52,418 bases of DNA from Desulfopila aestuarii DSM 18488 (lineage in GTDB: Bacteria; Desulfobacterota; Desulfobulbia; Desulfobulbales; Desulfocapsaceae). The stretch is from assembly GCA_945863875.1 (NCBI GenBank), contig CAMBBS010000032.1, forward strand, positions 1-52,418, written 5' to 3'. Every line of letters begins with the position of its first letter. The first letter of the stretch is position 1. Both the position numbers and the translations under genes were made by a program. Of the stretch, positions 1 through 52,418 are shown piece by piece. The notes under the pieces are model-generated. The model saw nothing but the letters and a program-made list of their open reading frames with translations, was not told the origin of the DNA and did no database searches.

Positions 1-151
1 TGACGTGATCTACATGCCGAAGGTACACGATGCGATGAACCCGATTCTCTATACCATTCCGGCGCAGCTGCTGGCTTATGAAATAGCCTCACGACGGGGG
101 TGCGATGTCGATCAGCCGCGTAATCTGGCGAAAAGTGTCACGGTTGAATAG
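1..151 (+). CDS. glmS: glucosamine-fructose-6-phosphate aminotransferase, C-terminal fragment
   Basis: Only the last 49 codons are in the window (reading frame from base 2, TAG stop at 149-151). They end in [13 protein letters not shown], the highly conserved GlmS C-terminus, preceded by a segment with [14 protein letters not shown] that matches the end of the second SIS (isomerase) domain. GlmS makes glucosamine-6-phosphate from fructose-6-phosphate and glutamine, the first step towards UDP-GlcNAc for peptidoglycan and LPS. The rest of the gene, including the glutaminase domain, lies to the left of the window. The gene converges on the leftward gene that ends at 252. Confidence 0.95.
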
Positions 152-177
152 CAGGAACAGCAAGCAGGACGGTATAT

Positions 178-224
178 CCGGCGAGGGGTGCGGTCGATGG
201 CAGATCGATTAAGCCTCCCGCCGG
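178..224. terminator. hairpin between convergent genes
   Basis: CCGGCG at 178-183 pairs with CGCCGG at 219-224. Inside it, TCGAT and ATCGA form a second short stem around GGCAG. It lies between the glmS stop and the stop of the converging gene at 252, where a bidirectional terminator is expected. No T-tract follows, so this is a weak call. Confidence 0.3.
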
Positions 225-251
225 AAGAATTGCCGGTCGGAGTGGCACGTG

Positions 252-887
252 TTAGATGGCCGGCAGGCTGGTTATTTCTCGAATTTCCGCCGTCTCCGCC
301 CTTTCCGGGATGAGAATCACCTCCTGGCGGAGGGTATCCTCGATATACACCAGGATATCTTTTCTTGTTATGTCGAGGGCGAAAACGGTTCCGCCGCCCA
401 TCTCTTTATCTTCCCAGCGATCAAGGATCCAGGCGGTCTTTTCCCGGCTGACTGTCCAGCTCAAGCCTTTTCTGACACCGGTCACCGAGCCCCTGTAGGC
501 GGTGACCCGTTCGTAGGGGAAAGGGCTGCCCTCTTGGTACAGAAGGTCCCTGTCACAGGTTTCGAGGAGAAATTTCCAGCTCTCATAGTCACCGGCCGCG
601 GCAAAGGGCGTATTTTTACGGTAAAAGAGCTTTAAAAAGGCTTTTTCCAAACATTGGTGCTGTTTGAAGTATTCAAGATTATTACGCAGGAACTGAACAT
701 GCTCGAGCGGATTCAGGACACCCATGGCCAAAAGAGGATTCTGCTCTTTTTCCAGTTGATCAAGGAGCTCTTTGATCTTTTGATCCTGCAGGGCCTTATG
801 GCGTTCCTGCATTTTTTCGTTGGTAAAAGAGCCGGTAAAGTCGTCGGGCGGATAAAGAAAGCGTATTTTATCGAGTTTCCATCGCAT
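252..887 (-). CDS. ADP-ribosyltransferase-fold-like protein, function unknown
   Basis: A soluble protein of about 211 aa starting MRWKLDKIRF; GAGG lies 7 nt before this ATG. A second ATG at 914 (MIIYQRGKN, with GAAGG in front) is also possible. The N-terminal half is charged and helical. The C-terminal half has, in order, AYRGS, then GLSWT, then a strand ending in RQEVILIP. This order (Arg-Gly, Ser-Trp-Thr, Glu) follows the R-S-E layout of mono-ADP-ribosyltransferase folds. I infer the fold from motif order only and the substrate is unknown. The gene lies about 120 bp downstream of epd on the same strand and could be co-transcribed with it. Nothing suggests secretion, since there is no signal peptide. 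Confidence 0.6.
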   Translation of the reverse strand: MRWKLDKIRFLYPPDDFTGSFTNEKMQERHKALQDQKIKELLDQLEKEQNPLLAMGVLNPLEHVQFLRNNLEYFKQHQCLEKAFLKLFYRKNTPFAAAGDYESWKFLLETCDRDLLYQEGSPFPYERVTAYRGSVTGVRKGLSWTVSREKTAWILDRWEDKEMGGGTVFALDITRKDILVYIEDTLRQEVILIPERAETAEIREITSLPAI

Positions 888-1008
888 ATTTTTGCCTCGT
901 TGGTAGATAATCATGATGAAACCTTCATGAGAGTGAGTGGTGGTTGGTTGTTGTCTCTGTGGCTTCTTTCCTCTGGTCCTTTCAGGGGCTGGTCCTCCAT
1001 ACGACGCG

Positions 1009-2040
1009 TCATCGGAGATCGAGCCATCTGTTTGCCACATCGAGCATGCGATTGGCAAAACCCCATTCATTGTCGAACCAGCACAGCATTTTGACCAGCT
1101 TGCCGCCGCAGACCCTCGTCTGGGTGCCATCAACAATCGATGAGCGCGGGTCGGTGTTGAAATCGACCGAGGCGTGCGGTTCTTCGGTATAGCCGAGGAG
1201 GCCATGCAGGGGGCCCTGCGCCTCTTTATGCATCATCTGGTTTACCTGGCCGGCGGTCGTTGCGGTTTTGACGTTGATGGACAGGTCCATGACGGAGACG
1301 TTGATCGTCGGCACCCGGACATGCAAACACTCGAAACGGTGGGCGAGGTGCGGCATCAGGCGGTCGATTCCTTTGGCGAGTCCGGTGTCAACGGGAATAA
1401 TCGAATGGAGGGCGCTGCGGGTGAGGCGAAGATCAGTATGGTGGTACCTGTCAATGACCGGCTGATCGTTCATGGCCGAGTGGATGGTCGTTGAAACGCC
1501 GTTTTCGATGCCCAGTTCGCGGTCTAAGAGATTCAGGACAGGAACGACGCAATTCGTCGTGCAGGATGCATTCGAGACGACCTGGTGCTCCGCCCGTAAC
1601 AGCGAGTGGTTGTAGCCGTAGACGATTGTTGCATCAACGTCGGGGGTGGCGGGGTGCGACAGGAGAATACGTCTGGCCCCGCTGTGCAGGTGCTTTTCTG
1701 CAGTCTTTCTGTCGTCAAACGTTCCCGAGCATTCAAAGAGCAGATCAATATCGAGTTCCCGCCAGGGGAGCCTGGCTGGGTCCGCCTGGTTAATGACCCT
1801 GATTTTGTCGTCTCCGACATAGAGATATTCATTTTCAAAATGCAGGGGATAAGGAAACCGGCCATGGGTCGTGTCGTAGCGGGTGAGGTAGGTCAGCGTT
1901 TCTATGTCGGCCAGCTCGTTTATGGCGACGATCTTGAATTTCGACCTGAATGGCGACGAATAGATCGCTCTGAGGACGGACTGGCCGATTCGCCCATAGC
2001 CGTTTATGGCAACTTTATAGTAATTTTCCTGGGAATTCAT
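1009..2040 (-). CDS. epd: erythrose-4-phosphate/glyceraldehyde-3-phosphate dehydrogenase
   Basis: A 343-aa protein starting MNSQENYYKV; the frame stays open further upstream but that extension does not resemble the family. The Rossmann motif GYGRIG is at residues 14-19. The nucleophile is C160 in NASCTTNC, and the expected active-site histidine is H187 in TTIHSAMNDQ. The combination HSAMNDQ, SIIPVDT and VDGTQTRV resembles E. coli Epd (erythrose-4-phosphate dehydrogenase, vitamin B6 pathway) more than GapA, and the length is close to the 339 aa of Epd. In an organism without a complete DXP-dependent PLP route it could still work as a GAPDH, so the substrate is inferred. No strong ribosome-binding site is visible before the chosen ATG. 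Confidence 0.85.
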   Translation of the reverse strand: MNSQENYYKVAINGYGRIGQSVLRAIYSSPFRSKFKIVAINELADIETLTYLTRYDTTHGRFPYPLHFENEYLYVGDDKIRVINQADPARLPWRELDIDLLFECSGTFDDRKTAEKHLHSGARRILLSHPATPDVDATIVYGYNHSLLRAEHQVVSNASCTTNCVVPVLNLLDRELGIENGVSTTIHSAMNDQPVIDRYHHTDLRLTRSALHSIIPVDTGLAKGIDRLMPHLAHRFECLHVRVPTINVSVMDLSINVKTATTAGQVNQMMHKEAQGPLHGLLGYTEEPHASVDFNTDPRSSIVDGTQTRVCGGKLVKMLCWFDNEWGFANRMLDVANRWLDLR

Positions 2041-2285
2041 ATTCTGGTTTGACGATTCTAACCGATAGCTGTATTTGTTCTTTGGGGAGATCGAGCCGGG
2101 CAGCGCACCCTGTTCGATCTTCCAGCCACAGGTGGCCTTTATCATTACTTCGATTCGTCTTGAATAACAACCCGATAATTTCCCGCTGGTAACCGAGCAG
2201 ATTGGCAGAAATGGCGGCGTGTGCATCAACGGCTTCATCTAAGGGATAAAACTTTGCCCCCAAAATTAACGTTTTGAGGATTTTT

Positions 2286-2396
2286 ATGAAATATCGCCAG
2301 AAAAATCTGTTCCCCCTTGGCCCGGCCATGTATGATCGGAAAGGATTGATCGGTCCATCAACAGCATGGAATAAATGCCCCAAAGAATATCCGTAA
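2286..2396 (+). CDS. possible 36-aa small protein in the epd-cobO divergent region
   Basis: The gene-free stretch 2041-2408 separates the leftward epd from the rightward cobO. Within it an ATG at 2286 has GAGGA about 5 nt upstream and opens a 36-codon frame (begins MKYRQKNLFPLGP) that stops at 2396, 12 nt before cobO. It could be a leader or simply chance. I recognise no family. Apart from this I see no gene in the region. Confidence 0.2.
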   Translation: MKYRQKNLFPLGPAMYDRKGLIGPSTAWNKCPKEYP

Positions 2397-2408
2397 AAGG
2401 AGAAATAT

Positions 2409-2930
2409 ATGACGGAACACGGCAGAGTTATTATCAATACCGGCAACGGCAAAGGTAAAACAACGGCGGCGCTCGGGACCGCTTTCCGGGCTCTCGGCTA
2501 TGGCAAGAAGGTCTGCGTCATACAGTTTCTCAAGGGACAGGGGGAATATGGCGAACGGCGGATGGCGGAAAAACTGGAAAATCTTGACTGGTTTATCTGC
2601 GGCAAGGGTTACATATTTAAAAAAGAAAATATCGAAGAAGATCGTCAGGTAGCTCTCGAGGGCTTTCAGCTGGCGAGGGAAAAGGTGGCAAGTGACCGCT
2701 ACGATCTGATCATTCTCGATGAAATCACCTATCTGCCGCATTACGGCTTTCTCGATGTGGAGCAAATTGTCGAGCTGATAGCCAATAAACCGGATCGGTT
2801 GTCGATTATACTGACCGGCAGAGACGCCGATCCGCGACTTGTGGAAATCGCCGATACCGTATCAGGCATGGAATCGATCAAGCACGCCTATGAGCAGGGA
2901 ATAAAGGCCCAGAAAGGTATTGAATTTTAG
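2409..2930 (+). CDS. cobO: cob(I)yrinic acid a,c-diamide adenosyltransferase
   Basis: A 173-aa protein of the CobO/BtuR/CobA corrinoid adenosyltransferase family, which moves the 5'-deoxyadenosyl group of ATP to Co(I) corrinoids to make adenosylcobamides. The modified P-loop GNGKGKTT is at residues 12-19, followed by ALGTAFRALGYG and VIQFLKG. A Walker-B-like DLIILDEI and the C-terminal LTGRDAD segment are typical. The length matches the short family members. An AAGGAG sits 7 nt before the ATG. Its stop overlaps the Shine-Dalgarno of the next gene, so the two are probably translated as an operon. Confidence 0.93.
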   Translation: MTEHGRVIINTGNGKGKTTAALGTAFRALGYGKKVCVIQFLKGQGEYGERRMAEKLENLDWFICGKGYIFKKENIEEDRQVALEGFQLAREKVASDRYDLIILDEITYLPHYGFLDVEQIVELIANKPDRLSIILTGRDADPRLVEIADTVSGMESIKHAYEQGIKAQKGIEF

Positions 2931-2939
2931 GAGGTGGAG

Positions 2940-4088
2940 ATGACAAGAAAAGGCGCTTTGCACGGAATACGCGTTCTCGATCTTTCCCGTATGCTTCCCG
3001 GGCCCTATTGTTCCATGATTCTTGCCGATCACGGGGCAGAAGTGATAGCCATCGAAGATCGAAAATTTCAGGGGGACGGGCTCTTTTTTAACGATCTCAA
3101 CCGCAATAAGCAGCATATGTCTCTCAATCTGAAGACTCCGGAGGGACTGGAGATTTTCTTCAAGCTGGCGGAAAAAGCCGATGTCATTCTTGAGGGATTC
3201 CGTCCCGGGGTGGTCCAGCGTCTCGGGGTCGGCTATGAAGCCGTCCGGCAACGTAATCGACGAATAATATACTGCTCGATAAGCGGCTATGGGCAGACCG
3301 GACCGCTGCGGGACAGAGTAGGACATGATGTCAATTATATCAGCAACGCAGGGGTGTTGAGTCTTATCGGCGAGAAGGGCGGAAGACCTGTTATCCCGGG
3401 GGTGCAGATCGCCGACATCGCCGGCGGCAGCATGAATGCGGCGGTGGGCATCCTCCTCGCCCTATTTGCCAGGGAGAAAACCGGCACGGGGCAATATATC
3501 GATATCTCAATGACCGATGGCGTGGTCGGCCTGCTCTCGCTGCCCTGTTATTTTTCCATGCTGACCGGGCAGACGCAGCAGGCCGCGGATATGATGCTGT
3601 CCCACCGCTATGCCTGCTACAATACCTATGAGACAGCGGACAACAGATTCGTCTCCATCGGCGCGGTTGAAAACAGGTTCTGGAAAATACTCTGTCAACA
3701 GCTTGACCGTTCGCAGTATATCTCCCTGCAGTATGACGATCCGCACAGAGACCAAATCATCGAAGATTTCCGCGGCCTTTTTCGGCAAAAAACATTGGCT
3801 GAGTGGGATGAGCAATTGGCGGAACTGGAGGTATGTTTTTCGGTGGTGAAGAATCTTGCGGATATCCTGACGGATCCCCTTTTTCGTCAACGGGAAATGG
3901 TGCACAGCTACCAGGGAGACAACGGCGAGGAAAAATACGGTTTCGGCATCCCGGTGAAACTGAGTGAAACGCCCGGTGCAATCAAGACCCGGCCGGCAGG
4001 GTTTGGCGAGCAGACACGACAGATTCTCGAAGAAACAGGCTACTCAAGCGAACAGATCGACACTTTTTTTGCTGGTGGCGTGGTGTAG
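2940..4088 (+). CDS. CaiB/BaiF family (class III) CoA-transferase
   Basis: A 382-aa type III CoA-transferase. The N-terminus LHGIRVLDLSRMLPGPYCSM and the block VILEGFRPGVVQRLG are family signatures. The catalytic aspartate is probably the one in GHDVNYIS. I choose the ATG at 2940, since AGGAGG lies 5 nt before it; a GTG at 2934 lies inside that ribosome-binding site. The family moves CoA between carboxylic acids (for example formyl-, carnitinyl-, succinyl- or racemase-type reactions in AMACR relatives). LPGPYCSMILAD and the general layout are close to alpha-methylacyl-CoA racemase-like members, but the substrate cannot be read from the sequence. It follows cobO by 9 bp. Confidence 0.88.
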   Translation: MTRKGALHGIRVLDLSRMLPGPYCSMILADHGAEVIAIEDRKFQGDGLFFNDLNRNKQHMSLNLKTPEGLEIFFKLAEKADVILEGFRPGVVQRLGVGYEAVRQRNRRIIYCSISGYGQTGPLRDRVGHDVNYISNAGVLSLIGEKGGRPVIPGVQIADIAGGSMNAAVGILLALFAREKTGTGQYIDISMTDGVVGLLSLPCYFSMLTGQTQQAADMMLSHRYACYNTYETADNRFVSIGAVENRFWKILCQQLDRSQYISLQYDDPHRDQIIEDFRGLFRQKTLAEWDEQLAELEVCFSVVKNLADILTDPLFRQREMVHSYQGDNGEEKYGFGIPVKLSETPGAIKTRPAGFGEQTRQILEETGYSSEQIDTFFAGGVV

Positions 4089-4089
4089 G

Positions 4090-4122
4090 CCCCCTGCCCC
4101 CTCGAGGAGGGAAAGCAGGGGG
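4090..4122. terminator. GC-rich hairpin after the CoA-transferase
   Basis: CCCCCTGC at 4090-4097 pairs perfectly with GCAGGGGG at 4115-4122, with further CCTC/GAGG pairing inside. It begins two bases after the CoA-transferase stop and lies between convergent genes. There is no T-tract on the plus strand after the stem, only A-rich sequence, so termination efficiency is uncertain. Confidence 0.45.
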
Positions 4123-4252
4123 GAAAACACAAAAAAGGTTGGCGAAGGTTAAGCCGTTGCCGAAAAAATGACATGGCCAAAGTGCAACCCGGAACGGCAG
4201 AAGGAGCCGTAACGAAATGGGTGAAAATAACCGGGTTGTTCCGTGACGTCTC

Positions 4253-5008
4253 CTAGCCTTCTGAAAGAGCAGCCATGAGATATTCTCTATTGAGCCGGGC
4301 GATATTGCGAATGGAGATGCTCTTTGGACATACCGCTTCACATTCTCTTTCGTTGGTGCAGTTCCCAAAGCCCTCCTTATCCATGGTGGCAACCATATCC
4401 AGTGCTCGCTGCTTACGTTCAGTCTGCCCCTGCGGCAACAGACAAAGCTGGGACACCTTGGCGCTGGTAAAAAGCATTGCCGCACCATTGGGGCAGCTGG
4501 CGACACAGGCGCCACATCCGATGCAGGCCGCGGCATCCATAGCCAGCTCAGCTGTCTGGGCGGGGATTGGGATGGCATTGCCGTCGGGCGTTCCGCCGGT
4601 GTTGACGGAAACATAGCCGCCGGACTGGATAATGCGGTCGAAGGCCGACCTGTCAATAAGAAGATCTTTTCTGATGGGAAATGCGCGGGACCTGAAGGGC
4701 TCGATGACCAGGGTATCGCCATCTTTAAAGTTGCGCATATGCAGTTGGCAGAGAGTGACCTCTTTTTCCGGCCCATGGGCGACACCATTGACAACGGTAC
4801 CGCACATGCCGCAGATGCCTTCCCGGCAGTCGTGGTCAAAAGCAACAGGGTCAAGCCCCTGCTTGGTTAATTTTTCATTGAGAACGTCAAGCATCTCCAG
4901 AAAAGACATTTCGGTGGAGATTTTGTCCAGAGCGTAGGTTTCAAATGCTCCGGGGGAGTCACTTTTTTTCTGTCGCCAAATTTGTAAATTAAGATCTATA
5001 TCACTCAT
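4253..5008 (-). CDS. sdhB: succinate dehydrogenase/fumarate reductase iron-sulfur subunit
   Basis: A 251-aa subunit that carries electrons between the flavoprotein and the membrane quinone site. The [2Fe-2S] ligands are C61, C66, C69 and C87 ([10 protein letters not shown]). The [4Fe-4S] set is C162, C165, C168 and C172 ([11 protein letters not shown]). The third cluster uses cysteines around C217, C223 and C227 ([13 protein letters not shown]). The insertion between domains and the [19 protein letters not shown] block resemble the class-B enzymes of Geobacter, Bacteroides and sulfate reducers. It is the last gene of the leftward sdhC-sdhA-sdhB order, 65 bp after sdhA. Whether the enzyme runs as Sdh or Frd in the cell cannot be told from sequence. 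Confidence 0.95.
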
Positions 5009-5073
5009 AGTAGTATGTAAGGTAGAAGTTTAAGTTAGTCGTTTGATCCGGACGAGCGGGATTTTTTACCAGA

Positions 5074-7002
5074 TCACTTGTAGCTTCTCTGGCTAGGAGT
5101 GACATTTTCGAAGACAAGCTGTTCCTTGTGCATGACCGGTTCTACCCCTTCGCCCTTATGTTCCCAGACGGAGACGTGAGAGAAATTCGCGTCATCACGT
5201 TTTGCCTCGTTTTCTTCCGTCTGGCTTTCTTCACGAAGATGACAGCCGCAGGACTCTTCTCGAGCCAGAGCGTCTCGAACCATGATCTCGGCAAATTCGA
5301 GAAAATCAGCGACACGGCCCGCGCGTTCCAGCGACTGATTGATTTCCTTCATATCGCCTGGGATATAGACGCTGTTCCAAAACTTGTCTTTTAATGCCGG
5401 AAGCTTGGCCAGGGCGGCTTCGAGTCCTTGCTTGTTTCGCGCCATACCGCAGTTGTCCCAGAGCAGTTTGCCTACTTCCTTGTGGATTTCGTCGACGGTA
5501 ACTTTGCCTGTCGGTCCGTCGCTGCTGTTTTTCAACAGCTTGCTGATCCGATTTTCCACTTCTTGCCGCGCTTCTTTAAAGGCGACATCATCGGTCGATA
5601 CCGCTTTGAGGCTATTGGTCCCCAGATAATTGGCGACAGAGGTGGAAATGACAAAGTAGCCGTCGGCCAGCCCCTGCATCAGCGCACTGGCGCCAAGGCG
5701 GTTGGCACCGTGATCGGAGAAATTGCATTCTCCCAGGGCAAAGAGGCCGGGAATTGTCGTCATCAGATTGTAATCAACCCAGAGACCACCCATGGTGTAA
5801 TGGACGGCCGGATAGATCATCATGGGTTCCTGCAACGGACTGCTGTCGGTGATCTTTTCGTACATCTGGAAGAGATTGCCATATTTTTTCAGGATCGTTT
5901 CCTGACCATCGCGTTTTATCGCATCGGCAAAATCGAGATAGACGGCAAGTTTGGTGCTGCCAACGCCTTTACCGAGGTCGCATTGCTCCTTGGCATTTCT
6001 GGACGCCACATCGCGGGGAACCAGATTGCCGAAGCTGGGGTATTTGTTTTCAAGGTAATAGTCCCTGGCGGCATCCGGGATGTCCCGAGGGTGCCGCTTG
6101 TCGTTGACGTCTTTTGGCACCCAGACTCTGCCGTCATTCCTCAGGCTTTCACTCATCAGGGTAAGTTTTGACTGGTAATCGCCATGGACCGGAATGCAGG
6201 TGGGGTGGATCTGGACAAAGCTTGGGTTGGCAAAACCGGCGCCTTTTTTATGGGCGCGCCAGGCGGCGGTGACATTTGAGGCCATGGCATTGGTGGAGAG
6301 AAAATAGGCATTGCCATAGCCGCCGGTCGCCAGCAAGACCATGTCGGCGGAATATTTTTCGATTTCTCCGGTGATGATATTTCGGGTAATGATTCCCCGT
6401 GCCTTGCCGTCGACCAGGACAATTTCCATCATCTCCCGCCGGTTGTACATGGTGACACGGCCGGCATGAATCTGCCGGGAAAGCGCGCTGTAGGCGCCAA
6501 GCAGCAGCTGCTGTCCGGTTTGCCCACGTGCATAGAAGGTTCGGGATACCTGGGCGCCGCCGAAAGAGCGGTTTGCCATGGTCCCGCCGTATTCGCGGGC
6601 AAAGGGGACGCCCTGGGCCACACATTGATCGATGATGCTGTTGCTGACCTGGGCCAGGCGGTACACATTTGCTTCACGGGACCTGAAATCGCCGCCTTTG
6701 ATGGTGTCATAAAAAAGACGATGCACCGAGTCGCCATCGGTTTGATAGCATTTGGCCGCATTGATACCACCCTGGGCGGCAATGGAGTGTGCACGGCGCG
6801 GGCTGTCCTGAATACAGAACGTCTGTACCTGGTAGCCTTGCTCGGCGAGCGTCGCGGAAGCCGAAGCCCCCGCAAGACCGGTACCGACGATGATTATTTT
6901 AAACTTTCTTCGATTGGCCGGGTTAACCAGTTTGCTGTTGAATTTATGGTTGTCCCACTTTTCACTAAGGGGACCTGCGGGGATGTGTGCGTTGAGTTCC
7001 AT
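5074..7002 (-). CDS. sdhA: succinate dehydrogenase/fumarate reductase flavoprotein subunit
   Basis: A 642-aa catalytic subunit. The dinucleotide-binding motif [18 protein letters not shown] is at about residues 39-56. H72, in [15 protein letters not shown], is the expected covalent FAD attachment site. [20 protein letters not shown] and [19 protein letters not shown] contribute to the dicarboxylate site, and [18 protein letters not shown] is the conserved second FAD block. The C-terminus carries the capping helical domain and a charged tail. It reads leftward with sdhC upstream (81 bp) and sdhB downstream (65 bp). The long N-terminus before the Rossmann fold (about 35 aa) is usual for class-B flavoproteins. 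Confidence 0.96.
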
Positions 7003-7083
7003 TTTCTGTACCTTTCCTAAGTCGACGGCAGGCTTTCTACCTGACAGTTGAAATTATATTAACCTGGGATATGCAGGCAGCTA

Positions 7084-7731
7084 TCAATACGATGCACCAA
7101 GGCCACTCATGAAGTAGAGGGCGATTGCACCGAAAAAGACGAGGAAGAAAGCCGGTACGATGAGGGTGAGTTTGGCAATGCCGTTGTTGTATCGCGGGTG
7201 GTTGATGCCAAATGTCTGCAGCATGCTCCAGAAGCCGTGGCTGAGATGCAGGGCAAGGGCGCAGAAGGAGAAAATGTAAAAAAGTGAATAAAAGAAATTA
7301 CTGAGATATTCTTTCACCAGTTGTGAAACTTCCATGTCGGCAGGTCCATTGTTGAAACCAAAGACATGAATAATGATAAAGAGCAGGATCAACAGTCCCG
7401 TATAGGGCATCGTTTTCGAGGCGAAGGAATTTTTTACCACTCTGGTGTTGATGGCGTATCGATTCCCACCGGCCGCTCGGTTTTGCAGAAAGAGATTAAT
7501 GCCGAATCCGATGTGAAAAAGTAAAATGACGAGGAGTCCCAGGCCGAACAGAAGCACAACAACCGGGAGACTGTGCAGTGCATTCGCATAGGTCTGAAAG
7601 GCGTGACTGCTGACAAAGATAGCGGCATTGCCTAGTGCATGCGTACACAGAAAAAGGATGAGCAGCAGTCCCGAGACCGCCATGATAATTTTTTTTCCAA
7701 TCGATGATGAAATAAATTTGATGGGCCACAT
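7084..7731 (-). CDS. sdhC: succinate dehydrogenase/fumarate reductase cytochrome b subunit
   Basis: A 215-aa membrane anchor with five hydrophobic segments (about residues 13-32, 54-79, 107-125, 145-165 and 184-207), the single-subunit di-heme type of class-B enzymes. Likely heme ligands are histidines in THALGN, LFHIGFG, IIHVFGF and ALHLSHGFW. I start at MWPIKFIS, where AAGGGA lies 6 nt upstream; an upstream in-frame ATG has no such site. The gene is first in the leftward sdhCAB operon and is preceded by a long gene-free region that should hold the promoter. Confidence 0.93.
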   Translation of the reverse strand: MWPIKFISSSIGKKIIMAVSGLLLILFLCTHALGNAAIFVSSHAFQTYANALHSLPVVVLLFGLGLLVILLFHIGFGINLFLQNRAAGGNRYAINTRVVKNSFASKTMPYTGLLILLFIIIHVFGFNNGPADMEVSQLVKEYLSNFFYSLFYIFSFCALALHLSHGFWSMLQTFGINHPRYNNGIAKLTLIVPAFFLVFFGAIALYFMSGLGASY

Positions 7732-7949
7732 ATCTTTTCCCTTAGATTGAATGAAGAATGAAATATAACGGGGATGGAACCGGAGCAATTCTCCGCGGAA
7801 GTAGACATTGCCGTGCGGGTGCCGATATCCCCGTTATACAGTCAAAAAAACGGTTGGTGCCTCTAACATGGTTACTACCAGTGCATTCAGTAATTTTTTC
7901 GAAGTTGTTTTTACTGCATATCTAATTGTAAATATGTCGTTATATCTAG

Positions 7950-7961
7950 ACACAATTGTGT
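7950..7961. promoter_or_regulatory. 12-bp palindrome in the sdh control region
   Basis: The stretch 7732-8310 (about 580 bp) between sdhC and the next gene shows no credible gene. Its middle, about 7860-8060, is strongly AT-rich. Within it ACACAATTGTGT is a perfect palindrome about 220 bp upstream of the sdhC ATG, flanked by AT-rich, promoter-like sequence. It looks like an operator for a dimeric regulator. Which regulator cannot be told; the site does not match the FNR or ArcA consensus as I know them. Confidence 0.4.
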
Positions 7962-8310
7962 TGTGAGGAAACGACAATTAAGAGAAAACAACTGTGTTAT
8001 CTTTTTTGATTAATATATCTACCTGAAAATGGTATAATAAATACAGAAAACGTTCCGTCACCTTGTAGACAAAAGAACAATGTTACCATTTCTTTTAAGG
8101 GATCTGCTGATAATTATCAAGGGGAAAATTGCCGGGGTATTCTGGAAAAGGGGTGTGAGTTGTTTAAGGTTATGGAATTAAAAGATATAAAATAATTATT
8201 TGTCGCTGTCTCCACCTGCTGTGAAGCTGCCGTCCAGCTCCTTTTGAAGCTGTCTGCCTGGCGGAAACTGCCCGGCCAACGGCGTACTTGATAACGTTGT
8301 TCTTTTTTCG

Positions 8311-9159
8311 TCAAGCCTTACCGTCACCGTCATGCCGGGCTTGATCCGGAATCGGTTGATCCTGCGGCAAACGCCACCTGCACTGCATTTTACCGAGAAT
8401 CCTTTCCAGTTGGGCCGTCATTTTGTCGTGATGGCTCCCCCGCCAGTAAATTTTGCCGCAGCCGGTGCACTGATAGAACCGGTCGTAATATTTTCTGGTA
8501 AGCGGCAGGAGGCGGTCGATGACGGTCTTTTTATCCACCTCGGCCAGGGGTCGGTTGCAGGCAATGCAGCGGGAAAAGGGACGGATCCGGTCCTGCAGGC
8601 GGTAGAGATTGAGGATTTCCTTGAGTTGTTTTTCCGGGTCCTGGCTGCGGACGAGACGGCCGAAAACAAGCCTGCGCTGTTTGAGCAGGTCGCGGTTTCG
8701 GGTCAGCAGAATGCGCTTTTCGCCGATGGCTCTGTCCAAGGTGACGCTGCTGGTCATCTCCCGGCCGACCGCCTCTGCGTCGAAGCCGACCATGCGCAGC
8801 AGTCCTGCCAGCCTGGCGACATTGATATCGGCGAGAAATATGCAGTCGCTAACCGTTTCCGGGCGAAGAGTGGTGGCCACGGTCGGCGGCGTGGCAGGGG
8901 AGAGCGGATGGATATGGAAATGTTCGCCGACTTCGGCAATTTTTTCGAAGGTCTGTTCCTGGCCGGCACGGACAATCCTGCCCACTTCGGTATGCGGAAC
9001 CCCGAGGCTTTCAAGGATATCCTTGATCGAGGCCCGCCGCGATAACGGATAGATGATGGTCTGGGCATCGTTGGGAGTTCTGCGCAGCAGATCGACAGTA
9101 TCCCCGTAAAAGGTGAGAAAGAGGCCGGTATCGGGGGAATGCGCGGCGGCTGTTTTCAT
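8311..9159 (-). CDS. Mut7-C RNase domain protein with N-terminal ubiquitin-like domain
   Basis: A 282-aa protein. Residues 10-90 look like the Mut7-C ubiquitin/ThiS-like domain. The PIN-like Mut7-C domain follows: FLADINVARLAGLLRMVGFD with acidic D111, and LLTRNRDLLK with D157. A zinc ribbon has C198/C201 and C231/C234 (CIACN, CTGCGKIYW). This family is thought to be an RNase; the target RNA is unknown. I start at the ATG at 9159, which has AAGGGG 6 nt upstream; a TTG at 9183 would be the alternative. The gene lies 20 bp downstream of the HD-GYP gene and is probably co-transcribed. The last 20 or so residues come from a repeat element rather than from the domain. Confidence 0.85.
   Translation of the reverse strand: MKTAAAHSPDTGLFLTFYGDTVDLLRRTPNDAQTIIYPLSRRASIKDILESLGVPHTEVGRIVRAGQEQTFEKIAEVGEHFHIHPLSPATPPTVATTLRPETVSDCIFLADINVARLAGLLRMVGFDAEAVGREMTSSVTLDRAIGEKRILLTRNRDLLKQRRLVFGRLVRSQDPEKQLKEILNLYRLQDRIRPFSRCIACNRPLAEVDKKTVIDRLLPLTRKYYDRFYQCTGCGKIYWRGSHHDKMTAQLERILGKMQCRWRLPQDQPIPDQARHDGDGKA
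8327..8353. repeat. REP-like extragenic repeat at a gene 3' end
   Basis: A 27-bp stretch with the CCGTCATGCC...CTTGATCCGGAATC pattern that is widely repeated in Proteobacteria. CCGG at 8335-8338 and 8346-8349 gives it dyad symmetry. It lies inside the last codons of the Mut7-C gene and encodes the PDQARHDG tail. I recognise the element from general knowledge and saw no second full copy in the window. Confidence 0.5.
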
Positions 9160-9179
9160 GTCGATCCCCTTGTCTGTTG

Positions 9180-11921
9180 TCAAAACACTTCCAGTTCACG
9201 CATTATTTCCAGGTGTTCCAGTTTGTCGATGTAGTAGGTTGCATTCTCGCGCAGGTCGATGTGTCTGGTCTTGAGAGAAACTTCCGTTCCCTTGAAGCAA
9301 GCAAAATCCAGCGAATCCGCGCTGAGGTCAAAATGGTGCGCGGTGATAATGACAAAATCACGTCCATAGGCACGAAACAGGAGTGCCTCGGGGAAGCGGG
9401 ACTGGAGTTCGGCGGCGAATTTCGTCATGAGCAGATTCCCCTGTTCCCAGCCCAGCCGTTTGTTGTACAGTTCCAGGCCCTTGATATAAAAGCTGTGCAG
9501 GCAGTGATATTTGCGGAGCGTCTGATCGCTGTGCAGCATGATCTGCAGATAGTCCTCGTTGTACAGGCCGGTCAGCTTGTCGCCGAAAAAATACGAGAAC
9601 CGGCGCTGTTCCATCTCGTTCTTTGGCAGTTGGCTGATGGACTCGGGGATTGCCACATTCCGCAGTACCTTCAGCCCGGCGACGACGACCTCGGGGTCAA
9701 ATTGGCTGCCGCTGAGCATTTTCAGCTCCTGCAGGGCTTCATCAATGGTCTTTCTCGGCTTGTAGATGCGGTTGGTGGTCATGGCATCAAAGGAGTCGGC
9801 GACAGTCATGATGCGCGAGAGCAAAGGTATCTCCTTGCCCCGCAGCCGGTCAGGGTAGCCCATGCCGTCTTGGCGCTCATGATGATGCCGAATGATTTCG
9901 GCCAGTTCCTTGTACATGGGGATGCCGGCGAGCATGTCGGAACCGGCGGAGGCATGGAGTTTGATTAATTCGTAATCAAGAGGAGAAAGATTCCCCGGCT
10001 TGAGCAGCACCGAATCAGGGGTGGCTATTTTCCCGATATCATGAAGGATTGCCGCCTGGTGCAGGAAGTCTATCTCTGCTTCGGCCAGGCCCATCTCTCT
10101 CGCCAGGAGCTTGCTGTAATTCGCCACCCGAAGGGTGTGGCCGGCGGTATAGGTATCACGCTGATCGATCATCGTGGCAAAGGATAAAATGGTCTTTTCA
10201 TAATTTTCCGCGCGCTCTTTCTCCAGGTTGGCCACCTGCTCCCGCTGCCGAAAAGAATGGACGGCAAAGCCGATGTCCCCGGCCAGTTCCTCGAGCATGG
10301 CGATCTCTTCCTGCTCAAAGCCCTCCTTGCGCATGGTATAGACGCAGAGTGCGCCAAGGGGAGGGGTATATTTGTCGGCACGCAGCGGCAGGGCAATGAC
10401 GGCACGGAATTTGTTGGCATTGGCCTGATCAAGCCAGGGAGTAACGGTACTTTTTTCCTCTTTTTTGACCAGGACGACAGTTCGATTGTGCGTTATGCAT
10501 TGGGCGGTGGCGGACAAGGCGAACGGACTCGCCGCATCGTGGGGATTGTAGGGAGGCCTGTCGGGCAGACGGATGGACTCGTCGGTGGTGTAAATGGCGT
10601 CGATCAGGCCATCCTGCAGCAGGCCGATCCAGCTGTAGCCGTAATGGCTGTGGGTGCCCATCGCCTCGCATGCCGCGTTCAGCAGCGTCTGCAGATTGGA
10701 GGCCGAAAGCAGCAGGCCGTTCACGACACCAATCGTCTGCATGATTTCCCGCAGATACAGCTCCTGGTCGAGCAGCGTGTTGATCTTGCTCGTCCGCTCG
10801 ACGACCTTGGCCTCAAGTGTCGTGTTCAGTTCGTCCAGCTGGTTTGTTTTCTGCCGAAGGCGCCTATTTAAATGCAAAATATACAGGGAAGTCAGAGCAA
10901 CTGTGGTGACAATAACGAGCATTATGGCAAGTTGCCGCCAATAGCGTCTGATAACGTCGGTGAGGGTGAACTGGCCGAAATCCGCATAGGGGCCGATGCG
11001 CAGGTCGAGCAGACAATCGTGCACCGGCTGATAGTTGAAGGGTGCGGTCCAGCCCGCTGTTTTGCTCGCCTTGGCGGCGGGATCCCTGCTGTCCATGGCC
11101 AGCAGGGCGGAGGCGACGTGCCGGGCGAGATCGACGGGCGTTGTTTCGAGAGCCGCCATCGGCCATTCCGGATACAGGGCGGTGCTGAGTTTGAAAGGAA
11201 AATCAGCGACATGCTGTTCGTTGAGAATGCGGAAATCGGCCAGGCTGATGCTGCCGGCTTCGGCCATGCGCTCCAGGGTGTCGGTGCGGACCGTTCCCGC
11301 ATCGACCGTGCCGTTTTTCACGGCATTGACCACGGCATCATGGGTGTTGCCGTATTCCAAAGAGGCAAAAAAGCGCAGTGGATCGATACCGAGGCGATGC
11401 AGTTCGCGCCAGCAGACAATCCAGCCGCCGAAGGAGCGCGGTTCGACCGCCATGAAGCGACTGTCGCGCAAATCGCTGATTTTGGTTATGTCCTTGCGGT
11501 CGGCCCGGCTAAAGATAACCCCGCCGAAGATGGTCGTCTGCTCATGCGGCAGATTCTGGTTGATCAGGGTGGCTATGCGGTTCACGCCGTAGAGCTTTTC
11601 AAGCTCGACGTAAAAAGCGGAATTGGCCAGGACGAAATCGATATGTCCCTCCCGGACGGCGTCATGGATTTCAGTAAAATCGAGCGGCACTATATGAAAT
11701 TGATTGCCGGGCAGGTGCGCAGTCAGATAATCGGCGGTGGCGGTCCACAGCTGGACATCGATTGCCGAGCCGCGTTTGGCGAGCAGGCCGATGTGAACCT
11801 CTTGCGCCGGCCGTACGTGTGCAGCGGGGGCCAGGACGAAAACAACCAGAAACAGTAGAAAAACAGCGGGGTTCCGGTTATGCCGTTTCCATGCAGCACA
11901 TTTTCGTGGCAGCTTGATCAT
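9180..11921 (-). CDS. PhnD-like sensor / GAF / HD-GYP signalling protein with degenerate GGDEF
   Basis: A protein of about 913 aa. A membrane anchor or signal sequence (FLLFLVVFVLAPAAHV) is followed by a periplasmic PhnD/transferrin-like ligand-binding domain (about residues 40-310). A transmembrane helix (about 330-352), a short coiled coil and a GAF domain (about 400-560) come next. The HD-GYP domain (about 580-740) has HDIGK, HHHERQDGMGYPDRL and VADSFDAM, as in active c-di-GMP phosphodiesterases. A C-terminal GGDEF-like domain (about 755-880) reads YGRDF instead of GGDEF, so it is probably not a cyclase. I chose the ATG at 11921, with GGAG 6 nt upstream; an ATG at 11999 is an alternative. 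The neighbour downstream is the Mut7-C gene. The ligand is unknown, and the PhnD fold suggests phosphonates or other small anions. Confidence 0.88.
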   Translation of the reverse strand: MIKLPRKCAAWKRHNRNPAVFLLFLVVFVLAPAAHVRPAQEVHIGLLAKRGSAIDVQLWTATADYLTAHLPGNQFHIVPLDFTEIHDAVREGHIDFVLANSAFYVELEKLYGVNRIATLINQNLPHEQTTIFGGVIFSRADRKDITKISDLRDSRFMAVEPRSFGGWIVCWRELHRLGIDPLRFFASLEYGNTHDAVVNAVKNGTVDAGTVRTDTLERMAEAGSISLADFRILNEQHVADFPFKLSTALYPEWPMAALETTPVDLARHVASALLAMDSRDPAAKASKTAGWTAPFNYQPVHDCLLDLRIGPYADFGQFTLTDVIRRYWRQLAIMLVIVTTVALTSLYILHLNRRLRQKTNQLDELNTTLEAKVVERTSKINTLLDQELYLREIMQTIGVVNGLLLSASNLQTLLNAACEAMGTHSHYGYSWIGLLQDGLIDAIYTTDESIRLPDRPPYNPHDAASPFALSATAQCITHNRTVVLVKKEEKSTVTPWLDQANANKFRAVIALPLRADKYTPPLGALCVYTMRKEGFEQEEIAMLEELAGDIGFAVHSFRQREQVANLEKERAENYEKTILSFATMIDQRDTYTAGHTLRVANYSKLLAREMGLAEAEIDFLHQAAILHDIGKIATPDSVLLKPGNLSPLDYELIKLHASAGSDMLAGIPMYKELAEIIRHHHERQDGMGYPDRLRGKEIPLLSRIMTVADSFDAMTTNRIYKPRKTIDEALQELKMLSGSQFDPEVVVAGLKVLRNVAIPESISQLPKNEMEQRRFSYFFGDKLTGLYNEDYLQIMLHSDQTLRKYHCLHSFYIKGLELYNKRLGWEQGNLLMTKFAAELQSRFPEALLFRAYGRDFVIITAHHFDLSADSLDFACFKGTEVSLKTRHIDLRENATYYIDKLEHLEIMRELEVF

Positions 11922-12193
11922 GGCCAACTCCACCAGGGGGGGGGCATGGATAATCCTGGGCGTATTTTGAGCCAACTGTTTTTTTGCCTTCTTCAGCATA
12001 GATACTACTCTCTGAGCTATATTTCTCAAGGGCAAACTTCTTGCTGCTTTTCTTCCGCGGCAGGCGGTATCGATTCCTGACTTTTTCTGCAGACACTGCG
12101 GCCATACCGCGGGCCTCGCTCCTGGAGCTCGCCTTGTTGGATCTCTGCGCATGGTTTCGATTATTTTTTTAGCATAGAGATGACATTTCTATT

Positions 12194-12208
12194 GACCGAC
12201 GGTCGGTC
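12194..12208. promoter_or_regulatory. TetR-type operator upstream of the regulator gene
   Basis: GACCGAC-G-GTCGGTC is a perfect 7+1+7 palindrome 66 bp before the tetR-family start codon. GACCGAC/GTCGGTC half-sites are typical of TetR-family operators that carry the ACCGACCGGTCGGT kind of sequence. Autoregulation of the gene at 12275, and perhaps of the genes after it, is the natural inference. Confidence 0.75.
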
Positions 12209-12274
12209 GATAGCTATATTGCACGCCAATCACCCCGAAGAAAAACACATTGACCAATACGGAGGACAAATAAC

Positions 12275-12898
12275 ATGGCAAGAATTGTGAAAAAACCGGA
12301 TGTCCGGCGAGAAGAGATTATCAAGGCGGCCGGGGAGCTCTTCCATGCAAAAGAGTACGACAAGGCGACCATGCAGGATTTGATGAAAGAGCTCAATATC
12401 GCCAAGGGCACCATCTACCACTATTTCTCCTCAAAGGAAGATCTGCTTGAAGCTGTAGTGGAAGGCCTCATCGATGAAGAACTCAAAAAAAAGGAGAAGT
12501 TACATGCCGACTGCCGGCGCAAAAATCTCGATGCCCTGCAGACTATCCGGCTGCTGGCAACAGCCGACCAGATGGCCAAAGAAAATGAGCAGATCCTGGA
12601 AATGCTCCATCAGCCAGGCAATATTATTATGCACGCAAGGCAGCTTGGCCGTTATCTGACCAAACTGGCACCCATTTATGGTGCCGTTATTGAGGAAGGA
12701 TGTGCGCGGGGCATTTTAAAGACCGACCATCCGCTGGAATGTGCCGAGTTTCTGCTGGCGGGTATCCAGTTTTTGACGGATGTTGGGTTCTATCCCTGGA
12801 GCAAGGAGGAAATCGCCCGCCGCATGGCGGCCTTTCCCTCTCTTTTAGAAGACCTGTTGAGCGCACCCGCAGGTTCATTTAACTTTCTTGTTGAGTAA
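12275..12898 (+). CDS. TetR/AcrR family transcriptional regulator
   Basis: A 207-aa one-component regulator. The N-terminal helix-turn-helix runs from about residue 11 to 58 (IIKAAGELFHAKEYDKATMQ, then IAKGTIYHYFSSKEDLLEA). The C-terminal helices form the ligand pocket and dimer interface and are not informative about the ligand. GGAGG is 11 nt before the ATG. The perfect palindrome at 12194-12208 lies in its promoter region, so it probably represses itself. The genes that follow in the same direction (outer-membrane protein, CPBP protease, MFS exporter) are the likely regulon. Confidence 0.93.
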   Translation: MARIVKKPDVRREEIIKAAGELFHAKEYDKATMQDLMKELNIAKGTIYHYFSSKEDLLEAVVEGLIDEELKKKEKLHADCRRKNLDALQTIRLLATADQMAKENEQILEMLHQPGNIIMHARQLGRYLTKLAPIYGAVIEEGCARGILKTDHPLECAEFLLAGIQFLTDVGFYPWSKEEIARRMAAFPSLLEDLLSAPAGSFNFLVE

Positions 12899-12939
12899 AC
12901 ATCAATCAAGGCTAATAGGCCATAAGAATCGTGATAACA

Positions 12940-14037
12940 ATGCTATATGATCATAAGTGTGAACAGATGTATTCATTTTCTCTCCCCTTGCTGGTGGCGG
13001 TCACCCTCCGTCTTGCCGGGAGGTGCCCATCGCTATATTGCCGACCCAACCCATGTGAGCGGATTACCTTGGGCGTACCGGGATTACTGGGGCTTTGCGG
13101 CGCGCTGCTCCTCATCCTTTTTGTACCCATGGCAGCCATGGCTGCACAGGAAGAGGACACCTCGGCCGGGGGCTGGTTCGGCGATATCCAGGCAGGAGGC
13201 GGAGTTATCAGTTCGCGCCCTTCCGGGTTGGAGGTCTTCGATGATAATGCGAGACTGGACAGCGTTGCGGACGAAGGAGCACGGCAATCAGAAGGCCTCG
13301 GTTTGATCACCGGCGAAATTGGCTACGCCTTCAAAAACAGCGGGACGACGCTTTTGGTCGGTGGCGGTATGAATGACCCCTTGCACCTATCCCTAGGCCG
13401 GGAAGGAGACGGCTGGGGGCCGGTGACTCTCAGCGCCCTCTATAAAAGAGAAAAGGTGTGGAAAAATCCGTATCTGATAGAGGTGGATCGCGATGAAACC
13501 GATGCCGAATCTATTGGTTACTCCCTGGCCTGGGACAATATTCTGCACAGCGGCCTGGGCGTTTATTTTGCACAGATGCACATCGATATCAAGCAGGACC
13601 TGATCGGGCAGCTCCAGCCGGACTTGCAGCGCGATGGCATCGACACCACCCTGGAACTCAATTATGCTTTCCAGCTTGGTGCAGGGGGTGTCTTGAGGGC
13701 AGGCGTCAGCTATGTCCGGATAGAGCGGGATGGTGGCGGCAATTCGGGTAATGGCTATGCCGCGGAGCTGAATCATCTGCTGGAATGGCGCAGGTTTTCA
13801 TTCGCCACCGACCTTGAATTCATGGCCACCGAATTCGACGAGATCCATCCGGTATTCGATAAAAAGAGAGAAGAGGCCGGGGTCTCCATTTTCGAGACCG
13901 TTTCTCTGGCCGAACCTTTCGGTTTGGACAATTTTTATCTTTTTGGCATTGCCGGGTACTCCGGCACCGACGCAGAGCTGACATTTTTTGATAGTTCCGG
14001 CTTTGTCGCCGCCACCGGCGTCGGTTACCGATTTTAG
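12940..14037 (+). CDS. DUF2860-like outer-membrane beta-barrel protein
   Basis: About 365 aa as annotated. The hydrophobic stretch GLLGLCGALLLILFVP followed by AMAAQEED looks like a signal peptide cleaved after AMA. The mature part is rich in alternating beta strands and ends in a tyrosine-arginine-phenylalanine C-terminus (VGYRF), the usual mark of outer-membrane barrels. GYSLAWDNILHSGLGVYF and nearby blocks recall the DUF2860 family of Gram-negative outer-membrane proteins. The start is unsettled: ATG at 12940, GTG at 12931, or a TTG at 13069 that would give a normal-length signal peptide. No function is known. It lies 102 bp upstream of the CPBP protease gene. Confidence 0.72.
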   Translation: MLYDHKCEQMYSFSLPLLVAVTLRLAGRCPSLYCRPNPCERITLGVPGLLGLCGALLLILFVPMAAMAAQEEDTSAGGWFGDIQAGGGVISSRPSGLEVFDDNARLDSVADEGARQSEGLGLITGEIGYAFKNSGTTLLVGGGMNDPLHLSLGREGDGWGPVTLSALYKREKVWKNPYLIEVDRDETDAESIGYSLAWDNILHSGLGVYFAQMHIDIKQDLIGQLQPDLQRDGIDTTLELNYAFQLGAGGVLRAGVSYVRIERDGGGNSGNGYAAELNHLLEWRRFSFATDLEFMATEFDEIHPVFDKKREEAGVSIFETVSLAEPFGLDNFYLFGIAGYSGTDAELTFFDSSGFVAATGVGYRF

Positions 14038-14145
14038 GCACGAGAACAGCGCGGCAGGGGCTCCAGGTGGCACTTCTGCCTGTCGTAAATAGTCACAAGG
14101 GAATAGCCAGTCAACGGCAACGGCCATTCAAATTGGAAAAGACAA

Positions 14146-14979
14146 ATGATTTCAACCTACCGCTATAAACTGTGCACATATTTTTCTCTTACCTTTATGG
14201 TGACCTTTACCCTTTGGTTTGCCGGGGCGTATGTCAGCTTTCAGGATGACCGAAATGGACTGTATCTGCTGCTCATGCTTCCAGGACTGATGGCACCGTT
14301 TATCATCTCCCTTGTCATGATCTTCAGGTCGCACCGTTCGGACCTCAAGAAAGAGTATGTCAATCGATTGTTCAATCTCAGGCTCATTCGATGGAACACA
14401 CTGCCGGCATTCATCTTCATCATGCCGCTCTCGGTTCTGCTGTCGATTGTAATTTCTCTGCAATTCGGTGAATCGATTTCCCAGTTTCAATTCGCCGATG
14501 GGTTCTCTTTTTCCTGCAGATCCCTTCCCGTGCTGCTCCTGCTGGTGATGGCCGCAGGCTTTGAAGAGCTTGGCTGGCGGGGATATGCCTTTGACAGTTT
14601 GCAGAGTCGCTATAACTTCTTGACGGCGGCCATTGTTTTCGGTTTGCTGTGGTCCCTGTGGCACTTTCCGTTGATTTTTGTCAAGGACTCCTATCAGTAT
14701 GCGATATTTCATGAAAACATCTGGTTTGCCATTAATTTTTTTGTCAGCATCATCCCCATGGGCATCATTATCAGCTGGATATGTATGAAAAACAGAAAAA
14801 GTGTCCTCGCCGCGATTGTCTTTCACTTTATCATCAATATCTCCAGTGAAATGTTAAATATCTCCCAGATAACAAAATGTATTGAAACCATCATCCTAAC
14901 CTTGATCGGTGCTGCTCTCGTTATGCTTGAAAAAGAGATGTTTTTTTCGAAAGCCCACCTGGTTTCCGAGGCAAACTGA
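14146..14979 (+). CDS. CPBP family intramembrane metalloprotease
   Basis: A 277-aa polytopic membrane protein with about eight hydrophobic segments. The CPBP (Abi) signature is complete: EELGWRGY with E140, E141 and R145, LWHFP with H173, and FHFIIN with H227. These residues form the predicted metal site of the type II CAAX-protease/Abi group. In bacteria such proteins cleave membrane substrates or give self-immunity to peptides; the substrate here is unknown. The stop codon overlaps the ATG of the MFS gene (ATGA), so both are translated together. Confidence 0.9.
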   Translation: MISTYRYKLCTYFSLTFMVTFTLWFAGAYVSFQDDRNGLYLLLMLPGLMAPFIISLVMIFRSHRSDLKKEYVNRLFNLRLIRWNTLPAFIFIMPLSVLLSIVISLQFGESISQFQFADGFSFSCRSLPVLLLLVMAAGFEELGWRGYAFDSLQSRYNFLTAAIVFGLLWSLWHFPLIFVKDSYQYAIFHENIWFAINFFVSIIPMGIIISWICMKNRKSVLAAIVFHFIINISSEMLNISQITKCIETIILTLIGAALVMLEKEMFFSKAHLVSEAN

Positions 14980-16280
14980 TGAATGCGCCCGAAAAGTCTT
15001 TCACGGTCTTTTTAATCATCTGGTCAGGTCAGCTCCTGTCTAAAGTCGGCAGTGGCATCAGTGCCTTTGCCCTGGGCGTGTATCTACTGCAGCAGACCGG
15101 TTCCAGTTCGTCCTATTCTTTTCTGCTGCTTGCGGCATTTCTTCCCGCCGTGATGCTCGCACCGGTGGGCGGAGTTATCGCCGACAGAAAGGACCGGAAA
15201 CAGATGATGGCGGTGGGCGATCTGGGCTCCTCCCTGGGTGTTTTCTTTGTTGTCGTTATGCTTCTGCTCCAGCCAAAGGAACACTGGCCGATCTATTTAG
15301 GGGTGGCGATAAGCTCACTTTTCGCAGCGTTTCAGTCACCGGCATTCAAGGCCTCGGTTACCGAAATGCTCGACGAGAAGGCGTATGCAAAAGCAGGCGG
15401 CCTGATCCAGTTGACCGAAGCGGCCCAGTACCTTCTGGCACCATTTGTTGCCGCTTTTCTACTGACGAAGTTCAGCATACTCATCATTCTGGCCATTGAT
15501 ATGCTGACATTCATTGCGGCGGCGCTGTCGGTGATCCTCGTCAGCAAAAATGCCGGACGGGGCGAAGAAAAAAGCACGGCAAAGAGCTTTCGAAAAGATC
15601 TCACCGAGGGTATGCGGTATCTCGCCGGCAACAAAATAGTTCTTCACCTGCTCTACCTCACCGTCGTCGTCACCTTTTTAACCGGCATTCTGCAGGCACT
15701 TTTTGTGCCTATCGTGCTGGCGATGTCAGATACCGCGACCTTGGGTGCCGTGCAATCGATAGCCGCATCGGGCATGCTCCTCAGCAGCCTTTGGATCGGC
15801 ATCTCAAGCAAAAGATATGAACAAACTCGGGTGCTCTCCTCTGCCCTTTTTGTGGCGAGCATTTTCTATATCCTTATCGGGGCAAGCACCAATACCATAC
15901 TGATAACGTGCACCGCTTTCTGTTTTTTCTCCACCTTGCCGTTCGTCAATTCCAGCCTGGAACTGCTGTTTCGGCAGAATATCGATAACAAAATGCAGGG
16001 CCGGATCTGGTCACTGATTTCCTTTATTTCGCAGCTAGGCATGCTGATGGCCTTCACCGTCGCCGGGCCCCTGGCCGACCATGTTTTCAATCCGCTGCTA
16101 GCAAACACCGGTCGTTTTGCAGAGACGATGGGGACAACAATCGGTGCAGGCGTTTCACGGGGCAGCGGGGTGATGGTGATCCTCTGCGGATTTCTTCTGC
16201 TGTTCTATTCGCTCTTGAGCGGGATTGCAGGAAGGCGCCGGCGGATGTCTATCGCCAGGCGATTGGGCGCAGAACGTTAA
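14979..16280 (+). CDS. MFS transporter, exporter type
   Basis: A 433-aa protein with about 12 transmembrane segments. The N-terminal half carries GSGISAFALGVYL and GGVIADRKDRKQMM, the loop 2-3 motif of major facilitator exporters of the EntS/macrolide-efflux type. No substrate can be read from it. It starts on the CPBP stop codon. With the upstream TetR regulator the pair looks like an efflux and self-protection module, an inference from order only. Confidence 0.88.
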   Translation: MNAPEKSFTVFLIIWSGQLLSKVGSGISAFALGVYLLQQTGSSSSYSFLLLAAFLPAVMLAPVGGVIADRKDRKQMMAVGDLGSSLGVFFVVVMLLLQPKEHWPIYLGVAISSLFAAFQSPAFKASVTEMLDEKAYAKAGGLIQLTEAAQYLLAPFVAAFLLTKFSILIILAIDMLTFIAAALSVILVSKNAGRGEEKSTAKSFRKDLTEGMRYLAGNKIVLHLLYLTVVVTFLTGILQALFVPIVLAMSDTATLGAVQSIAASGMLLSSLWIGISSKRYEQTRVLSSALFVASIFYILIGASTNTILITCTAFCFFSTLPFVNSSLELLFRQNIDNKMQGRIWSLISFISQLGMLMAFTVAGPLADHVFNPLLANTGRFAETMGTTIGAGVSRGSGVMVILCGFLLLFYSLLSGIAGRRRRMSIARRLGAER

Positions 16281-16469
16281 ATGAGAAAATGCGTAAGAGG
16301 GAAAAACGTTGATGGGCGAGGACATGCGTTATATTATGTTTCTTCAGCCAGTGGGAATATCTCAAACAAAATTACTAAAAGATCAGTCAACAGGACGAAG
16401 GCAGAGCGCTTCTGACCTTTGACCTTTTTGCGACGAATGGTGGTAAACGGCGATAAAGGGTGCAAGTCG

Positions 16470-17417
16470 ATGGCAAGTTCTTATCTGGCGGCCGCCAGCT
16501 CAGGTCTGCTCGCTCGGCGCATTGACCAGAGCCGGCGCCTGTTGGCAAGATGTACCTTGTGCCCGCGCCGGTGCAAGGTTGATCGTCTGGCGGGTAAGGT
16601 CGGCCTGTGCCGCACCGGCGCCTTGGCAGAGATTGCCAGCTATGGAACGCATTTTGGTGAAGAGGCGGTGCTCGTCGGGGAACATGGTTCCGGGACCATT
16701 TTTTTCTGCGGCTGCAATCTGCTCTGTGTGTTTTGCCAGAACGACGATATCAGTCATCCGGAAAAGCACAGCTGCCTTCCGGTCGATGACCAGCGCCTCG
16801 CCCAGATCATGGTCGAGCTGCAGGAGCAGGGTTGCCTCAATATTAATCTGGTCACCCCCAGCCATGTTGTGCCGCAGATTCTTGCGGCACTTCCCGCAGC
16901 CATTGCCAATGGGCTTAAAGTGCCCCTGGTCCATAACGGCAGCGGCTATGACACTGTGGCCACGCTTCAACTGCTCGATGGCATTATCGATATCTATATG
17001 CCGGATTTTAAGTTCTGGAGTACTGATTCCGCCAGGCGATATGCCAAGGCGGCCGATTATCCGCAAGTAGCCAGGCAGGCCTTGCGCGAGATGCAGCGGC
17101 AGGTCGGCGATCTGCAGATCAATGCCCAGGGGCAGGCGCAACGGGGCCTGCTCGTTCGACACCTGTTGATGCCGGGTGGCTTTGCCGAGACGGACGCGAT
17201 TCTCCGGTTTCTGGCGGAAGAAATATCAGTCAACTGTTATGTGAATATCATGGACCAGTATCGACCGGCCGGCAGGGCCGATGAATTTACCGAGCTTGCG
17301 GCGGCGATTTCCGCTGCAGAGTACCGCCAGGCGATGCAGCGGGCGGAACAGTATGGCCTGGCACGGCTTGATCGGCGTAATTTTGCCGGCCTGCTCCGGC
17401 ATTTGCTGGATAAATGA
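16470..17417 (+). CDS. radical SAM protein of the pyruvate formate-lyase activase type
   Basis: A 315-aa protein. The radical SAM [4Fe-4S] motif is C82-NLL-C86-VF-C89 (CGCNLLCVFCQN). A first cysteine group, C28, C31, C35 and C47 (CTLCPRRC), could bind another metal. It belongs to the PflA-like COG1313 group (uncharacterised activating-enzyme homologues). I start at MASSYLAAAS, with AAAGGG 9 nt upstream. No partner glycyl-radical enzyme is in the window, so the target is unknown. It stands alone: 189 bp separate it from the MFS gene and about 106 bp from the next gene. Confidence 0.88.
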   Translation: MASSYLAAASSGLLARRIDQSRRLLARCTLCPRRCKVDRLAGKVGLCRTGALAEIASYGTHFGEEAVLVGEHGSGTIFFCGCNLLCVFCQNDDISHPEKHSCLPVDDQRLAQIMVELQEQGCLNINLVTPSHVVPQILAALPAAIANGLKVPLVHNGSGYDTVATLQLLDGIIDIYMPDFKFWSTDSARRYAKAADYPQVARQALREMQRQVGDLQINAQGQAQRGLLVRHLLMPGGFAETDAILRFLAEEISVNCYVNIMDQYRPAGRADEFTELAAAISAAEYRQAMQRAEQYGLARLDRRNFAGLLRHLLDK

Positions 17418-17523
17418 TGGCCGGCTGTCGAAATCTGTCTGTTCTGGAAAAAGGAAGGGAGAGTGCCATGCTTAGGCGGCAACCGTCCCGATTGGTGACA
17501 AATATTCCTGGAGGTGTTTGGTC

Positions 17524-18138
17524 ATGTCGTTGAAAACGTCCCCACCCATGTATACGAACCGGCCGGTACTGTCTTCCCTGGTTGCCTGCCTGTCTCTTGC
17601 GATCATATCGATTTTACTGACCTCCCTGGTCAGTGTGGCCGAGGATACCCGTCTGGACAACACTCGCATTGTCATAGACACCAAAGCGCTCACCCTGAAG
17701 GTCCTGCGGGGTGGCCAGGAAGTGCTCTCGTTCTCAGATATTGCCATCGGCCGTTACGGCGCGTCTCTCGACAGGCGGAAGGGTGACAACCAGACCCCCC
17801 TGGGGCATTTCCGCATTGCCTGGATAACCGATAATACTTCCTTTCATCGATTTTTTGGTTTTCGCTATCCAAGTAAAGACTATGCCGACCGAGCATTGAA
17901 GGCTGGTCATCTGGACAAAAAGACATGGGCCAAAATCCACCGGGCACTGGCAGCAGGCCGTCTTCCTCCTCAGGATACCATTCTTGGCGGTAACCTGGGC
18001 ATACACGGAATAGGCAAGGGTGATGTAGACATCCATAAGCAGTACAACTGGACAAATGGCTGTGTGGCTCTGACCAATGGGCAGATTGACCGTCTAACGG
18101 TCTGGATCAGGGTTGGCACCCCGGTTGAAATACGCTGA
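17524..18138 (+). CDS. L,D-transpeptidase (YkuD domain), membrane-anchored
   Basis: A 204-aa protein with an N-terminal hydrophobic anchor or signal (about residues 17-39, LSSLVACLSLAIISILLTSL). The YkuD fold follows; the catalytic cysteine is C180 in NWTNGCVALTN and the conserved histidine is H161 in GIHGIG. These enzymes act in the periplasm, making 3-3 peptidoglycan cross-links or joining lipoproteins to the wall. GGAGG lies 9 nt before the ATG. It precedes an Lpp-like gene on the same strand by about 155 bp, and a second L,D-transpeptidase is just beyond. Confidence 0.9.
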   Translation: MSLKTSPPMYTNRPVLSSLVACLSLAIISILLTSLVSVAEDTRLDNTRIVIDTKALTLKVLRGGQEVLSFSDIAIGRYGASLDRRKGDNQTPLGHFRIAWITDNTSFHRFFGFRYPSKDYADRALKAGHLDKKTWAKIHRALAAGRLPPQDTILGGNLGIHGIGKGDVDIHKQYNWTNGCVALTNGQIDRLTVWIRVGTPVEIR

Positions 18139-18191
18139 TGTCGATTTTATTCACCTTCTAACGAAAAAAAGGATAGCCTGTCTTGTCCGCT

Positions 18192-18208
18192 CGTATTAAT
18201 ATAATACG
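18192..18208. promoter_or_regulatory. palindrome over a consensus -10 box upstream of the Lpp-like gene
   Basis: CGTATTA-ATA-TAATACG is a perfect 7+3+7 inverted repeat. It contains TATAAT at 18200-18205, about 90 bp before the lipoprotein ATG. No clear -35 box lies at 17 bp. It could be a promoter with an overlapping operator. Confidence 0.4.
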
Positions 18209-18293
18209 TTAGTAAAGCAAGTAATATTGTTGTGAGGGAGCCGGAAATTGCTGGAAGGACCAACCCATCAAACCATACCAAGGAGGACTTCAC

Positions 18294-18569
18294 ATGAAAA
18301 AAACTGCTAAACTGTTCGCTCTGCTTATCGTTCTTGGCCTTGCAGGCTGTGCCACGAACAGCGATCTGGATTCGGTGAGAACCCAGGTGGTGCAGGCAAA
18401 TGCCACGGCCGATGCGGCCTTGTCGGCGGCCAACGAGGCCAAGGCTACTGCGCAGGAAGCCAAGGCTATTGCCGAGGATGCCAATGCGACGGCCCAGAAG
18501 GCCAATGCGACTGCTGAGACGACGGAAACCAAAATGGACCGTATGTTTAAAAAGGCGATGTACAAATAA
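18294..18569 (+). CDS. Lpp-like (Braun-type) murein lipoprotein
   Basis: A 91-aa lipoprotein. The signal peptide MKKTAKLFALLIVLGLAGC ends in a lipobox with the lipidated cysteine at residue 19. The mature part is alanine-rich with a regular heptad spacing (repeats of AxATAxxAxA), as in trimeric coiled-coil Lpp and OprI. It ends in YK, a C-terminal lysine like that of E. coli Lpp, which is joined to meso-DAP by L,D-transpeptidases. AGGAGG precedes the ATG by 8 nt. A strong terminator follows at 18593-18630. Sequence identity to Lpp itself is low; the call rests on architecture. Confidence 0.82.
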   Translation: MKKTAKLFALLIVLGLAGCATNSDLDSVRTQVVQANATADAALSAANEAKATAQEAKAIAEDANATAQKANATAETTETKMDRMFKKAMYK

Positions 18570-18592
18570 TCACCCAGGTATAATTTTATGTT

Positions 18593-18630
18593 GCAGCCCC
18601 GCCATTCCCGGCGGGGTTCTGCTCTTTTCT
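18593..18630 (+). terminator. intrinsic terminator after the Lpp-like gene
   Basis: GCAG-CCCCGCC (from 18593) pairs with GGCGGGG-TT-CTGC; the core stem is 7 bp around ATTCCC and is extended by an outer GCAG/CTGC pair. TCTTTT follows. The convergent gene ends at 18639, so it may serve both directions. Confidence 0.85.
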
Positions 18631-18638
18631 GAGCCTCT

Positions 18639-19625
18639 TTAAAAATCAAAGCCATCGGAGCCAAAAGTGGAAATGGGAACCGGTATGCCGGTCTGTTCCT
18701 GCAGCGCTCGCTTGATGGTTTTTATATCGAGTATCGCCCCCTTGTTTTCTATCTCGTCCAGGATCATGGTAGAGGTCATGTCTTGCAGATCCTGATTTTT
18801 CTCCTGGTCTTCATCCATCAATGGATGAACCTCTAGAAAAAGTGTTTTGTTCTGCCAGCCGAGCTTGATCGGCTGGTTCACAATCTGCACCATCGTATGT
18901 ACCGGTATAATAGGAAAAAGCTCCTCGATGTTCTCGGGATACATGCGCACGCAGCCATGCGTCACCCGCATGCCCACGCCATAGGGCTTGTTGGTGCTAT
19001 GGATCAGATAACCAGGGATGCTCAGACGCAGCGCATAACCGCCAAGGGGATTGCTGGGGCCGGGGGGGACGACATCGGGCAATGGATTTCCTGCGGCTAT
19101 TGCCTCTACTTTAAGAGATTCGGGTGGAAACCAGGAGGGATCCTTGTCCTTTCTTTCAATCCTGGCTTTGCCTAAAGGTGTCTTCCAGTCCATCCGGCCG
19201 ACACTCACCGGATAGGTTTTCACCATCGGCTTTTTTTCCAGGTCGTCTTCGTAGAAATAATAGAGGCGCATCTCGGGCAGATTGAGCACAAGGCCCTTCC
19301 GTTCAGCACGGGGAAGAATAAACTGGCCAGGGAGAACAACTTTAGTGTTCTTACCGGGCAACCAGCGGTCAACATCGGGATTGGCGTGCAGGATCTCCTC
19401 CTGCCCCAGATCGTATTGACGGGCAATATCGAGCAAGGTGTCCTGGTTGAGGGCTTTCACACTTGTCGTAAAGCCGATAAGGTCAACGCCTTCGGGAGGC
19501 ATTGGATGCGTCGTCGCCTGGAGTGGTGATGATATCCCGACCAGAAGAACAACAAGAAGACATGGGAGGGCGGTGAATAACCTGCGAAACGATGACGTAT
19601 GGTGAAAAAGCGAAAAAGGGGCCAT
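18639..19625 (-). CDS. LysM plus YkuD L,D-transpeptidase (ErfK/YbiS type)
   Basis: A 328-aa protein. After a signal segment (LFTALPCLLVVLLVGISSPLQA) comes a LysM-like domain at about residues 52-105 (NQDTLLDIARQYDLG, ILHANPDVDRWLPG). The YkuD domain follows; H223 and C225 in THGCVRMYPENI are the catalytic pair, with H209 in GYLIHST. The ErfK/YbiS/YcfS group of E. coli attaches Lpp to peptidoglycan and looks much like this. A C-terminal tail of about 60 aa (IKLGWQN, LFLEVHP) is usual for the group. I start at MAPFSLFHH, although no strong ribosome-binding site precedes it. It converges on the Lpp-like gene. Confidence 0.9.
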   Translation of the reverse strand: MAPFSLFHHTSSFRRLFTALPCLLVVLLVGISSPLQATTHPMPPEGVDLIGFTTSVKALNQDTLLDIARQYDLGQEEILHANPDVDRWLPGKNTKVVLPGQFILPRAERKGLVLNLPEMRLYYFYEDDLEKKPMVKTYPVSVGRMDWKTPLGKARIERKDKDPSWFPPESLKVEAIAAGNPLPDVVPPGPSNPLGGYALRLSIPGYLIHSTNKPYGVGMRVTHGCVRMYPENIEELFPIIPVHTMVQIVNQPIKLGWQNKTLFLEVHPLMDEDQEKNQDLQDMTSTMILDEIENKGAILDIKTIKRALQEQTGIPVPISTFGSDGFDF

Positions 19626-19860
19626 TATAGACAGATTTCCGTGGTTGAAAAGCAAGTGTGGTTGAAAAGCAGGGTGGATTGAAAAGTTAATAACAATGAA
19701 CACCATAATTTTCTTTTTTCCAACGCGCAATTTTTTCTCTTGGCCATGCACATCTTTCTGCAACCCATGGGTCGCATGGGTTATAGAAAGCCCTTATGCC
19801 CGAACTACCCCTCTCGGCCGGCCCTCCGAGGAGGCAGTTGGCGATCGAGGACGATCCAGG

Positions 19861-20412
19861 ATGAATTGTCAGATACGGCAGGCAGTCGAGGCAGATACAC
19901 AAGCAATATCGGATGTTGCCGTTGCCGCATTTGGTGACGTCCAAGGACAAGAGAGGGCCGATCTCGTCACAGGTCTATTAAAAGATTCGAGTGCGCGGCC
20001 ATCGTTATCGCTTGTTGCAATTTCGAGTGATCAAGTCATTGGTCATATTCTTTTCACGGGCGTACGGGTCAAGCATAGTCGCCGGATGGTTTTTTCATCT
20101 CTCCTTGCTCCGTTATCTGTCCACCCGGACTACCAAAGTCAGACCATCGGCGGGCAGCTCATCAAAGAAGGGTTGCAACAGCTGACAATCCTGGGTGTTG
20201 AGTTGGTGTTTGTGCCCGGCCATCCAGGCTGTTATCCACAGTATGGCTTTTCTGCAGCTGGGATAAAAGGGTTCGAGGCACCGTATCCGATCCCGCCTGA
20301 AAACGCCGGTGCATGGATGGTTCAGGAGCTTCAGCGGGGAGTTGTCGGACATGTTCGCGGACAGGTGATATGCCCTGATGCGCTCAATGATCCCAAGCAT
20401 TGGCGAGAGTGA
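19861..20412 (+). CDS. GNAT family N-acetyltransferase (YhbS-like)
   Basis: A 183-aa protein. MNCQIRQAVEADTQAISDVA is the typical first strand and helix. SSLLAPLSVHPDYQSQTIGGQLIKEGLQQL contains the acetyl-CoA binding region (QSQTIGGQ), and VELVFVPGHPGCYPQYGFSAA fits the YhbS subgroup. Substrate unknown. I start at the ATG at 19861 because family similarity begins there. The 235 bp before it also hold the promoter of the divergent LysM gene. It ends about 277 bp from the convergent antiporter gene. Confidence 0.85.
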   Translation: MNCQIRQAVEADTQAISDVAVAAFGDVQGQERADLVTGLLKDSSARPSLSLVAISSDQVIGHILFTGVRVKHSRRMVFSSLLAPLSVHPDYQSQTIGGQLIKEGLQQLTILGVELVFVPGHPGCYPQYGFSAAGIKGFEAPYPIPPENAGAWMVQELQRGVVGHVRGQVICPDALNDPKHWRE

Positions 20413-20688
20413 GCTTGCAAGCAATGATAACGATAAGGCTGGCAAAAATTCAGGCAGCGGAAATTCTTACCCAAATCTCTTTTGGTTCGAAAGGATATTG
20501 GGGGCTTTCCGGAAGAATTTCACGTTGAAGTGTATGGGCGGATGAACTGACGATAGCTTCTGGATATCCGCCAACAATCAAAAAAGAGAACAACCCCATG
20601 TCTGCAATTGAAAACAGGGGACCGCTGACCAAGGCGCTCCACACGGTCTCTCTACAGGTGACGTTCGTTAAGGGGCTCGAATCCGCCC

Positions 20689-21927
20689 TTACCCCTTGAA
20701 ATGTCGTTTGGCCAGTTTACCGAGAGTCATTCCCTGGATGGCGATGGAAAAAATCACGATACTATAAGTGATTGAGATGATGGTCGTGCGTTCCGGCACG
20801 GTTGGTATCGATAGCGCCAGCGCCACAGAGATGCCGCCGCGTAATCCTCCCCAGGTCATAATCGAGATTACCCCCGGGCTGAATGATCTGAACAGGCGCA
20901 TGAAATGCACCGCACCTCCGACACTCATCCAGCGGGCTAATAGTGTGGTAATTATCGAAATTATACCGACAGTGAGGAGTTCTCGCGTGAAAGGAATCAC
21001 CAGCACTTCCAGACCGATCATCATGAACAGCAGGGCGTTGAGAATCTCGTCAATGAGTTCCCAGAAATCGTCAAGACGTTCGCGGGTTTGGTCCGACATG
21101 GCAAATGCACGGCCTTGATTGCCAATCAACAGGCCAGCGACAACCATGACAATTGGACCGGATATGTGGATACTATCCGCCAGGGCATAGCCACCCATGA
21201 CCAGGGCCAGGGTGATGAGCGCTTCCACTTGATAATTGTCGACCCGTTTGAGCATCCGGTAGGCGAGAAAGCCAATTGCCAGGCCCAGGACGACACCTCC
21301 ACCGGCTTCCTTCAGGAAAAGCAGAAATACTCCGGTTGCTGAAACCTGGCTGCCGCCCCGGGCCAGTTCAAGGATGATCAGGAAAACCACCACCGCGATA
21401 CCGTCATTAAACAGGGATTCTCCGGCGATTTTGGTTTCCAGACTTTTCGGCACACCGGTTGTTTTCAGAATTCCCAGGACGGCCACTGGATCGGTGGGGG
21501 AAATCAGTGAGCCAAACAGAAGACAATAAAGGAAGGAAACCGGTATGCCAAACCATTGCAGGACGATCCAGGAAAAACTCCCGACGATGAAGGTAGAGAT
21601 AATGACACCGGCGGTGGCCAGGACGGCGATGGCCCATTTTTCAATGATTAAATCTTCGAGTTTGATGTGCATCGCGCCGGCGAAAAGCAAAAACGCCAAC
21701 ATGCCATGGAGCAGGGTCTCATTGAAATCGATGGATTGCAGGATTTCGGCAATCTTCTCCTGGCCGAAATCCAGACCCAGCCAGTTCAAGGTCACAAAAC
21801 AGAGCGACAGCACCAGGGAAATGAACATCACGCCAATAGTCGTTGGCATGTGCAGGAATCGGTAATTGACGTAGCTGAATACCGCCGTCAAAACCATCAG
21901 TATGGAGGTTATTTCAAATATATGCAT
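20689..21927 (-). CDS. CPA1-type Na+(K+)/H+ antiporter
   Basis: A 412-aa protein with about 12 transmembrane helices. SPTDPVAVLGIL and GESLFNDGIAVVVF contain the ion-binding aspartates of the NhaP/NHE group. The TWGGLRGGISVALALS block near the end is another CPA1 signature. It exports Na+ (or K+) in exchange for protons. I start at MHIFEITS, because the upstream in-frame extension is not hydrophobic and not family-like. It stands alone on the minus strand. Confidence 0.92.
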   Translation of the reverse strand: MHIFEITSILMVLTAVFSYVNYRFLHMPTTIGVMFISLVLSLCFVTLNWLGLDFGQEKIAEILQSIDFNETLLHGMLAFLLFAGAMHIKLEDLIIEKWAIAVLATAGVIISTFIVGSFSWIVLQWFGIPVSFLYCLLFGSLISPTDPVAVLGILKTTGVPKSLETKIAGESLFNDGIAVVVFLIILELARGGSQVSATGVFLLFLKEAGGGVVLGLAIGFLAYRMLKRVDNYQVEALITLALVMGGYALADSIHISGPIVMVVAGLLIGNQGRAFAMSDQTRERLDDFWELIDEILNALLFMMIGLEVLVIPFTRELLTVGIISIITTLLARWMSVGGAVHFMRLFRSFSPGVISIMTWGGLRGGISVALALSIPTVPERTTIISITYSIVIFSIAIQGMTLGKLAKRHFKG

Positions 21928-22062
21928 AGTTACGCAGCAAATTACCGCCGCTTCAGTACAAGGTAATTGAGGAAGATGGCACGGAACCACCATTCAATAA
22001 CGCACACTGGGGATAATAAAGAGCATTGCCGGGCAGGCGGTATCTTCTTCAGTGGTGGTATC

Positions 22063-22203
22063 TCAGTTGAGCGATATGCAGTGCATCGTCTGAAGTTTTA
22101 TAAACGGACCTGGAGTCACAAGCGGCGGGGCATGGTCACGGCAAACTTTTTCCATTGTTTTCGCAAGGTTTTGTCTTGCTGCCGTATAGGTTATAGCTTC
22201 CAT
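22063..22203 (-). pseudogene. yefM: remnant of a YefM/Phd-type antitoxin gene
   Basis: A 46-codon frame from an ATG at 22203, with AGGAGG 7 nt upstream. The first 30 residues, MEAITYTAARQNLAKTMEKV then CRDHAPPLVT, match the start of YefM (ISYSEARQNLSATM... DHAPILIT). After that the frame runs into an early TGA at 22063, and the segment that normally continues with VVLMSLEEY and EETAYLL is scrambled. A weak echo, EEDTA, remains in another frame at about 22040. No YoeB toxin is recognisable downstream. The region 21928-22454 has no other gene that I can support. Confidence 0.7.
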
Positions 22204-22218
22204 CGTAGCACCTCCTGC

Positions 22219-22253
22219 ACAATATATTGTACATATCCAGAGTGGATTGTCAA
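22219..22253 (-). promoter_or_regulatory. promoter and YefM-type operator of the broken antitoxin gene
   Basis: Reading leftward, TTGACA (22253-22248), a 16-bp spacer and TACAAT (22231-22226) form a near-consensus promoter. The -10 box lies inside the palindrome ACAATATATTGT (22219-22230) and touches TGTACA (22228-22233). The E. coli yefM-yoeB operator also carries TGTACA hexamers. So the control site survives although the gene behind it is broken. Confidence 0.65.
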
Positions 22254-22454
22254 TATTTTTCAGGGGTTAGCATGGCAGTCACAGGAACCACGGCAAAAAA
22301 GCGAAAAAGAAGGCGGCAGGTAAGATTTTCGTGGTTAAAAACCACGGTGAGATGCTACGTTGGCAGAACTGTCTCTTTTGCATCGAACCATGGTGAAATC
22401 CGAACCTTCATCCGTCATCTTTTTGTACCATAAACCATTTTCCTGTAATCCCGC

Positions 22455-24038
22455 ATGGAGCAAAAACCTACCTACGCCGAGCTGGTCCGGCAGAACGGCA
22501 CCTTGATTCTCGAATCCCTGCGCCTGAAGGCGGCTGAAGAAACATGTCACCGGCAGAACAGCTCCTTGAAGGCGTTGAGTGAAACCTCTCTTGGTTTAAT
22601 TGATAAGCTTGATAAAGAAGAATTGCTGGAGAACATTCTCGAGCGGGCCGCCTCGCTGAGCGGCACGGCTCATGGCTTTATTTATCTGCCCGAGCCGGGG
22701 GAAGACCTGATGCAGATGCGGGTGGGGATGGGTTTTTTCAAGAGCCAGCTGGGGCGGCAGGTTCGACTTGGCCAGGGCATGGGTGGGCAGGTGTGGCAGG
22801 CCGAGGTGCCGCTCCTGGTCGAGGATTATCAGACTTGGCCGGACCGTCTTGCCGATAAGGTTCTCGACGGGTTACGGTCTATTGTAGGCATACCGCTCAA
22901 ATACGATAATCGGGTTCTCGGGGTGATCGGACTGGCCCATGTCGATGGCGACAAGCGCTTCAGCAATGAGGATATCGCTACCCTGGAGCGATTCGCCGCC
23001 CTGGCCCTCATCGCTCTGGAAAAGGCCCGTTTATACGCCGATGTGCGTCACGAACTGGCGGAGAGGAAGCGGGCGGAGTCGGTTCTGCGGGAAAGTGAGA
23101 TGCGCTATCGGACCTTCCTCGAGTCGTCCCCGGACCCCATTGTCGTCTACGACATGAAGGGCATTGCCACCTATGTCAATCCGGCCTTTGAACAGACCTT
23201 TGACCTGTCACGGGATGAACTTCTCGGCAAGCAGATCGATTTTGTGCCGCCGGAGAGCGTCGAAGAGACACGGGTGGCCATCAAACAGATGCTCAGCGGG
23301 CAAAAGATCCATCTCTTTGAGACCAGGCGCCTGACCAGGGCGGGAAAAGTTCTCGATGTGCAGCTCAGTTCCACCCTCTATCAGGGCGTAGATGGGCAAC
23401 CGCTGGGCAATATCGTCATTTTGCGGGATATCAGTGATCGAAAGCGTGATGAACAGGAACTGGATCGATATCGCGGCCACCTCGAAGAGCTGGTGACGGA
23501 ACGGACCGCTGAACTGGCACAGAGCAACCTTAAACTTGAGCAGGAAATAGAAGACCGGAAACGGGCGGAAAAAGCGCTGAAAAAACGTGAGAAAGAGCTG
23601 CAGGCGCAGTCCCACCATCTCGAAGAAGTCAATACCGCCCTCCGGGTCCTTTTGAGGCAGCGGGAAGTGGATAAAAAGGAACTGGGGGCGGTTGTTCTGC
23701 GCAATGTCCAGGAACTGGTCAGTCCCTATCTGCAGCGAGTTGTCGACGGACGGCTGAGTATCCAGCAACGAACTCTGGTGCAGATTCTGGAAACCAACTT
23801 AAATAATATCGTTTCGCCGTTTCTCGACAGGCTGACCTCGAATCTGGTGCAGTTGACGCCGACCGAAATCAGAGTGGCCAGCCTGGTCAAGGACGGAAAA
23901 ACCAATAAAGAAATAGCTGAGGTATTGCTGGTGTCAAAAAATACCATCCTCTTTCACCGGCACCAGATCAGGGATAAATTAGGACTGAAAAACAAGAAGA
24001 TAAACCTGCGTTCCCATTTGTTGGCCATTATGAAATAG
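22455..24038 (+). CDS. GAF-PAS-LuxR regulator
   Basis: A 527-aa soluble sensor-regulator. A GAF domain is at about residues 40-195 (LENILERAASLSGTAHGFIY, VGIPLKYDNRVLGVIGLAH). A PAS domain follows at about 210-330 (ESEMRYRTFLESSPDPIVVY, ILRDISDRKRDE). A long charged coiled coil is at about 330-405. A LuxR-type helix-turn-helix is at the C-terminus (LTPTEIRVASLVKDGKTNKE then VSKNTILFHRHQIRDKLGL). No transmembrane segment or phospho-acceptor domain is seen, so it probably senses a small molecule directly. It lies 210 bp upstream of the transporter operon in the same direction and is the best candidate for its regulator. Confidence 0.9.
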   Translation: MEQKPTYAELVRQNGTLILESLRLKAAEETCHRQNSSLKALSETSLGLIDKLDKEELLENILERAASLSGTAHGFIYLPEPGEDLMQMRVGMGFFKSQLGRQVRLGQGMGGQVWQAEVPLLVEDYQTWPDRLADKVLDGLRSIVGIPLKYDNRVLGVIGLAHVDGDKRFSNEDIATLERFAALALIALEKARLYADVRHELAERKRAESVLRESEMRYRTFLESSPDPIVVYDMKGIATYVNPAFEQTFDLSRDELLGKQIDFVPPESVEETRVAIKQMLSGQKIHLFETRRLTRAGKVLDVQLSSTLYQGVDGQPLGNIVILRDISDRKRDEQELDRYRGHLEELVTERTAELAQSNLKLEQEIEDRKRAEKALKKREKELQAQSHHLEEVNTALRVLLRQREVDKKELGAVVLRNVQELVSPYLQRVVDGRLSIQQRTLVQILETNLNNIVSPFLDRLTSNLVQLTPTEIRVASLVKDGKTNKEIAEVLLVSKNTILFHRHQIRDKLGLKNKKINLRSHLLAIMK

Positions 24039-24127
24039 TAGTATTTGCCCACTATTTTACCGCTATTTAATAAACTTGCGATTATCTGTGGATTAAGTAA
24101 TGTATAAGCCAATTTGATATAGAAAAA

Positions 24128-24140
24128 ATCCCCAGGGGAT
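24128..24140. promoter_or_regulatory. palindrome upstream of the transporter operon
   Basis: ATCCCC-A-GGGGAT is a perfect 6+1+6 palindrome in the 210-bp gap between the LuxR-type regulator and livG, about 110 bp before the livG ATG. It could be a regulator site; binding by the adjacent regulator is a guess. Confidence 0.3.
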
Positions 24141-24248
24141 ACGGGGCGTTAGAAAAGCGTTGTTGCGCAGGTACAAGACAGCAATTTCTTGGGCACGCCT
24201 AGTTCCGTGTCGAGCGCACCGGCTAGAACCCGCGATTTGGAGAAATCT

Positions 24249-25010
24249 ATGACGCAGCTGATCGTTTCTGATGTTACGCTGACCTTCGGCGGATTAAACG
24301 CCCTCTCCAATGTCGATATCACTATCGAGCCTGGGATTATCACCTCGATTATCGGTCCCAACGGGGCCGGTAAAACAAGTATCCTCAACTGTATTTCCGG
24401 TTTCTATCACCCTTCCAAAGGTCAGATTGTCTACGGGGAACGTACCCTGACCCACGCCTCGCCGCATCAGATTTCCAATATCGGTATAGCCAGAGCCTTT
24501 CAAAATCTTGAGTTGTTTCGCGGTCTGTCGGTGCTTGATAACCTGCTCCTCGCCCGTCATCAAAACCTGCGTTATTCGCTCCTGCATGCGATCATCTTCT
24601 TTGGCAAGGCATCGCGACTGGAGGCGGAAAATCGCGCCTATGTGGAAAAAATAATTAATTTCATGGAGCTGGAACCCTATCGGAAAAGCATGGTTGGCAA
24701 CCTGAGCTATGGGGTGCAAAAAAGGGTGGAGGTCGCCCGGGCCCTGACGCTGGCGCCGCAACTGCTGCTGCTCGATGAACCGATGGCCGGCATGAATATC
24801 GAGGAAAAAGAAGACATTGTCCGTTTTATTCTTGATCTGAAGAAAGAGTGGGGCGTTACGGTGGTGCTGGTTGAGCATGACCTCGGGGTGGTCATGGATA
24901 TTTCCGACCAGATCTATGTCCTTGATTTTGGCGAACTCATCGGTTCGGGAACGCCGCAGGAAGTTGCCTCCGATCCGCGAGTGATTGAAGCCTATATTGG
25001 AGAAGAATAA
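24249..25010 (+). CDS. livG: branched-chain-type ABC transporter ATP-binding protein (LivG-like)
   Basis: A 253-aa ATPase. Walker A is GPNGAGKTS. The ABC signature region reads LSYGVQKRVEVARAL, with Y and Q variants of LSGGQ. Walker B is LLLLDEPMAGMN, and the switch histidine is in LVEHDLGVV. The helical insert after Walker A with IARAFQNLELFRGLSVLDNL is typical of LivG. I start at MTQLIVSDVT, with GGAG 8 nt upstream. First gene of the transporter operon; the ligase gene follows 6 bp later. Confidence 0.93.
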   Translation: MTQLIVSDVTLTFGGLNALSNVDITIEPGIITSIIGPNGAGKTSILNCISGFYHPSKGQIVYGERTLTHASPHQISNIGIARAFQNLELFRGLSVLDNLLLARHQNLRYSLLHAIIFFGKASRLEAENRAYVEKIINFMELEPYRKSMVGNLSYGVQKRVEVARALTLAPQLLLLDEPMAGMNIEEKEDIVRFILDLKKEWGVTVVLVEHDLGVVMDISDQIYVLDFGELIGSGTPQEVASDPRVIEAYIGEE

Positions 25011-25016
25011 TTGCGT

Positions 25017-26942
25017 ATGGAAAATCAAGACCATCTGGTAAAGCACACCATTCCGCAACTTCTGCGCTGGCGGGTGAAGGCGACTGGCAAGAAGGTTGCT
25101 TTACGGGAAAAGGATTTCGGCTGCTGGATCAGCTATACCTGGGATGAGTACTATGCTTTTGTGCGTAAGGTCGGCCTTGGCCTGCTCAAGATCGGTTTTG
25201 CCAAGGGGGATAAGCTTGCCATCATCAGCGATAATATTCCGGAAACGCTGTACATGGCCATCGGCGCGCAGGCCGTAGGCGGTATTTCTGCAGCCATCTA
25301 TCAAACCAGCCTGCCGGATGAGATCGGCGGGATCCTTGAATATCTCAATGTCGGCATTGTCTTCTGCAGCGATCAGGAGCAGGTCGATAAAGTAGCCGAG
25401 GTGCGGGACAGGATTCCCGGCGTGAAAAAAGTCATCTATGAGGATCCCCGGGGCATGCGCGGCTACCAGGCCGATGACTGGTTTATGTCCATTGAAGAGC
25501 TGTATGTCCTCGGTGAAGAAACACATGACAAGGTTCCGGAGCTGTTCAACAACCTGGTCGACGAAGGCAAACCCGACGATGTCTGCCATCTGTGTCTGAC
25601 CTCCGGCACCACCGGGCTGCCGAAAGGCGCCATGCTCACCCATCGAAATTATATCAACATGGGACTGCAGATCACCAAGGTCGATCCCCTGGAAGAGACC
25701 GATGAATATCTGTCGTTTCTGCCTTTTGCCTGGATCGGCGAGCAGATGAACTCTTTCGGCGTGGCCATGGCCACCGGCATCGCCGTCAATTTTCCGGAGT
25801 CGGTGGAAACCAGCATGAGTGATCTCAAGGAAATTGGGCCGCATTTCATGTTCGGTGCGCCCCGCATCTATGAAAATATCCGCTCGCAGATCTGGCTGAA
25901 AATAAACGAATCCTATTGGCTGAACCGTACCTTCTATCATTATTTCATGAAGATAGGCGAAGAGGCGGCGGGCTATCGCATGTCAGGCGGGGTGATGCCC
26001 GGTAAACTGCGTTTTCTCGCCTGGCTCGGCAAGCAGATCATTTTTCGGCCGCTGGTCAATCAGATCGGCCTGCTGCGACTGCGCCGGGCCTATACCGGCG
26101 GTGCGGCCCTTGGCCCGGAACTCTTCACCTTTTATCAGGCCATCGGCGTCAACCTGAAACAGATCTACGGCCAGACGGAGATCGTCGGCATCGCCTATAT
26201 GCACCGGGACGGCGACGTTCGGCCGGACACGGTGGGCAAACCACTGCCGGGGACGGAATGCAAAATTTCCGAGGAAGGAGAGATCCTGTCGCGGTCCGCC
26301 TCGGTGACGCCCGGGTACTATAAACTGCCGGAGAAGACCGCCGAATTGCTTGAAGGCGGCTGGCTCCATTCGGGCGATGCCGGTTATATCGATGAAAACG
26401 GGCACCTGGTGGTCATCGACCGTATTTCCGACGTCATGCATAATAACAATGGCGAGATGTTCAGCCCGATGTTCCTGGAAAACCGCCTGAAGTTCAGTCC
26501 CTACATCAAGGAAGCGGTCATTTTCGGCGATCGGAAGGACTATGTCGCGGCGCTGATCAATGTTGACCCCATTGTCGTCGGCAAATGGGCCGAGGACAGG
26601 GGTATCTCCTTTAGCACCTATATGGATCTTTCTCTGCAGCCGGAGGTTGCCGAGCTGATTAAGGGTGCGGTCGAGTCTATTAATTTTAATAGTGAAAAGC
26701 CGCATTTCAAGATCAGGCGCTTTGCCATCCTCTATAAGCTGCTGGATATGGATGACGGCGAATTGACCAAGACCGGAAAAATCCGCCGCAAATTTGTCCG
26801 GGAAAAATACGATGATCTCTATGAAGCGCTGTACGACGCAGCTATAACAGAGAAAAAGGTGGAGGCCTTTTATCAGTATCAAGATGGCCAAACAACAACG
26901 GTTGATACAACCATCCACTTTTACACAATGGAAGGGGACTGA
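25017..26942 (+). CDS. long-chain-type acyl-CoA synthetase (AMP-forming)
   Basis: A 641-aa member of the FAA1/FadD-like group (COG1022). The ATP loop is LTSGTTGLPKGAMLTH. Adenylate contacts are IYGQTE and SGDAGYIDENGHLVVIDR, and the catalytic lysine is in TKTGKIRRK. It activates a carboxylic acid to its CoA ester; the chain type cannot be read. The gene is inserted between livG and livH, and its TGA shares one base with the livH ATG, so import and activation are probably coupled. I start at the ATG at 25017; a TTG at 25011 is an alternative. Confidence 0.92.
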   Translation: MENQDHLVKHTIPQLLRWRVKATGKKVALREKDFGCWISYTWDEYYAFVRKVGLGLLKIGFAKGDKLAIISDNIPETLYMAIGAQAVGGISAAIYQTSLPDEIGGILEYLNVGIVFCSDQEQVDKVAEVRDRIPGVKKVIYEDPRGMRGYQADDWFMSIEELYVLGEETHDKVPELFNNLVDEGKPDDVCHLCLTSGTTGLPKGAMLTHRNYINMGLQITKVDPLEETDEYLSFLPFAWIGEQMNSFGVAMATGIAVNFPESVETSMSDLKEIGPHFMFGAPRIYENIRSQIWLKINESYWLNRTFYHYFMKIGEEAAGYRMSGGVMPGKLRFLAWLGKQIIFRPLVNQIGLLRLRRAYTGGAALGPELFTFYQAIGVNLKQIYGQTEIVGIAYMHRDGDVRPDTVGKPLPGTECKISEEGEILSRSASVTPGYYKLPEKTAELLEGGWLHSGDAGYIDENGHLVVIDRISDVMHNNNGEMFSPMFLENRLKFSPYIKEAVIFGDRKDYVAALINVDPIVVGKWAEDRGISFSTYMDLSLQPEVAELIKGAVESINFNSEKPHFKIRRFAILYKLLDMDDGELTKTGKIRRKFVREKYDDLYEALYDAAITEKKVEAFYQYQDGQTTTVDTTIHFYTMEGD

Positions 26943-27835
26943 TGAGCTATTTTTTTCAACTGGTAGTCAGTGGTATTGTCGTCGGATCGATTTACGCCCT
27001 GTCCGCCCTCGGCTTTGTGCTCATTTATAAGTCGAGCCGGGTGCTGAATATTGCCCACGGGCAGTTTATTGCTTCCGGGGCTTTTATCACCTATGCCCTG
27101 ACCGTCTGGGCGAACATTCCGATCTATATTTCGTTTCCCGCCAGTATGCTGGCGACCTTTTTTCTGGCGATGAGTGTCGAAAGGGTGTTTCTGCGGCGCT
27201 TGATCGGGGAACCGATTATTTCCGTGATCATGGTCACCATCGGCCTGATGTCCATTCTTGACGGCCTGATCTATCTGACCCCCTTTGGCGCGGAGAATTT
27301 CTCCTTTCCGCCATTCCTGCCGACAACGCCGATTGGTTTTGCCGGGGTGTCGATTTCCTGGACACAGCTGGTCGGGGTTGTCACCACCTTTTCCCTGATT
27401 GCCTGTTTTACCTGGTTCTTTAAAAAATCGACGGTCGGTATCTCCATGCGGGCGGTATCCGACGATCAGCTGGCGGCCATGTCCATCGGCATATCGGTCC
27501 CCCGGGTGTTTGGTCTGGCCTGGGCGATGGCCGGGCTGAGTGCCGCTGCGGCCGGCGGCGTCATCGGCAATATTACCGGGTTGAATTTTGATACCCTGCA
27601 CGCCTTCGGCATTGTCGTCTTTCCGGTGGTCATTCTCGGCGGGCTGGATTCAATTCTCGGCGCGGTTGTCGCGGGGATAATCATGGGGCTGATACAGCAA
27701 TTTGCCAGCGGATATCTTGATGGTCACTGGGGACTGAGCGGTACCGGGGAAGTTATGCCGTATATTGTTCTCCTGGTCATTCTGCTTTTCAAACCCCATG
27801 GCTTATTCGGCATACACGAAATAGAACGGGTATAA
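26942..27835 (+). CDS. livH: branched-chain-type ABC transporter permease (LivH-like)
   Basis: A 297-aa inner-membrane permease with about eight helices. VSGIVVGSIYALSALGFVLI and YKSSRVLNIAHGQFI are the LivH N-terminal block. MRAVSDDQLAAMSIGISVPR is the loop that contacts the ATPase, and GGLDSILGAVVAGIIMGLIQ is the C-terminal family segment. It pairs with the LivM-like permease 3 bp downstream. Confidence 0.94.
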   Translation: MSYFFQLVVSGIVVGSIYALSALGFVLIYKSSRVLNIAHGQFIASGAFITYALTVWANIPIYISFPASMLATFFLAMSVERVFLRRLIGEPIISVIMVTIGLMSILDGLIYLTPFGAENFSFPPFLPTTPIGFAGVSISWTQLVGVVTTFSLIACFTWFFKKSTVGISMRAVSDDQLAAMSIGISVPRVFGLAWAMAGLSAAAAGGVIGNITGLNFDTLHAFGIVVFPVVILGGLDSILGAVVAGIIMGLIQQFASGYLDGHWGLSGTGEVMPYIVLLVILLFKPHGLFGIHEIERV

Positions 27836-27838
27836 ACT

Positions 27839-28933
27839 ATGTCAGCAAATCGTTGGTTGGCCACAGGAAACTATTTTACCTCCTACCGGGAAGAACAAAG
27901 GATTTTTTTCACCAGCCTGGACAGGACGGCGATGGCACTTTTCATCCTCGGCCTTTTCCTCTGGCCGTTCTTCATCGATGTCGGCAACAAGTATATGCTG
28001 GTCATCGACAACATTCTCATCGCCGTCATTGCCGTGATGGGATTGAATCTGGTCACCGGCTTTGCCGGTCTCATCTCCATCGGCCATGCGGCCTTTGTCG
28101 GGGTAGGGGCCTATACAATTGCCTCTTTTGCGCGGGTGTTCGGTGAAAACCACTTTCTTTTGTCCCACGCCTGGCCGGTCATGATTCTTGCCGCCGGAGC
28201 GATGGGCGCTTTTTTCGGCGCCATTGTCGGCCTGCCCGCTCTTCGCCTGAAACATCTCTATCTGGCCATTGCCACTCTCTCCTTCCAGATGATATTTGAG
28301 TGGACCATGAAATTCATGGATTTTTTTAACCAGGGGCAGACCATAGCCGTCGGTCGAGTGTTCTGGCTGACCGGCGAGGTATCACGCAGCGCGCACTATA
28401 TCTTCTGGTATTATGCGATCCTGGTGCTCATTGTTCTGGTGGGCTTTGCGGTGCGCAATCTGCTGCGGACCCGTTACGGCCGTTGTCTTATCGCCGTGCG
28501 GGATAATGACCGGGCAGCCGACGCCATGGGCATGCACCCGGGCCTTACTAAAGTGTATGCTTTTGCCCTGGCCGGTTTTCTCGCCGGGGTGGCGGGGGCC
28601 TTACATGCCTATCTGTATCGGGGCGTTGGCGTCGAATCCTTTACCCTGCACCACTCCATCAACTATCTCGCCATGGCCATTGTCGGCGGGCTGGGCACAC
28701 TGCCCGGTTCTTTTATGGGGCCGCTGGCGATAAAAATGCTCGATATGCAGGTGGAGCAGCTGTCGGAATGGGCGAGCAGCCATTTAGCCTTTGCCGCCAA
28801 CCTTGCCACTGCACTCAAACCGCTGAGCTTTGGTCTCGTTATCGTACTGTTTCTGATGTTTGAACCACGCGGCATTGCCAACTGGTGGCGTATCGCACGG
28901 TCCTATGTCAAGCTGTGGCCATTCAGGTACTAA
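27839..28933 (+). CDS. livM: branched-chain-type ABC transporter permease (LivM-like)
   Basis: A 364-aa permease with about nine or ten helices. GLNLVTGFAGLISIGHAAFVGVG is the conserved LivM start, and the ATPase-contact loop reads IAVRDNDRAADAMGM. The block YLAMAIVGGLGTLPGSFMGP is typical of the family. An N-terminal extension of about 30 aa precedes the first helix. It continues the operon 3 bp after livH, and the binding-protein gene follows 27 bp later with AGGAGG before its ATG. Confidence 0.93.
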   Translation: MSANRWLATGNYFTSYREEQRIFFTSLDRTAMALFILGLFLWPFFIDVGNKYMLVIDNILIAVIAVMGLNLVTGFAGLISIGHAAFVGVGAYTIASFARVFGENHFLLSHAWPVMILAAGAMGAFFGAIVGLPALRLKHLYLAIATLSFQMIFEWTMKFMDFFNQGQTIAVGRVFWLTGEVSRSAHYIFWYYAILVLIVLVGFAVRNLLRTRYGRCLIAVRDNDRAADAMGMHPGLTKVYAFALAGFLAGVAGALHAYLYRGVGVESFTLHHSINYLAMAIVGGLGTLPGSFMGPLAIKMLDMQVEQLSEWASSHLAFAANLATALKPLSFGLVIVLFLMFEPRGIANWWRIARSYVKLWPFRY

Positions 28934-28960
28934 CACAGGTACTCAACCCAAGGAGGAAAA

Positions 28961-30184
28961 ATGAAAAAGGACAATTTGACCAGGTGGATGTTTCTGTTGG
29001 GAGCTGTTGTCATGGTAACTCTTCCCGGCCAGGCCCTTGCCGGAGAGGTGTATAAGCTCGGTCTGTCTCTGGCCATTACCGGCCCGACGTCCGATGCCGG
29101 CAACCCCTATGCCAAAGGCGTTGAAGACTACTTCAAGTATGTCAACGATACCAAGATGCTGGGAGATGACACAATTGATTGCACGATTCGCGACGATCAA
29201 TACAAAAATGATATAACAAAGCAGAATTTCGAAGATTTTCTTGATCAGGGGATTGTTTTTTATCTCAACTATTCCACCGGCAGCACGCTGGCCTTGAAAA
29301 AGGATTTTGAGGAAGTGAAAATGCCGGTTATCCCGGCCTCCTTTCATGCCGGAAATCTCGTCGATTCAAACTATATTTTCCTGCCGATAGCCTCCTATTC
29401 CGACCAGGCCATCGGGTTGGCCGAATATATTGTGACCAACCATAAGGGGGGTATGCCGAAGGTCGCTCTTTTTATTCATCCTTCGGCATTTGGACGCGGC
29501 CCGGTCGAGGATCTGCAAAAGGCAGTGAGCGCCGGCCTGGCTCTCGAAATTGTCGAAGTCGTCGAACACGGTAAAGATCTGGACAATACCGCCATGCTTA
29601 AGCGCCTGATGAGTAAAGGGGTGCAGTATGTCATCAGCCAGACTGTCCAGTCTCCTGTGGCGACCATGTTAAAGGATGCCGACAGCCTCGGCCTTGTGGC
29701 AAAATCCTTTGGTGAAGAAGGAAAAGTGACTTTTCTCGGCTGTCATTATACCGGCGGCAACGATCTGGTGGCGCTGGCCGGTGCCGCGGCCGAGAATTTC
29801 TACTGGACCACCTCCTACATCGTCACCAACGAACCCAGCCCCGGCGCAACCGCGCAGCTTGAGCTGGCTAAAAGATATAATCGAGACGAAAAAGCCGCTA
29901 ACTCGCATAACTACGCAAATGGCATGATGGTTGCCCAGGTGGCAACGGAAGTCATCAGGCGGGCTAAGGCGAAGGGCAAGGAGATCAACAATGTGACGTT
30001 GTACGAAGAGCTGCAGGAAATGAATGGAGACAATGCCTATTCGCCCGGAACAACCGTTGGACCGGTAACCTATTCAAAGACCGATCATACCGGCGTTGAC
30101 TCGCTGCAGCTCTATGTCGTCAAAGATGGCGCCTTCAGGTCGGCAGGTACACCGTTTATTCCGAAATACACAGGGAAAAAATAA
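28961..30184 (+). CDS. periplasmic substrate-binding protein of the branched-chain ABC family
   Basis: A 407-aa protein. The signal peptide reaches ALAGEVYKLG, with cleavage likely after ALA. The mature protein is a two-lobe type I periplasmic binding fold: LGLSLAITGPTSDAGNPYAK is the first-lobe start, with YYKYV-like helices and a cluster of PVIPASFHAG, FIHPSAFGRGPVEDL and TFLGCHYTGGNDL. Such proteins bind amino acids, aromatic acids, urea or fatty acids. The ligand cannot be told here, but the acyl-CoA synthetase in the operon points to a carboxylic acid. AGGAGG precedes the ATG by 7 nt. Confidence 0.9.
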   Translation: MKKDNLTRWMFLLGAVVMVTLPGQALAGEVYKLGLSLAITGPTSDAGNPYAKGVEDYFKYVNDTKMLGDDTIDCTIRDDQYKNDITKQNFEDFLDQGIVFYLNYSTGSTLALKKDFEEVKMPVIPASFHAGNLVDSNYIFLPIASYSDQAIGLAEYIVTNHKGGMPKVALFIHPSAFGRGPVEDLQKAVSAGLALEIVEVVEHGKDLDNTAMLKRLMSKGVQYVISQTVQSPVATMLKDADSLGLVAKSFGEEGKVTFLGCHYTGGNDLVALAGAAAENFYWTTSYIVTNEPSPGATAQLELAKRYNRDEKAANSHNYANGMMVAQVATEVIRRAKAKGKEINNVTLYEELQEMNGDNAYSPGTTVGPVTYSKTDHTGVDSLQLYVVKDGAFRSAGTPFIPKYTGKK

Positions 30185-30207
30185 GGGAACACTCGTCCTT
30201 TTTCAGT

Positions 30208-30249
30208 CCTTCCGTGCCGTGGGCTAGGCAAGTGTCATGGCACGGAAGG
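30208..30249 (+). other. long perfect hairpin between the binding-protein gene and livF
   Basis: CCTTCCGTGCC at 30208-30218 pairs perfectly with GGCACGGAAGG at 30239-30249 (11 bp, loop of 20 nt). No T-tract follows. It lies in the 103-bp gap after the binding-protein gene. Such hairpins often protect the upstream message and lower downstream expression, giving an excess of binding protein over ATPase. Confidence 0.7.
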
Positions 30250-30287
30250 TCGAGAGCCGCTGGCAGGATTTAGAGTAAAATCAAGCG

Positions 30288-31106
30288 ATGGTTATGAAAA
30301 AACCGGATAATCAGCTGGAAGTCAATAATATAGAAGTGGTCTACAATGATATTGTCCAGGTTCTGCGCGGGGTCAGCCTGAGCGTACCGGAAGGTTCCAT
30401 CGTCGCCCTGCTCGGCACCAACGGCGCCGGCAAGACCACGACATTACGGGCAATCAGCGGCCTGCTGAAACCGGAAAACGGCTTTATCCGGGAAGGCTAT
30501 ATTAAATTTAAGGATCAGGATATCACCAACCTGCTGGGCACCCATGTGGTCAAACTTGGCGCGGTGATGGTCCCTGAAGGACGCCGGGTGTTCAAACATC
30601 TCTCTGTCGATGAAAATATCCGGGTCGGCTCTGTTTCGCGAAAAGACGGGTCGCAGAAGATCCGTGACGATCATCGACTGATGTACACCCATTTCCCCCG
30701 GCTGGCGAACATTACCCACCGCATGGCCGGCTATTGTTCCGGCGGGGAACAGCAGATGATCGCCATAGCCAGGGCGTTGATGGCCGCACCGAAGATGCTC
30801 ATGCTCGACGAACCGTCTCTTGGGCTGGCACCGCTGCTGGTCAAAGAGATCTTCGAGAATATCCAGCTGATAAATAAAGAAATGAATACGACTATCCTGG
30901 TAGTGGAGCAAAATGCCAAGATTGCGCTAGGTATTTCCGATTATGCCTATATAATGGAGTCAGGCAGAATTGTTCTGGAAGGTCCTTCAAAGGAACTCCA
31001 GGAGAATCCTGATGTCAAAGAGTTCTATATGGGCATAACCCGTGGCGGTGGCAGAAAGTCCTTCAAGGAAGTCAAGTCCTATAAACGGCGCAAGCGTTGG
31101 ATGTAA
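30288..31106 (+). CDS. livF: branched-chain-type ABC transporter ATP-binding protein (LivF-like)
   Basis: A 272-aa ATPase. Walker A is GTNGAGKTTT, the signature region is YCSGGEQQMIAIARAL, and Walker B is MLMLDEPSLGLAP. ENIRVGS and GAVMVPEGRRVFKHLSV are LivF features. It has a short C-terminal extension (GGGRKSFKEVKSYKRRKRW) that is basic and unusual. The start may be 30288 or the ATG at 30294; neither has a clear ribosome-binding site. It pairs with the LivG-like ATPase at the head of the operon. Confidence 0.93.
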   Translation: MVMKKPDNQLEVNNIEVVYNDIVQVLRGVSLSVPEGSIVALLGTNGAGKTTTLRAISGLLKPENGFIREGYIKFKDQDITNLLGTHVVKLGAVMVPEGRRVFKHLSVDENIRVGSVSRKDGSQKIRDDHRLMYTHFPRLANITHRMAGYCSGGEQQMIAIARALMAAPKMLMLDEPSLGLAPLLVKEIFENIQLINKEMNTTILVVEQNAKIALGISDYAYIMESGRIVLEGPSKELQENPDVKEFYMGITRGGGRKSFKEVKSYKRRKRWM

Positions 31107-31138
31107 TGCCAAAGATTTTTGATAAATGGGGAGAATAG

Positions 31139-31543
31139 ATGAAATATCTCGTGGGGTACAGCGGATCGGAGGAGTCCAAGGCCGCACTCTCTCTGGCAAG
31201 AACCTATGCCGAATCCTTTGGCGCTCGAGTCTTTGTCGTCGCTTCCATGGGGGGCGGGAGAAGTGAAAAAGTCGAAAACATAGGCAAAGCCGCCCATGAT
31301 CTGGCCTTTGCCGAAAAATTTCTCAAGGAAAAAGGTGTCGCCTGCGAGAGCCACCAGCTGGCCAGGGGCATGTCGCCGGGGGAAGATCTGGTCCGTTTCG
31401 CCGTGGAGCATGATATCGACCAGATATTTATCGGTGTGGAAAAAGTATCCCGCACCCAGAAGATCATCGTCGGCTCGAACGCCCAGTACATAATCTTAAA
31501 AGCACCCTGCCCGGTTGTTACTGTAAAACATTATCCCAAATAG
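31139..31543 (+). CDS. UspA-type universal stress protein
   Basis: A 134-aa single-domain protein. MKYLVGYSGSEESKAALSLA is the first strand-helix with the nucleotide-contact serine. The ATP-binding loop G-(2x)-G-(9x)-G-S type is present as GVEKVSRTQKIIVGSNAQYI, followed by PCPVVTV. It sits 32 bp after livF and 101 bp before the AMP-ligase-like gene on the same strand. A specific role with the transporter is possible but not shown. Confidence 0.9.
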   Translation: MKYLVGYSGSEESKAALSLARTYAESFGARVFVVASMGGGRSEKVENIGKAAHDLAFAEKFLKEKGVACESHQLARGMSPGEDLVRFAVEHDIDQIFIGVEKVSRTQKIIVGSNAQYIILKAPCPVVTVKHYPK

Positions 31544-31644
31544 CAGAGGTCGTTTTCTTCAATAATTATCCCTATATTCCCGGTAATCATCTGGTTGGGC
31601 TGAGGTCCGGCCCGCAGCTCTATAAAATTTAATGGAGAGGTTCC

Positions 31645-33165
31645 ATGGGTCTTTACGACTTTACTTTTTATGACCTGATCAACAGGAATGGTCTTGCTTT
31701 CGGCAGTCGTATCTGTTGGCGGGAGGTTGATGACGGGCGGCAAGTGACTTTTGCCGAGTATAAGCAACAGGTCGATCTGCTGGCCGGGGGACTGGCGGAA
31801 GCCGGGATTGCGAAGGGTGACCGCATCGGCGTCCTCGGCAAAAACAGTCTTGAGTTTTTTCTTCTTTACGGTGCCGCCGCTTGTCTGGGGAGCATAGTTT
31901 TGCCCGTTAACTGGCGGCTTTCAGCCGATGAGGTCTGTTATAATCTCAACGATTGCCAGGCGAAAATCGCCTTTGTCGATGCGGAATTTCAACACATCCT
32001 GGCAAGCAAACAAACCGATCTGCCGACCATCGGCAGCTGCTACAATTTGAAGGGTGATACCGGCGAGGCCCTGAAATTTTCCTCGCTGTCGGCAGGGGCT
32101 AAAAAGGCGGCCCCGGCGGAAGTGGCCGCCTCGGACGGTTTCGTCATCATCCATACCGCCGCGGTGGGCGGATATCCGCGGGGGGCGCTGCTCAGCCATG
32201 GCAATATCCTCTGCGCCCACATGCACTTCAACTGCACCATGGCCTTTACCCCGCAGGATGTGCATGTGAACCTGCTGCCGCTTTTTCATGTGGCCGGACT
32301 CTTTATGGCCACCAGCACCTTTCATGCCGGGGGAACCAGTCTGAATGTCAGTAAATTTGAAGCCGCTGAAGTCGCCCAGCTGATCGAGGAGAATGGGGCG
32401 ACACTCTTTTTTGATTTCCCGCCGATTCTTGATTCGATTTTAAAAGCAGGCGCCAAGGACGGTTTCGACCTCAGCTCGATCAGAGCCGTTGTCGGTCTTG
32501 GTACTCCGGAGGTGATCGAGCAGTTTCAGGCAACCACCGGGGGCAGTTATTACGCCATGTACGGCCAGACCGAGACATCCTGCCTGGCCACCTTCGGCAG
32601 GTACGATGATCGGCCGGGATCGGCTGGTAAAACGATCATGCTGGGCGATGTGCAACTGGTTGACGAGGACGACCAAGGTGTCGGTATCGGTGAAGTGGGG
32701 GAGATTACCGTCAAAGGGCCGATGGTTTTTCAGGGGTATTGGGGACTGCCGGAAGATAATGGTTATGCCTTTCGTGGCGGGCGGCATCACACCGGCGATC
32801 TTGGCCGCTTTGATGCGGACGGATATTTATTTTATGCCGGGCGAAAAGCGGAAAAGGAACTCATCAAACCAGGCGGCGAAAATGTCTATCCGGCCGAGGT
32901 GGAAAAGGTCATTCTGCTCCATCCAGCCGTTGCCAGGACGGTGGTTATCGGCGTGCCCGATCCGAAATGGAAGGAGGGCATCAAGGCGGTGTGTCAACTC
33001 CATGCGCATACGACCCTGACGGCCGCCGAGCTGATTGCCTTTGTCGGTGAGCGTATCGCCCGCTTCAAAAAACCGCAGTATGTCGAGTTTGTCGATGCAT
33101 TGCCGCTGAAAAAAGACGGCACCCCGGATCGTCAGGCGGTGAAGACCCGGTATGGCCAGGCGTAG
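31645..33165 (+). CDS. AMP-ligase family protein with divergent catalytic motifs
   Basis: A 506-aa member of the adenylate-forming (ANL) superfamily, clear from GKNSLEFFLLYGAAACLGSI, MYGQTETSC, HTGDLGRFDADGYLFYAGR and PGGENVYPAEVE. Two key motifs are odd. The ATP loop reads TAAVGGYPRG (residues 171-180) instead of TSGTTGxPKG. At the C-terminus, where SGK holds the catalytic lysine, it reads DGT (T493). So it may be slow, specialised or non-catalytic, or the neighbouring lysines K489/K490 may serve. AGAGG precedes the ATG. It ends the rightward operon 17 bp from the convergent ivd stop. Confidence 0.82.
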   Translation: MGLYDFTFYDLINRNGLAFGSRICWREVDDGRQVTFAEYKQQVDLLAGGLAEAGIAKGDRIGVLGKNSLEFFLLYGAAACLGSIVLPVNWRLSADEVCYNLNDCQAKIAFVDAEFQHILASKQTDLPTIGSCYNLKGDTGEALKFSSLSAGAKKAAPAEVAASDGFVIIHTAAVGGYPRGALLSHGNILCAHMHFNCTMAFTPQDVHVNLLPLFHVAGLFMATSTFHAGGTSLNVSKFEAAEVAQLIEENGATLFFDFPPILDSILKAGAKDGFDLSSIRAVVGLGTPEVIEQFQATTGGSYYAMYGQTETSCLATFGRYDDRPGSAGKTIMLGDVQLVDEDDQGVGIGEVGEITVKGPMVFQGYWGLPEDNGYAFRGGRHHTGDLGRFDADGYLFYAGRKAEKELIKPGGENVYPAEVEKVILLHPAVARTVVIGVPDPKWKEGIKAVCQLHAHTTLTAAELIAFVGERIARFKKPQYVEFVDALPLKKDGTPDRQAVKTRYGQA

Positions 33166-33182
33166 CCGATCGACGGGCAGGG

Positions 33183-34352
33183 TCAATCGGCGGTATCCCT
33201 GAACAGCTCCCGGCCGATGAGCATCCGCCTGATCTCGCTGGTGCCGGCGCCGATCTCATACAGCTTGGCATCGCGCAGGAGGCGTCCGGTTGGAAATTCG
33301 TTGATATAGCCGTTGCCGCCAAGGCACTGGATGGCTTCAAGGGCCATCCAGGTGGCGCGTTCTGCGGCATAGAGGATGACCGCCGCGGCATCCTTGCGGA
33401 TATTACTCCCCTCGTCTGCGGCCTTGGCCACGGTATAGACATAGGATCTGCAGGCATTCCAGGTTGCATACATATCGGCCAGTTTGCCCTGCATCAGCTC
33501 GAATTCGCCGATCGACCGGCCAAACTGCTGCCGCTCGTGGATATACGGTAACACCACATCCATGCAGGCGGTCATAATGCCCAGGGGACCGCCGGACAGG
33601 ACCAGCCGCTCGTAGTCAAGACCGCTCATCAGCACCTCTACCCCCCGATCAAGGGTACCGAGGATATTTTCCTTCGGTACGGCGCAATCGGTAAACACCA
33701 GTTCGCAGGTGGGCGATCCCCGCATGCCGAGTTTATCCAGTTTCGGGCTGGGGGAAAAGCCGGGCATGGTTTTCTCCACGAGAAAGGCGGTGATGCCCTG
33801 GTGCATTTTTTCCGGCGAGGTCTTGGCATAGACGACGAGTACATCGGCATTCGGCCCGTTGGTGATCCACATTTTTGTGCCGTTCAGGATATAGACATCG
33901 CCCTTTTTGACGGCACGCAGGCGCATGCCGACGACGTCGGAACCGGCTCCCGCCTCGCTCATCGCCAAGGCGCCGATATATTCCCCGGAAATAAGTTTGG
34001 GCAGGTAGCGTTTCTTCTGTTCTCGGGTGCCGTTGCGGTTGATCTGATTGACGCAGAGGTTGGAGTGCGCCCCGTAGGCCAGGCCGACCGAGGCCGAGCC
34101 GCGGCTGATCTCTTCCAGGGCGATAACATGTTCGAGATAGCCCATTTCCGCACCGCCATATTCATCCGAGACGGTAATACCCAGGAGGCCCAGGCCGCCC
34201 ATTTTCATCCACAGCTCCGGCGGAAAATGGTCCTCACGGTCGATTGCCGCCGCCAAAGGGGCAATTTCGGTACTGACGAACCCTTGCACCGACTCGCGCA
34301 GCAGGTTTGCCATATCTCCCAGACCAAAATTTAATTGAGGAAATGTCTTCAT
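33183..34352 (-). CDS. ivd: isovaleryl-CoA dehydrogenase
   Basis: A 389-aa acyl-CoA dehydrogenase. [10 protein letters not shown] and [17 protein letters not shown] are FAD-binding blocks. The C-terminal region [20 protein letters not shown] and [19 protein letters not shown] is very close to mammalian IVD. The catalytic glutamate is E248 in LDYERLVL, the unusual helix-G position found in isovaleryl-CoA and long-chain dehydrogenases; most short-chain enzymes have it later. The reaction is isovaleryl-CoA to 3-methylcrotonyl-CoA, in leucine/isovalerate catabolism. Last gene of the leftward operon, 15 bp after the acetoacetyl-CoA synthetase gene. Confidence 0.9.
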
Positions 34353-34367
34353 GGGGTCTCCCGGTTA

Positions 34368-36317
34368 TCAGACGTTCAGCTCCTTGATGCCGGCAAAAAA
34401 ATCCAGGGCTTCAGGGTTCTTCAGGGCGTCCTTGTTTTTCACTTCGCGGCCGTGGATCATTTTTTGTACGGCAAGCTCGACCTTTTTCATATTCAGGGTG
34501 TACGGGATATCCGGCACGGTGAGGATCTTGGCCGGCACATGGCGCGGCGACGCATTTTGCCGGATACTCTGCCTGATTTGCTCCTGCAGGGCATCGGTCA
34601 GCTCATACCCGGCCTGCATCTTGAGAAAGAGGATGACCCGGGTATCGTTTTGCCACTCCTGGCCAACGACTACGGAGTCTTCGATACCGTCAAGCTGTTC
34701 GATGATCCGGTAGATCTCCGCCGTACCGATCCGCACCCCGCCGGGGTTGAGCGTGGCGTCGGATCTGCCGTAGATAATCAGGCCGCCCCGTTCGGTGACC
34801 TCGATGAAGTCACCGTGGGTCCAGACCCCGGGAAAGCGATCAAAATAGGCGGCCCGGTATTTGGTGCCGTCCGGGTCATCCCAGAAAGAGATCGGCATGG
34901 ACGGGAAGGGGGCGGTGCAGACCAGTTCCCCCTGCTTGCCGACCACCGGCAATCCCTTTTCATCGTAGGCAAAGACCTTCATGCCCAGCCCCCGGCACTG
35001 CAGTTCGCCCTCGTAAACCGGGCCCATCGGGTTACCGAGGGCAAAACAGCCATTCAGGTCGGAACCGCCGGAGATGGACGCCAGTTGCAGATCTGCTTTG
35101 ATTTCCCGGTAGATGAAGTGGAAATCCTCCCTGGAAAGCGGGGAGCCGGTGGAAAGCAGTGTTTTCAAAGGGTTGAGGTTATATTGTCTGCCCGGTTTTA
35201 CCCCGGCGTTTTTCAGGGCGGCGATATAGCCGGCACTGGTGCCGAAAACGGTGATTTTCTCGTCCTCGGCCATTCTCCACAGGGCGCCCGGGCCGGGATG
35301 AAAGGGATTACCGTCGTAGAGCACCAGTGTTGCGCCAACCGCCAAGGAGGCGGTCAGCCAGTTCCACATCATCCAGCCGCAGGTAGTGAAGTAGAAAATG
35401 GTATCCCCGCGCCGTAGATCGGTATGCAGCAGCAGCTCCTTGAGCTGGTTGAGCAGTACCCCGCCGCAGCTCTGCACCATGCATTTCGGCAGGCCGGTGG
35501 TACCGGAAGAGTACATAATGTACAGGGGATGTGCAAAGGGCAGCTGACTGAAATCGATATCGCTTGCCTCGCTGCTGCAAAAATCCTGGTAATGCATTGC
35601 CCCGGGCAGGCCGGAAAGATCAGGACTCTCCCTGGTGTAGGGCACGACGATGATCTTTTCAAGTGATGGTATTTCTTTGATGATTTCAGCAATTTTAGCA
35701 AGGCTGTCCAGGGGCTTGCCCTTGAAGAAATACCCATCGGCGGTAAAAAGGACCTTCGGCCGGGTCTGCCCGAATCGATCGAGCACTCCTTTGATGCCGA
35801 AATCCGGCGAGCAGGACGACCAGGTGGCGCCAAGGCTTGTTGCCGCCAGCATGGCGATGATCGATTCGGGCATGTTCGGCATAAAACCGACCACCCGGTC
35901 TCCGGCAACGACGCCCGCTTGCCGAAGCGATGCGGCCACCTTCGCCGTTGCCGCAAAGAGTTCTCTATAGCTCAGGGTGCGGCGAACAGTATCCTCGCCC
36001 CGGAAGATCACCGCCGTTTTCTCATCCCGATAGCGCAGCAGATTTTCGGCAAAGTTCAACCTGCTGCCGGGGAACCAGCGGGCTCCAGGCATCTTGCCGG
36101 GATCATCGATCACCTGCTCAGAGGTTTTCGAGGCTTTGATCTCGGCAAAACGCCACATTTCCGCCCAGAAGGCACCAATATTGTCAACCGACCACTGGTA
36201 GAGCCCACTATAGTCGGTAAAAGCAGTGCCGTGGTTGTGGTTCACACCCTGCATGAACCTGTACATGTTGGAATCCTTGCTGCGCTGTTGCGAAGGTTCC
36301 CATAACGGTTTGGGCAT
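34368..36317 (-). CDS. aacS: acetoacetate-CoA ligase (acetoacetyl-CoA synthetase)
   Basis: A 649-aa AMP-forming ligase of the AacS subgroup. The N-terminal segment with MWRFAEIKAS and WFPGSRLNFAENLL is specific to acetoacetyl-/propionyl-type synthetases. The ATP loop is MYSSGTTGLPKCMV, with cysteine after the lysine as usual in AacS. The C-terminal catalytic lysine is in TLNMKKVELAV. It activates acetoacetate to acetoacetyl-CoA with ATP, feeding a thiolase. The gene lies between the DUF35 gene (71 bp upstream) and ivd (15 bp downstream). Confidence 0.9.
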   Translation of the reverse strand: MPKPLWEPSQQRSKDSNMYRFMQGVNHNHGTAFTDYSGLYQWSVDNIGAFWAEMWRFAEIKASKTSEQVIDDPGKMPGARWFPGSRLNFAENLLRYRDEKTAVIFRGEDTVRRTLSYRELFAATAKVAASLRQAGVVAGDRVVGFMPNMPESIIAMLAATSLGATWSSCSPDFGIKGVLDRFGQTRPKVLFTADGYFFKGKPLDSLAKIAEIIKEIPSLEKIIVVPYTRESPDLSGLPGAMHYQDFCSSEASDIDFSQLPFAHPLYIMYSSGTTGLPKCMVQSCGGVLLNQLKELLLHTDLRRGDTIFYFTTCGWMMWNWLTASLAVGATLVLYDGNPFHPGPGALWRMAEDEKITVFGTSAGYIAALKNAGVKPGRQYNLNPLKTLLSTGSPLSREDFHFIYREIKADLQLASISGGSDLNGCFALGNPMGPVYEGELQCRGLGMKVFAYDEKGLPVVGKQGELVCTAPFPSMPISFWDDPDGTKYRAAYFDRFPGVWTHGDFIEVTERGGLIIYGRSDATLNPGGVRIGTAEIYRIIEQLDGIEDSVVVGQEWQNDTRVILFLKMQAGYELTDALQEQIRQSIRQNASPRHVPAKILTVPDIPYTLNMKKVELAVQKMIHGREVKNKDALKNPEALDFFAGIKELNV

Positions 36318-36388
36318 GGCTTACCTCTTTTTTACTTTCCGCCTGAAAGATACGGTATCATTGCCTGGCTGCCGGGGCGTACTGTTGT

Positions 36389-36979
36389 CTAAAAGCTGAA
36401 GCCTTCCGGTAAGTCTTCTTTTCTGGTCCCCTCCGGCACCCAGGACAGGTCGAGGATGGTGAAGGTCGGGCCGCTGGTCTTGAAGATCGGCACCACCCGC
36501 ATAGCAAATTTCGGTTCGCCCAGGCTGAGGTAGCTCATTAAAATAGTCGCCACCCCGTCGAATTCTATATTGATAAACTTAATCGGTTTATCGAGGATAT
36601 TGAAGGCCCCTGACCGTTCACAGACCATAAACGTATGGATCTTCGCACTTTTTTTTGCTTCATCCGTCAAGTCGATGACAGTGTTTTTGCCGAGACAGTC
36701 CGGGCAATGGATTCTGAAGGGGATGTATATGGTTCCTTTCGAGTCACACCCTGCATTGTCGCAGCGGGTGGCCAGCAGCTTGCCCTGGCTGAGCGATTCG
36801 AAAAATATCGCCTCCCCGCCATAGGAATGGATGTAGGTCATTTCTCGCGGATTGGTGATGCCGAGGAGCTTCCAGCCGTCGTCGGCGTTGCGTATCGGCG
36901 TGTTGGGCGTCAGATGGTGGAAGTCGCCCTTCAATTTATATTTGTTCTCTTTGACGAATGCCTGTCCGAACATGCTCAT
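36389..36979 (-). CDS. DUF35 zinc-ribbon/OB-fold protein, thiolase partner
   Basis: A 196-aa protein. The rubredoxin-like zinc ribbon has C73, C78, C92 and C95 (RCDNAGC, HCPDC). An OB fold follows (KIHTFMVCERSGAF and strands to the end). DUF35 proteins form complexes with thiolases and with HMG-CoA synthase in archaea, and the BbsA subunit of benzoylsuccinyl-CoA thiolase is related in architecture. Here it follows the thiolase-like gene by 43 bp, so a two-subunit enzyme is likely. Confidence 0.85.
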   Translation of the reverse strand: MSMFGQAFVKENKYKLKGDFHHLTPNTPIRNADDGWKLLGITNPREMTYIHSYGGEAIFFESLSQGKLLATRCDNAGCDSKGTIYIPFRIHCPDCLGKNTVIDLTDEAKKSAKIHTFMVCERSGAFNILDKPIKFINIEFDGVATILMSYLSLGEPKFAMRVVPIFKTSGPTFTILDLSWVPEGTRKEDLPEGFSF

Positions 36980-37022
36980 AATGTTTCTCCTGGTAGCTGT
37001 AGGTATCTTTTATGCAAGCATC

Positions 37023-38450
37023 TTATTTGATCAAATGATCCGGATCCATGAGGATGGTCGAGGTGACATGGGAGCCTACCCCGGCGTGGCTGATGGCCAT
37101 GCCTCTTCTGGCGCCCTGCACCTGCAGGCTGGTCCAGTCACTCGGTTTTTCCCGGTTGAACTGCTGCCAGACTTTTTCGTCGCCATGGAGCTCGTCCCAT
37201 CTGTTCCAGATATGTGAGGCGACTTCAAAGGTCTGCATAATGCCGGTCGCACCCACCGAATGCATGCAGCCGATCAGGCCGCCGGAGAGGTTGGACGGCA
37301 GTTTGCCGGGCTGGCCGGTATGCGGGTTGGTGTGGTAACAGTCACCGGATTCAACATAGTCCCGGCCATAGCCGTAGGGACGAATGCCGACATCCTCGTA
37401 GGTCTGCACGTCACTGATGGTGAAGGCGTCGTGCAGTTCGACCAGATCAAGATCTTCGCTTGGGTCGGTGATACCGGCCATGCCGTAACCGTAATAGGCG
37501 GCAATCCTGGCGGCAAGAAAACCGGTGAAGCCGGGATAACGATCTCCCCCGGGAAAACGCTCGCCCAGGTCTTTATACTGCTCGGCGGTCTCGTTTGGCA
37601 GCAGCGGGATGGCCATATCCAGCCGGTCGGCCGGGCGCAGGGTGTGCGAACCCGCGGCGATATAGACGCGCAGCGGTTTATTTTTGCTGTTTTTCGTTAG
37701 CTGCGTGGCGGTGTCTTCATCGCAGAGAATGGCGCAGGCCGCACCGACGCTCATCAGACAGCAGTCGAGGGCGCGCAGGGGATAGGCGACCACCGGAGAA
37801 TTGAGCACATCATCGACGGTGAGTTTCATCGGCGACTGGGCATAGGGGTTGAACCGGGCGTAGCCGTGGTGTTTCACGGATATTTCCGCCAGGGTCCTTC
37901 TGAAAGAGTCTTCCGATTTGCCGAAAATCTGCCAGTAACGCTGGGCCATAACCGCATAATAGCCGGTATAGATATGGCCGAGCGGGGATTCCCAGTCTTT
38001 GTCGGCAGCGCAGGAAATAAGGAAATTGCCCTCGTCGGTGGGCACCTCATCCATCCGCTCCCAGCCCATGACCAGCACGCAATCCGAGTAGCCGGAAGCG
38101 ACGGCCTTCATGCCTTCCCACAGGGTCGACCCGCCGGTGGCGCCACCGGTTTTAACGCCGACGTTGCCCAGAGGATCGAGTCCGAGCCGGTCGTGGATGA
38201 CCGATTCCCCGAGGAGCTGGTCGCCGAAATGATCGGCGAAATGGCCATAGTAGCAGCTGTGTATATACCGTTTCAGCTCCGCCGGGGAAATGTCCAGCAG
38301 GCGCGAGGCCATGGTGAAGGCGTCAATGCACAGTTCTTCGGTACGCTTGTCCGGAAAGGCCCGGTCAAACTTCGATTGTCCCGCCGTTACCAGGTAAACC
38401 GGGCGTTGCAGCTGAGGAATTTTCAACTGTTGCTTGCTGAATGTGATCAT
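37023..38450 (-). CDS. thiolase-like protein lacking the usual N-terminal cysteine
   Basis: A 475-aa thiolase-superfamily protein of the SCP-x/archaeal type. VASGYSDCVLVMGWERM, DLVELHDAFTISDV (H340) and GGLIGCMHSVGATGI (H397) are recognisable family blocks. Where most thiolases have the nucleophile (ACASGS), this one reads GGATGGS at residues 102-108, with A104 in place of cysteine. So it may use a different residue or act only as a condensing/cleavage scaffold with its DUF35 partner. It is the first enzyme gene after the XRE-cupin regulator (45 bp). Confidence 0.82.
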   Translation of the reverse strand: MITFSKQQLKIPQLQRPVYLVTAGQSKFDRAFPDKRTEELCIDAFTMASRLLDISPAELKRYIHSCYYGHFADHFGDQLLGESVIHDRLGLDPLGNVGVKTGGATGGSTLWEGMKAVASGYSDCVLVMGWERMDEVPTDEGNFLISCAADKDWESPLGHIYTGYYAVMAQRYWQIFGKSEDSFRRTLAEISVKHHGYARFNPYAQSPMKLTVDDVLNSPVVAYPLRALDCCLMSVGAACAILCDEDTATQLTKNSKNKPLRVYIAAGSHTLRPADRLDMAIPLLPNETAEQYKDLGERFPGGDRYPGFTGFLAARIAAYYGYGMAGITDPSEDLDLVELHDAFTISDVQTYEDVGIRPYGYGRDYVESGDCYHTNPHTGQPGKLPSNLSGGLIGCMHSVGATGIMQTFEVASHIWNRWDELHGDEKVWQQFNREKPSDWTSLQVQGARRGMAISHAGVGSHVTSTILMDPDHLIK

Positions 38451-38495
38451 ACCACTGTCTCCTTGTCGATTAAGGTTGAGGTATCTGCTTGCCGC

Positions 38496-39038
38496 TTAAA
38501 GCGTTCCTACCCATAGGACGAAACTATTGTTGGCGCTGTTGTTGGTAATTTTCTGACTTTCGGCGTTGGACCAGAAATGAACGGAATCACCTTCCACCAG
38601 GGCGTAGGTGGTGTCGCTGAGCATCAGGTCGACTGAGCCTTTCAAGACACAGAGAAGTTCCTGGCCGTTCTTGATGTTTTTTCGTACCGGGATCGATTTG
38701 CCCGGTTCTATGACGATAATGGAGGAATCAATGACGGTGCGGTTATCCGGCGGAAAAAATCGCCGGGTGACAAAACCGGTATGGGAGAGTTCCATGTCGT
38801 CCCATTCCGATTTCCGGATGAGAATAATCTTTTCCTGCTGACTCACCTGGGTGAGCAGATCCCCGGCGTTTATGCCAAGGGCATTGCAGATGCGGATAAG
38901 GGTATCCACGGAAGGGGAGTTGACATCATTTTCGACCTGACTGAGAAAGCCTTCAGAGATCGAGGCCTTCTCGGCGACGGTTTTCAGCGTCATTTTTTTT
39001 TCTTTCCGGCATCTTCTGATCGATGTGCCAATGTTCAT
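38496..39038 (-). CDS. XRE-type regulator with C-terminal cupin domain
   Basis: A 180-aa regulator. The helix-turn-helix is at about residues 5-60 (IGTSIRRCRKEKKMTLKTVA, ISEGFLSQVEND, PSVDTLIRICNALGI). A cupin fold follows at about 105-178 (SIIVIEPGKSIP, KNGQELLCVLKGSVDLML), the usual effector-binding part. It is the first gene of the leftward acyl-CoA operon. Its promoter region carries two palindromes, so autoregulation is likely. The prophage end lies about 140 bp upstream of its start. Confidence 0.93.
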   Translation of the reverse strand: MNIGTSIRRCRKEKKMTLKTVAEKASISEGFLSQVENDVNSPSVDTLIRICNALGINAGDLLTQVSQQEKIILIRKSEWDDMELSHTGFVTRRFFPPDNRTVIDSSIIVIEPGKSIPVRKNIKNGQELLCVLKGSVDLMLSDTTYALVEGDSVHFWSNAESQKITNNSANNSFVLWVGTL

Positions 39039-39106
39039 ACGACCCCATCTGGTCTGCGTGGTGGAGAAAGTGGAGGAATAACCGCCTTCATTAACATTTG
39101 TTTATT

Positions 39107-39145
39107 GTTAATATTAACCTATACCAAATAAATTTGGGCTGTCAA
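39107..39145 (-). promoter_or_regulatory. promoter and operator-like palindromes of the XRE-cupin gene
   Basis: Leftward, TTGACA (39145-39140), a 16-bp spacer and TATAGG (39123-39118) form a promoter. CCAAAT-AA-ATTTGG (39124-39137) lies in the spacer. GTTAATATTAAC (39107-39118), a perfect 12-bp palindrome, lies next to the -10 box. TTAACA at 39091-39096 is a further half-site-like copy. Confidence 0.65.
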
Positions 39146-39178
39146 TGGGAAAAGTACAGGGGGGAGAACTTAAGGGGG

Positions 39179-39259
39179 TGTTGCGGACCGCGAGGTTTGA
39201 CACCTTTTGACGCGAGGTTTGACACCTAGACACATCTTTTGACGCATGATTTGACACCT
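39179..39259. repeat. prophage terminus with three direct repeats (probable transposase-binding sites)
   Basis: TTTGACACCT occurs at 39196-39205, 39218-39227 and 39250-39259, each preceded by GCGAGG or GCATGA and in two copies by TTTTGAC. The starts are 22 and 32 bp apart, near two and three helical turns. The outer side begins with TG at 39179, as at the ends of Mu-like elements. Mu ends carry several about 22-bp transposase sites arranged in this way. The host flank just outside ends in AAGGGGG. Confidence 0.65.
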
Positions 39260-39385
39260 GGGTTTTGCGTGTTTTAAATAAGCAAAAAAAACGGTCGAAA
39301 TATTGGAAAGAAGTCGTGTTTATTAAACGTCCTTAAATGGTCGTTGAATAATTGGTTAACGAGGTGTTGTCGGCACCTTTTTTTA

Positions 39386-39787
39386 TCAGATGACGGCTCG
39401 GTATATTTTGCTGAATATTGATCTGAGACCGAGGTACATGATGCAGGCGTTGCGTCTGACCTCGTCTCTTTCCAGGTTGGTGAGTTGGGGGGCGTGTTCG
39501 GCGATGTCGAGGATGGATTGCAGCAGCCAGGTGTCTTGTTGTTCTTGTGTGAGTGGTTGGGTGAAGCCCATGTTTTGCCATGTATAGAGGCAGCCGTATA
39601 ATCTAACGCCGCATTTTTCTCCGTAGTCCGACAGGTAGCCCATAATATCGTGGATTTTGCAGTTATTGGTCCACAACGCGGGAAACCTGTCGATACCTTC
39701 CTTCCAGCAGCTGCACCAGCCCTGCAGATTATCAAAATCGATTTCGAGTTCTTTCTCTCCAGTGTATTGTATTGCTGTTGTTCTCAT
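39386..39787 (-). CDS. phage protein of unknown function, last gene before the prophage end
   Basis: A 133-aa protein, begins MRTTAIQYTGEKELEIDFDN, with 4 cysteines (CSC, NNC, KCG, YGC). Its ATG overlaps the stop of the upstream gene (ATGA), which supports it as a real gene of the tail-fibre end. I do not recognise a family. The 126 bp between it and the terminal repeats hold nothing visible. Confidence 0.6.
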   Translation of the reverse strand: MRTTAIQYTGEKELEIDFDNLQGWCSCWKEGIDRFPALWTNNCKIHDIMGYLSDYGEKCGVRLYGCLYTWQNMGFTQPLTQEQQDTWLLQSILDIAEHAPQLTNLERDEVRRNACIMYLGLRSIFSKIYRAVI

Positions 39788-40179
39788 ATCAATGACGCCT
39801 CACTGAACATCTGGTCAATTTGTGCATCGGTAAGGCCAAGTTCCGCCGCTGCTTCGCAGAGCAGTGGCCAATCTCGCCGCCATGAGCTGGCAAACTCAAA
39901 ATCTATACGTGCCTCTTCTCCAGCCTGACCTTCCATCGCGTCGAGATATGCCGTAACAGCGGCTGTCAATCCGTAGCGAGACAGGATGATTTTGCCCTGG
40001 CGGGGGGTTATCTCTTCAGGGATGACAGCAATTGATACTGGAGTTGTGAACGTTTCTCCGTCCCACGCATCGCCAATAGATCCCCCATTTTCAGCGTCGA
40101 TTAGCCATGGAAAATCGACAATAGATCCAACTATAATAGTGTTGACGACAAACCCATTCTCTACCACATGTGCTCTCAT
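39784..40179 (-). CDS. tail fibre-associated protein (assembly/chaperone type)
   Basis: A 131-aa protein that starts MRAHVVENGFVVNTIIVG. The short beta-rich start, a DAWDGETFTTP block and a helical C-terminus (SSWRRDWPLLCEAAAELGLT, DAQIDQMFSEASLI) match the small proteins that follow fibre genes in transposable phages. Its ATG overlaps the fibre stop by 4 bp (shared ATGA). Function inferred from place and pattern. Confidence 0.6.
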   Translation of the reverse strand: MRAHVVENGFVVNTIIVGSIVDFPWLIDAENGGSIGDAWDGETFTTPVSIAVIPEEITPRQGKIILSRYGLTAAVTAYLDAMEGQAGEEARIDFEFASSWRRDWPLLCEAAAELGLTDAQIDQMFSEASLI

Positions 40180-41579
40180 GCAATCCCCCATATGCGGCAC
40201 TCGCCCCTTGCGCCTGGACCTGACTGTGTGCCAGTTTGTGTTCCGCCACCACCACCACCAGGGGCAACGCCAGGCGAACCATTACTAGAAATCGAAGCGG
40301 CACCCCCGTCACCACCGAACGAGGACGATCCAGGAGCCGAAATTAACCCTCCAGATCTGACATAACCGCCACACGCGCCACCATAAATTGAACTACCAGC
40401 GTCGCTTCCATCGAATGCAGAAGAAGCTCCGCCGTAAACCGTCTTGATACCATTGTTGGTTGCTGAAAACCCGTATGGTTCGCCTACTGCCCCATAAATA
40501 ACCGAACCGCCTATGGTATACAAGTTGCCGCCGTAAACGGTAGCGACAGACCCTATACTAGTATTCCCCCCAATTTTTCCAGTATTTGTCGTTGAATAAA
40601 TACCTCCGGCACCAATAGATACAGTCTCTGACGATGCCAGCTCAGACGCCGGAACAGTAAACTCGAAACACCCTCCACCTGCGCCACCTCCGGCTGCAAT
40701 AGATGCGCTTCCTGATCTTCCCCCACTGCTTCCGCCGGACCATAGTAACGCCTTGAAAAAGCTATACCCCGGAGGCTTTACGAATGTTCCTGTAACTGTG
40801 AACGTTTTTGCAAACGGAGACAAAACGACAGATGTGAACCCAACCCCATCACACTGAATGAAACGAGTCTCACCAGGATACATAATAAACGAGCTCAATC
40901 CGTCGATAAGTTCTGACCCAGCAGAATCAATGGTTATATCGCCTGCCCCTGAGTTTTTGTAGTAACACCACCATCCATTGCCAAGCGTAGCAGCTGCCGC
41001 AAGAGCTTGCGTAAATGTTCCGCTGGCGATTTCGATAAACTTGCCAGTATCTGCAGCAACCAACTGGATGTTTGATGTTCGCTCCTCACGGGATATCTTA
41101 GCCGGTGCTATTTGTGGCGGGCCTTGGATACCGGACAGGCTAATGTTCCAGTCGCTGTAAGGCGCAGCCTCACCGTTATAACTGCTCACTCCAATAATAA
41201 GTGTAGAGCCGGAATAACTTGTCACCTGGCCATACATCCAAAGGTCGCTGTCGGACTGCCGTGATATCAAAACAGCCTGTCCTGATTGAAACTGCTTGCC
41301 TGTCTGTGTCGTTAATGTTTTTGAGCCACCGCCAAGGGTGACAGCAGATGTTGAGGTGCCGTTAATCGCCGCTGCATAATTTGCCGCATTATTGGCGCTC
41401 GATGCCGCATCTGCCGCCTTGGTCGTTGCCGTATCGGCAAAGCTGCTTGCTGTATCGATCACCGCCATGGCATCGCCCATCATCGGCAACAGCCATGTCC
41501 TGTGCCCGCCGTTTTGCATGTCGCGGGAGGCGGTACCGTCATCGCTGTACTCGTTGCTGCCAACCGTAATTTTGCTCAT
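40176..41579 (-). CDS. tail fibre protein with glycine-rich tip
   Basis: A 467-aa protein. The N-terminal 70 residues are alanine-rich and helical (SSFADTATTKAADAASSANN). A middle beta-rich region with GSTLIIGVSSYNGEAAPYSD follows. The C-terminal 190 aa are strongly glycine/serine-rich (SGGSSGGRSGSASIAAGGGA, then APGGGGGG near the end), a pattern of polyglycine-II type receptor-binding tips. It should bind the host surface. The upstream neighbour is the 280-aa tail protein gene, whose stop overlaps this ATG. Confidence 0.8.
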   Translation of the reverse strand: MSKITVGSNEYSDDGTASRDMQNGGHRTWLLPMMGDAMAVIDTASSFADTATTKAADAASSANNAANYAAAINGTSTSAVTLGGGSKTLTTQTGKQFQSGQAVLISRQSDSDLWMYGQVTSYSGSTLIIGVSSYNGEAAPYSDWNISLSGIQGPPQIAPAKISREERTSNIQLVAADTGKFIEIASGTFTQALAAAATLGNGWWCYYKNSGAGDITIDSAGSELIDGLSSFIMYPGETRFIQCDGVGFTSVVLSPFAKTFTVTGTFVKPPGYSFFKALLWSGGSSGGRSGSASIAAGGGAGGGCFEFTVPASELASSETVSIGAGGIYSTTNTGKIGGNTSIGSVATVYGGNLYTIGGSVIYGAVGEPYGFSATNNGIKTVYGGASSAFDGSDAGSSIYGGACGGYVRSGGLISAPGSSSFGGDGGAASISSNGSPGVAPGGGGGGTQTGTQSGPGARGECRIWGIA

Positions 41580-42418
41580 AATAGTTCCTTTATTTCAAAC
41601 CCTGTTTTTCGCCGGCCAAACATTGGCAACTCCAGGGGACTCAGTTGCCGCATTCTACCGACAAATCCGGTTAATTGTGAGGCGGCCATGTCGGTTACTT
41701 CCGGCACCCACAAAATTTCTCCGGTAATTCCTTGCCGTCTGATCATCTCATATATTTTTCGAAATTCCAGCTCCTGACCGATCTTATCGAGGAAGAATGT
41801 CGCAACGCGGTAACTCCGTCTCTCGTCAAAAAAATCAGTCCCTCCGGGTGCGGTCTCAATCAGCGACAACGATTCCCACGCATCCGACTTGCCATAAGAA
41901 AAGTTAACGGCCGGGGCTATCCCGGTCCCGGCAAACACCCGGCCCAGCTGGACGTATCCGGCAGGATTAAAAGTGTCTGTAATGGTAATTCTCATATATC
42001 GCGATGATACTTCAGACGGCGCAACGAAAATTGCCGCGAACGGGTGCCCTACATACTCGTCGTCATAATCTCCCACCCACCAGTTATTGTCTTCCCACTC
42101 CAGCAGATCGCTATCGAAAGAGAGCCGCCAAACGGCAAGACCGCCGCTATCGTAGATATCCGATGCCCCGGCTGTTGATCCGAGCGTGAGCCTCCATGTT
42201 GCCGCCTGTGACAGATTGTGATTAACCATCGCAAAGGCCCGGAGGGTTCGGGTGGTTGAAAAATCAAAATCCATGTACGTATCGGCCAGAGATACGCTCC
42301 TGGCAATCTCGGTCATTTGCCGGGTCAGCAGATTTGCCAAGGGTAACGCGGTCAGCCAGGATCCCCCGGACACACTCGCCACGTCTGCTCTGTTCGGCCA
42401 TCCTAGATACAGACCCAT
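41576..42418 (-). CDS. phage tail protein, likely tail tip
   Basis: A 280-aa protein that starts MGLYLGWPNRADVASVSGGS, the first ATG after the upstream stop (1 nt gap). It is beta-rich with many aromatic residues (WEDNNWWVGDYDDEYVG), like tail proteins that carry carbohydrate-binding-type folds. Placed between the tail hub-like protein and the fibre. No family recognised with confidence. Confidence 0.65.
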   Translation of the reverse strand: MGLYLGWPNRADVASVSGGSWLTALPLANLLTRQMTEIARSVSLADTYMDFDFSTTRTLRAFAMVNHNLSQAATWRLTLGSTAGASDIYDSGGLAVWRLSFDSDLLEWEDNNWWVGDYDDEYVGHPFAAIFVAPSEVSSRYMRITITDTFNPAGYVQLGRVFAGTGIAPAVNFSYGKSDAWESLSLIETAPGGTDFFDERRSYRVATFFLDKIGQELEFRKIYEMIRRQGITGEILWVPEVTDMAASQLTGFVGRMRQLSPLELPMFGRRKTGFEIKELL

Positions 42419-42419
42419 A

Positions 42420-43976
42420 TCATCCCCATAGTGTATATTCTGCGCGGAGCAGATCGAAATTGAGTGCAACGGCAACCACTGTAAACAGCTTGCCGTTATT
42501 CCAGCCGAAGCGAGGGTATTTCAGCGTTACCACCGCCCCGATATCGACCGAAACCAATGCGCGCATATCCAGCGGCGAGGTAAGTGTAATCATTTCTCTT
42601 TCCACCCCGTAGAGTGCCATCCGGCGGTCGGCTTCCCCGGCATCCGTGGCGGATGGTTGCCTGTTGCTGGTATACACGTCGATTATTAGTTCGTTCGAAT
42701 TTTGGTGTTTAATTTTAATAGCTGGATCGACGGAAACAACCTGACGTGTCCATTCACCGGTAACCCATGATTTTGCCCACTCTGGATATGATGGCGCCAG
42801 ATTGGACTGAGGTGCATCGTTATGCCCGCATCTGGCAACAACGGACCACACGGGGACACCGGCATCAGACTGGTTATCGAGACGCTGCAATGATTTGATA
42901 TTATGCGGGGTAAACGTCCAAACCGGATCACCAGCAGGACTATCAAAAACACCTACCCTAAATTGTCCGAGCCGGTCAAAACCAAACCACGCGGAAACAG
43001 AATTGGCAATTTTAGCGAGGGCGGTTGTTGCCGACTCTTCGCCGGTCACCAAAACTCCATAGCTGCCGGTGCGTACCGCATTAAGTGTCGTAATATCATC
43101 GGTGCTTATATCTGTTATCCCGGCAGCAGTGGCAATATCGGCTATTATCGTCCCTGCCAAGGTGTGTGATGTGTCTGTCCCGGTAACAGCGTCGGTAACT
43201 TTTAAGGCGCATGTCAATCCGTAGATAGGCACGCCATTGAGCCGAATGAGTCCAAGAGAACTACAAACAGCAAAGTAATTGGCATTAATAGAGGCGGCAG
43301 CCAGGGCATTGTAATCTGCATAATCCGCATCAGGGACATAGGCCATGTTGCCACCATCAACCGCATAATACGGGGTAGCAACATTACCGGATGGCGGAAA
43401 TCCTGCGGCATATATCGATAATGACGAATTTATTATTTTTGGTGCGCAATGCCCTACGCTGCCGAAAATCACAGGCTTTCTAATTCCGGTGGCTTCTCCT
43501 GTTCCTTCTGCTCCTCCGGTCCCCGCAAAAAATCCTGGTGATATCGGTTTGTCTAATTTAACAATATCGTCGGTCAGTTTGATATGCACGGCCCCGGAGG
43601 TCTCGGTCAGCTCGAACCACGGTACAGACATCGTGCAAACAAGCAGGGTGGTAAAATCGTCTGGATATGCCGCGTCTTTTTCGCCTGCCCGGAGGACAAA
43701 GCGGCGACCATCAAAACCGTATCGAATCATACTATCCAGCCCGCCGTCAGCATTGGCCAACAGGCACTCACCAAAGGCGGCCCGCACCGCTCCAAACGTC
43801 CAATTGCCGGAGAAAAGTTCACGGCGAAAGTTCGCCGGTTGCATGAGGCGTGGCTGCACATGGGTGTTTGCCGGGGTATCCGTTGGCGTGGTGGTCCAAC
43901 CAACCGACGAAAAGAGGAACTTTTGCTCCGTTCCTGCAGCGTCAATAGCGACGGTTATTTCTGCGACTATGATCAT
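42420..43976 (-). CDS. phage tail tip/baseplate hub-like protein
   Basis: A 518-aa beta-rich protein directly after the tape measure gene, overlapping it by 4 bp (ATGA). Blocks such as SVDIGAVVTLKYPRFGWNNG, RFGWNNGKLFTVVAVALNFD and FRVGVFDSPAGDPVWTFTPH recall the large tail-tip proteins (with gp27-like hub folds) of transposable siphophages. The position, one gene after the tape measure protein, supports this. Exact role uncertain. Confidence 0.72.
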   Translation of the reverse strand: MIIVAEITVAIDAAGTEQKFLFSSVGWTTTPTDTPANTHVQPRLMQPANFRRELFSGNWTFGAVRAAFGECLLANADGGLDSMIRYGFDGRRFVLRAGEKDAAYPDDFTTLLVCTMSVPWFELTETSGAVHIKLTDDIVKLDKPISPGFFAGTGGAEGTGEATGIRKPVIFGSVGHCAPKIINSSLSIYAAGFPPSGNVATPYYAVDGGNMAYVPDADYADYNALAAASINANYFAVCSSLGLIRLNGVPIYGLTCALKVTDAVTGTDTSHTLAGTIIADIATAAGITDISTDDITTLNAVRTGSYGVLVTGEESATTALAKIANSVSAWFGFDRLGQFRVGVFDSPAGDPVWTFTPHNIKSLQRLDNQSDAGVPVWSVVARCGHNDAPQSNLAPSYPEWAKSWVTGEWTRQVVSVDPAIKIKHQNSNELIIDVYTSNRQPSATDAGEADRRMALYGVEREMITLTSPLDMRALVSVDIGAVVTLKYPRFGWNNGKLFTVVAVALNFDLLRAEYTLWG

Positions 43977-46900
43977 GTTCGAGCCGCCGCGAGGGTTGTT
44001 TTTGATTCAAGCGATGCCAACAAGCGGTAGATTTTATCTAGCCGGTCGGCGATCATGGTGTTTGCGGCACCGAGATATCGCAGCACCGAATCATCTCCGT
44101 TGCCGGACAGCTCTCCGGAGTTAAGTTTGTCGAGGTTGCGCATGCCGGCTCTTGACAATACGCCCTCGCCGGTCTGGGCAATGATCCTGCCCTCGTCGGC
44201 TTTCAACAGGTAGCCGCCGGTGTGGGCGTAATCTCCGTGGTTATCGCTGTCGTTGCCTGGACCAGTTGCCCCAGAGCCGCCCCGGCCCATATCTCCGCCG
44301 CCGTCGGCATTGTCTCCGATGTCGCTACCGTAGCCGCTATTCGCATCGCCTCGGTCATAGCTGGTGGTGATGCCGATTTCCGCCGCCTGGCTACCGAGCC
44401 AGCCTCCAACCAGACTGCCGATCATTGATCCGAGCGGGCCAAGCATCGCTCCGGCAATGGCGCCGAGTGTTCTGCCGATATCCGAGACGTTGTTGTCATC
44501 AATGCCCAGTTCATGTCCGACAACTCCGAGTGTGGTCTTCGTGCCGAAGTTTGCGGCGGTCAGCCCGACGTTGACACCGAAACCCAGCGCGGCATTGATG
44601 CCCATGGACAGCGCCGAAGTAACTGCGGCTTTCGCGGCAGATGAATCCAATCCGCCGAGATCGCCAACCGCGCCGCCTGCATAACCGCGGGCATTGTCGG
44701 CGCCGCCGCCCTCCATGACCGCCCTGTATACTGCGGTGGCCTCGGTCAGCGAAGAGAAATCCGTCGAATCTCCGCCGCCATAGCCAAATGGCGACAGGTT
44801 TTTACTGATTATTGCCGCGTCATCTCGCGGGATAATGGCCTCGCCGACCTGCAGGCGGGCGTCAACCTCGTCTTCCTTGACCCCGGTCGTTCCGTCGTGA
44901 AACAACACTGCCGCCACCGTATCGACGATGACCGATGCGGCCTTGCTGGCGACGATCTTGGCCACCGACTGGACAACTGTCTGCACCATGCCCTGCCACA
45001 GGCCGGTCCACATGCCGCCGATATTTTCAAAGTCGAGTCGGAAATTGTCTGTCAGATCCGCCGTCAACCCATCGACTGAGGTGACATAGTCCTCAAATGT
45101 TTCGACCATCGAGCCCGGCCCGGTGTTGACGGTCGTGGCAACTTTAGCCTGCATGGCGTCAAAGACCGCGTCAACATCGGTGGCCAGGCCGGTCATCGAT
45201 CCCGACGAGCCGGTGACATCGGTATGCAGGCCGGTAAACGAGGAGGCCATGCCGGTATCGCCCAGGGTCAAAGCGGTGTTTGTTTCGAGGGCGCCGAAAT
45301 TGTCGCTCATATCGGCAAACATCCCGGTCATCGATCCCGACGAGCCGGTGACGGCCTGGTGCAATGCGGCGTAGGTCTCGCCGATGGCGGTATTGGTGAC
45401 ACCGTACTCGGTCTGAATTTTGGCCAGCTCCAGCCGCTGAAATTCGGTGATCTGGGCCATTATCTCCTGGTCGCCGGCCGCCTTTACCCGGTAGGCGGCA
45501 ACTTCCTGATCCAGCGCCCAGACCGCATAATCGTATTTGGACAGGGTCTCTTTGTTGATCTTCTCTGTCAGGTCGGTACTGAGTTTGTGCGCATCATCAA
45601 CCGTTTTTTGCCGCGCCTTGGTGACTTTTACGCCGGTCTCCTCGGCTATTTTTACCGCCGCGTCGCCCGTTTGCTGATGCACCGCCTGTATTGTCGCGCC
45701 GGCGGCTGTCTCTTCCTTGGCGGATTTTTGCACCTGGGTGATATAGCCGTCAATGGTGCCGTGCAGCTTGTCGTATTGACCATGCACGTCAATGATCGAT
45801 TGGAAGGATTCCTCCATGACGCCCTGGGTGACGCTGCCCATCTCGTTCATTTTCTGCTGGATGGTATCGAGCGGGTTGATAAATTCCGTGCCCATGAAAT
45901 CAGCCGCCTTTTCCATGGCGATAAAGATACCGTCCAGGGGAAAGAGCAGAGTGCGCAAGCCGCCGAACATCAAGGTAGTTGCCTCGACCATGGCATTAGC
46001 TACCACGGGGATTACCGACTGCAGCATGGCCCATCCGACGTGCAGATATTCAACACCGGTCAACACCAGGTCGAGGCCCTGTAATAATTTGGTGGTTAGT
46101 ATCGTTGCCAGATTATCAACCGACCCTGCATTGTCACGCATGCCGCTATTAATCTTACCGAGCACATCGGCGGCAATGGGCAACAGCTTCTCACCCATGG
46201 CGGCGGTCAGATCCTCGGTGATGGCATGGAAGGATTTCATCTGGTTGGCGTAGCCCTCGCCGGTCCGGGCCATGTCGCCAATGGCAGCCGAGGAGGCCTC
46301 GACCATCAGGGCATAGGCGGCCTGGGCCTTGTCACCGGCGGTCAGTTCGTCCTTTGTCGCTGCCAGACCCATAGTCAGTGCCTGCTGTTCGACGGTCGCG
46401 GCATTGAGCACCACGCCGTATTTCTTCATAGTGTCATACTCGCCGACCAGGGCGGACTGGATATCGTCCATCACCTGAGCGGTGGGCAGATTGTTGAAAG
46501 ACCCGAGATCGGCGGACAGTTTGACAACTTCGCTGGACATCCGCGCCGCCGCATCGGGCATCATGCCCATCGGCACGAGCAGATCCTGCACCGAGGCCAG
46601 GTACTGTTTCGACTCACGGGTTGACATGGCATAACCGGCAACCAACTCCGCCGCCCATGCCTCGGCCTGGCCTTTCTGTCCGGAAAAGACGACGTCAAAC
46701 TTGCTCTGTGTTTCCTGCAGGTTCGACGCCGCCCCGAGACTGGCAACCATCCCGGCGGTCAGGGCTGCCAGTCCGGCAACACCGGCGGCAAAACTCATCT
46801 TTGCCAGATTACCGATAGAGCCGAGGGTTATATCAGTTGACCCCTTCAGCTTGTCGACCTGGCCGCGCATACCAGCAAAGGATTTTTCGCCCTTTTCCCC

Positions 46901-46990
46901 TGCGGTCTTGGCCTCGTTGCCGAGCTCGCGAATCTTGATCGAACCCTTATCATCGACGCTAATGGCTATGTTCAGAGTTGCTGTGTTCAT
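43973..46990 (-). CDS. tail tape measure protein
   Basis: A 1005-aa protein and the largest gene of the phage. The N-terminus has a coiled coil, then small hydrophobic stretches (AAGVAGLAALTAGMVASLGA). Conserved TMP-like text includes SLGSFNNLPTAQVMDDIQSA-type residues (MTSLGSFNNLP is not exact; the actual is SADLGSFNNLPTAQVMDDIQ) and VLNAATVEQQALTMGLAATK. VTGSSGSMTG occurs twice, about 54 residues apart, showing internal repetition. The ATG directly follows the stop of the upstream frame (TAA then ATG). It sets tail length and helps DNA entry. Confidence 0.92.
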   Translation of the reverse strand: MNTATLNIAISVDDKGSIKIRELGNEAKTAGEKGEKSFAGMRGQVDKLKGSTDITLGSIGNLAKMSFAAGVAGLAALTAGMVASLGAASNLQETQSKFDVVFSGQKGQAEAWAAELVAGYAMSTRESKQYLASVQDLLVPMGMMPDAAARMSSEVVKLSADLGSFNNLPTAQVMDDIQSALVGEYDTMKKYGVVLNAATVEQQALTMGLAATKDELTAGDKAQAAYALMVEASSAAIGDMARTGEGYANQMKSFHAITEDLTAAMGEKLLPIAADVLGKINSGMRDNAGSVDNLATILTTKLLQGLDLVLTGVEYLHVGWAMLQSVIPVVANAMVEATTLMFGGLRTLLFPLDGIFIAMEKAADFMGTEFINPLDTIQQKMNEMGSVTQGVMEESFQSIIDVHGQYDKLHGTIDGYITQVQKSAKEETAAGATIQAVHQQTGDAAVKIAEETGVKVTKARQKTVDDAHKLSTDLTEKINKETLSKYDYAVWALDQEVAAYRVKAAGDQEIMAQITEFQRLELAKIQTEYGVTNTAIGETYAALHQAVTGSSGSMTGMFADMSDNFGALETNTALTLGDTGMASSFTGLHTDVTGSSGSMTGLATDVDAVFDAMQAKVATTVNTGPGSMVETFEDYVTSVDGLTADLTDNFRLDFENIGGMWTGLWQGMVQTVVQSVAKIVASKAASVIVDTVAAVLFHDGTTGVKEDEVDARLQVGEAIIPRDDAAIISKNLSPFGYGGGDSTDFSSLTEATAVYRAVMEGGGADNARGYAGGAVGDLGGLDSSAAKAAVTSALSMGINAALGFGVNVGLTAANFGTKTTLGVVGHELGIDDNNVSDIGRTLGAIAGAMLGPLGSMIGSLVGGWLGSQAAEIGITTSYDRGDANSGYGSDIGDNADGGGDMGRGGSGATGPGNDSDNHGDYAHTGGYLLKADEGRIIAQTGEGVLSRAGMRNLDKLNSGELSGNGDDSVLRYLGAANTMIADRLDKIYRLLASLESKTTLAAART

Positions 46991-47335
46991 TTATTGCCTC
47001 TCGTTCCCAGACGCCGCCTGGGAGTGCTGCCTCTCAAACCACTCATTGACCCAGCCAAGGTCAAGCCATTCCTCGACCGACAGCTCATTCGCCCCGAGCG
47101 GATAGCCCGCCTGCTGCAGCCGACGCAGCCGCAGCAGCTTGACGGTGTACGGATGCAGCTCGACATCTTTTTCCTTTGGACAATTGCTGCATACCCATTC
47201 AAGTTCGCCATCGTTCTCCTCACGGCATTTTTCCTGCTCTTTACTGGTACAAAGACCCCGCTGCAGGGCGGCAAGGTCCTTTACTACTCCTTTTCCAGAT
47301 CTTCCACCAGATCGTCCAGGTCGTTCAGATCGGCG
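46991..47335 (-). CDS. -1 frame extension of the tail assembly chaperone
   Basis: A frame of about 98 codons from the GTA at 47287 to the TAA at 46991, open back to 47335. It reads as a coherent protein: VVKDLAALQRGLCTSKEQEK, then CSNCPKEKDVELHPYTVKLL, then SVEEWLDLGWVNEWFERQHS. Four cysteines (C13, C21, C33, C36) could bind zinc. It has no ATG, GTG or TTG in the open part. It overlaps the end of the upstream chaperone by 52 bp in the -1 frame, the place of the lambda G-T type fusion. The likely slip site is G GAA AAG at 47296-47290, just before the TAG. Confidence 0.7.
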   Translation of the reverse strand, partial: RRSERPGRSGGRSGKGVVKDLAALQRGLCTSKEQEKCREENDGELEWVCSNCPKEKDVELHPYTVKLLRLRRLQQAGYPLGANELSVEEWLDLGWVNEWFERQHSQAASGNERQ

Positions 47336-47736
47336 TCAACTTCCTGAAACTCGTCACTGCTCGGGGTGACCGACAGCTCAAAGACGCGGATGGACAGCAT
47401 GGTCAGCACATCCGAGCAGTTGTCCTGCATCCACTCGCGCCAGTCCGGAAAATATGCCGTGCTTTTCTCATCGGAAGAAAAAGGCTTGAACTCGTCGACA
47501 CCGACCGCCCTTTCGAAGTCGCCCTCGCGCAACCCGGTGAGGATCCGCGCGCCGAACTCCACCCGATTGGCCGCGCTGTTGTCGCGAAACTTTTTACCCT
47601 CGCGCACCGAGCGCCGGTTGATATAAGCCTGGCGCTCCTTGGTGGTTGGGGTGCGGTAGTAAAGCCCGAGGGTGGAATTGCTCAGGTTGTCCTGCATGAG
47701 CAGCAGGTTTTTTTTATTTGATTCTCGTCTGGCCAT
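47284..47736 (-). CDS. tail assembly chaperone (G-like)
   Basis: A 150-aa acidic protein that starts MARRESNKKNLLLMQDNLSN and ends in a run of acidic residues (DLNDLDDLVEDLEKE). It lies between the tail tube and the tape measure genes, as tail chaperones do in long-tailed phages. The last codons are CTG GAA AAG GAG TAG, with A-rich slip-prone sequence, and the -1 frame continues into the extension described at 46991. So two products are likely: this one, and a fusion about 100 aa longer. Confidence 0.8.
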   Translation of the reverse strand: MARRESNKKNLLLMQDNLSNSTLGLYYRTPTTKERQAYINRRSVREGKKFRDNSAANRVEFGARILTGLREGDFERAVGVDEFKPFSSDEKSTAYFPDWREWMQDNCSDVLTMLSIRVFELSVTPSSDEFQEVDADLNDLDDLVEDLEKE

Positions 47737-47774
47737 GTTTTTTATTTATCCTTTAATGGTGGTTTAATTCCGGT

Positions 47775-49052
47775 TTATCCGACGTACCCAGCCCACAAAT
47801 TTTTCACCCGGACAATAACCGAGCCATAGGTCGAGTCCTCCAACACGACGAAATCGCCGGACTCAGCCAACTTTTTGTCACTGACCGAAATAGGCGCGGA
47901 GAGCAGACCGAGTTTTGGATAGATGATCTCCACCTGGTAGTTGTGGCCGGTATCGAACTCGGAGCCGAGGCACTTGATATAGCAGCCCAGCTGGTCGTTA
48001 TCCTTGATATGCTGCTGGAAGATGAAGTCGCGAAAACTCCGGTCAACTTTGATGGTCTGCTTGCGGCCGCCACGTTCGTGCATCGACGCATAAGACCCGC
48101 CGCCACCGGGCACGAAGGAAACCTTGCTGTTGTTCGATAGCGAGCACTGGATGTTGCGCAGCTCGGCGCCCATGGCCTTGCCGCCGACGAAGGCGGTACC
48201 GTTCCAGGCGCCGCCGAGGTTAAAACTCATCTCAGCCACCCGCAGCGGACTTTCGACAACCCGGGCCGGGAAGACAAAGTCCGCCGATTCAACCGGGGCA
48301 TACAAAATCTTATAGTTGATCGCGGTGGCCACGGCGCTCGGGGCAACGATGGTGATCGCCGCCGGAGTGGCGGCAGACACAGCAGTAAATGTCACATCGG
48401 TCCAACTTCCGGCAGTCACCTCGGCGCGGATCCGGTGGATGGAGTCCATCCGCTCGTCCGCCGTCGCACCCTGTACGCCGTTGGCATCAAGCAGCAGACT
48501 GACGGAGGTGCCGGCAGAAGAAACCGTCTCCTCAATAATACTGTCCTCATGCTTGCCGGTGCCTTTCAGGGTGCCGGAGATCTTCACCCAGTCGTCCATG
48601 GCGAAGGTAGCGTTGACCTGGTCGACGAACATCGACGCAAAACGCCGTTTCAGCACCGTCTCGCCCATGCGGGTGAGCATCGACATGCTCGGCAGTTCGC
48701 GGGCGGTATCCAGCCCACCGACCATAGGGGTGATGGTATGCAGATAGCCGGATCCGGCGGCAACCGTGGTCACATTACCGAGACCGAAGCCGTACAGGTA
48801 GGCAAAGTGCTGCGGCTGCGCCCGGTTATGGTTGCGGGTAGTCTCGGCCATATAGCCGTTGTCGTAGACCTGGTCCGGCTCTTCCTTGCCGTTGGCCTCG
48901 TCGCTGTTGTCCTCCCGACGCGGCGACAGGTTGATCATGTCGCCCATGTCGGAGAGCAGCGACAGATCGACCGCGGCAAAGGCATTGATCGCGCTTTCAC
49001 CGGCGGTCGCCGAGATGGCGGTCAGATTATGGGTTGCGCTATAACTTCTCAT
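47775..49052 (-). CDS. major tail tube protein
   Basis: A 425-aa protein. Serine/alanine/threonine-rich beta strands, a small loop-rich middle and a C-terminal KQTIKVDRSFRDFIFQQHIK block fit tail tube proteins with an extra domain. It precedes the tail chaperone, the usual place of the tube gene. The ATG overlaps the stop of the small upstream gene (ATGA). Confidence 0.78.
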   Translation of the reverse strand: MRSYSATHNLTAISATAGESAINAFAAVDLSLLSDMGDMINLSPRREDNSDEANGKEEPDQVYDNGYMAETTRNHNRAQPQHFAYLYGFGLGNVTTVAAGSGYLHTITPMVGGLDTARELPSMSMLTRMGETVLKRRFASMFVDQVNATFAMDDWVKISGTLKGTGKHEDSIIEETVSSAGTSVSLLLDANGVQGATADERMDSIHRIRAEVTAGSWTDVTFTAVSAATPAAITIVAPSAVATAINYKILYAPVESADFVFPARVVESPLRVAEMSFNLGGAWNGTAFVGGKAMGAELRNIQCSLSNNSKVSFVPGGGGSYASMHERGGRKQTIKVDRSFRDFIFQQHIKDNDQLGCYIKCLGSEFDTGHNYQVEIIYPKLGLLSAPISVSDKKLAESGDFVVLEDSTYGSVIVRVKNLWAGYVG

Positions 49053-49258
49053 GCGGTTTTCTCCTTAGTTGGTGCGGGCTTGTCCCCAGTGAGCGCCTGG
49101 GAACCAGGGGCCGGCTGCGTATGCACCGCGATAAACTTCGCTTTTTCCGCCGGCGGAATATCGTCGTTCTTATAATCCACCACATGGATATATTTCCGGC
49201 CCTTGAACGGTCCATCAACGACCTCAAAGGCCGGTTGGTTTTTCTTGAGTTGCATCAT
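49049..49258 (-). CDS. small phage protein of unknown function
   Basis: A 69-aa protein, MMQLKKNQPAFEVVDGPFKG onward, with PPAEKAKFIAVHTQPAPG. Proline-rich C-terminus. Its stop overlaps the tail tube ATG, so it is probably translated with it. No family recognised; an alternative start is the next ATG at 49255. Confidence 0.6.
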   Translation of the reverse strand: MMQLKKNQPAFEVVDGPFKGRKYIHVVDYKNDDIPPAEKAKFIAVHTQPAPGSQALTGDKPAPTKEKTA

Positions 49259-49273
49259 GTTTTTGCCCTCGCG

Positions 49274-49717
49274 CTACTCGGTTTTTTGATATTGCAGACC
49301 CAGCTCCTTGCGCTGGTACATTTCTTGTTTGTCGCTGAGATAAAACAACGACTCGGGGTCCTCGGTGACCCGAGCCTCTTCCATGCCGGTGATCCCGAGG
49401 AGATTATTGTTCAGGAGAGCGATGAGCTGCTTATTCATGGCTAAAATACCGATTTGCCCGGTAGGATTGCCGCCGACGATAGCCGCCTCCTTGTTGGTCA
49501 GTTTGACAAAGACTACCAGCCGCACCGCCATGGTGTATTCCATGGCGCCGCCGGCAAGATATTTATGGATAACCTTGCCGTCCTTGATGCCAACGCAGGG
49601 CAGCATGACACCATGGGGACGAAAGACCAGGCTGGGGGTGATATAGATATCTCCCGCCCGTACTCCGGTCATTTTCGTCTGCAGTTCCTTCTGTATCGCC
49701 AGCAACAATTTATCCAT
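49274..49717 (-). CDS. tail terminator-like protein (position of Mu gp37)
   Basis: A 147-aa protein. The start MDKLLLAIQKELQTKMTGVR and the central strand block AMEYTMAVRLVVFVKLTN are like tail terminator or completion proteins. It lies between the DUF1320 gene and the tail tube genes, the usual place of a tail terminator. Called by position and general pattern. Confidence 0.6.
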   Translation of the reverse strand: MDKLLLAIQKELQTKMTGVRAGDIYITPSLVFRPHGVMLPCVGIKDGKVIHKYLAGGAMEYTMAVRLVVFVKLTNKEAAIVGGNPTGQIGILAMNKQLIALLNNNLLGITGMEEARVTEDPESLFYLSDKQEMYQRKELGLQYQKTE

Positions 49718-49736
49718 CGACTCTTTTCCTTATCGA

Positions 49737-50152
49737 CTAATACTTATCCATCTCTTCCCGTGAAAATATCGCCGGGGCCGCGGACACCTGCAGCGTGCTG
49801 ATATCTCCGGTACCGGCAGGGTCGCCGACCCCTAAAGGAAGATCACCTGTCCCAACCTTGGTCAGATACGCCATGGCCTTGTCGTATTGGGTACTCCAGA
49901 TCGTCGGCACATCGCCCCGGCGAACATACAGCAAATATCCGGCGATCTGGGCACAGAGGATTTTCAAGATCGGCGGTGGACTGGCAAAAGGCAACTTTGC
50001 CGCCAGATAACTGTCGATAGTGATCGACGCGGTTCCAGGGCATTGTCGACCATGGCGCTATTGATCCAGCCGGTATTGTCGTCGTCGGTTAAAGATATCA
50101 AGTCCTGCTGCGGCAGGATGTTTTCCAGGTCGGACTGGGTGGCGTAGCTCAT
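49737..50152 (-). pseudogene. DUF1320 (Mu gp36-like) connector gene with a frameshift
   Basis: The start is MSYATQSDLENILPQQDLIS, then LTDDDNTGWINSAMVDNALE. After about codon 40 the frame changes at about 50030: the reading frame that continues the family pattern (ASITIDSYLAAKLPFA, then PPPILKILCAQIAGYLLYVR) is one base off. A single missing base in GAACCGCGTCG would explain it. The rest runs to a stop at 49737 (FSREEMDKY). Either the gene is broken, or the assembly has an error, or the site is a recoding signal. Its ATG overlaps the stop of the upstream small gene. Confidence 0.75.
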
Positions 50153-50331
50153 TGCCGATTTTCCTCGGCATTACCGCTTTGCTCTTTCTTTTTCATGATA
50201 TCGACGATTCCCTGTGCCTGTAGCCGGGTTGCTTCATCCTCACTGCAAGAAAAAATCTTCCCTGGAGAGATTGTTTTTTTGTTGTACCGTACCACCCGGC
50301 CGGGCCGGACGGTTACTCTGACGTTTGCCAT
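50149..50331 (-). CDS. small phage head protein (gp35-like position)
   Basis: A 60-aa protein that starts MANVRVTVRPGRVVRYNKKT, with AAGG 9 nt before the ATG. It lies between capsid and DUF1320 genes, where transposable phages have a small beta-rich protein that begins in this way. Its TGA overlaps the next ATG. An upstream in-frame ATG at 50385 gives a poorer start. Confidence 0.6.
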   Translation of the reverse strand: MANVRVTVRPGRVVRYNKKTISPGKIFSCSEDEATRLQAQGIVDIMKKKEQSGNAEENRQ

Positions 50332-50388
50332 ATCAATACCTTCCTTGTGCTTCCACGCCGGAGCGTGGAAGCGATGTACCAACAAAAA

Positions 50389-51387
50389 TTACGCGGTAAC
50401 CTGTGCCCAGACCACCACAATACGAGTCAGAACCGGCAGCGGTCGCCCTTCGACCTTGATCCACTGGCCGGAAGGGTCTTGCACATTCCACATTTTTGAG
50501 AAGAAAATGTCCGCCTCCTTGCCCTTGCCGACCCCGCCCGGCGCGTCCAGATCGACCACCGGAGCATACAGCTCGGCGGTGCCGTCGGAGACGATACCAA
50601 CCATGGCAAAGACATTGTCCGGGATCATATCTAGGACGGCGCCCGCATCGTTGACATACGAGCCGTCATACTCTTCAATGTCCACCTGGGCCAGGCGGGC
50701 AATTCTGCCCTCTTCAGCAATTTGTTTGCCGGCCAGGAACATCAGCTTATCGCCGACCTTGACGTTGTTAATCAGTGCGGTCATGGCATCGGTACCGCAA
50801 AAGGCCTGCCAGGACGAAACACCGCCGCCACAGGCCCGGTTGATAAGCTTTTTCCAGCCGCGCAGGTCGGCGATAGGATCGCTGGCCGCATCGGTCCAGA
50901 GATCGGCTCCGGCCAGAACCGGCTTATGGTCGACGGGCAGACCGAAATCAACCAGCTGCTTGCCGTTTTTATCGACGATGACGCCGGACAAGGCCTTCAC
51001 CGCCATAAATTCACGGGTAAGGTCGAAGTTCCGCTTCATATCCGCCTGTTCATCGGCAATCCGTTCTTTCAGCAACTCGGTCTCCGAGGCGGTGCCGAAC
51101 TTACGCATTTCGTTCAGATCGGCGGCGCTGATAAATTCTTTTTCGGCAAACCTGGGCGCCTCGCAGGTCACGTTGATCTTATCCGTTCCACCGCGCACTG
51201 TCGCCTCGGCGGAGACGGCGATGGATTGCATCAGCAGGTTGGAGGGCTTCTTCACATCCCAAGAGAACGGCGTGGTCAACGCTCGTTTCTTGCGCGGGAA
51301 AACTTTATCGAGTACCGGCGTTTTCACCGGCTGCATCTTGTAGACGGCGAGGGTCAATACCCTCGGGGTAAATACGACGTCTGGCAT
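50389..51387 (-). CDS. major capsid protein (phage_cap_E type)
   Basis: A 332-aa protein. PVKTPVLDKVFPRKKRAL, then RFAEKEFISAADLNEMRKFG and AVKALSGVIV...LVDFGLP fit the lambda E-like capsid family (HK97-type fold). ERIADEQADMKRNFDLTREF lies in the expected helix, and the ending includes GRPLPVLTRIVVVWAQVTA. Preceded by the decoration protein gene (60 bp), as in lambda D and E. It forms the icosahedral shell. Confidence 0.88.
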   Translation of the reverse strand: MPDVVFTPRVLTLAVYKMQPVKTPVLDKVFPRKKRALTTPFSWDVKKPSNLLMQSIAVSAEATVRGGTDKINVTCEAPRFAEKEFISAADLNEMRKFGTASETELLKERIADEQADMKRNFDLTREFMAVKALSGVIVDKNGKQLVDFGLPVDHKPVLAGADLWTDAASDPIADLRGWKKLINRACGGGVSSWQAFCGTDAMTALINNVKVGDKLMFLAGKQIAEEGRIARLAQVDIEEYDGSYVNDAGAVLDMIPDNVFAMVGIVSDGTAELYAPVVDLDAPGGVGKGKEADIFFSKMWNVQDPSGQWIKVEGRPLPVLTRIVVVWAQVTA

Positions 51388-51447
51388 TTTTCAATCTCCG
51401 TTTTTTATGGTGTATCAATTCGGGTTTAACGACTCATCTATCCCGAG

Positions 51448-51783
51448 TTAATTGAAATAAATCCCCCGGGCTTCCAGGGCGGTTTTAGCCGCGGCATCCA
51501 GGCCGGTCATTGACGCCTCGACATAGACCCCGGCAAAGCCGCATACCGCTTCAACGTCGGCAGATGCTGCAGCCGCATCTTCTAGAAGAACGGCCACGGG
51601 GTTCTGGCTGCCGTCGGCACTGCCGGAGGCATAGGCTTTCATCTTGCCGCTGGCGGTAATTCTGCCCAAAATGGTGCCCTTGGTTAAATCAGCTGCCGCA
51701 CCGATAGTTTTCGGCAGCAGTACCGGCCCGAAATTACTGGAGCCGATAAAGGCGGCTATGGTCATTGTGTTTGTCGTTGCCAT
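51448..51783 (-). CDS. head decoration protein (lambda D-like)
   Basis: A 111-aa protein, MATTNTMTIAAFIGSSNFGP onward, with DLTKGTILGRIT, PVAVLLEDAAAAS and a C-terminal EARGIYFN. The small size, the G-T-I-L-G-R strand and the place just before the capsid gene are typical. It stabilises the capsid after expansion. AGGA lies near the start. Confidence 0.85.
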   Translation of the reverse strand: MATTNTMTIAAFIGSSNFGPVLLPKTIGAAADLTKGTILGRITASGKMKAYASGSADGSQNPVAVLLEDAAAASADVEAVCGFAGVYVEASMTGLDAAAKTALEARGIYFN

Positions 51784-51842
51784 GGTACAGGTCCTCTTTT
51801 GTTATGGTTCTGTTCGTTTTTCCCTACGAGGGGAAATCTTCG

Positions 51843-52298
51843 TTACTTTCCGACACTGTGCCCGGCGGCCATTTCCTCGGCCAGCTTCTCATCCTCGGCG
51901 AACTCGGTGTCAGCCTTGTTTTTGTCCTGGTCGCCTTGTGGCTTGGCCATTTCCTTAAACAGCGGATGGGCCGAAAACGAATTGATAAAGCCCTTGAACC
52001 ACTCGCCCCTGGTCTCCTTTTTTCCCTCGGAGAATTCAATGGTCTCGGCATCACCCTCCAGGCCGTGCATGAACTCCACCAGGCCTGCCTTCTTCCAGGA
52101 GGGAAGAATCTTTCCATCCTTGATCATTGTCTCGACAAAGTCGGCGATGTCCTTTCGCCTGGCTTTTTTCTGCTGTTCGGCAAAATCGGCCTCGCTCTGG
52201 CTGGCCTTTTCTTCCGCTACCCTGGCTTTTTCTTCCGCCGCCTCGCGTTTGCGTTTTTCTTCTTCCAGGAGCTGCTGTAATTCTTCAATTGTCGGCAT
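51843..52298 (-). CDS. nested scaffold protein from an internal start
   Basis: Within the protease/scaffold frame, ATG at 52298 (MPTIEELQQLLEEEKRKREA) has AGAGGAGG with 6 nt spacing in front, a better site than most starts in the window. It would give a 151-aa coiled-coil scaffold that shares the C-terminus of the protease, like Mu Z or lambda Nu3. In-frame nesting is inferred from the ribosome-binding site. Confidence 0.65.
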   Translation of the reverse strand: MPTIEELQQLLEEEKRKREAAEEKARVAEEKASQSEADFAEQQKKARRKDIADFVETMIKDGKILPSWKKAGLVEFMHGLEGDAETIEFSEGKKETRGEWFKGFINSFSAHPLFKEMAKPQGDQDKNKADTEFAEDEKLAEEMAAGHSVGK

Positions 52299-52418
52299 GG
52301 TTGCCTCCTCTGCGTAATCATAGATTTCAGCCTGCAGGGTATCGCTGAACGCGACATCCTTCAGACCCTTCACTGCCGGAGGCATCGCCCCCAAAAAACC
52401 GACATGCCTGATCGTGCC
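51843..52418 (-). CDS. phage head protease/scaffold, C-terminal part (Mu I-like)
   Basis: The frame is open to the window edge, so the protein starts outside. It enters as GTIRHVGFLGAMPPAVKGLK, the conserved end of the Mu I-type protease domain, and continues as a charged coiled coil (LQQLLEEEKRKREAAEEKAR) with C-terminal segments that resemble scaffolds. Leftward gene order (protease, decoration, capsid) fits Mu- and lambda-like phages. Confidence 0.82.
   Translation of the reverse strand, partial: GTIRHVGFLGAMPPAVKGLKDVAFSDTLQAEIYDYAEEATMPTIEELQQLLEEEKRKREAAEEKARVAEEKASQSEADFAEQQKKARRKDIADFVETMIKDGKILPSWKKAGLVEFMHGLEGDAETIEFSEGKKETRGEWFKGFINSFSAHPLFKEMAKPQGDQDKNKADTEFAEDEKLAEEMAAGHSVGK

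Follow-up and report, generated by a model that had tools for sequence, protein, structure and literature searches.

In the portions of the published literature available to us, transposable phages are described as having TG-CA ends with duplications of 5 or 6 bp, and Pseudomonas saltoviruses as having insertion hotspots (PMC2628397, PMC12724379, PMC5977238, PMC8705779). The accessible part of one of these reports gives a 6-bp target duplication for Pseudomonas phage B3 (PMC8705779), and that of another proposes that short direct repeats at both ends of Burkholderia phage KS10 are transposase sites (PMC2628397). The KS10 sites are 15 nt long, occur twice per end and differ in sequence from those described below, and the available portions of the literature on transposable-phage ends contain no account of the terminus presented here.

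The right end of Mu consists of a TG terminus followed by a repeat that begins about 10 bases in and recurs exactly 22 bp further on, and the Mu late genes run towards this end. The locus described here shares these features, although the site sequence of Mu (CGAWAAAYGCGAA) is unrelated and the prophage, unlike Mu, encodes a capsid E and a lambda D-like decoration protein. RcapMu likewise resembles the locus in its right end (TGTAGCGCG) and in repeats spaced 22 bp, which its record annotates as potentially associated with transposase recognition, but the core of its sites is CTTYCGGACG and tblastn matches only the protease and a short capsid stretch. B3 is similar in its right end (TGTAGCGCG) and in its protease, ORF36, but its right end lacks the 22-bp offset.

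The window, the whole stretch of 52,418 nucleotides from Desulfopila aestuarii DSM 18488 that was analysed, is a complete contig that ends inside a prophage at 52418. With a probability of about 0.93, positions 39179-39259 form the right end, on the late-gene side, of a transposable prophage of the Mu/B3 type, in which R1-R3 are putative sites of the phage's MuA-like DDE transposase. The initial annotation had proposed a Mu-like transposase-binding terminus, and this proposal is supported by the junction between host DNA and a Mu/B3-type late operon, by the termini found in G043, a MuA-bearing genome, and by the 22-bp R1-R2 offset, which is that of Mu, RcapMu and G294. One end of the transposable prophage is now fixed, and a search key has been gained, namely TG followed by 22-bp sites of the form TTTTGACGC-N4-TTTGACACC.

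Repeats and host DNA at the terminus

Three repeats with spacings of 22 and 32 bp behind a TG, as initially annotated, were recovered as exact copies of TTTGACACCT at 39196-39205, 39218-39227 and 39250-39259, with the TG at 39179; the window contains no other exact copy. Allowing up to one mismatch, TTTGACACCT matches the window seven times against 2.56 expected, compared with three exact matches. It is the sole 10-mer of the window with three occurrences on the same strand inside 64 bp, and no such triple occurred in 200 first-order Markov versions of the window. The terminus reads TGTTGCGG, starting with the TG at 39179-39180. The second and third copies are each preceded by a half copy, TTTTGACGC, and the repeat unit is therefore redefined as the 22-bp site TTTTGACGC-N4-TTTGACACC, a pattern that R2 and R3 match without mismatch. 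When the half copies are included, the TTTGACRC cores are spaced 10, 12, 20 and 12 bp apart.

Genes for thiolase and acyl-CoA ligase and the gene of an XRE-type regulator are located on the left side of the repeats. The regulator gene is found in 12 of the 15 genomes of the genus, the present one included (two of the matches are partial, at contig edges). The region upstream of this gene can be aligned with 11 genus relatives, at a mean column identity of 41%, up to approximately position 39152. At none of the 11 loci does the repeat core occur on the same strand in the next 1,500 bp (or in the sequence present), while one locus carries a single core on the opposite strand. Repeats occurring without the prophage had been named at the outset as evidence that would count against a phage end, and at the genus level they are absent, which favours the prophage. 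The end of the host alignment, together with the lack of repeats in the relatives, places the junction between approximately 39152 and 39179. As alignable host DNA stops short of the TG, the exact terminal base is placed by analogy with the ends known from G043, G294, Mu and RcapMu.

With a position 141-221 bp ahead of the start of the regulator gene and core spacings close to whole helical turns, the repeats could also be read as an operator or as regulator-binding repeats serving the host gene. This explanation is extremely unlikely, as the repeats are missing there in all 11 genus relatives that have the regulator, the alignable sequence ends at approximately 39152 and, in G043, the repeats go with phage ends. 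In the preferred reading, that of a transposable prophage, the phage would have inserted itself ahead of a conserved regulator gene of the host, 141 bp from its start codon. By analogy with Mu, a MuA-like DDE transposase would bind R1-R3 and matching inward-facing sites at the left end (TTTGACGC/TTTGACACC), pair the two ends and nick at the terminal TG/CA step, and the ends would be joined to target DNA cut 5-6 bp apart. The candidate target duplication is GGGGG or AGGGGG, beside the TG.

In three relatives (G003, G007 and G001) the regulator gene directly adjoins a row of sensor kinase, ABC, acyl ligase and LivH-like genes. The same row was located in the window by tblastn with the G003 genes at 22455-27835, 11-16 kb away on the regulator's other side, indicating that the cluster has been rearranged. 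Gene order upstream of the regulator varies among the relatives and thus gave no prediction of the host gene that flanks the prophage at its other end.

Features of the terminus, the adjoining host DNA and the prophage in the window, with the right ends of related prophages in G043
Feature	Position	Strand	Basis
Host XRE-type regulator gene, weak cupin match	38496-39038	-	Protein-family match
Host region upstream of the regulator gene	39039-39152	-	Aligns with 11 genus relatives as far as about 39152
GGGGG, five bases beside the TG; candidate half of a target duplication	39174-39178	+	Sequence
TG, probable terminal dinucleotide at the right end of the prophage, with host DNA on its left and prophage DNA on its right	39179-39180	+	Same place relative to the repeats in four G043 ends, G294, Mu and RcapMu
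R1, first 22-bp putative transposase-binding site	39183-39204	+	Sequence, spacing, geometry
R2, second 22-bp putative site, abutting R1	39205-39226	+	Spacing, site pattern, geometry
R3, third 22-bp putative site, 10 bp past R2	39237-39258	+	Spacing, site pattern
Terminator-like hairpin separating the repeats from the last prophage gene	39361-39379	+	Consensus scan only
Last prophage ORFs, tail-end region (39386-39787, 39784-40200, 40176-41579, 41576-42475)	39386-42475	-	ORFs, profile matches
ORFs in tail position (42420-43976, 43973-46990, 46987-47274, 47284-47736, 47775-49052)	42420-49052	-	Position; most without a named match
ORF 49274-49717 (phrog_490, 1.6e-4) and Mu gp36-like head-tail adaptor	49274-50176	-	Profile and protein matches
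Major capsid protein E	50389-51387	-	41% identical to the capsid of the MuA-bearing G434 prophage
Lambda D-like head decoration protein	51448-51783	-	Profile match
Mu I / B3 ORF36-like head maturation protease, C-terminal part, cut at the contig end	51843-52418	-	phrog_976, 1.3e-27
G043 right ends, by locus	L288:400, L289:9550, L290:514, L291:233

Late genes and the missing part of the prophage

The large ORFs between 39386 and the end of the contig run leftward, towards the repeats. Mu/B3-type head genes are present, the late genes point to the right end, and protease, capsid and gp36 are ordered as in the G434 prophage. Among the tail-region ORFs, 40176-41579 has a weak tail-fibre match (phrog_863, tail fiber assembly, 4.7e-6), 41576-42475 matches phrog_8610, of unknown function (1.9e-47), and 43976-46990 shows a weak likeness to the Mu gp42 tape measure (E 0.004). 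The gp36-like gene (49737-50176) is split across two frames near 50040, which may mean that the prophage is defective or may reflect a sequence error. Searches of the viral contigs with two tail-region proteins (299 aa and 518 aa) and with the capsid returned no relatives, and the 299-aa protein had none in the genome contigs collection either. The 299-aa protein was found in one of 144 genomes (the present one) and the 518-aa protein in two of 257 (the present one and a contig-edge match in G233), while the phage collection gave only distant matches.

At E ≤ 1e-12 the capsid was matched in six of 395 genomes of the phylum, the present one included. The capsid of G491 is the nearer, at 52% identity, but its contig spans only 3.2 kb, so that G434 (41%) is the nearest relative with a visible gene order. 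On the long G434 contig the head module is followed by Mu-like G, gp30, portal gp29, gp28, gp27, a GemA-like gene, MuB and MuA, the last identified by PF09299, with PF02914 just under the cut-off. This gene order demonstrates that transposable phages can carry a head module of the type present in the window. The G434 prophage has a right end starting TGTGGCG, and TTTTGCGAYA (up to one mismatch) is matched three times in the 17.5-kb piece, in each case at the right end, with two of the matches 22 bp apart; the count is not exceptional (1.55 expected, and 33 of 200 shuffles reach three), and the point of interest is the clustering at the junction. G294 encodes a MuA 61% identical to that of G434, and has a TG at L248:513, behind which there are a pair of identical sites 22 bp apart and, further on, a methylase gene; the 512 bases ahead of this TG are presumably host DNA. 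The left ends of G294, G328 and G434 could not be resolved.

The far end of the prophage lies outside the contig, and the capsid-E phages of the phage database that match its capsid include the integrase phages NrS-4 and SNW-1, both of which would be compatible with an integrase-type prophage whose attachment site carries arm-type repeats. Such an origin of R1-R3 is nevertheless extremely improbable. The scanned prophage proteins of the window include no integrase and the window contains no tRNA, the nearest capsid relative with a visible gene order is a MuA/MuB prophage (G434), and the terminus matches the ends of Mu-like phages.

Searches of the host's own assembly for MuA with PF09299, PF02914 and the G434 protein, and for the portal family PF06074, gave no match, and PF00665 gave a single weak match, to an IS21-like transposase. 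Among 14 control genomes PF09299, PF02914 and PF06074 matched none and PF00665 matched seven. As PF09299 and PF00665 detect the G043 MuA (60.8 and 40.7 bits, respectively), a MuA similar to that of G043 is probably missing from the assembly. With proteins of Mu, B3, RcapMu and G043 as queries, neither an early region nor a tblastn match to MuB was found in the window and 43 of the 93 own contigs (C51-C93, the first 20 kb of those that are longer).

End geometry and a near-identical terminus in the same family

Fourteen phage ends were scanned for the best self match of a 14-mer at any offset from 8 to 69. The window, G043 C23 and G294 displayed a perfect match (14/14) at offset 22, starting 9-10 bases past the TG, while the right ends of Mu and RcapMu matched at 12 of 14 positions at the same offset, from base 10. 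The other four G043 ends scored 12-13/14 at offset 22, and the G434 end 11/14, between its second and third sites. Offset 22 was absent from the right end of B3 and from the left ends of Mu, B3 and RcapMu. This common geometry supports the view that R1 and R2 are transposase sites in the arrangement of Mu, with a different sequence. The R1-R2 geometry of Mu can thus persist while the site sequence changes completely, which suggests that such geometry can be of use in predicting where prophages end.

The closest match to the terminus itself is in G043, a genome from the same bacterial family as the host of the window. At up to two mismatches the 22-bp site was found in 69 of the 257 genomes of the class, but a backwards control also matched many, and such a search therefore carries much background. 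G043 was singled out because its four matches all lie at a TG and because the four ends are identical to the window at 40, 40, 41 and 41 of 48 bases. Across 5,877,288 positions of the remaining loci retrieved (both strands counted), identity of at least 32/48 was confined to these four ends, to a duplicate locus of one of them and to a fifth end in G043 (37/48). Of the 67 other matching genomes (the present one and G043 set aside), the five inspected by eye (G071, G187, G212, G030 and G077) showed no such terminus, and in the four viral contigs with an exact site the site falls within a long ORF. The initial annotation had also held that the phage has its own end sequence. Consistent with this, blastn of the repeat region against plasmids and phages returned nothing relevant and an exact 18-mer of the repeats is absent from the viral contigs, while the same-family genome G043 carries the terminus.

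The DNA behind the G043 ends is phage-like. Past the C42 end there are unmatched ORFs, a B3-like DNA methylase, two more ORFs and Mu gp47-, gp45- and gp44-like genes, and the C71 end is followed by a methylase fragment. C23, which stops 250 bp past its end, and C12 resemble C42 and C71 at the DNA level (92% over 114 and 93% over 256 bases, respectively). Other G043 contigs encode a MuA (PF02316 6.7e-18, PF09299 1.3e-16, PF00665 2.9e-10), a 228-aa ATPase of the AAA type with an additional match to TniB, head proteins and a sheath protein; we infer that these phage contigs all come from one phage. The G043 prophages share with the window the terminus and two adjacent 22-bp sites, but differ from it in their sheath and baseplate genes, an end-side DNA methylase, the lack of a third full site and insertion beside tRNA genes. 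No blastp match (E 0.01) was found between window ORFs and G043 phage ORFs, and tblastn gave one match of 23 aa, in the protease; the two phages therefore share their ends rather than visible late genes. In G043 C12 (L288:528-6372) the right end is accompanied by a truncated methylase-side piece and then, by eye, by efflux-type genes, and a phage remnant seems to have been left there. A TG end belonging to this family of termini, TGCAACGCG (37/48), begins at the very first base of contig C24 of G043 (L319:1-48). It is not claimed as the left end, as the ORFs behind it look host-like by eye, and it may be a left-end relic or a solo end.

TG ends and repeated transposase sites may also be found in transposons of the IS21 family and of the Tn7/Tn5053-like type, and the host genome contains two IS21-like elements, on C92 (ParB, IstA and IstB) and C82 (IstA 26% identical). 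The terminus could in principle be a solitary end or relic of such a transposon that lies beside the prophage by chance, but this is very unlikely. Neither contig contains an exact TTTGACACC or TTTGACRC or a cluster of near-matches (although C82 is cut inside the element), the near-identical G043 termini adjoin Mu-like phage DNA, and next to the terminus in the window istA and istB are absent and prophage genes adjoin. On C92 (L009) a ParB-like gene lies ahead of istA and istB; C82 (L023) shows, by eye, a ParB-like gene and the start of istB, with an integrase-like gene further upstream.

A motif-only search across all genomes was rejected as too unspecific. Triples of TTTGACACC occur in 106 genome-contig and 35 viral-contig stretches, many of them in tandem repeats by eye among the matches listed, and they are so common that clustered TTTGACACC alone is not diagnostic. 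When eight transposition proteins from Mu, B3, RcapMu and an IS21-like element were compared by tblastn with the 141 loci carrying such triples (approximately 2-15 kb each), no match was obtained at E 1e-4. Clusters of TTTGACACC/TGACACC recur in several Oscillospiraceae and Lachnospiraceae genomes and in viral contigs (for example L088, L090, L099, L200 and L211), where they look like another repeated regulatory or replication site.

Insertions of related phages beside tRNA genes

The right ends on G043 C23, C12, C71 and C42 lie 68, 86, 87 and 92 bp, respectively, downstream of a tRNA 3' end, and that of G434 (L232:312) lies 56 bp downstream of one, such that five of the seven transposable-phage right ends whose flank was seen are 56-92 bp downstream of a tRNA 3' end. 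No tRNA adjoins the window and G294 ends. The 494,478 fetched G043 bases contain 13 tRNA genes, and approximately 0.26% of positions are within 100 bp downstream of one; against this background four of four G043 ends is far from chance, with the reservation that the copies may not be independent events. It is possible that the ends of these relatives reflect the targeting of tRNA or attachment sites, a preference that, if upheld, would be unusual among Mu-like phages. In the available portions of the literature on Mu-like phages no stated preference for tRNA-side insertion was found, and the accessible part of a study of Desulfovibrio piger places 13 of 18 prophages in or beside tRNAs and reports Mu-like proteins in three of four prophage groups (PMC12724379).

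A broader and more doubtful proposal is that these phages belong to a transposable-phage lineage that has a 22-bp transposase site in common and some members of which, helped by a short TniB-like ATPase, target positions just downstream of tRNA genes, the attachment sites of integrase-type elements, with the window copy as an exception or an untargeted relative. If true, Mu-like phages would be hunting the attachment sites of other mobile DNA.

At G043 C23 only the 3' half of the tRNA is present, behind what appears by eye to be an integrase C-terminus, and ARAGORN called no tRNA there. A hairpin precedes the ends by eye, accompanied in several G043 cases by short direct repeats, which we take to resemble integrase arm sites.
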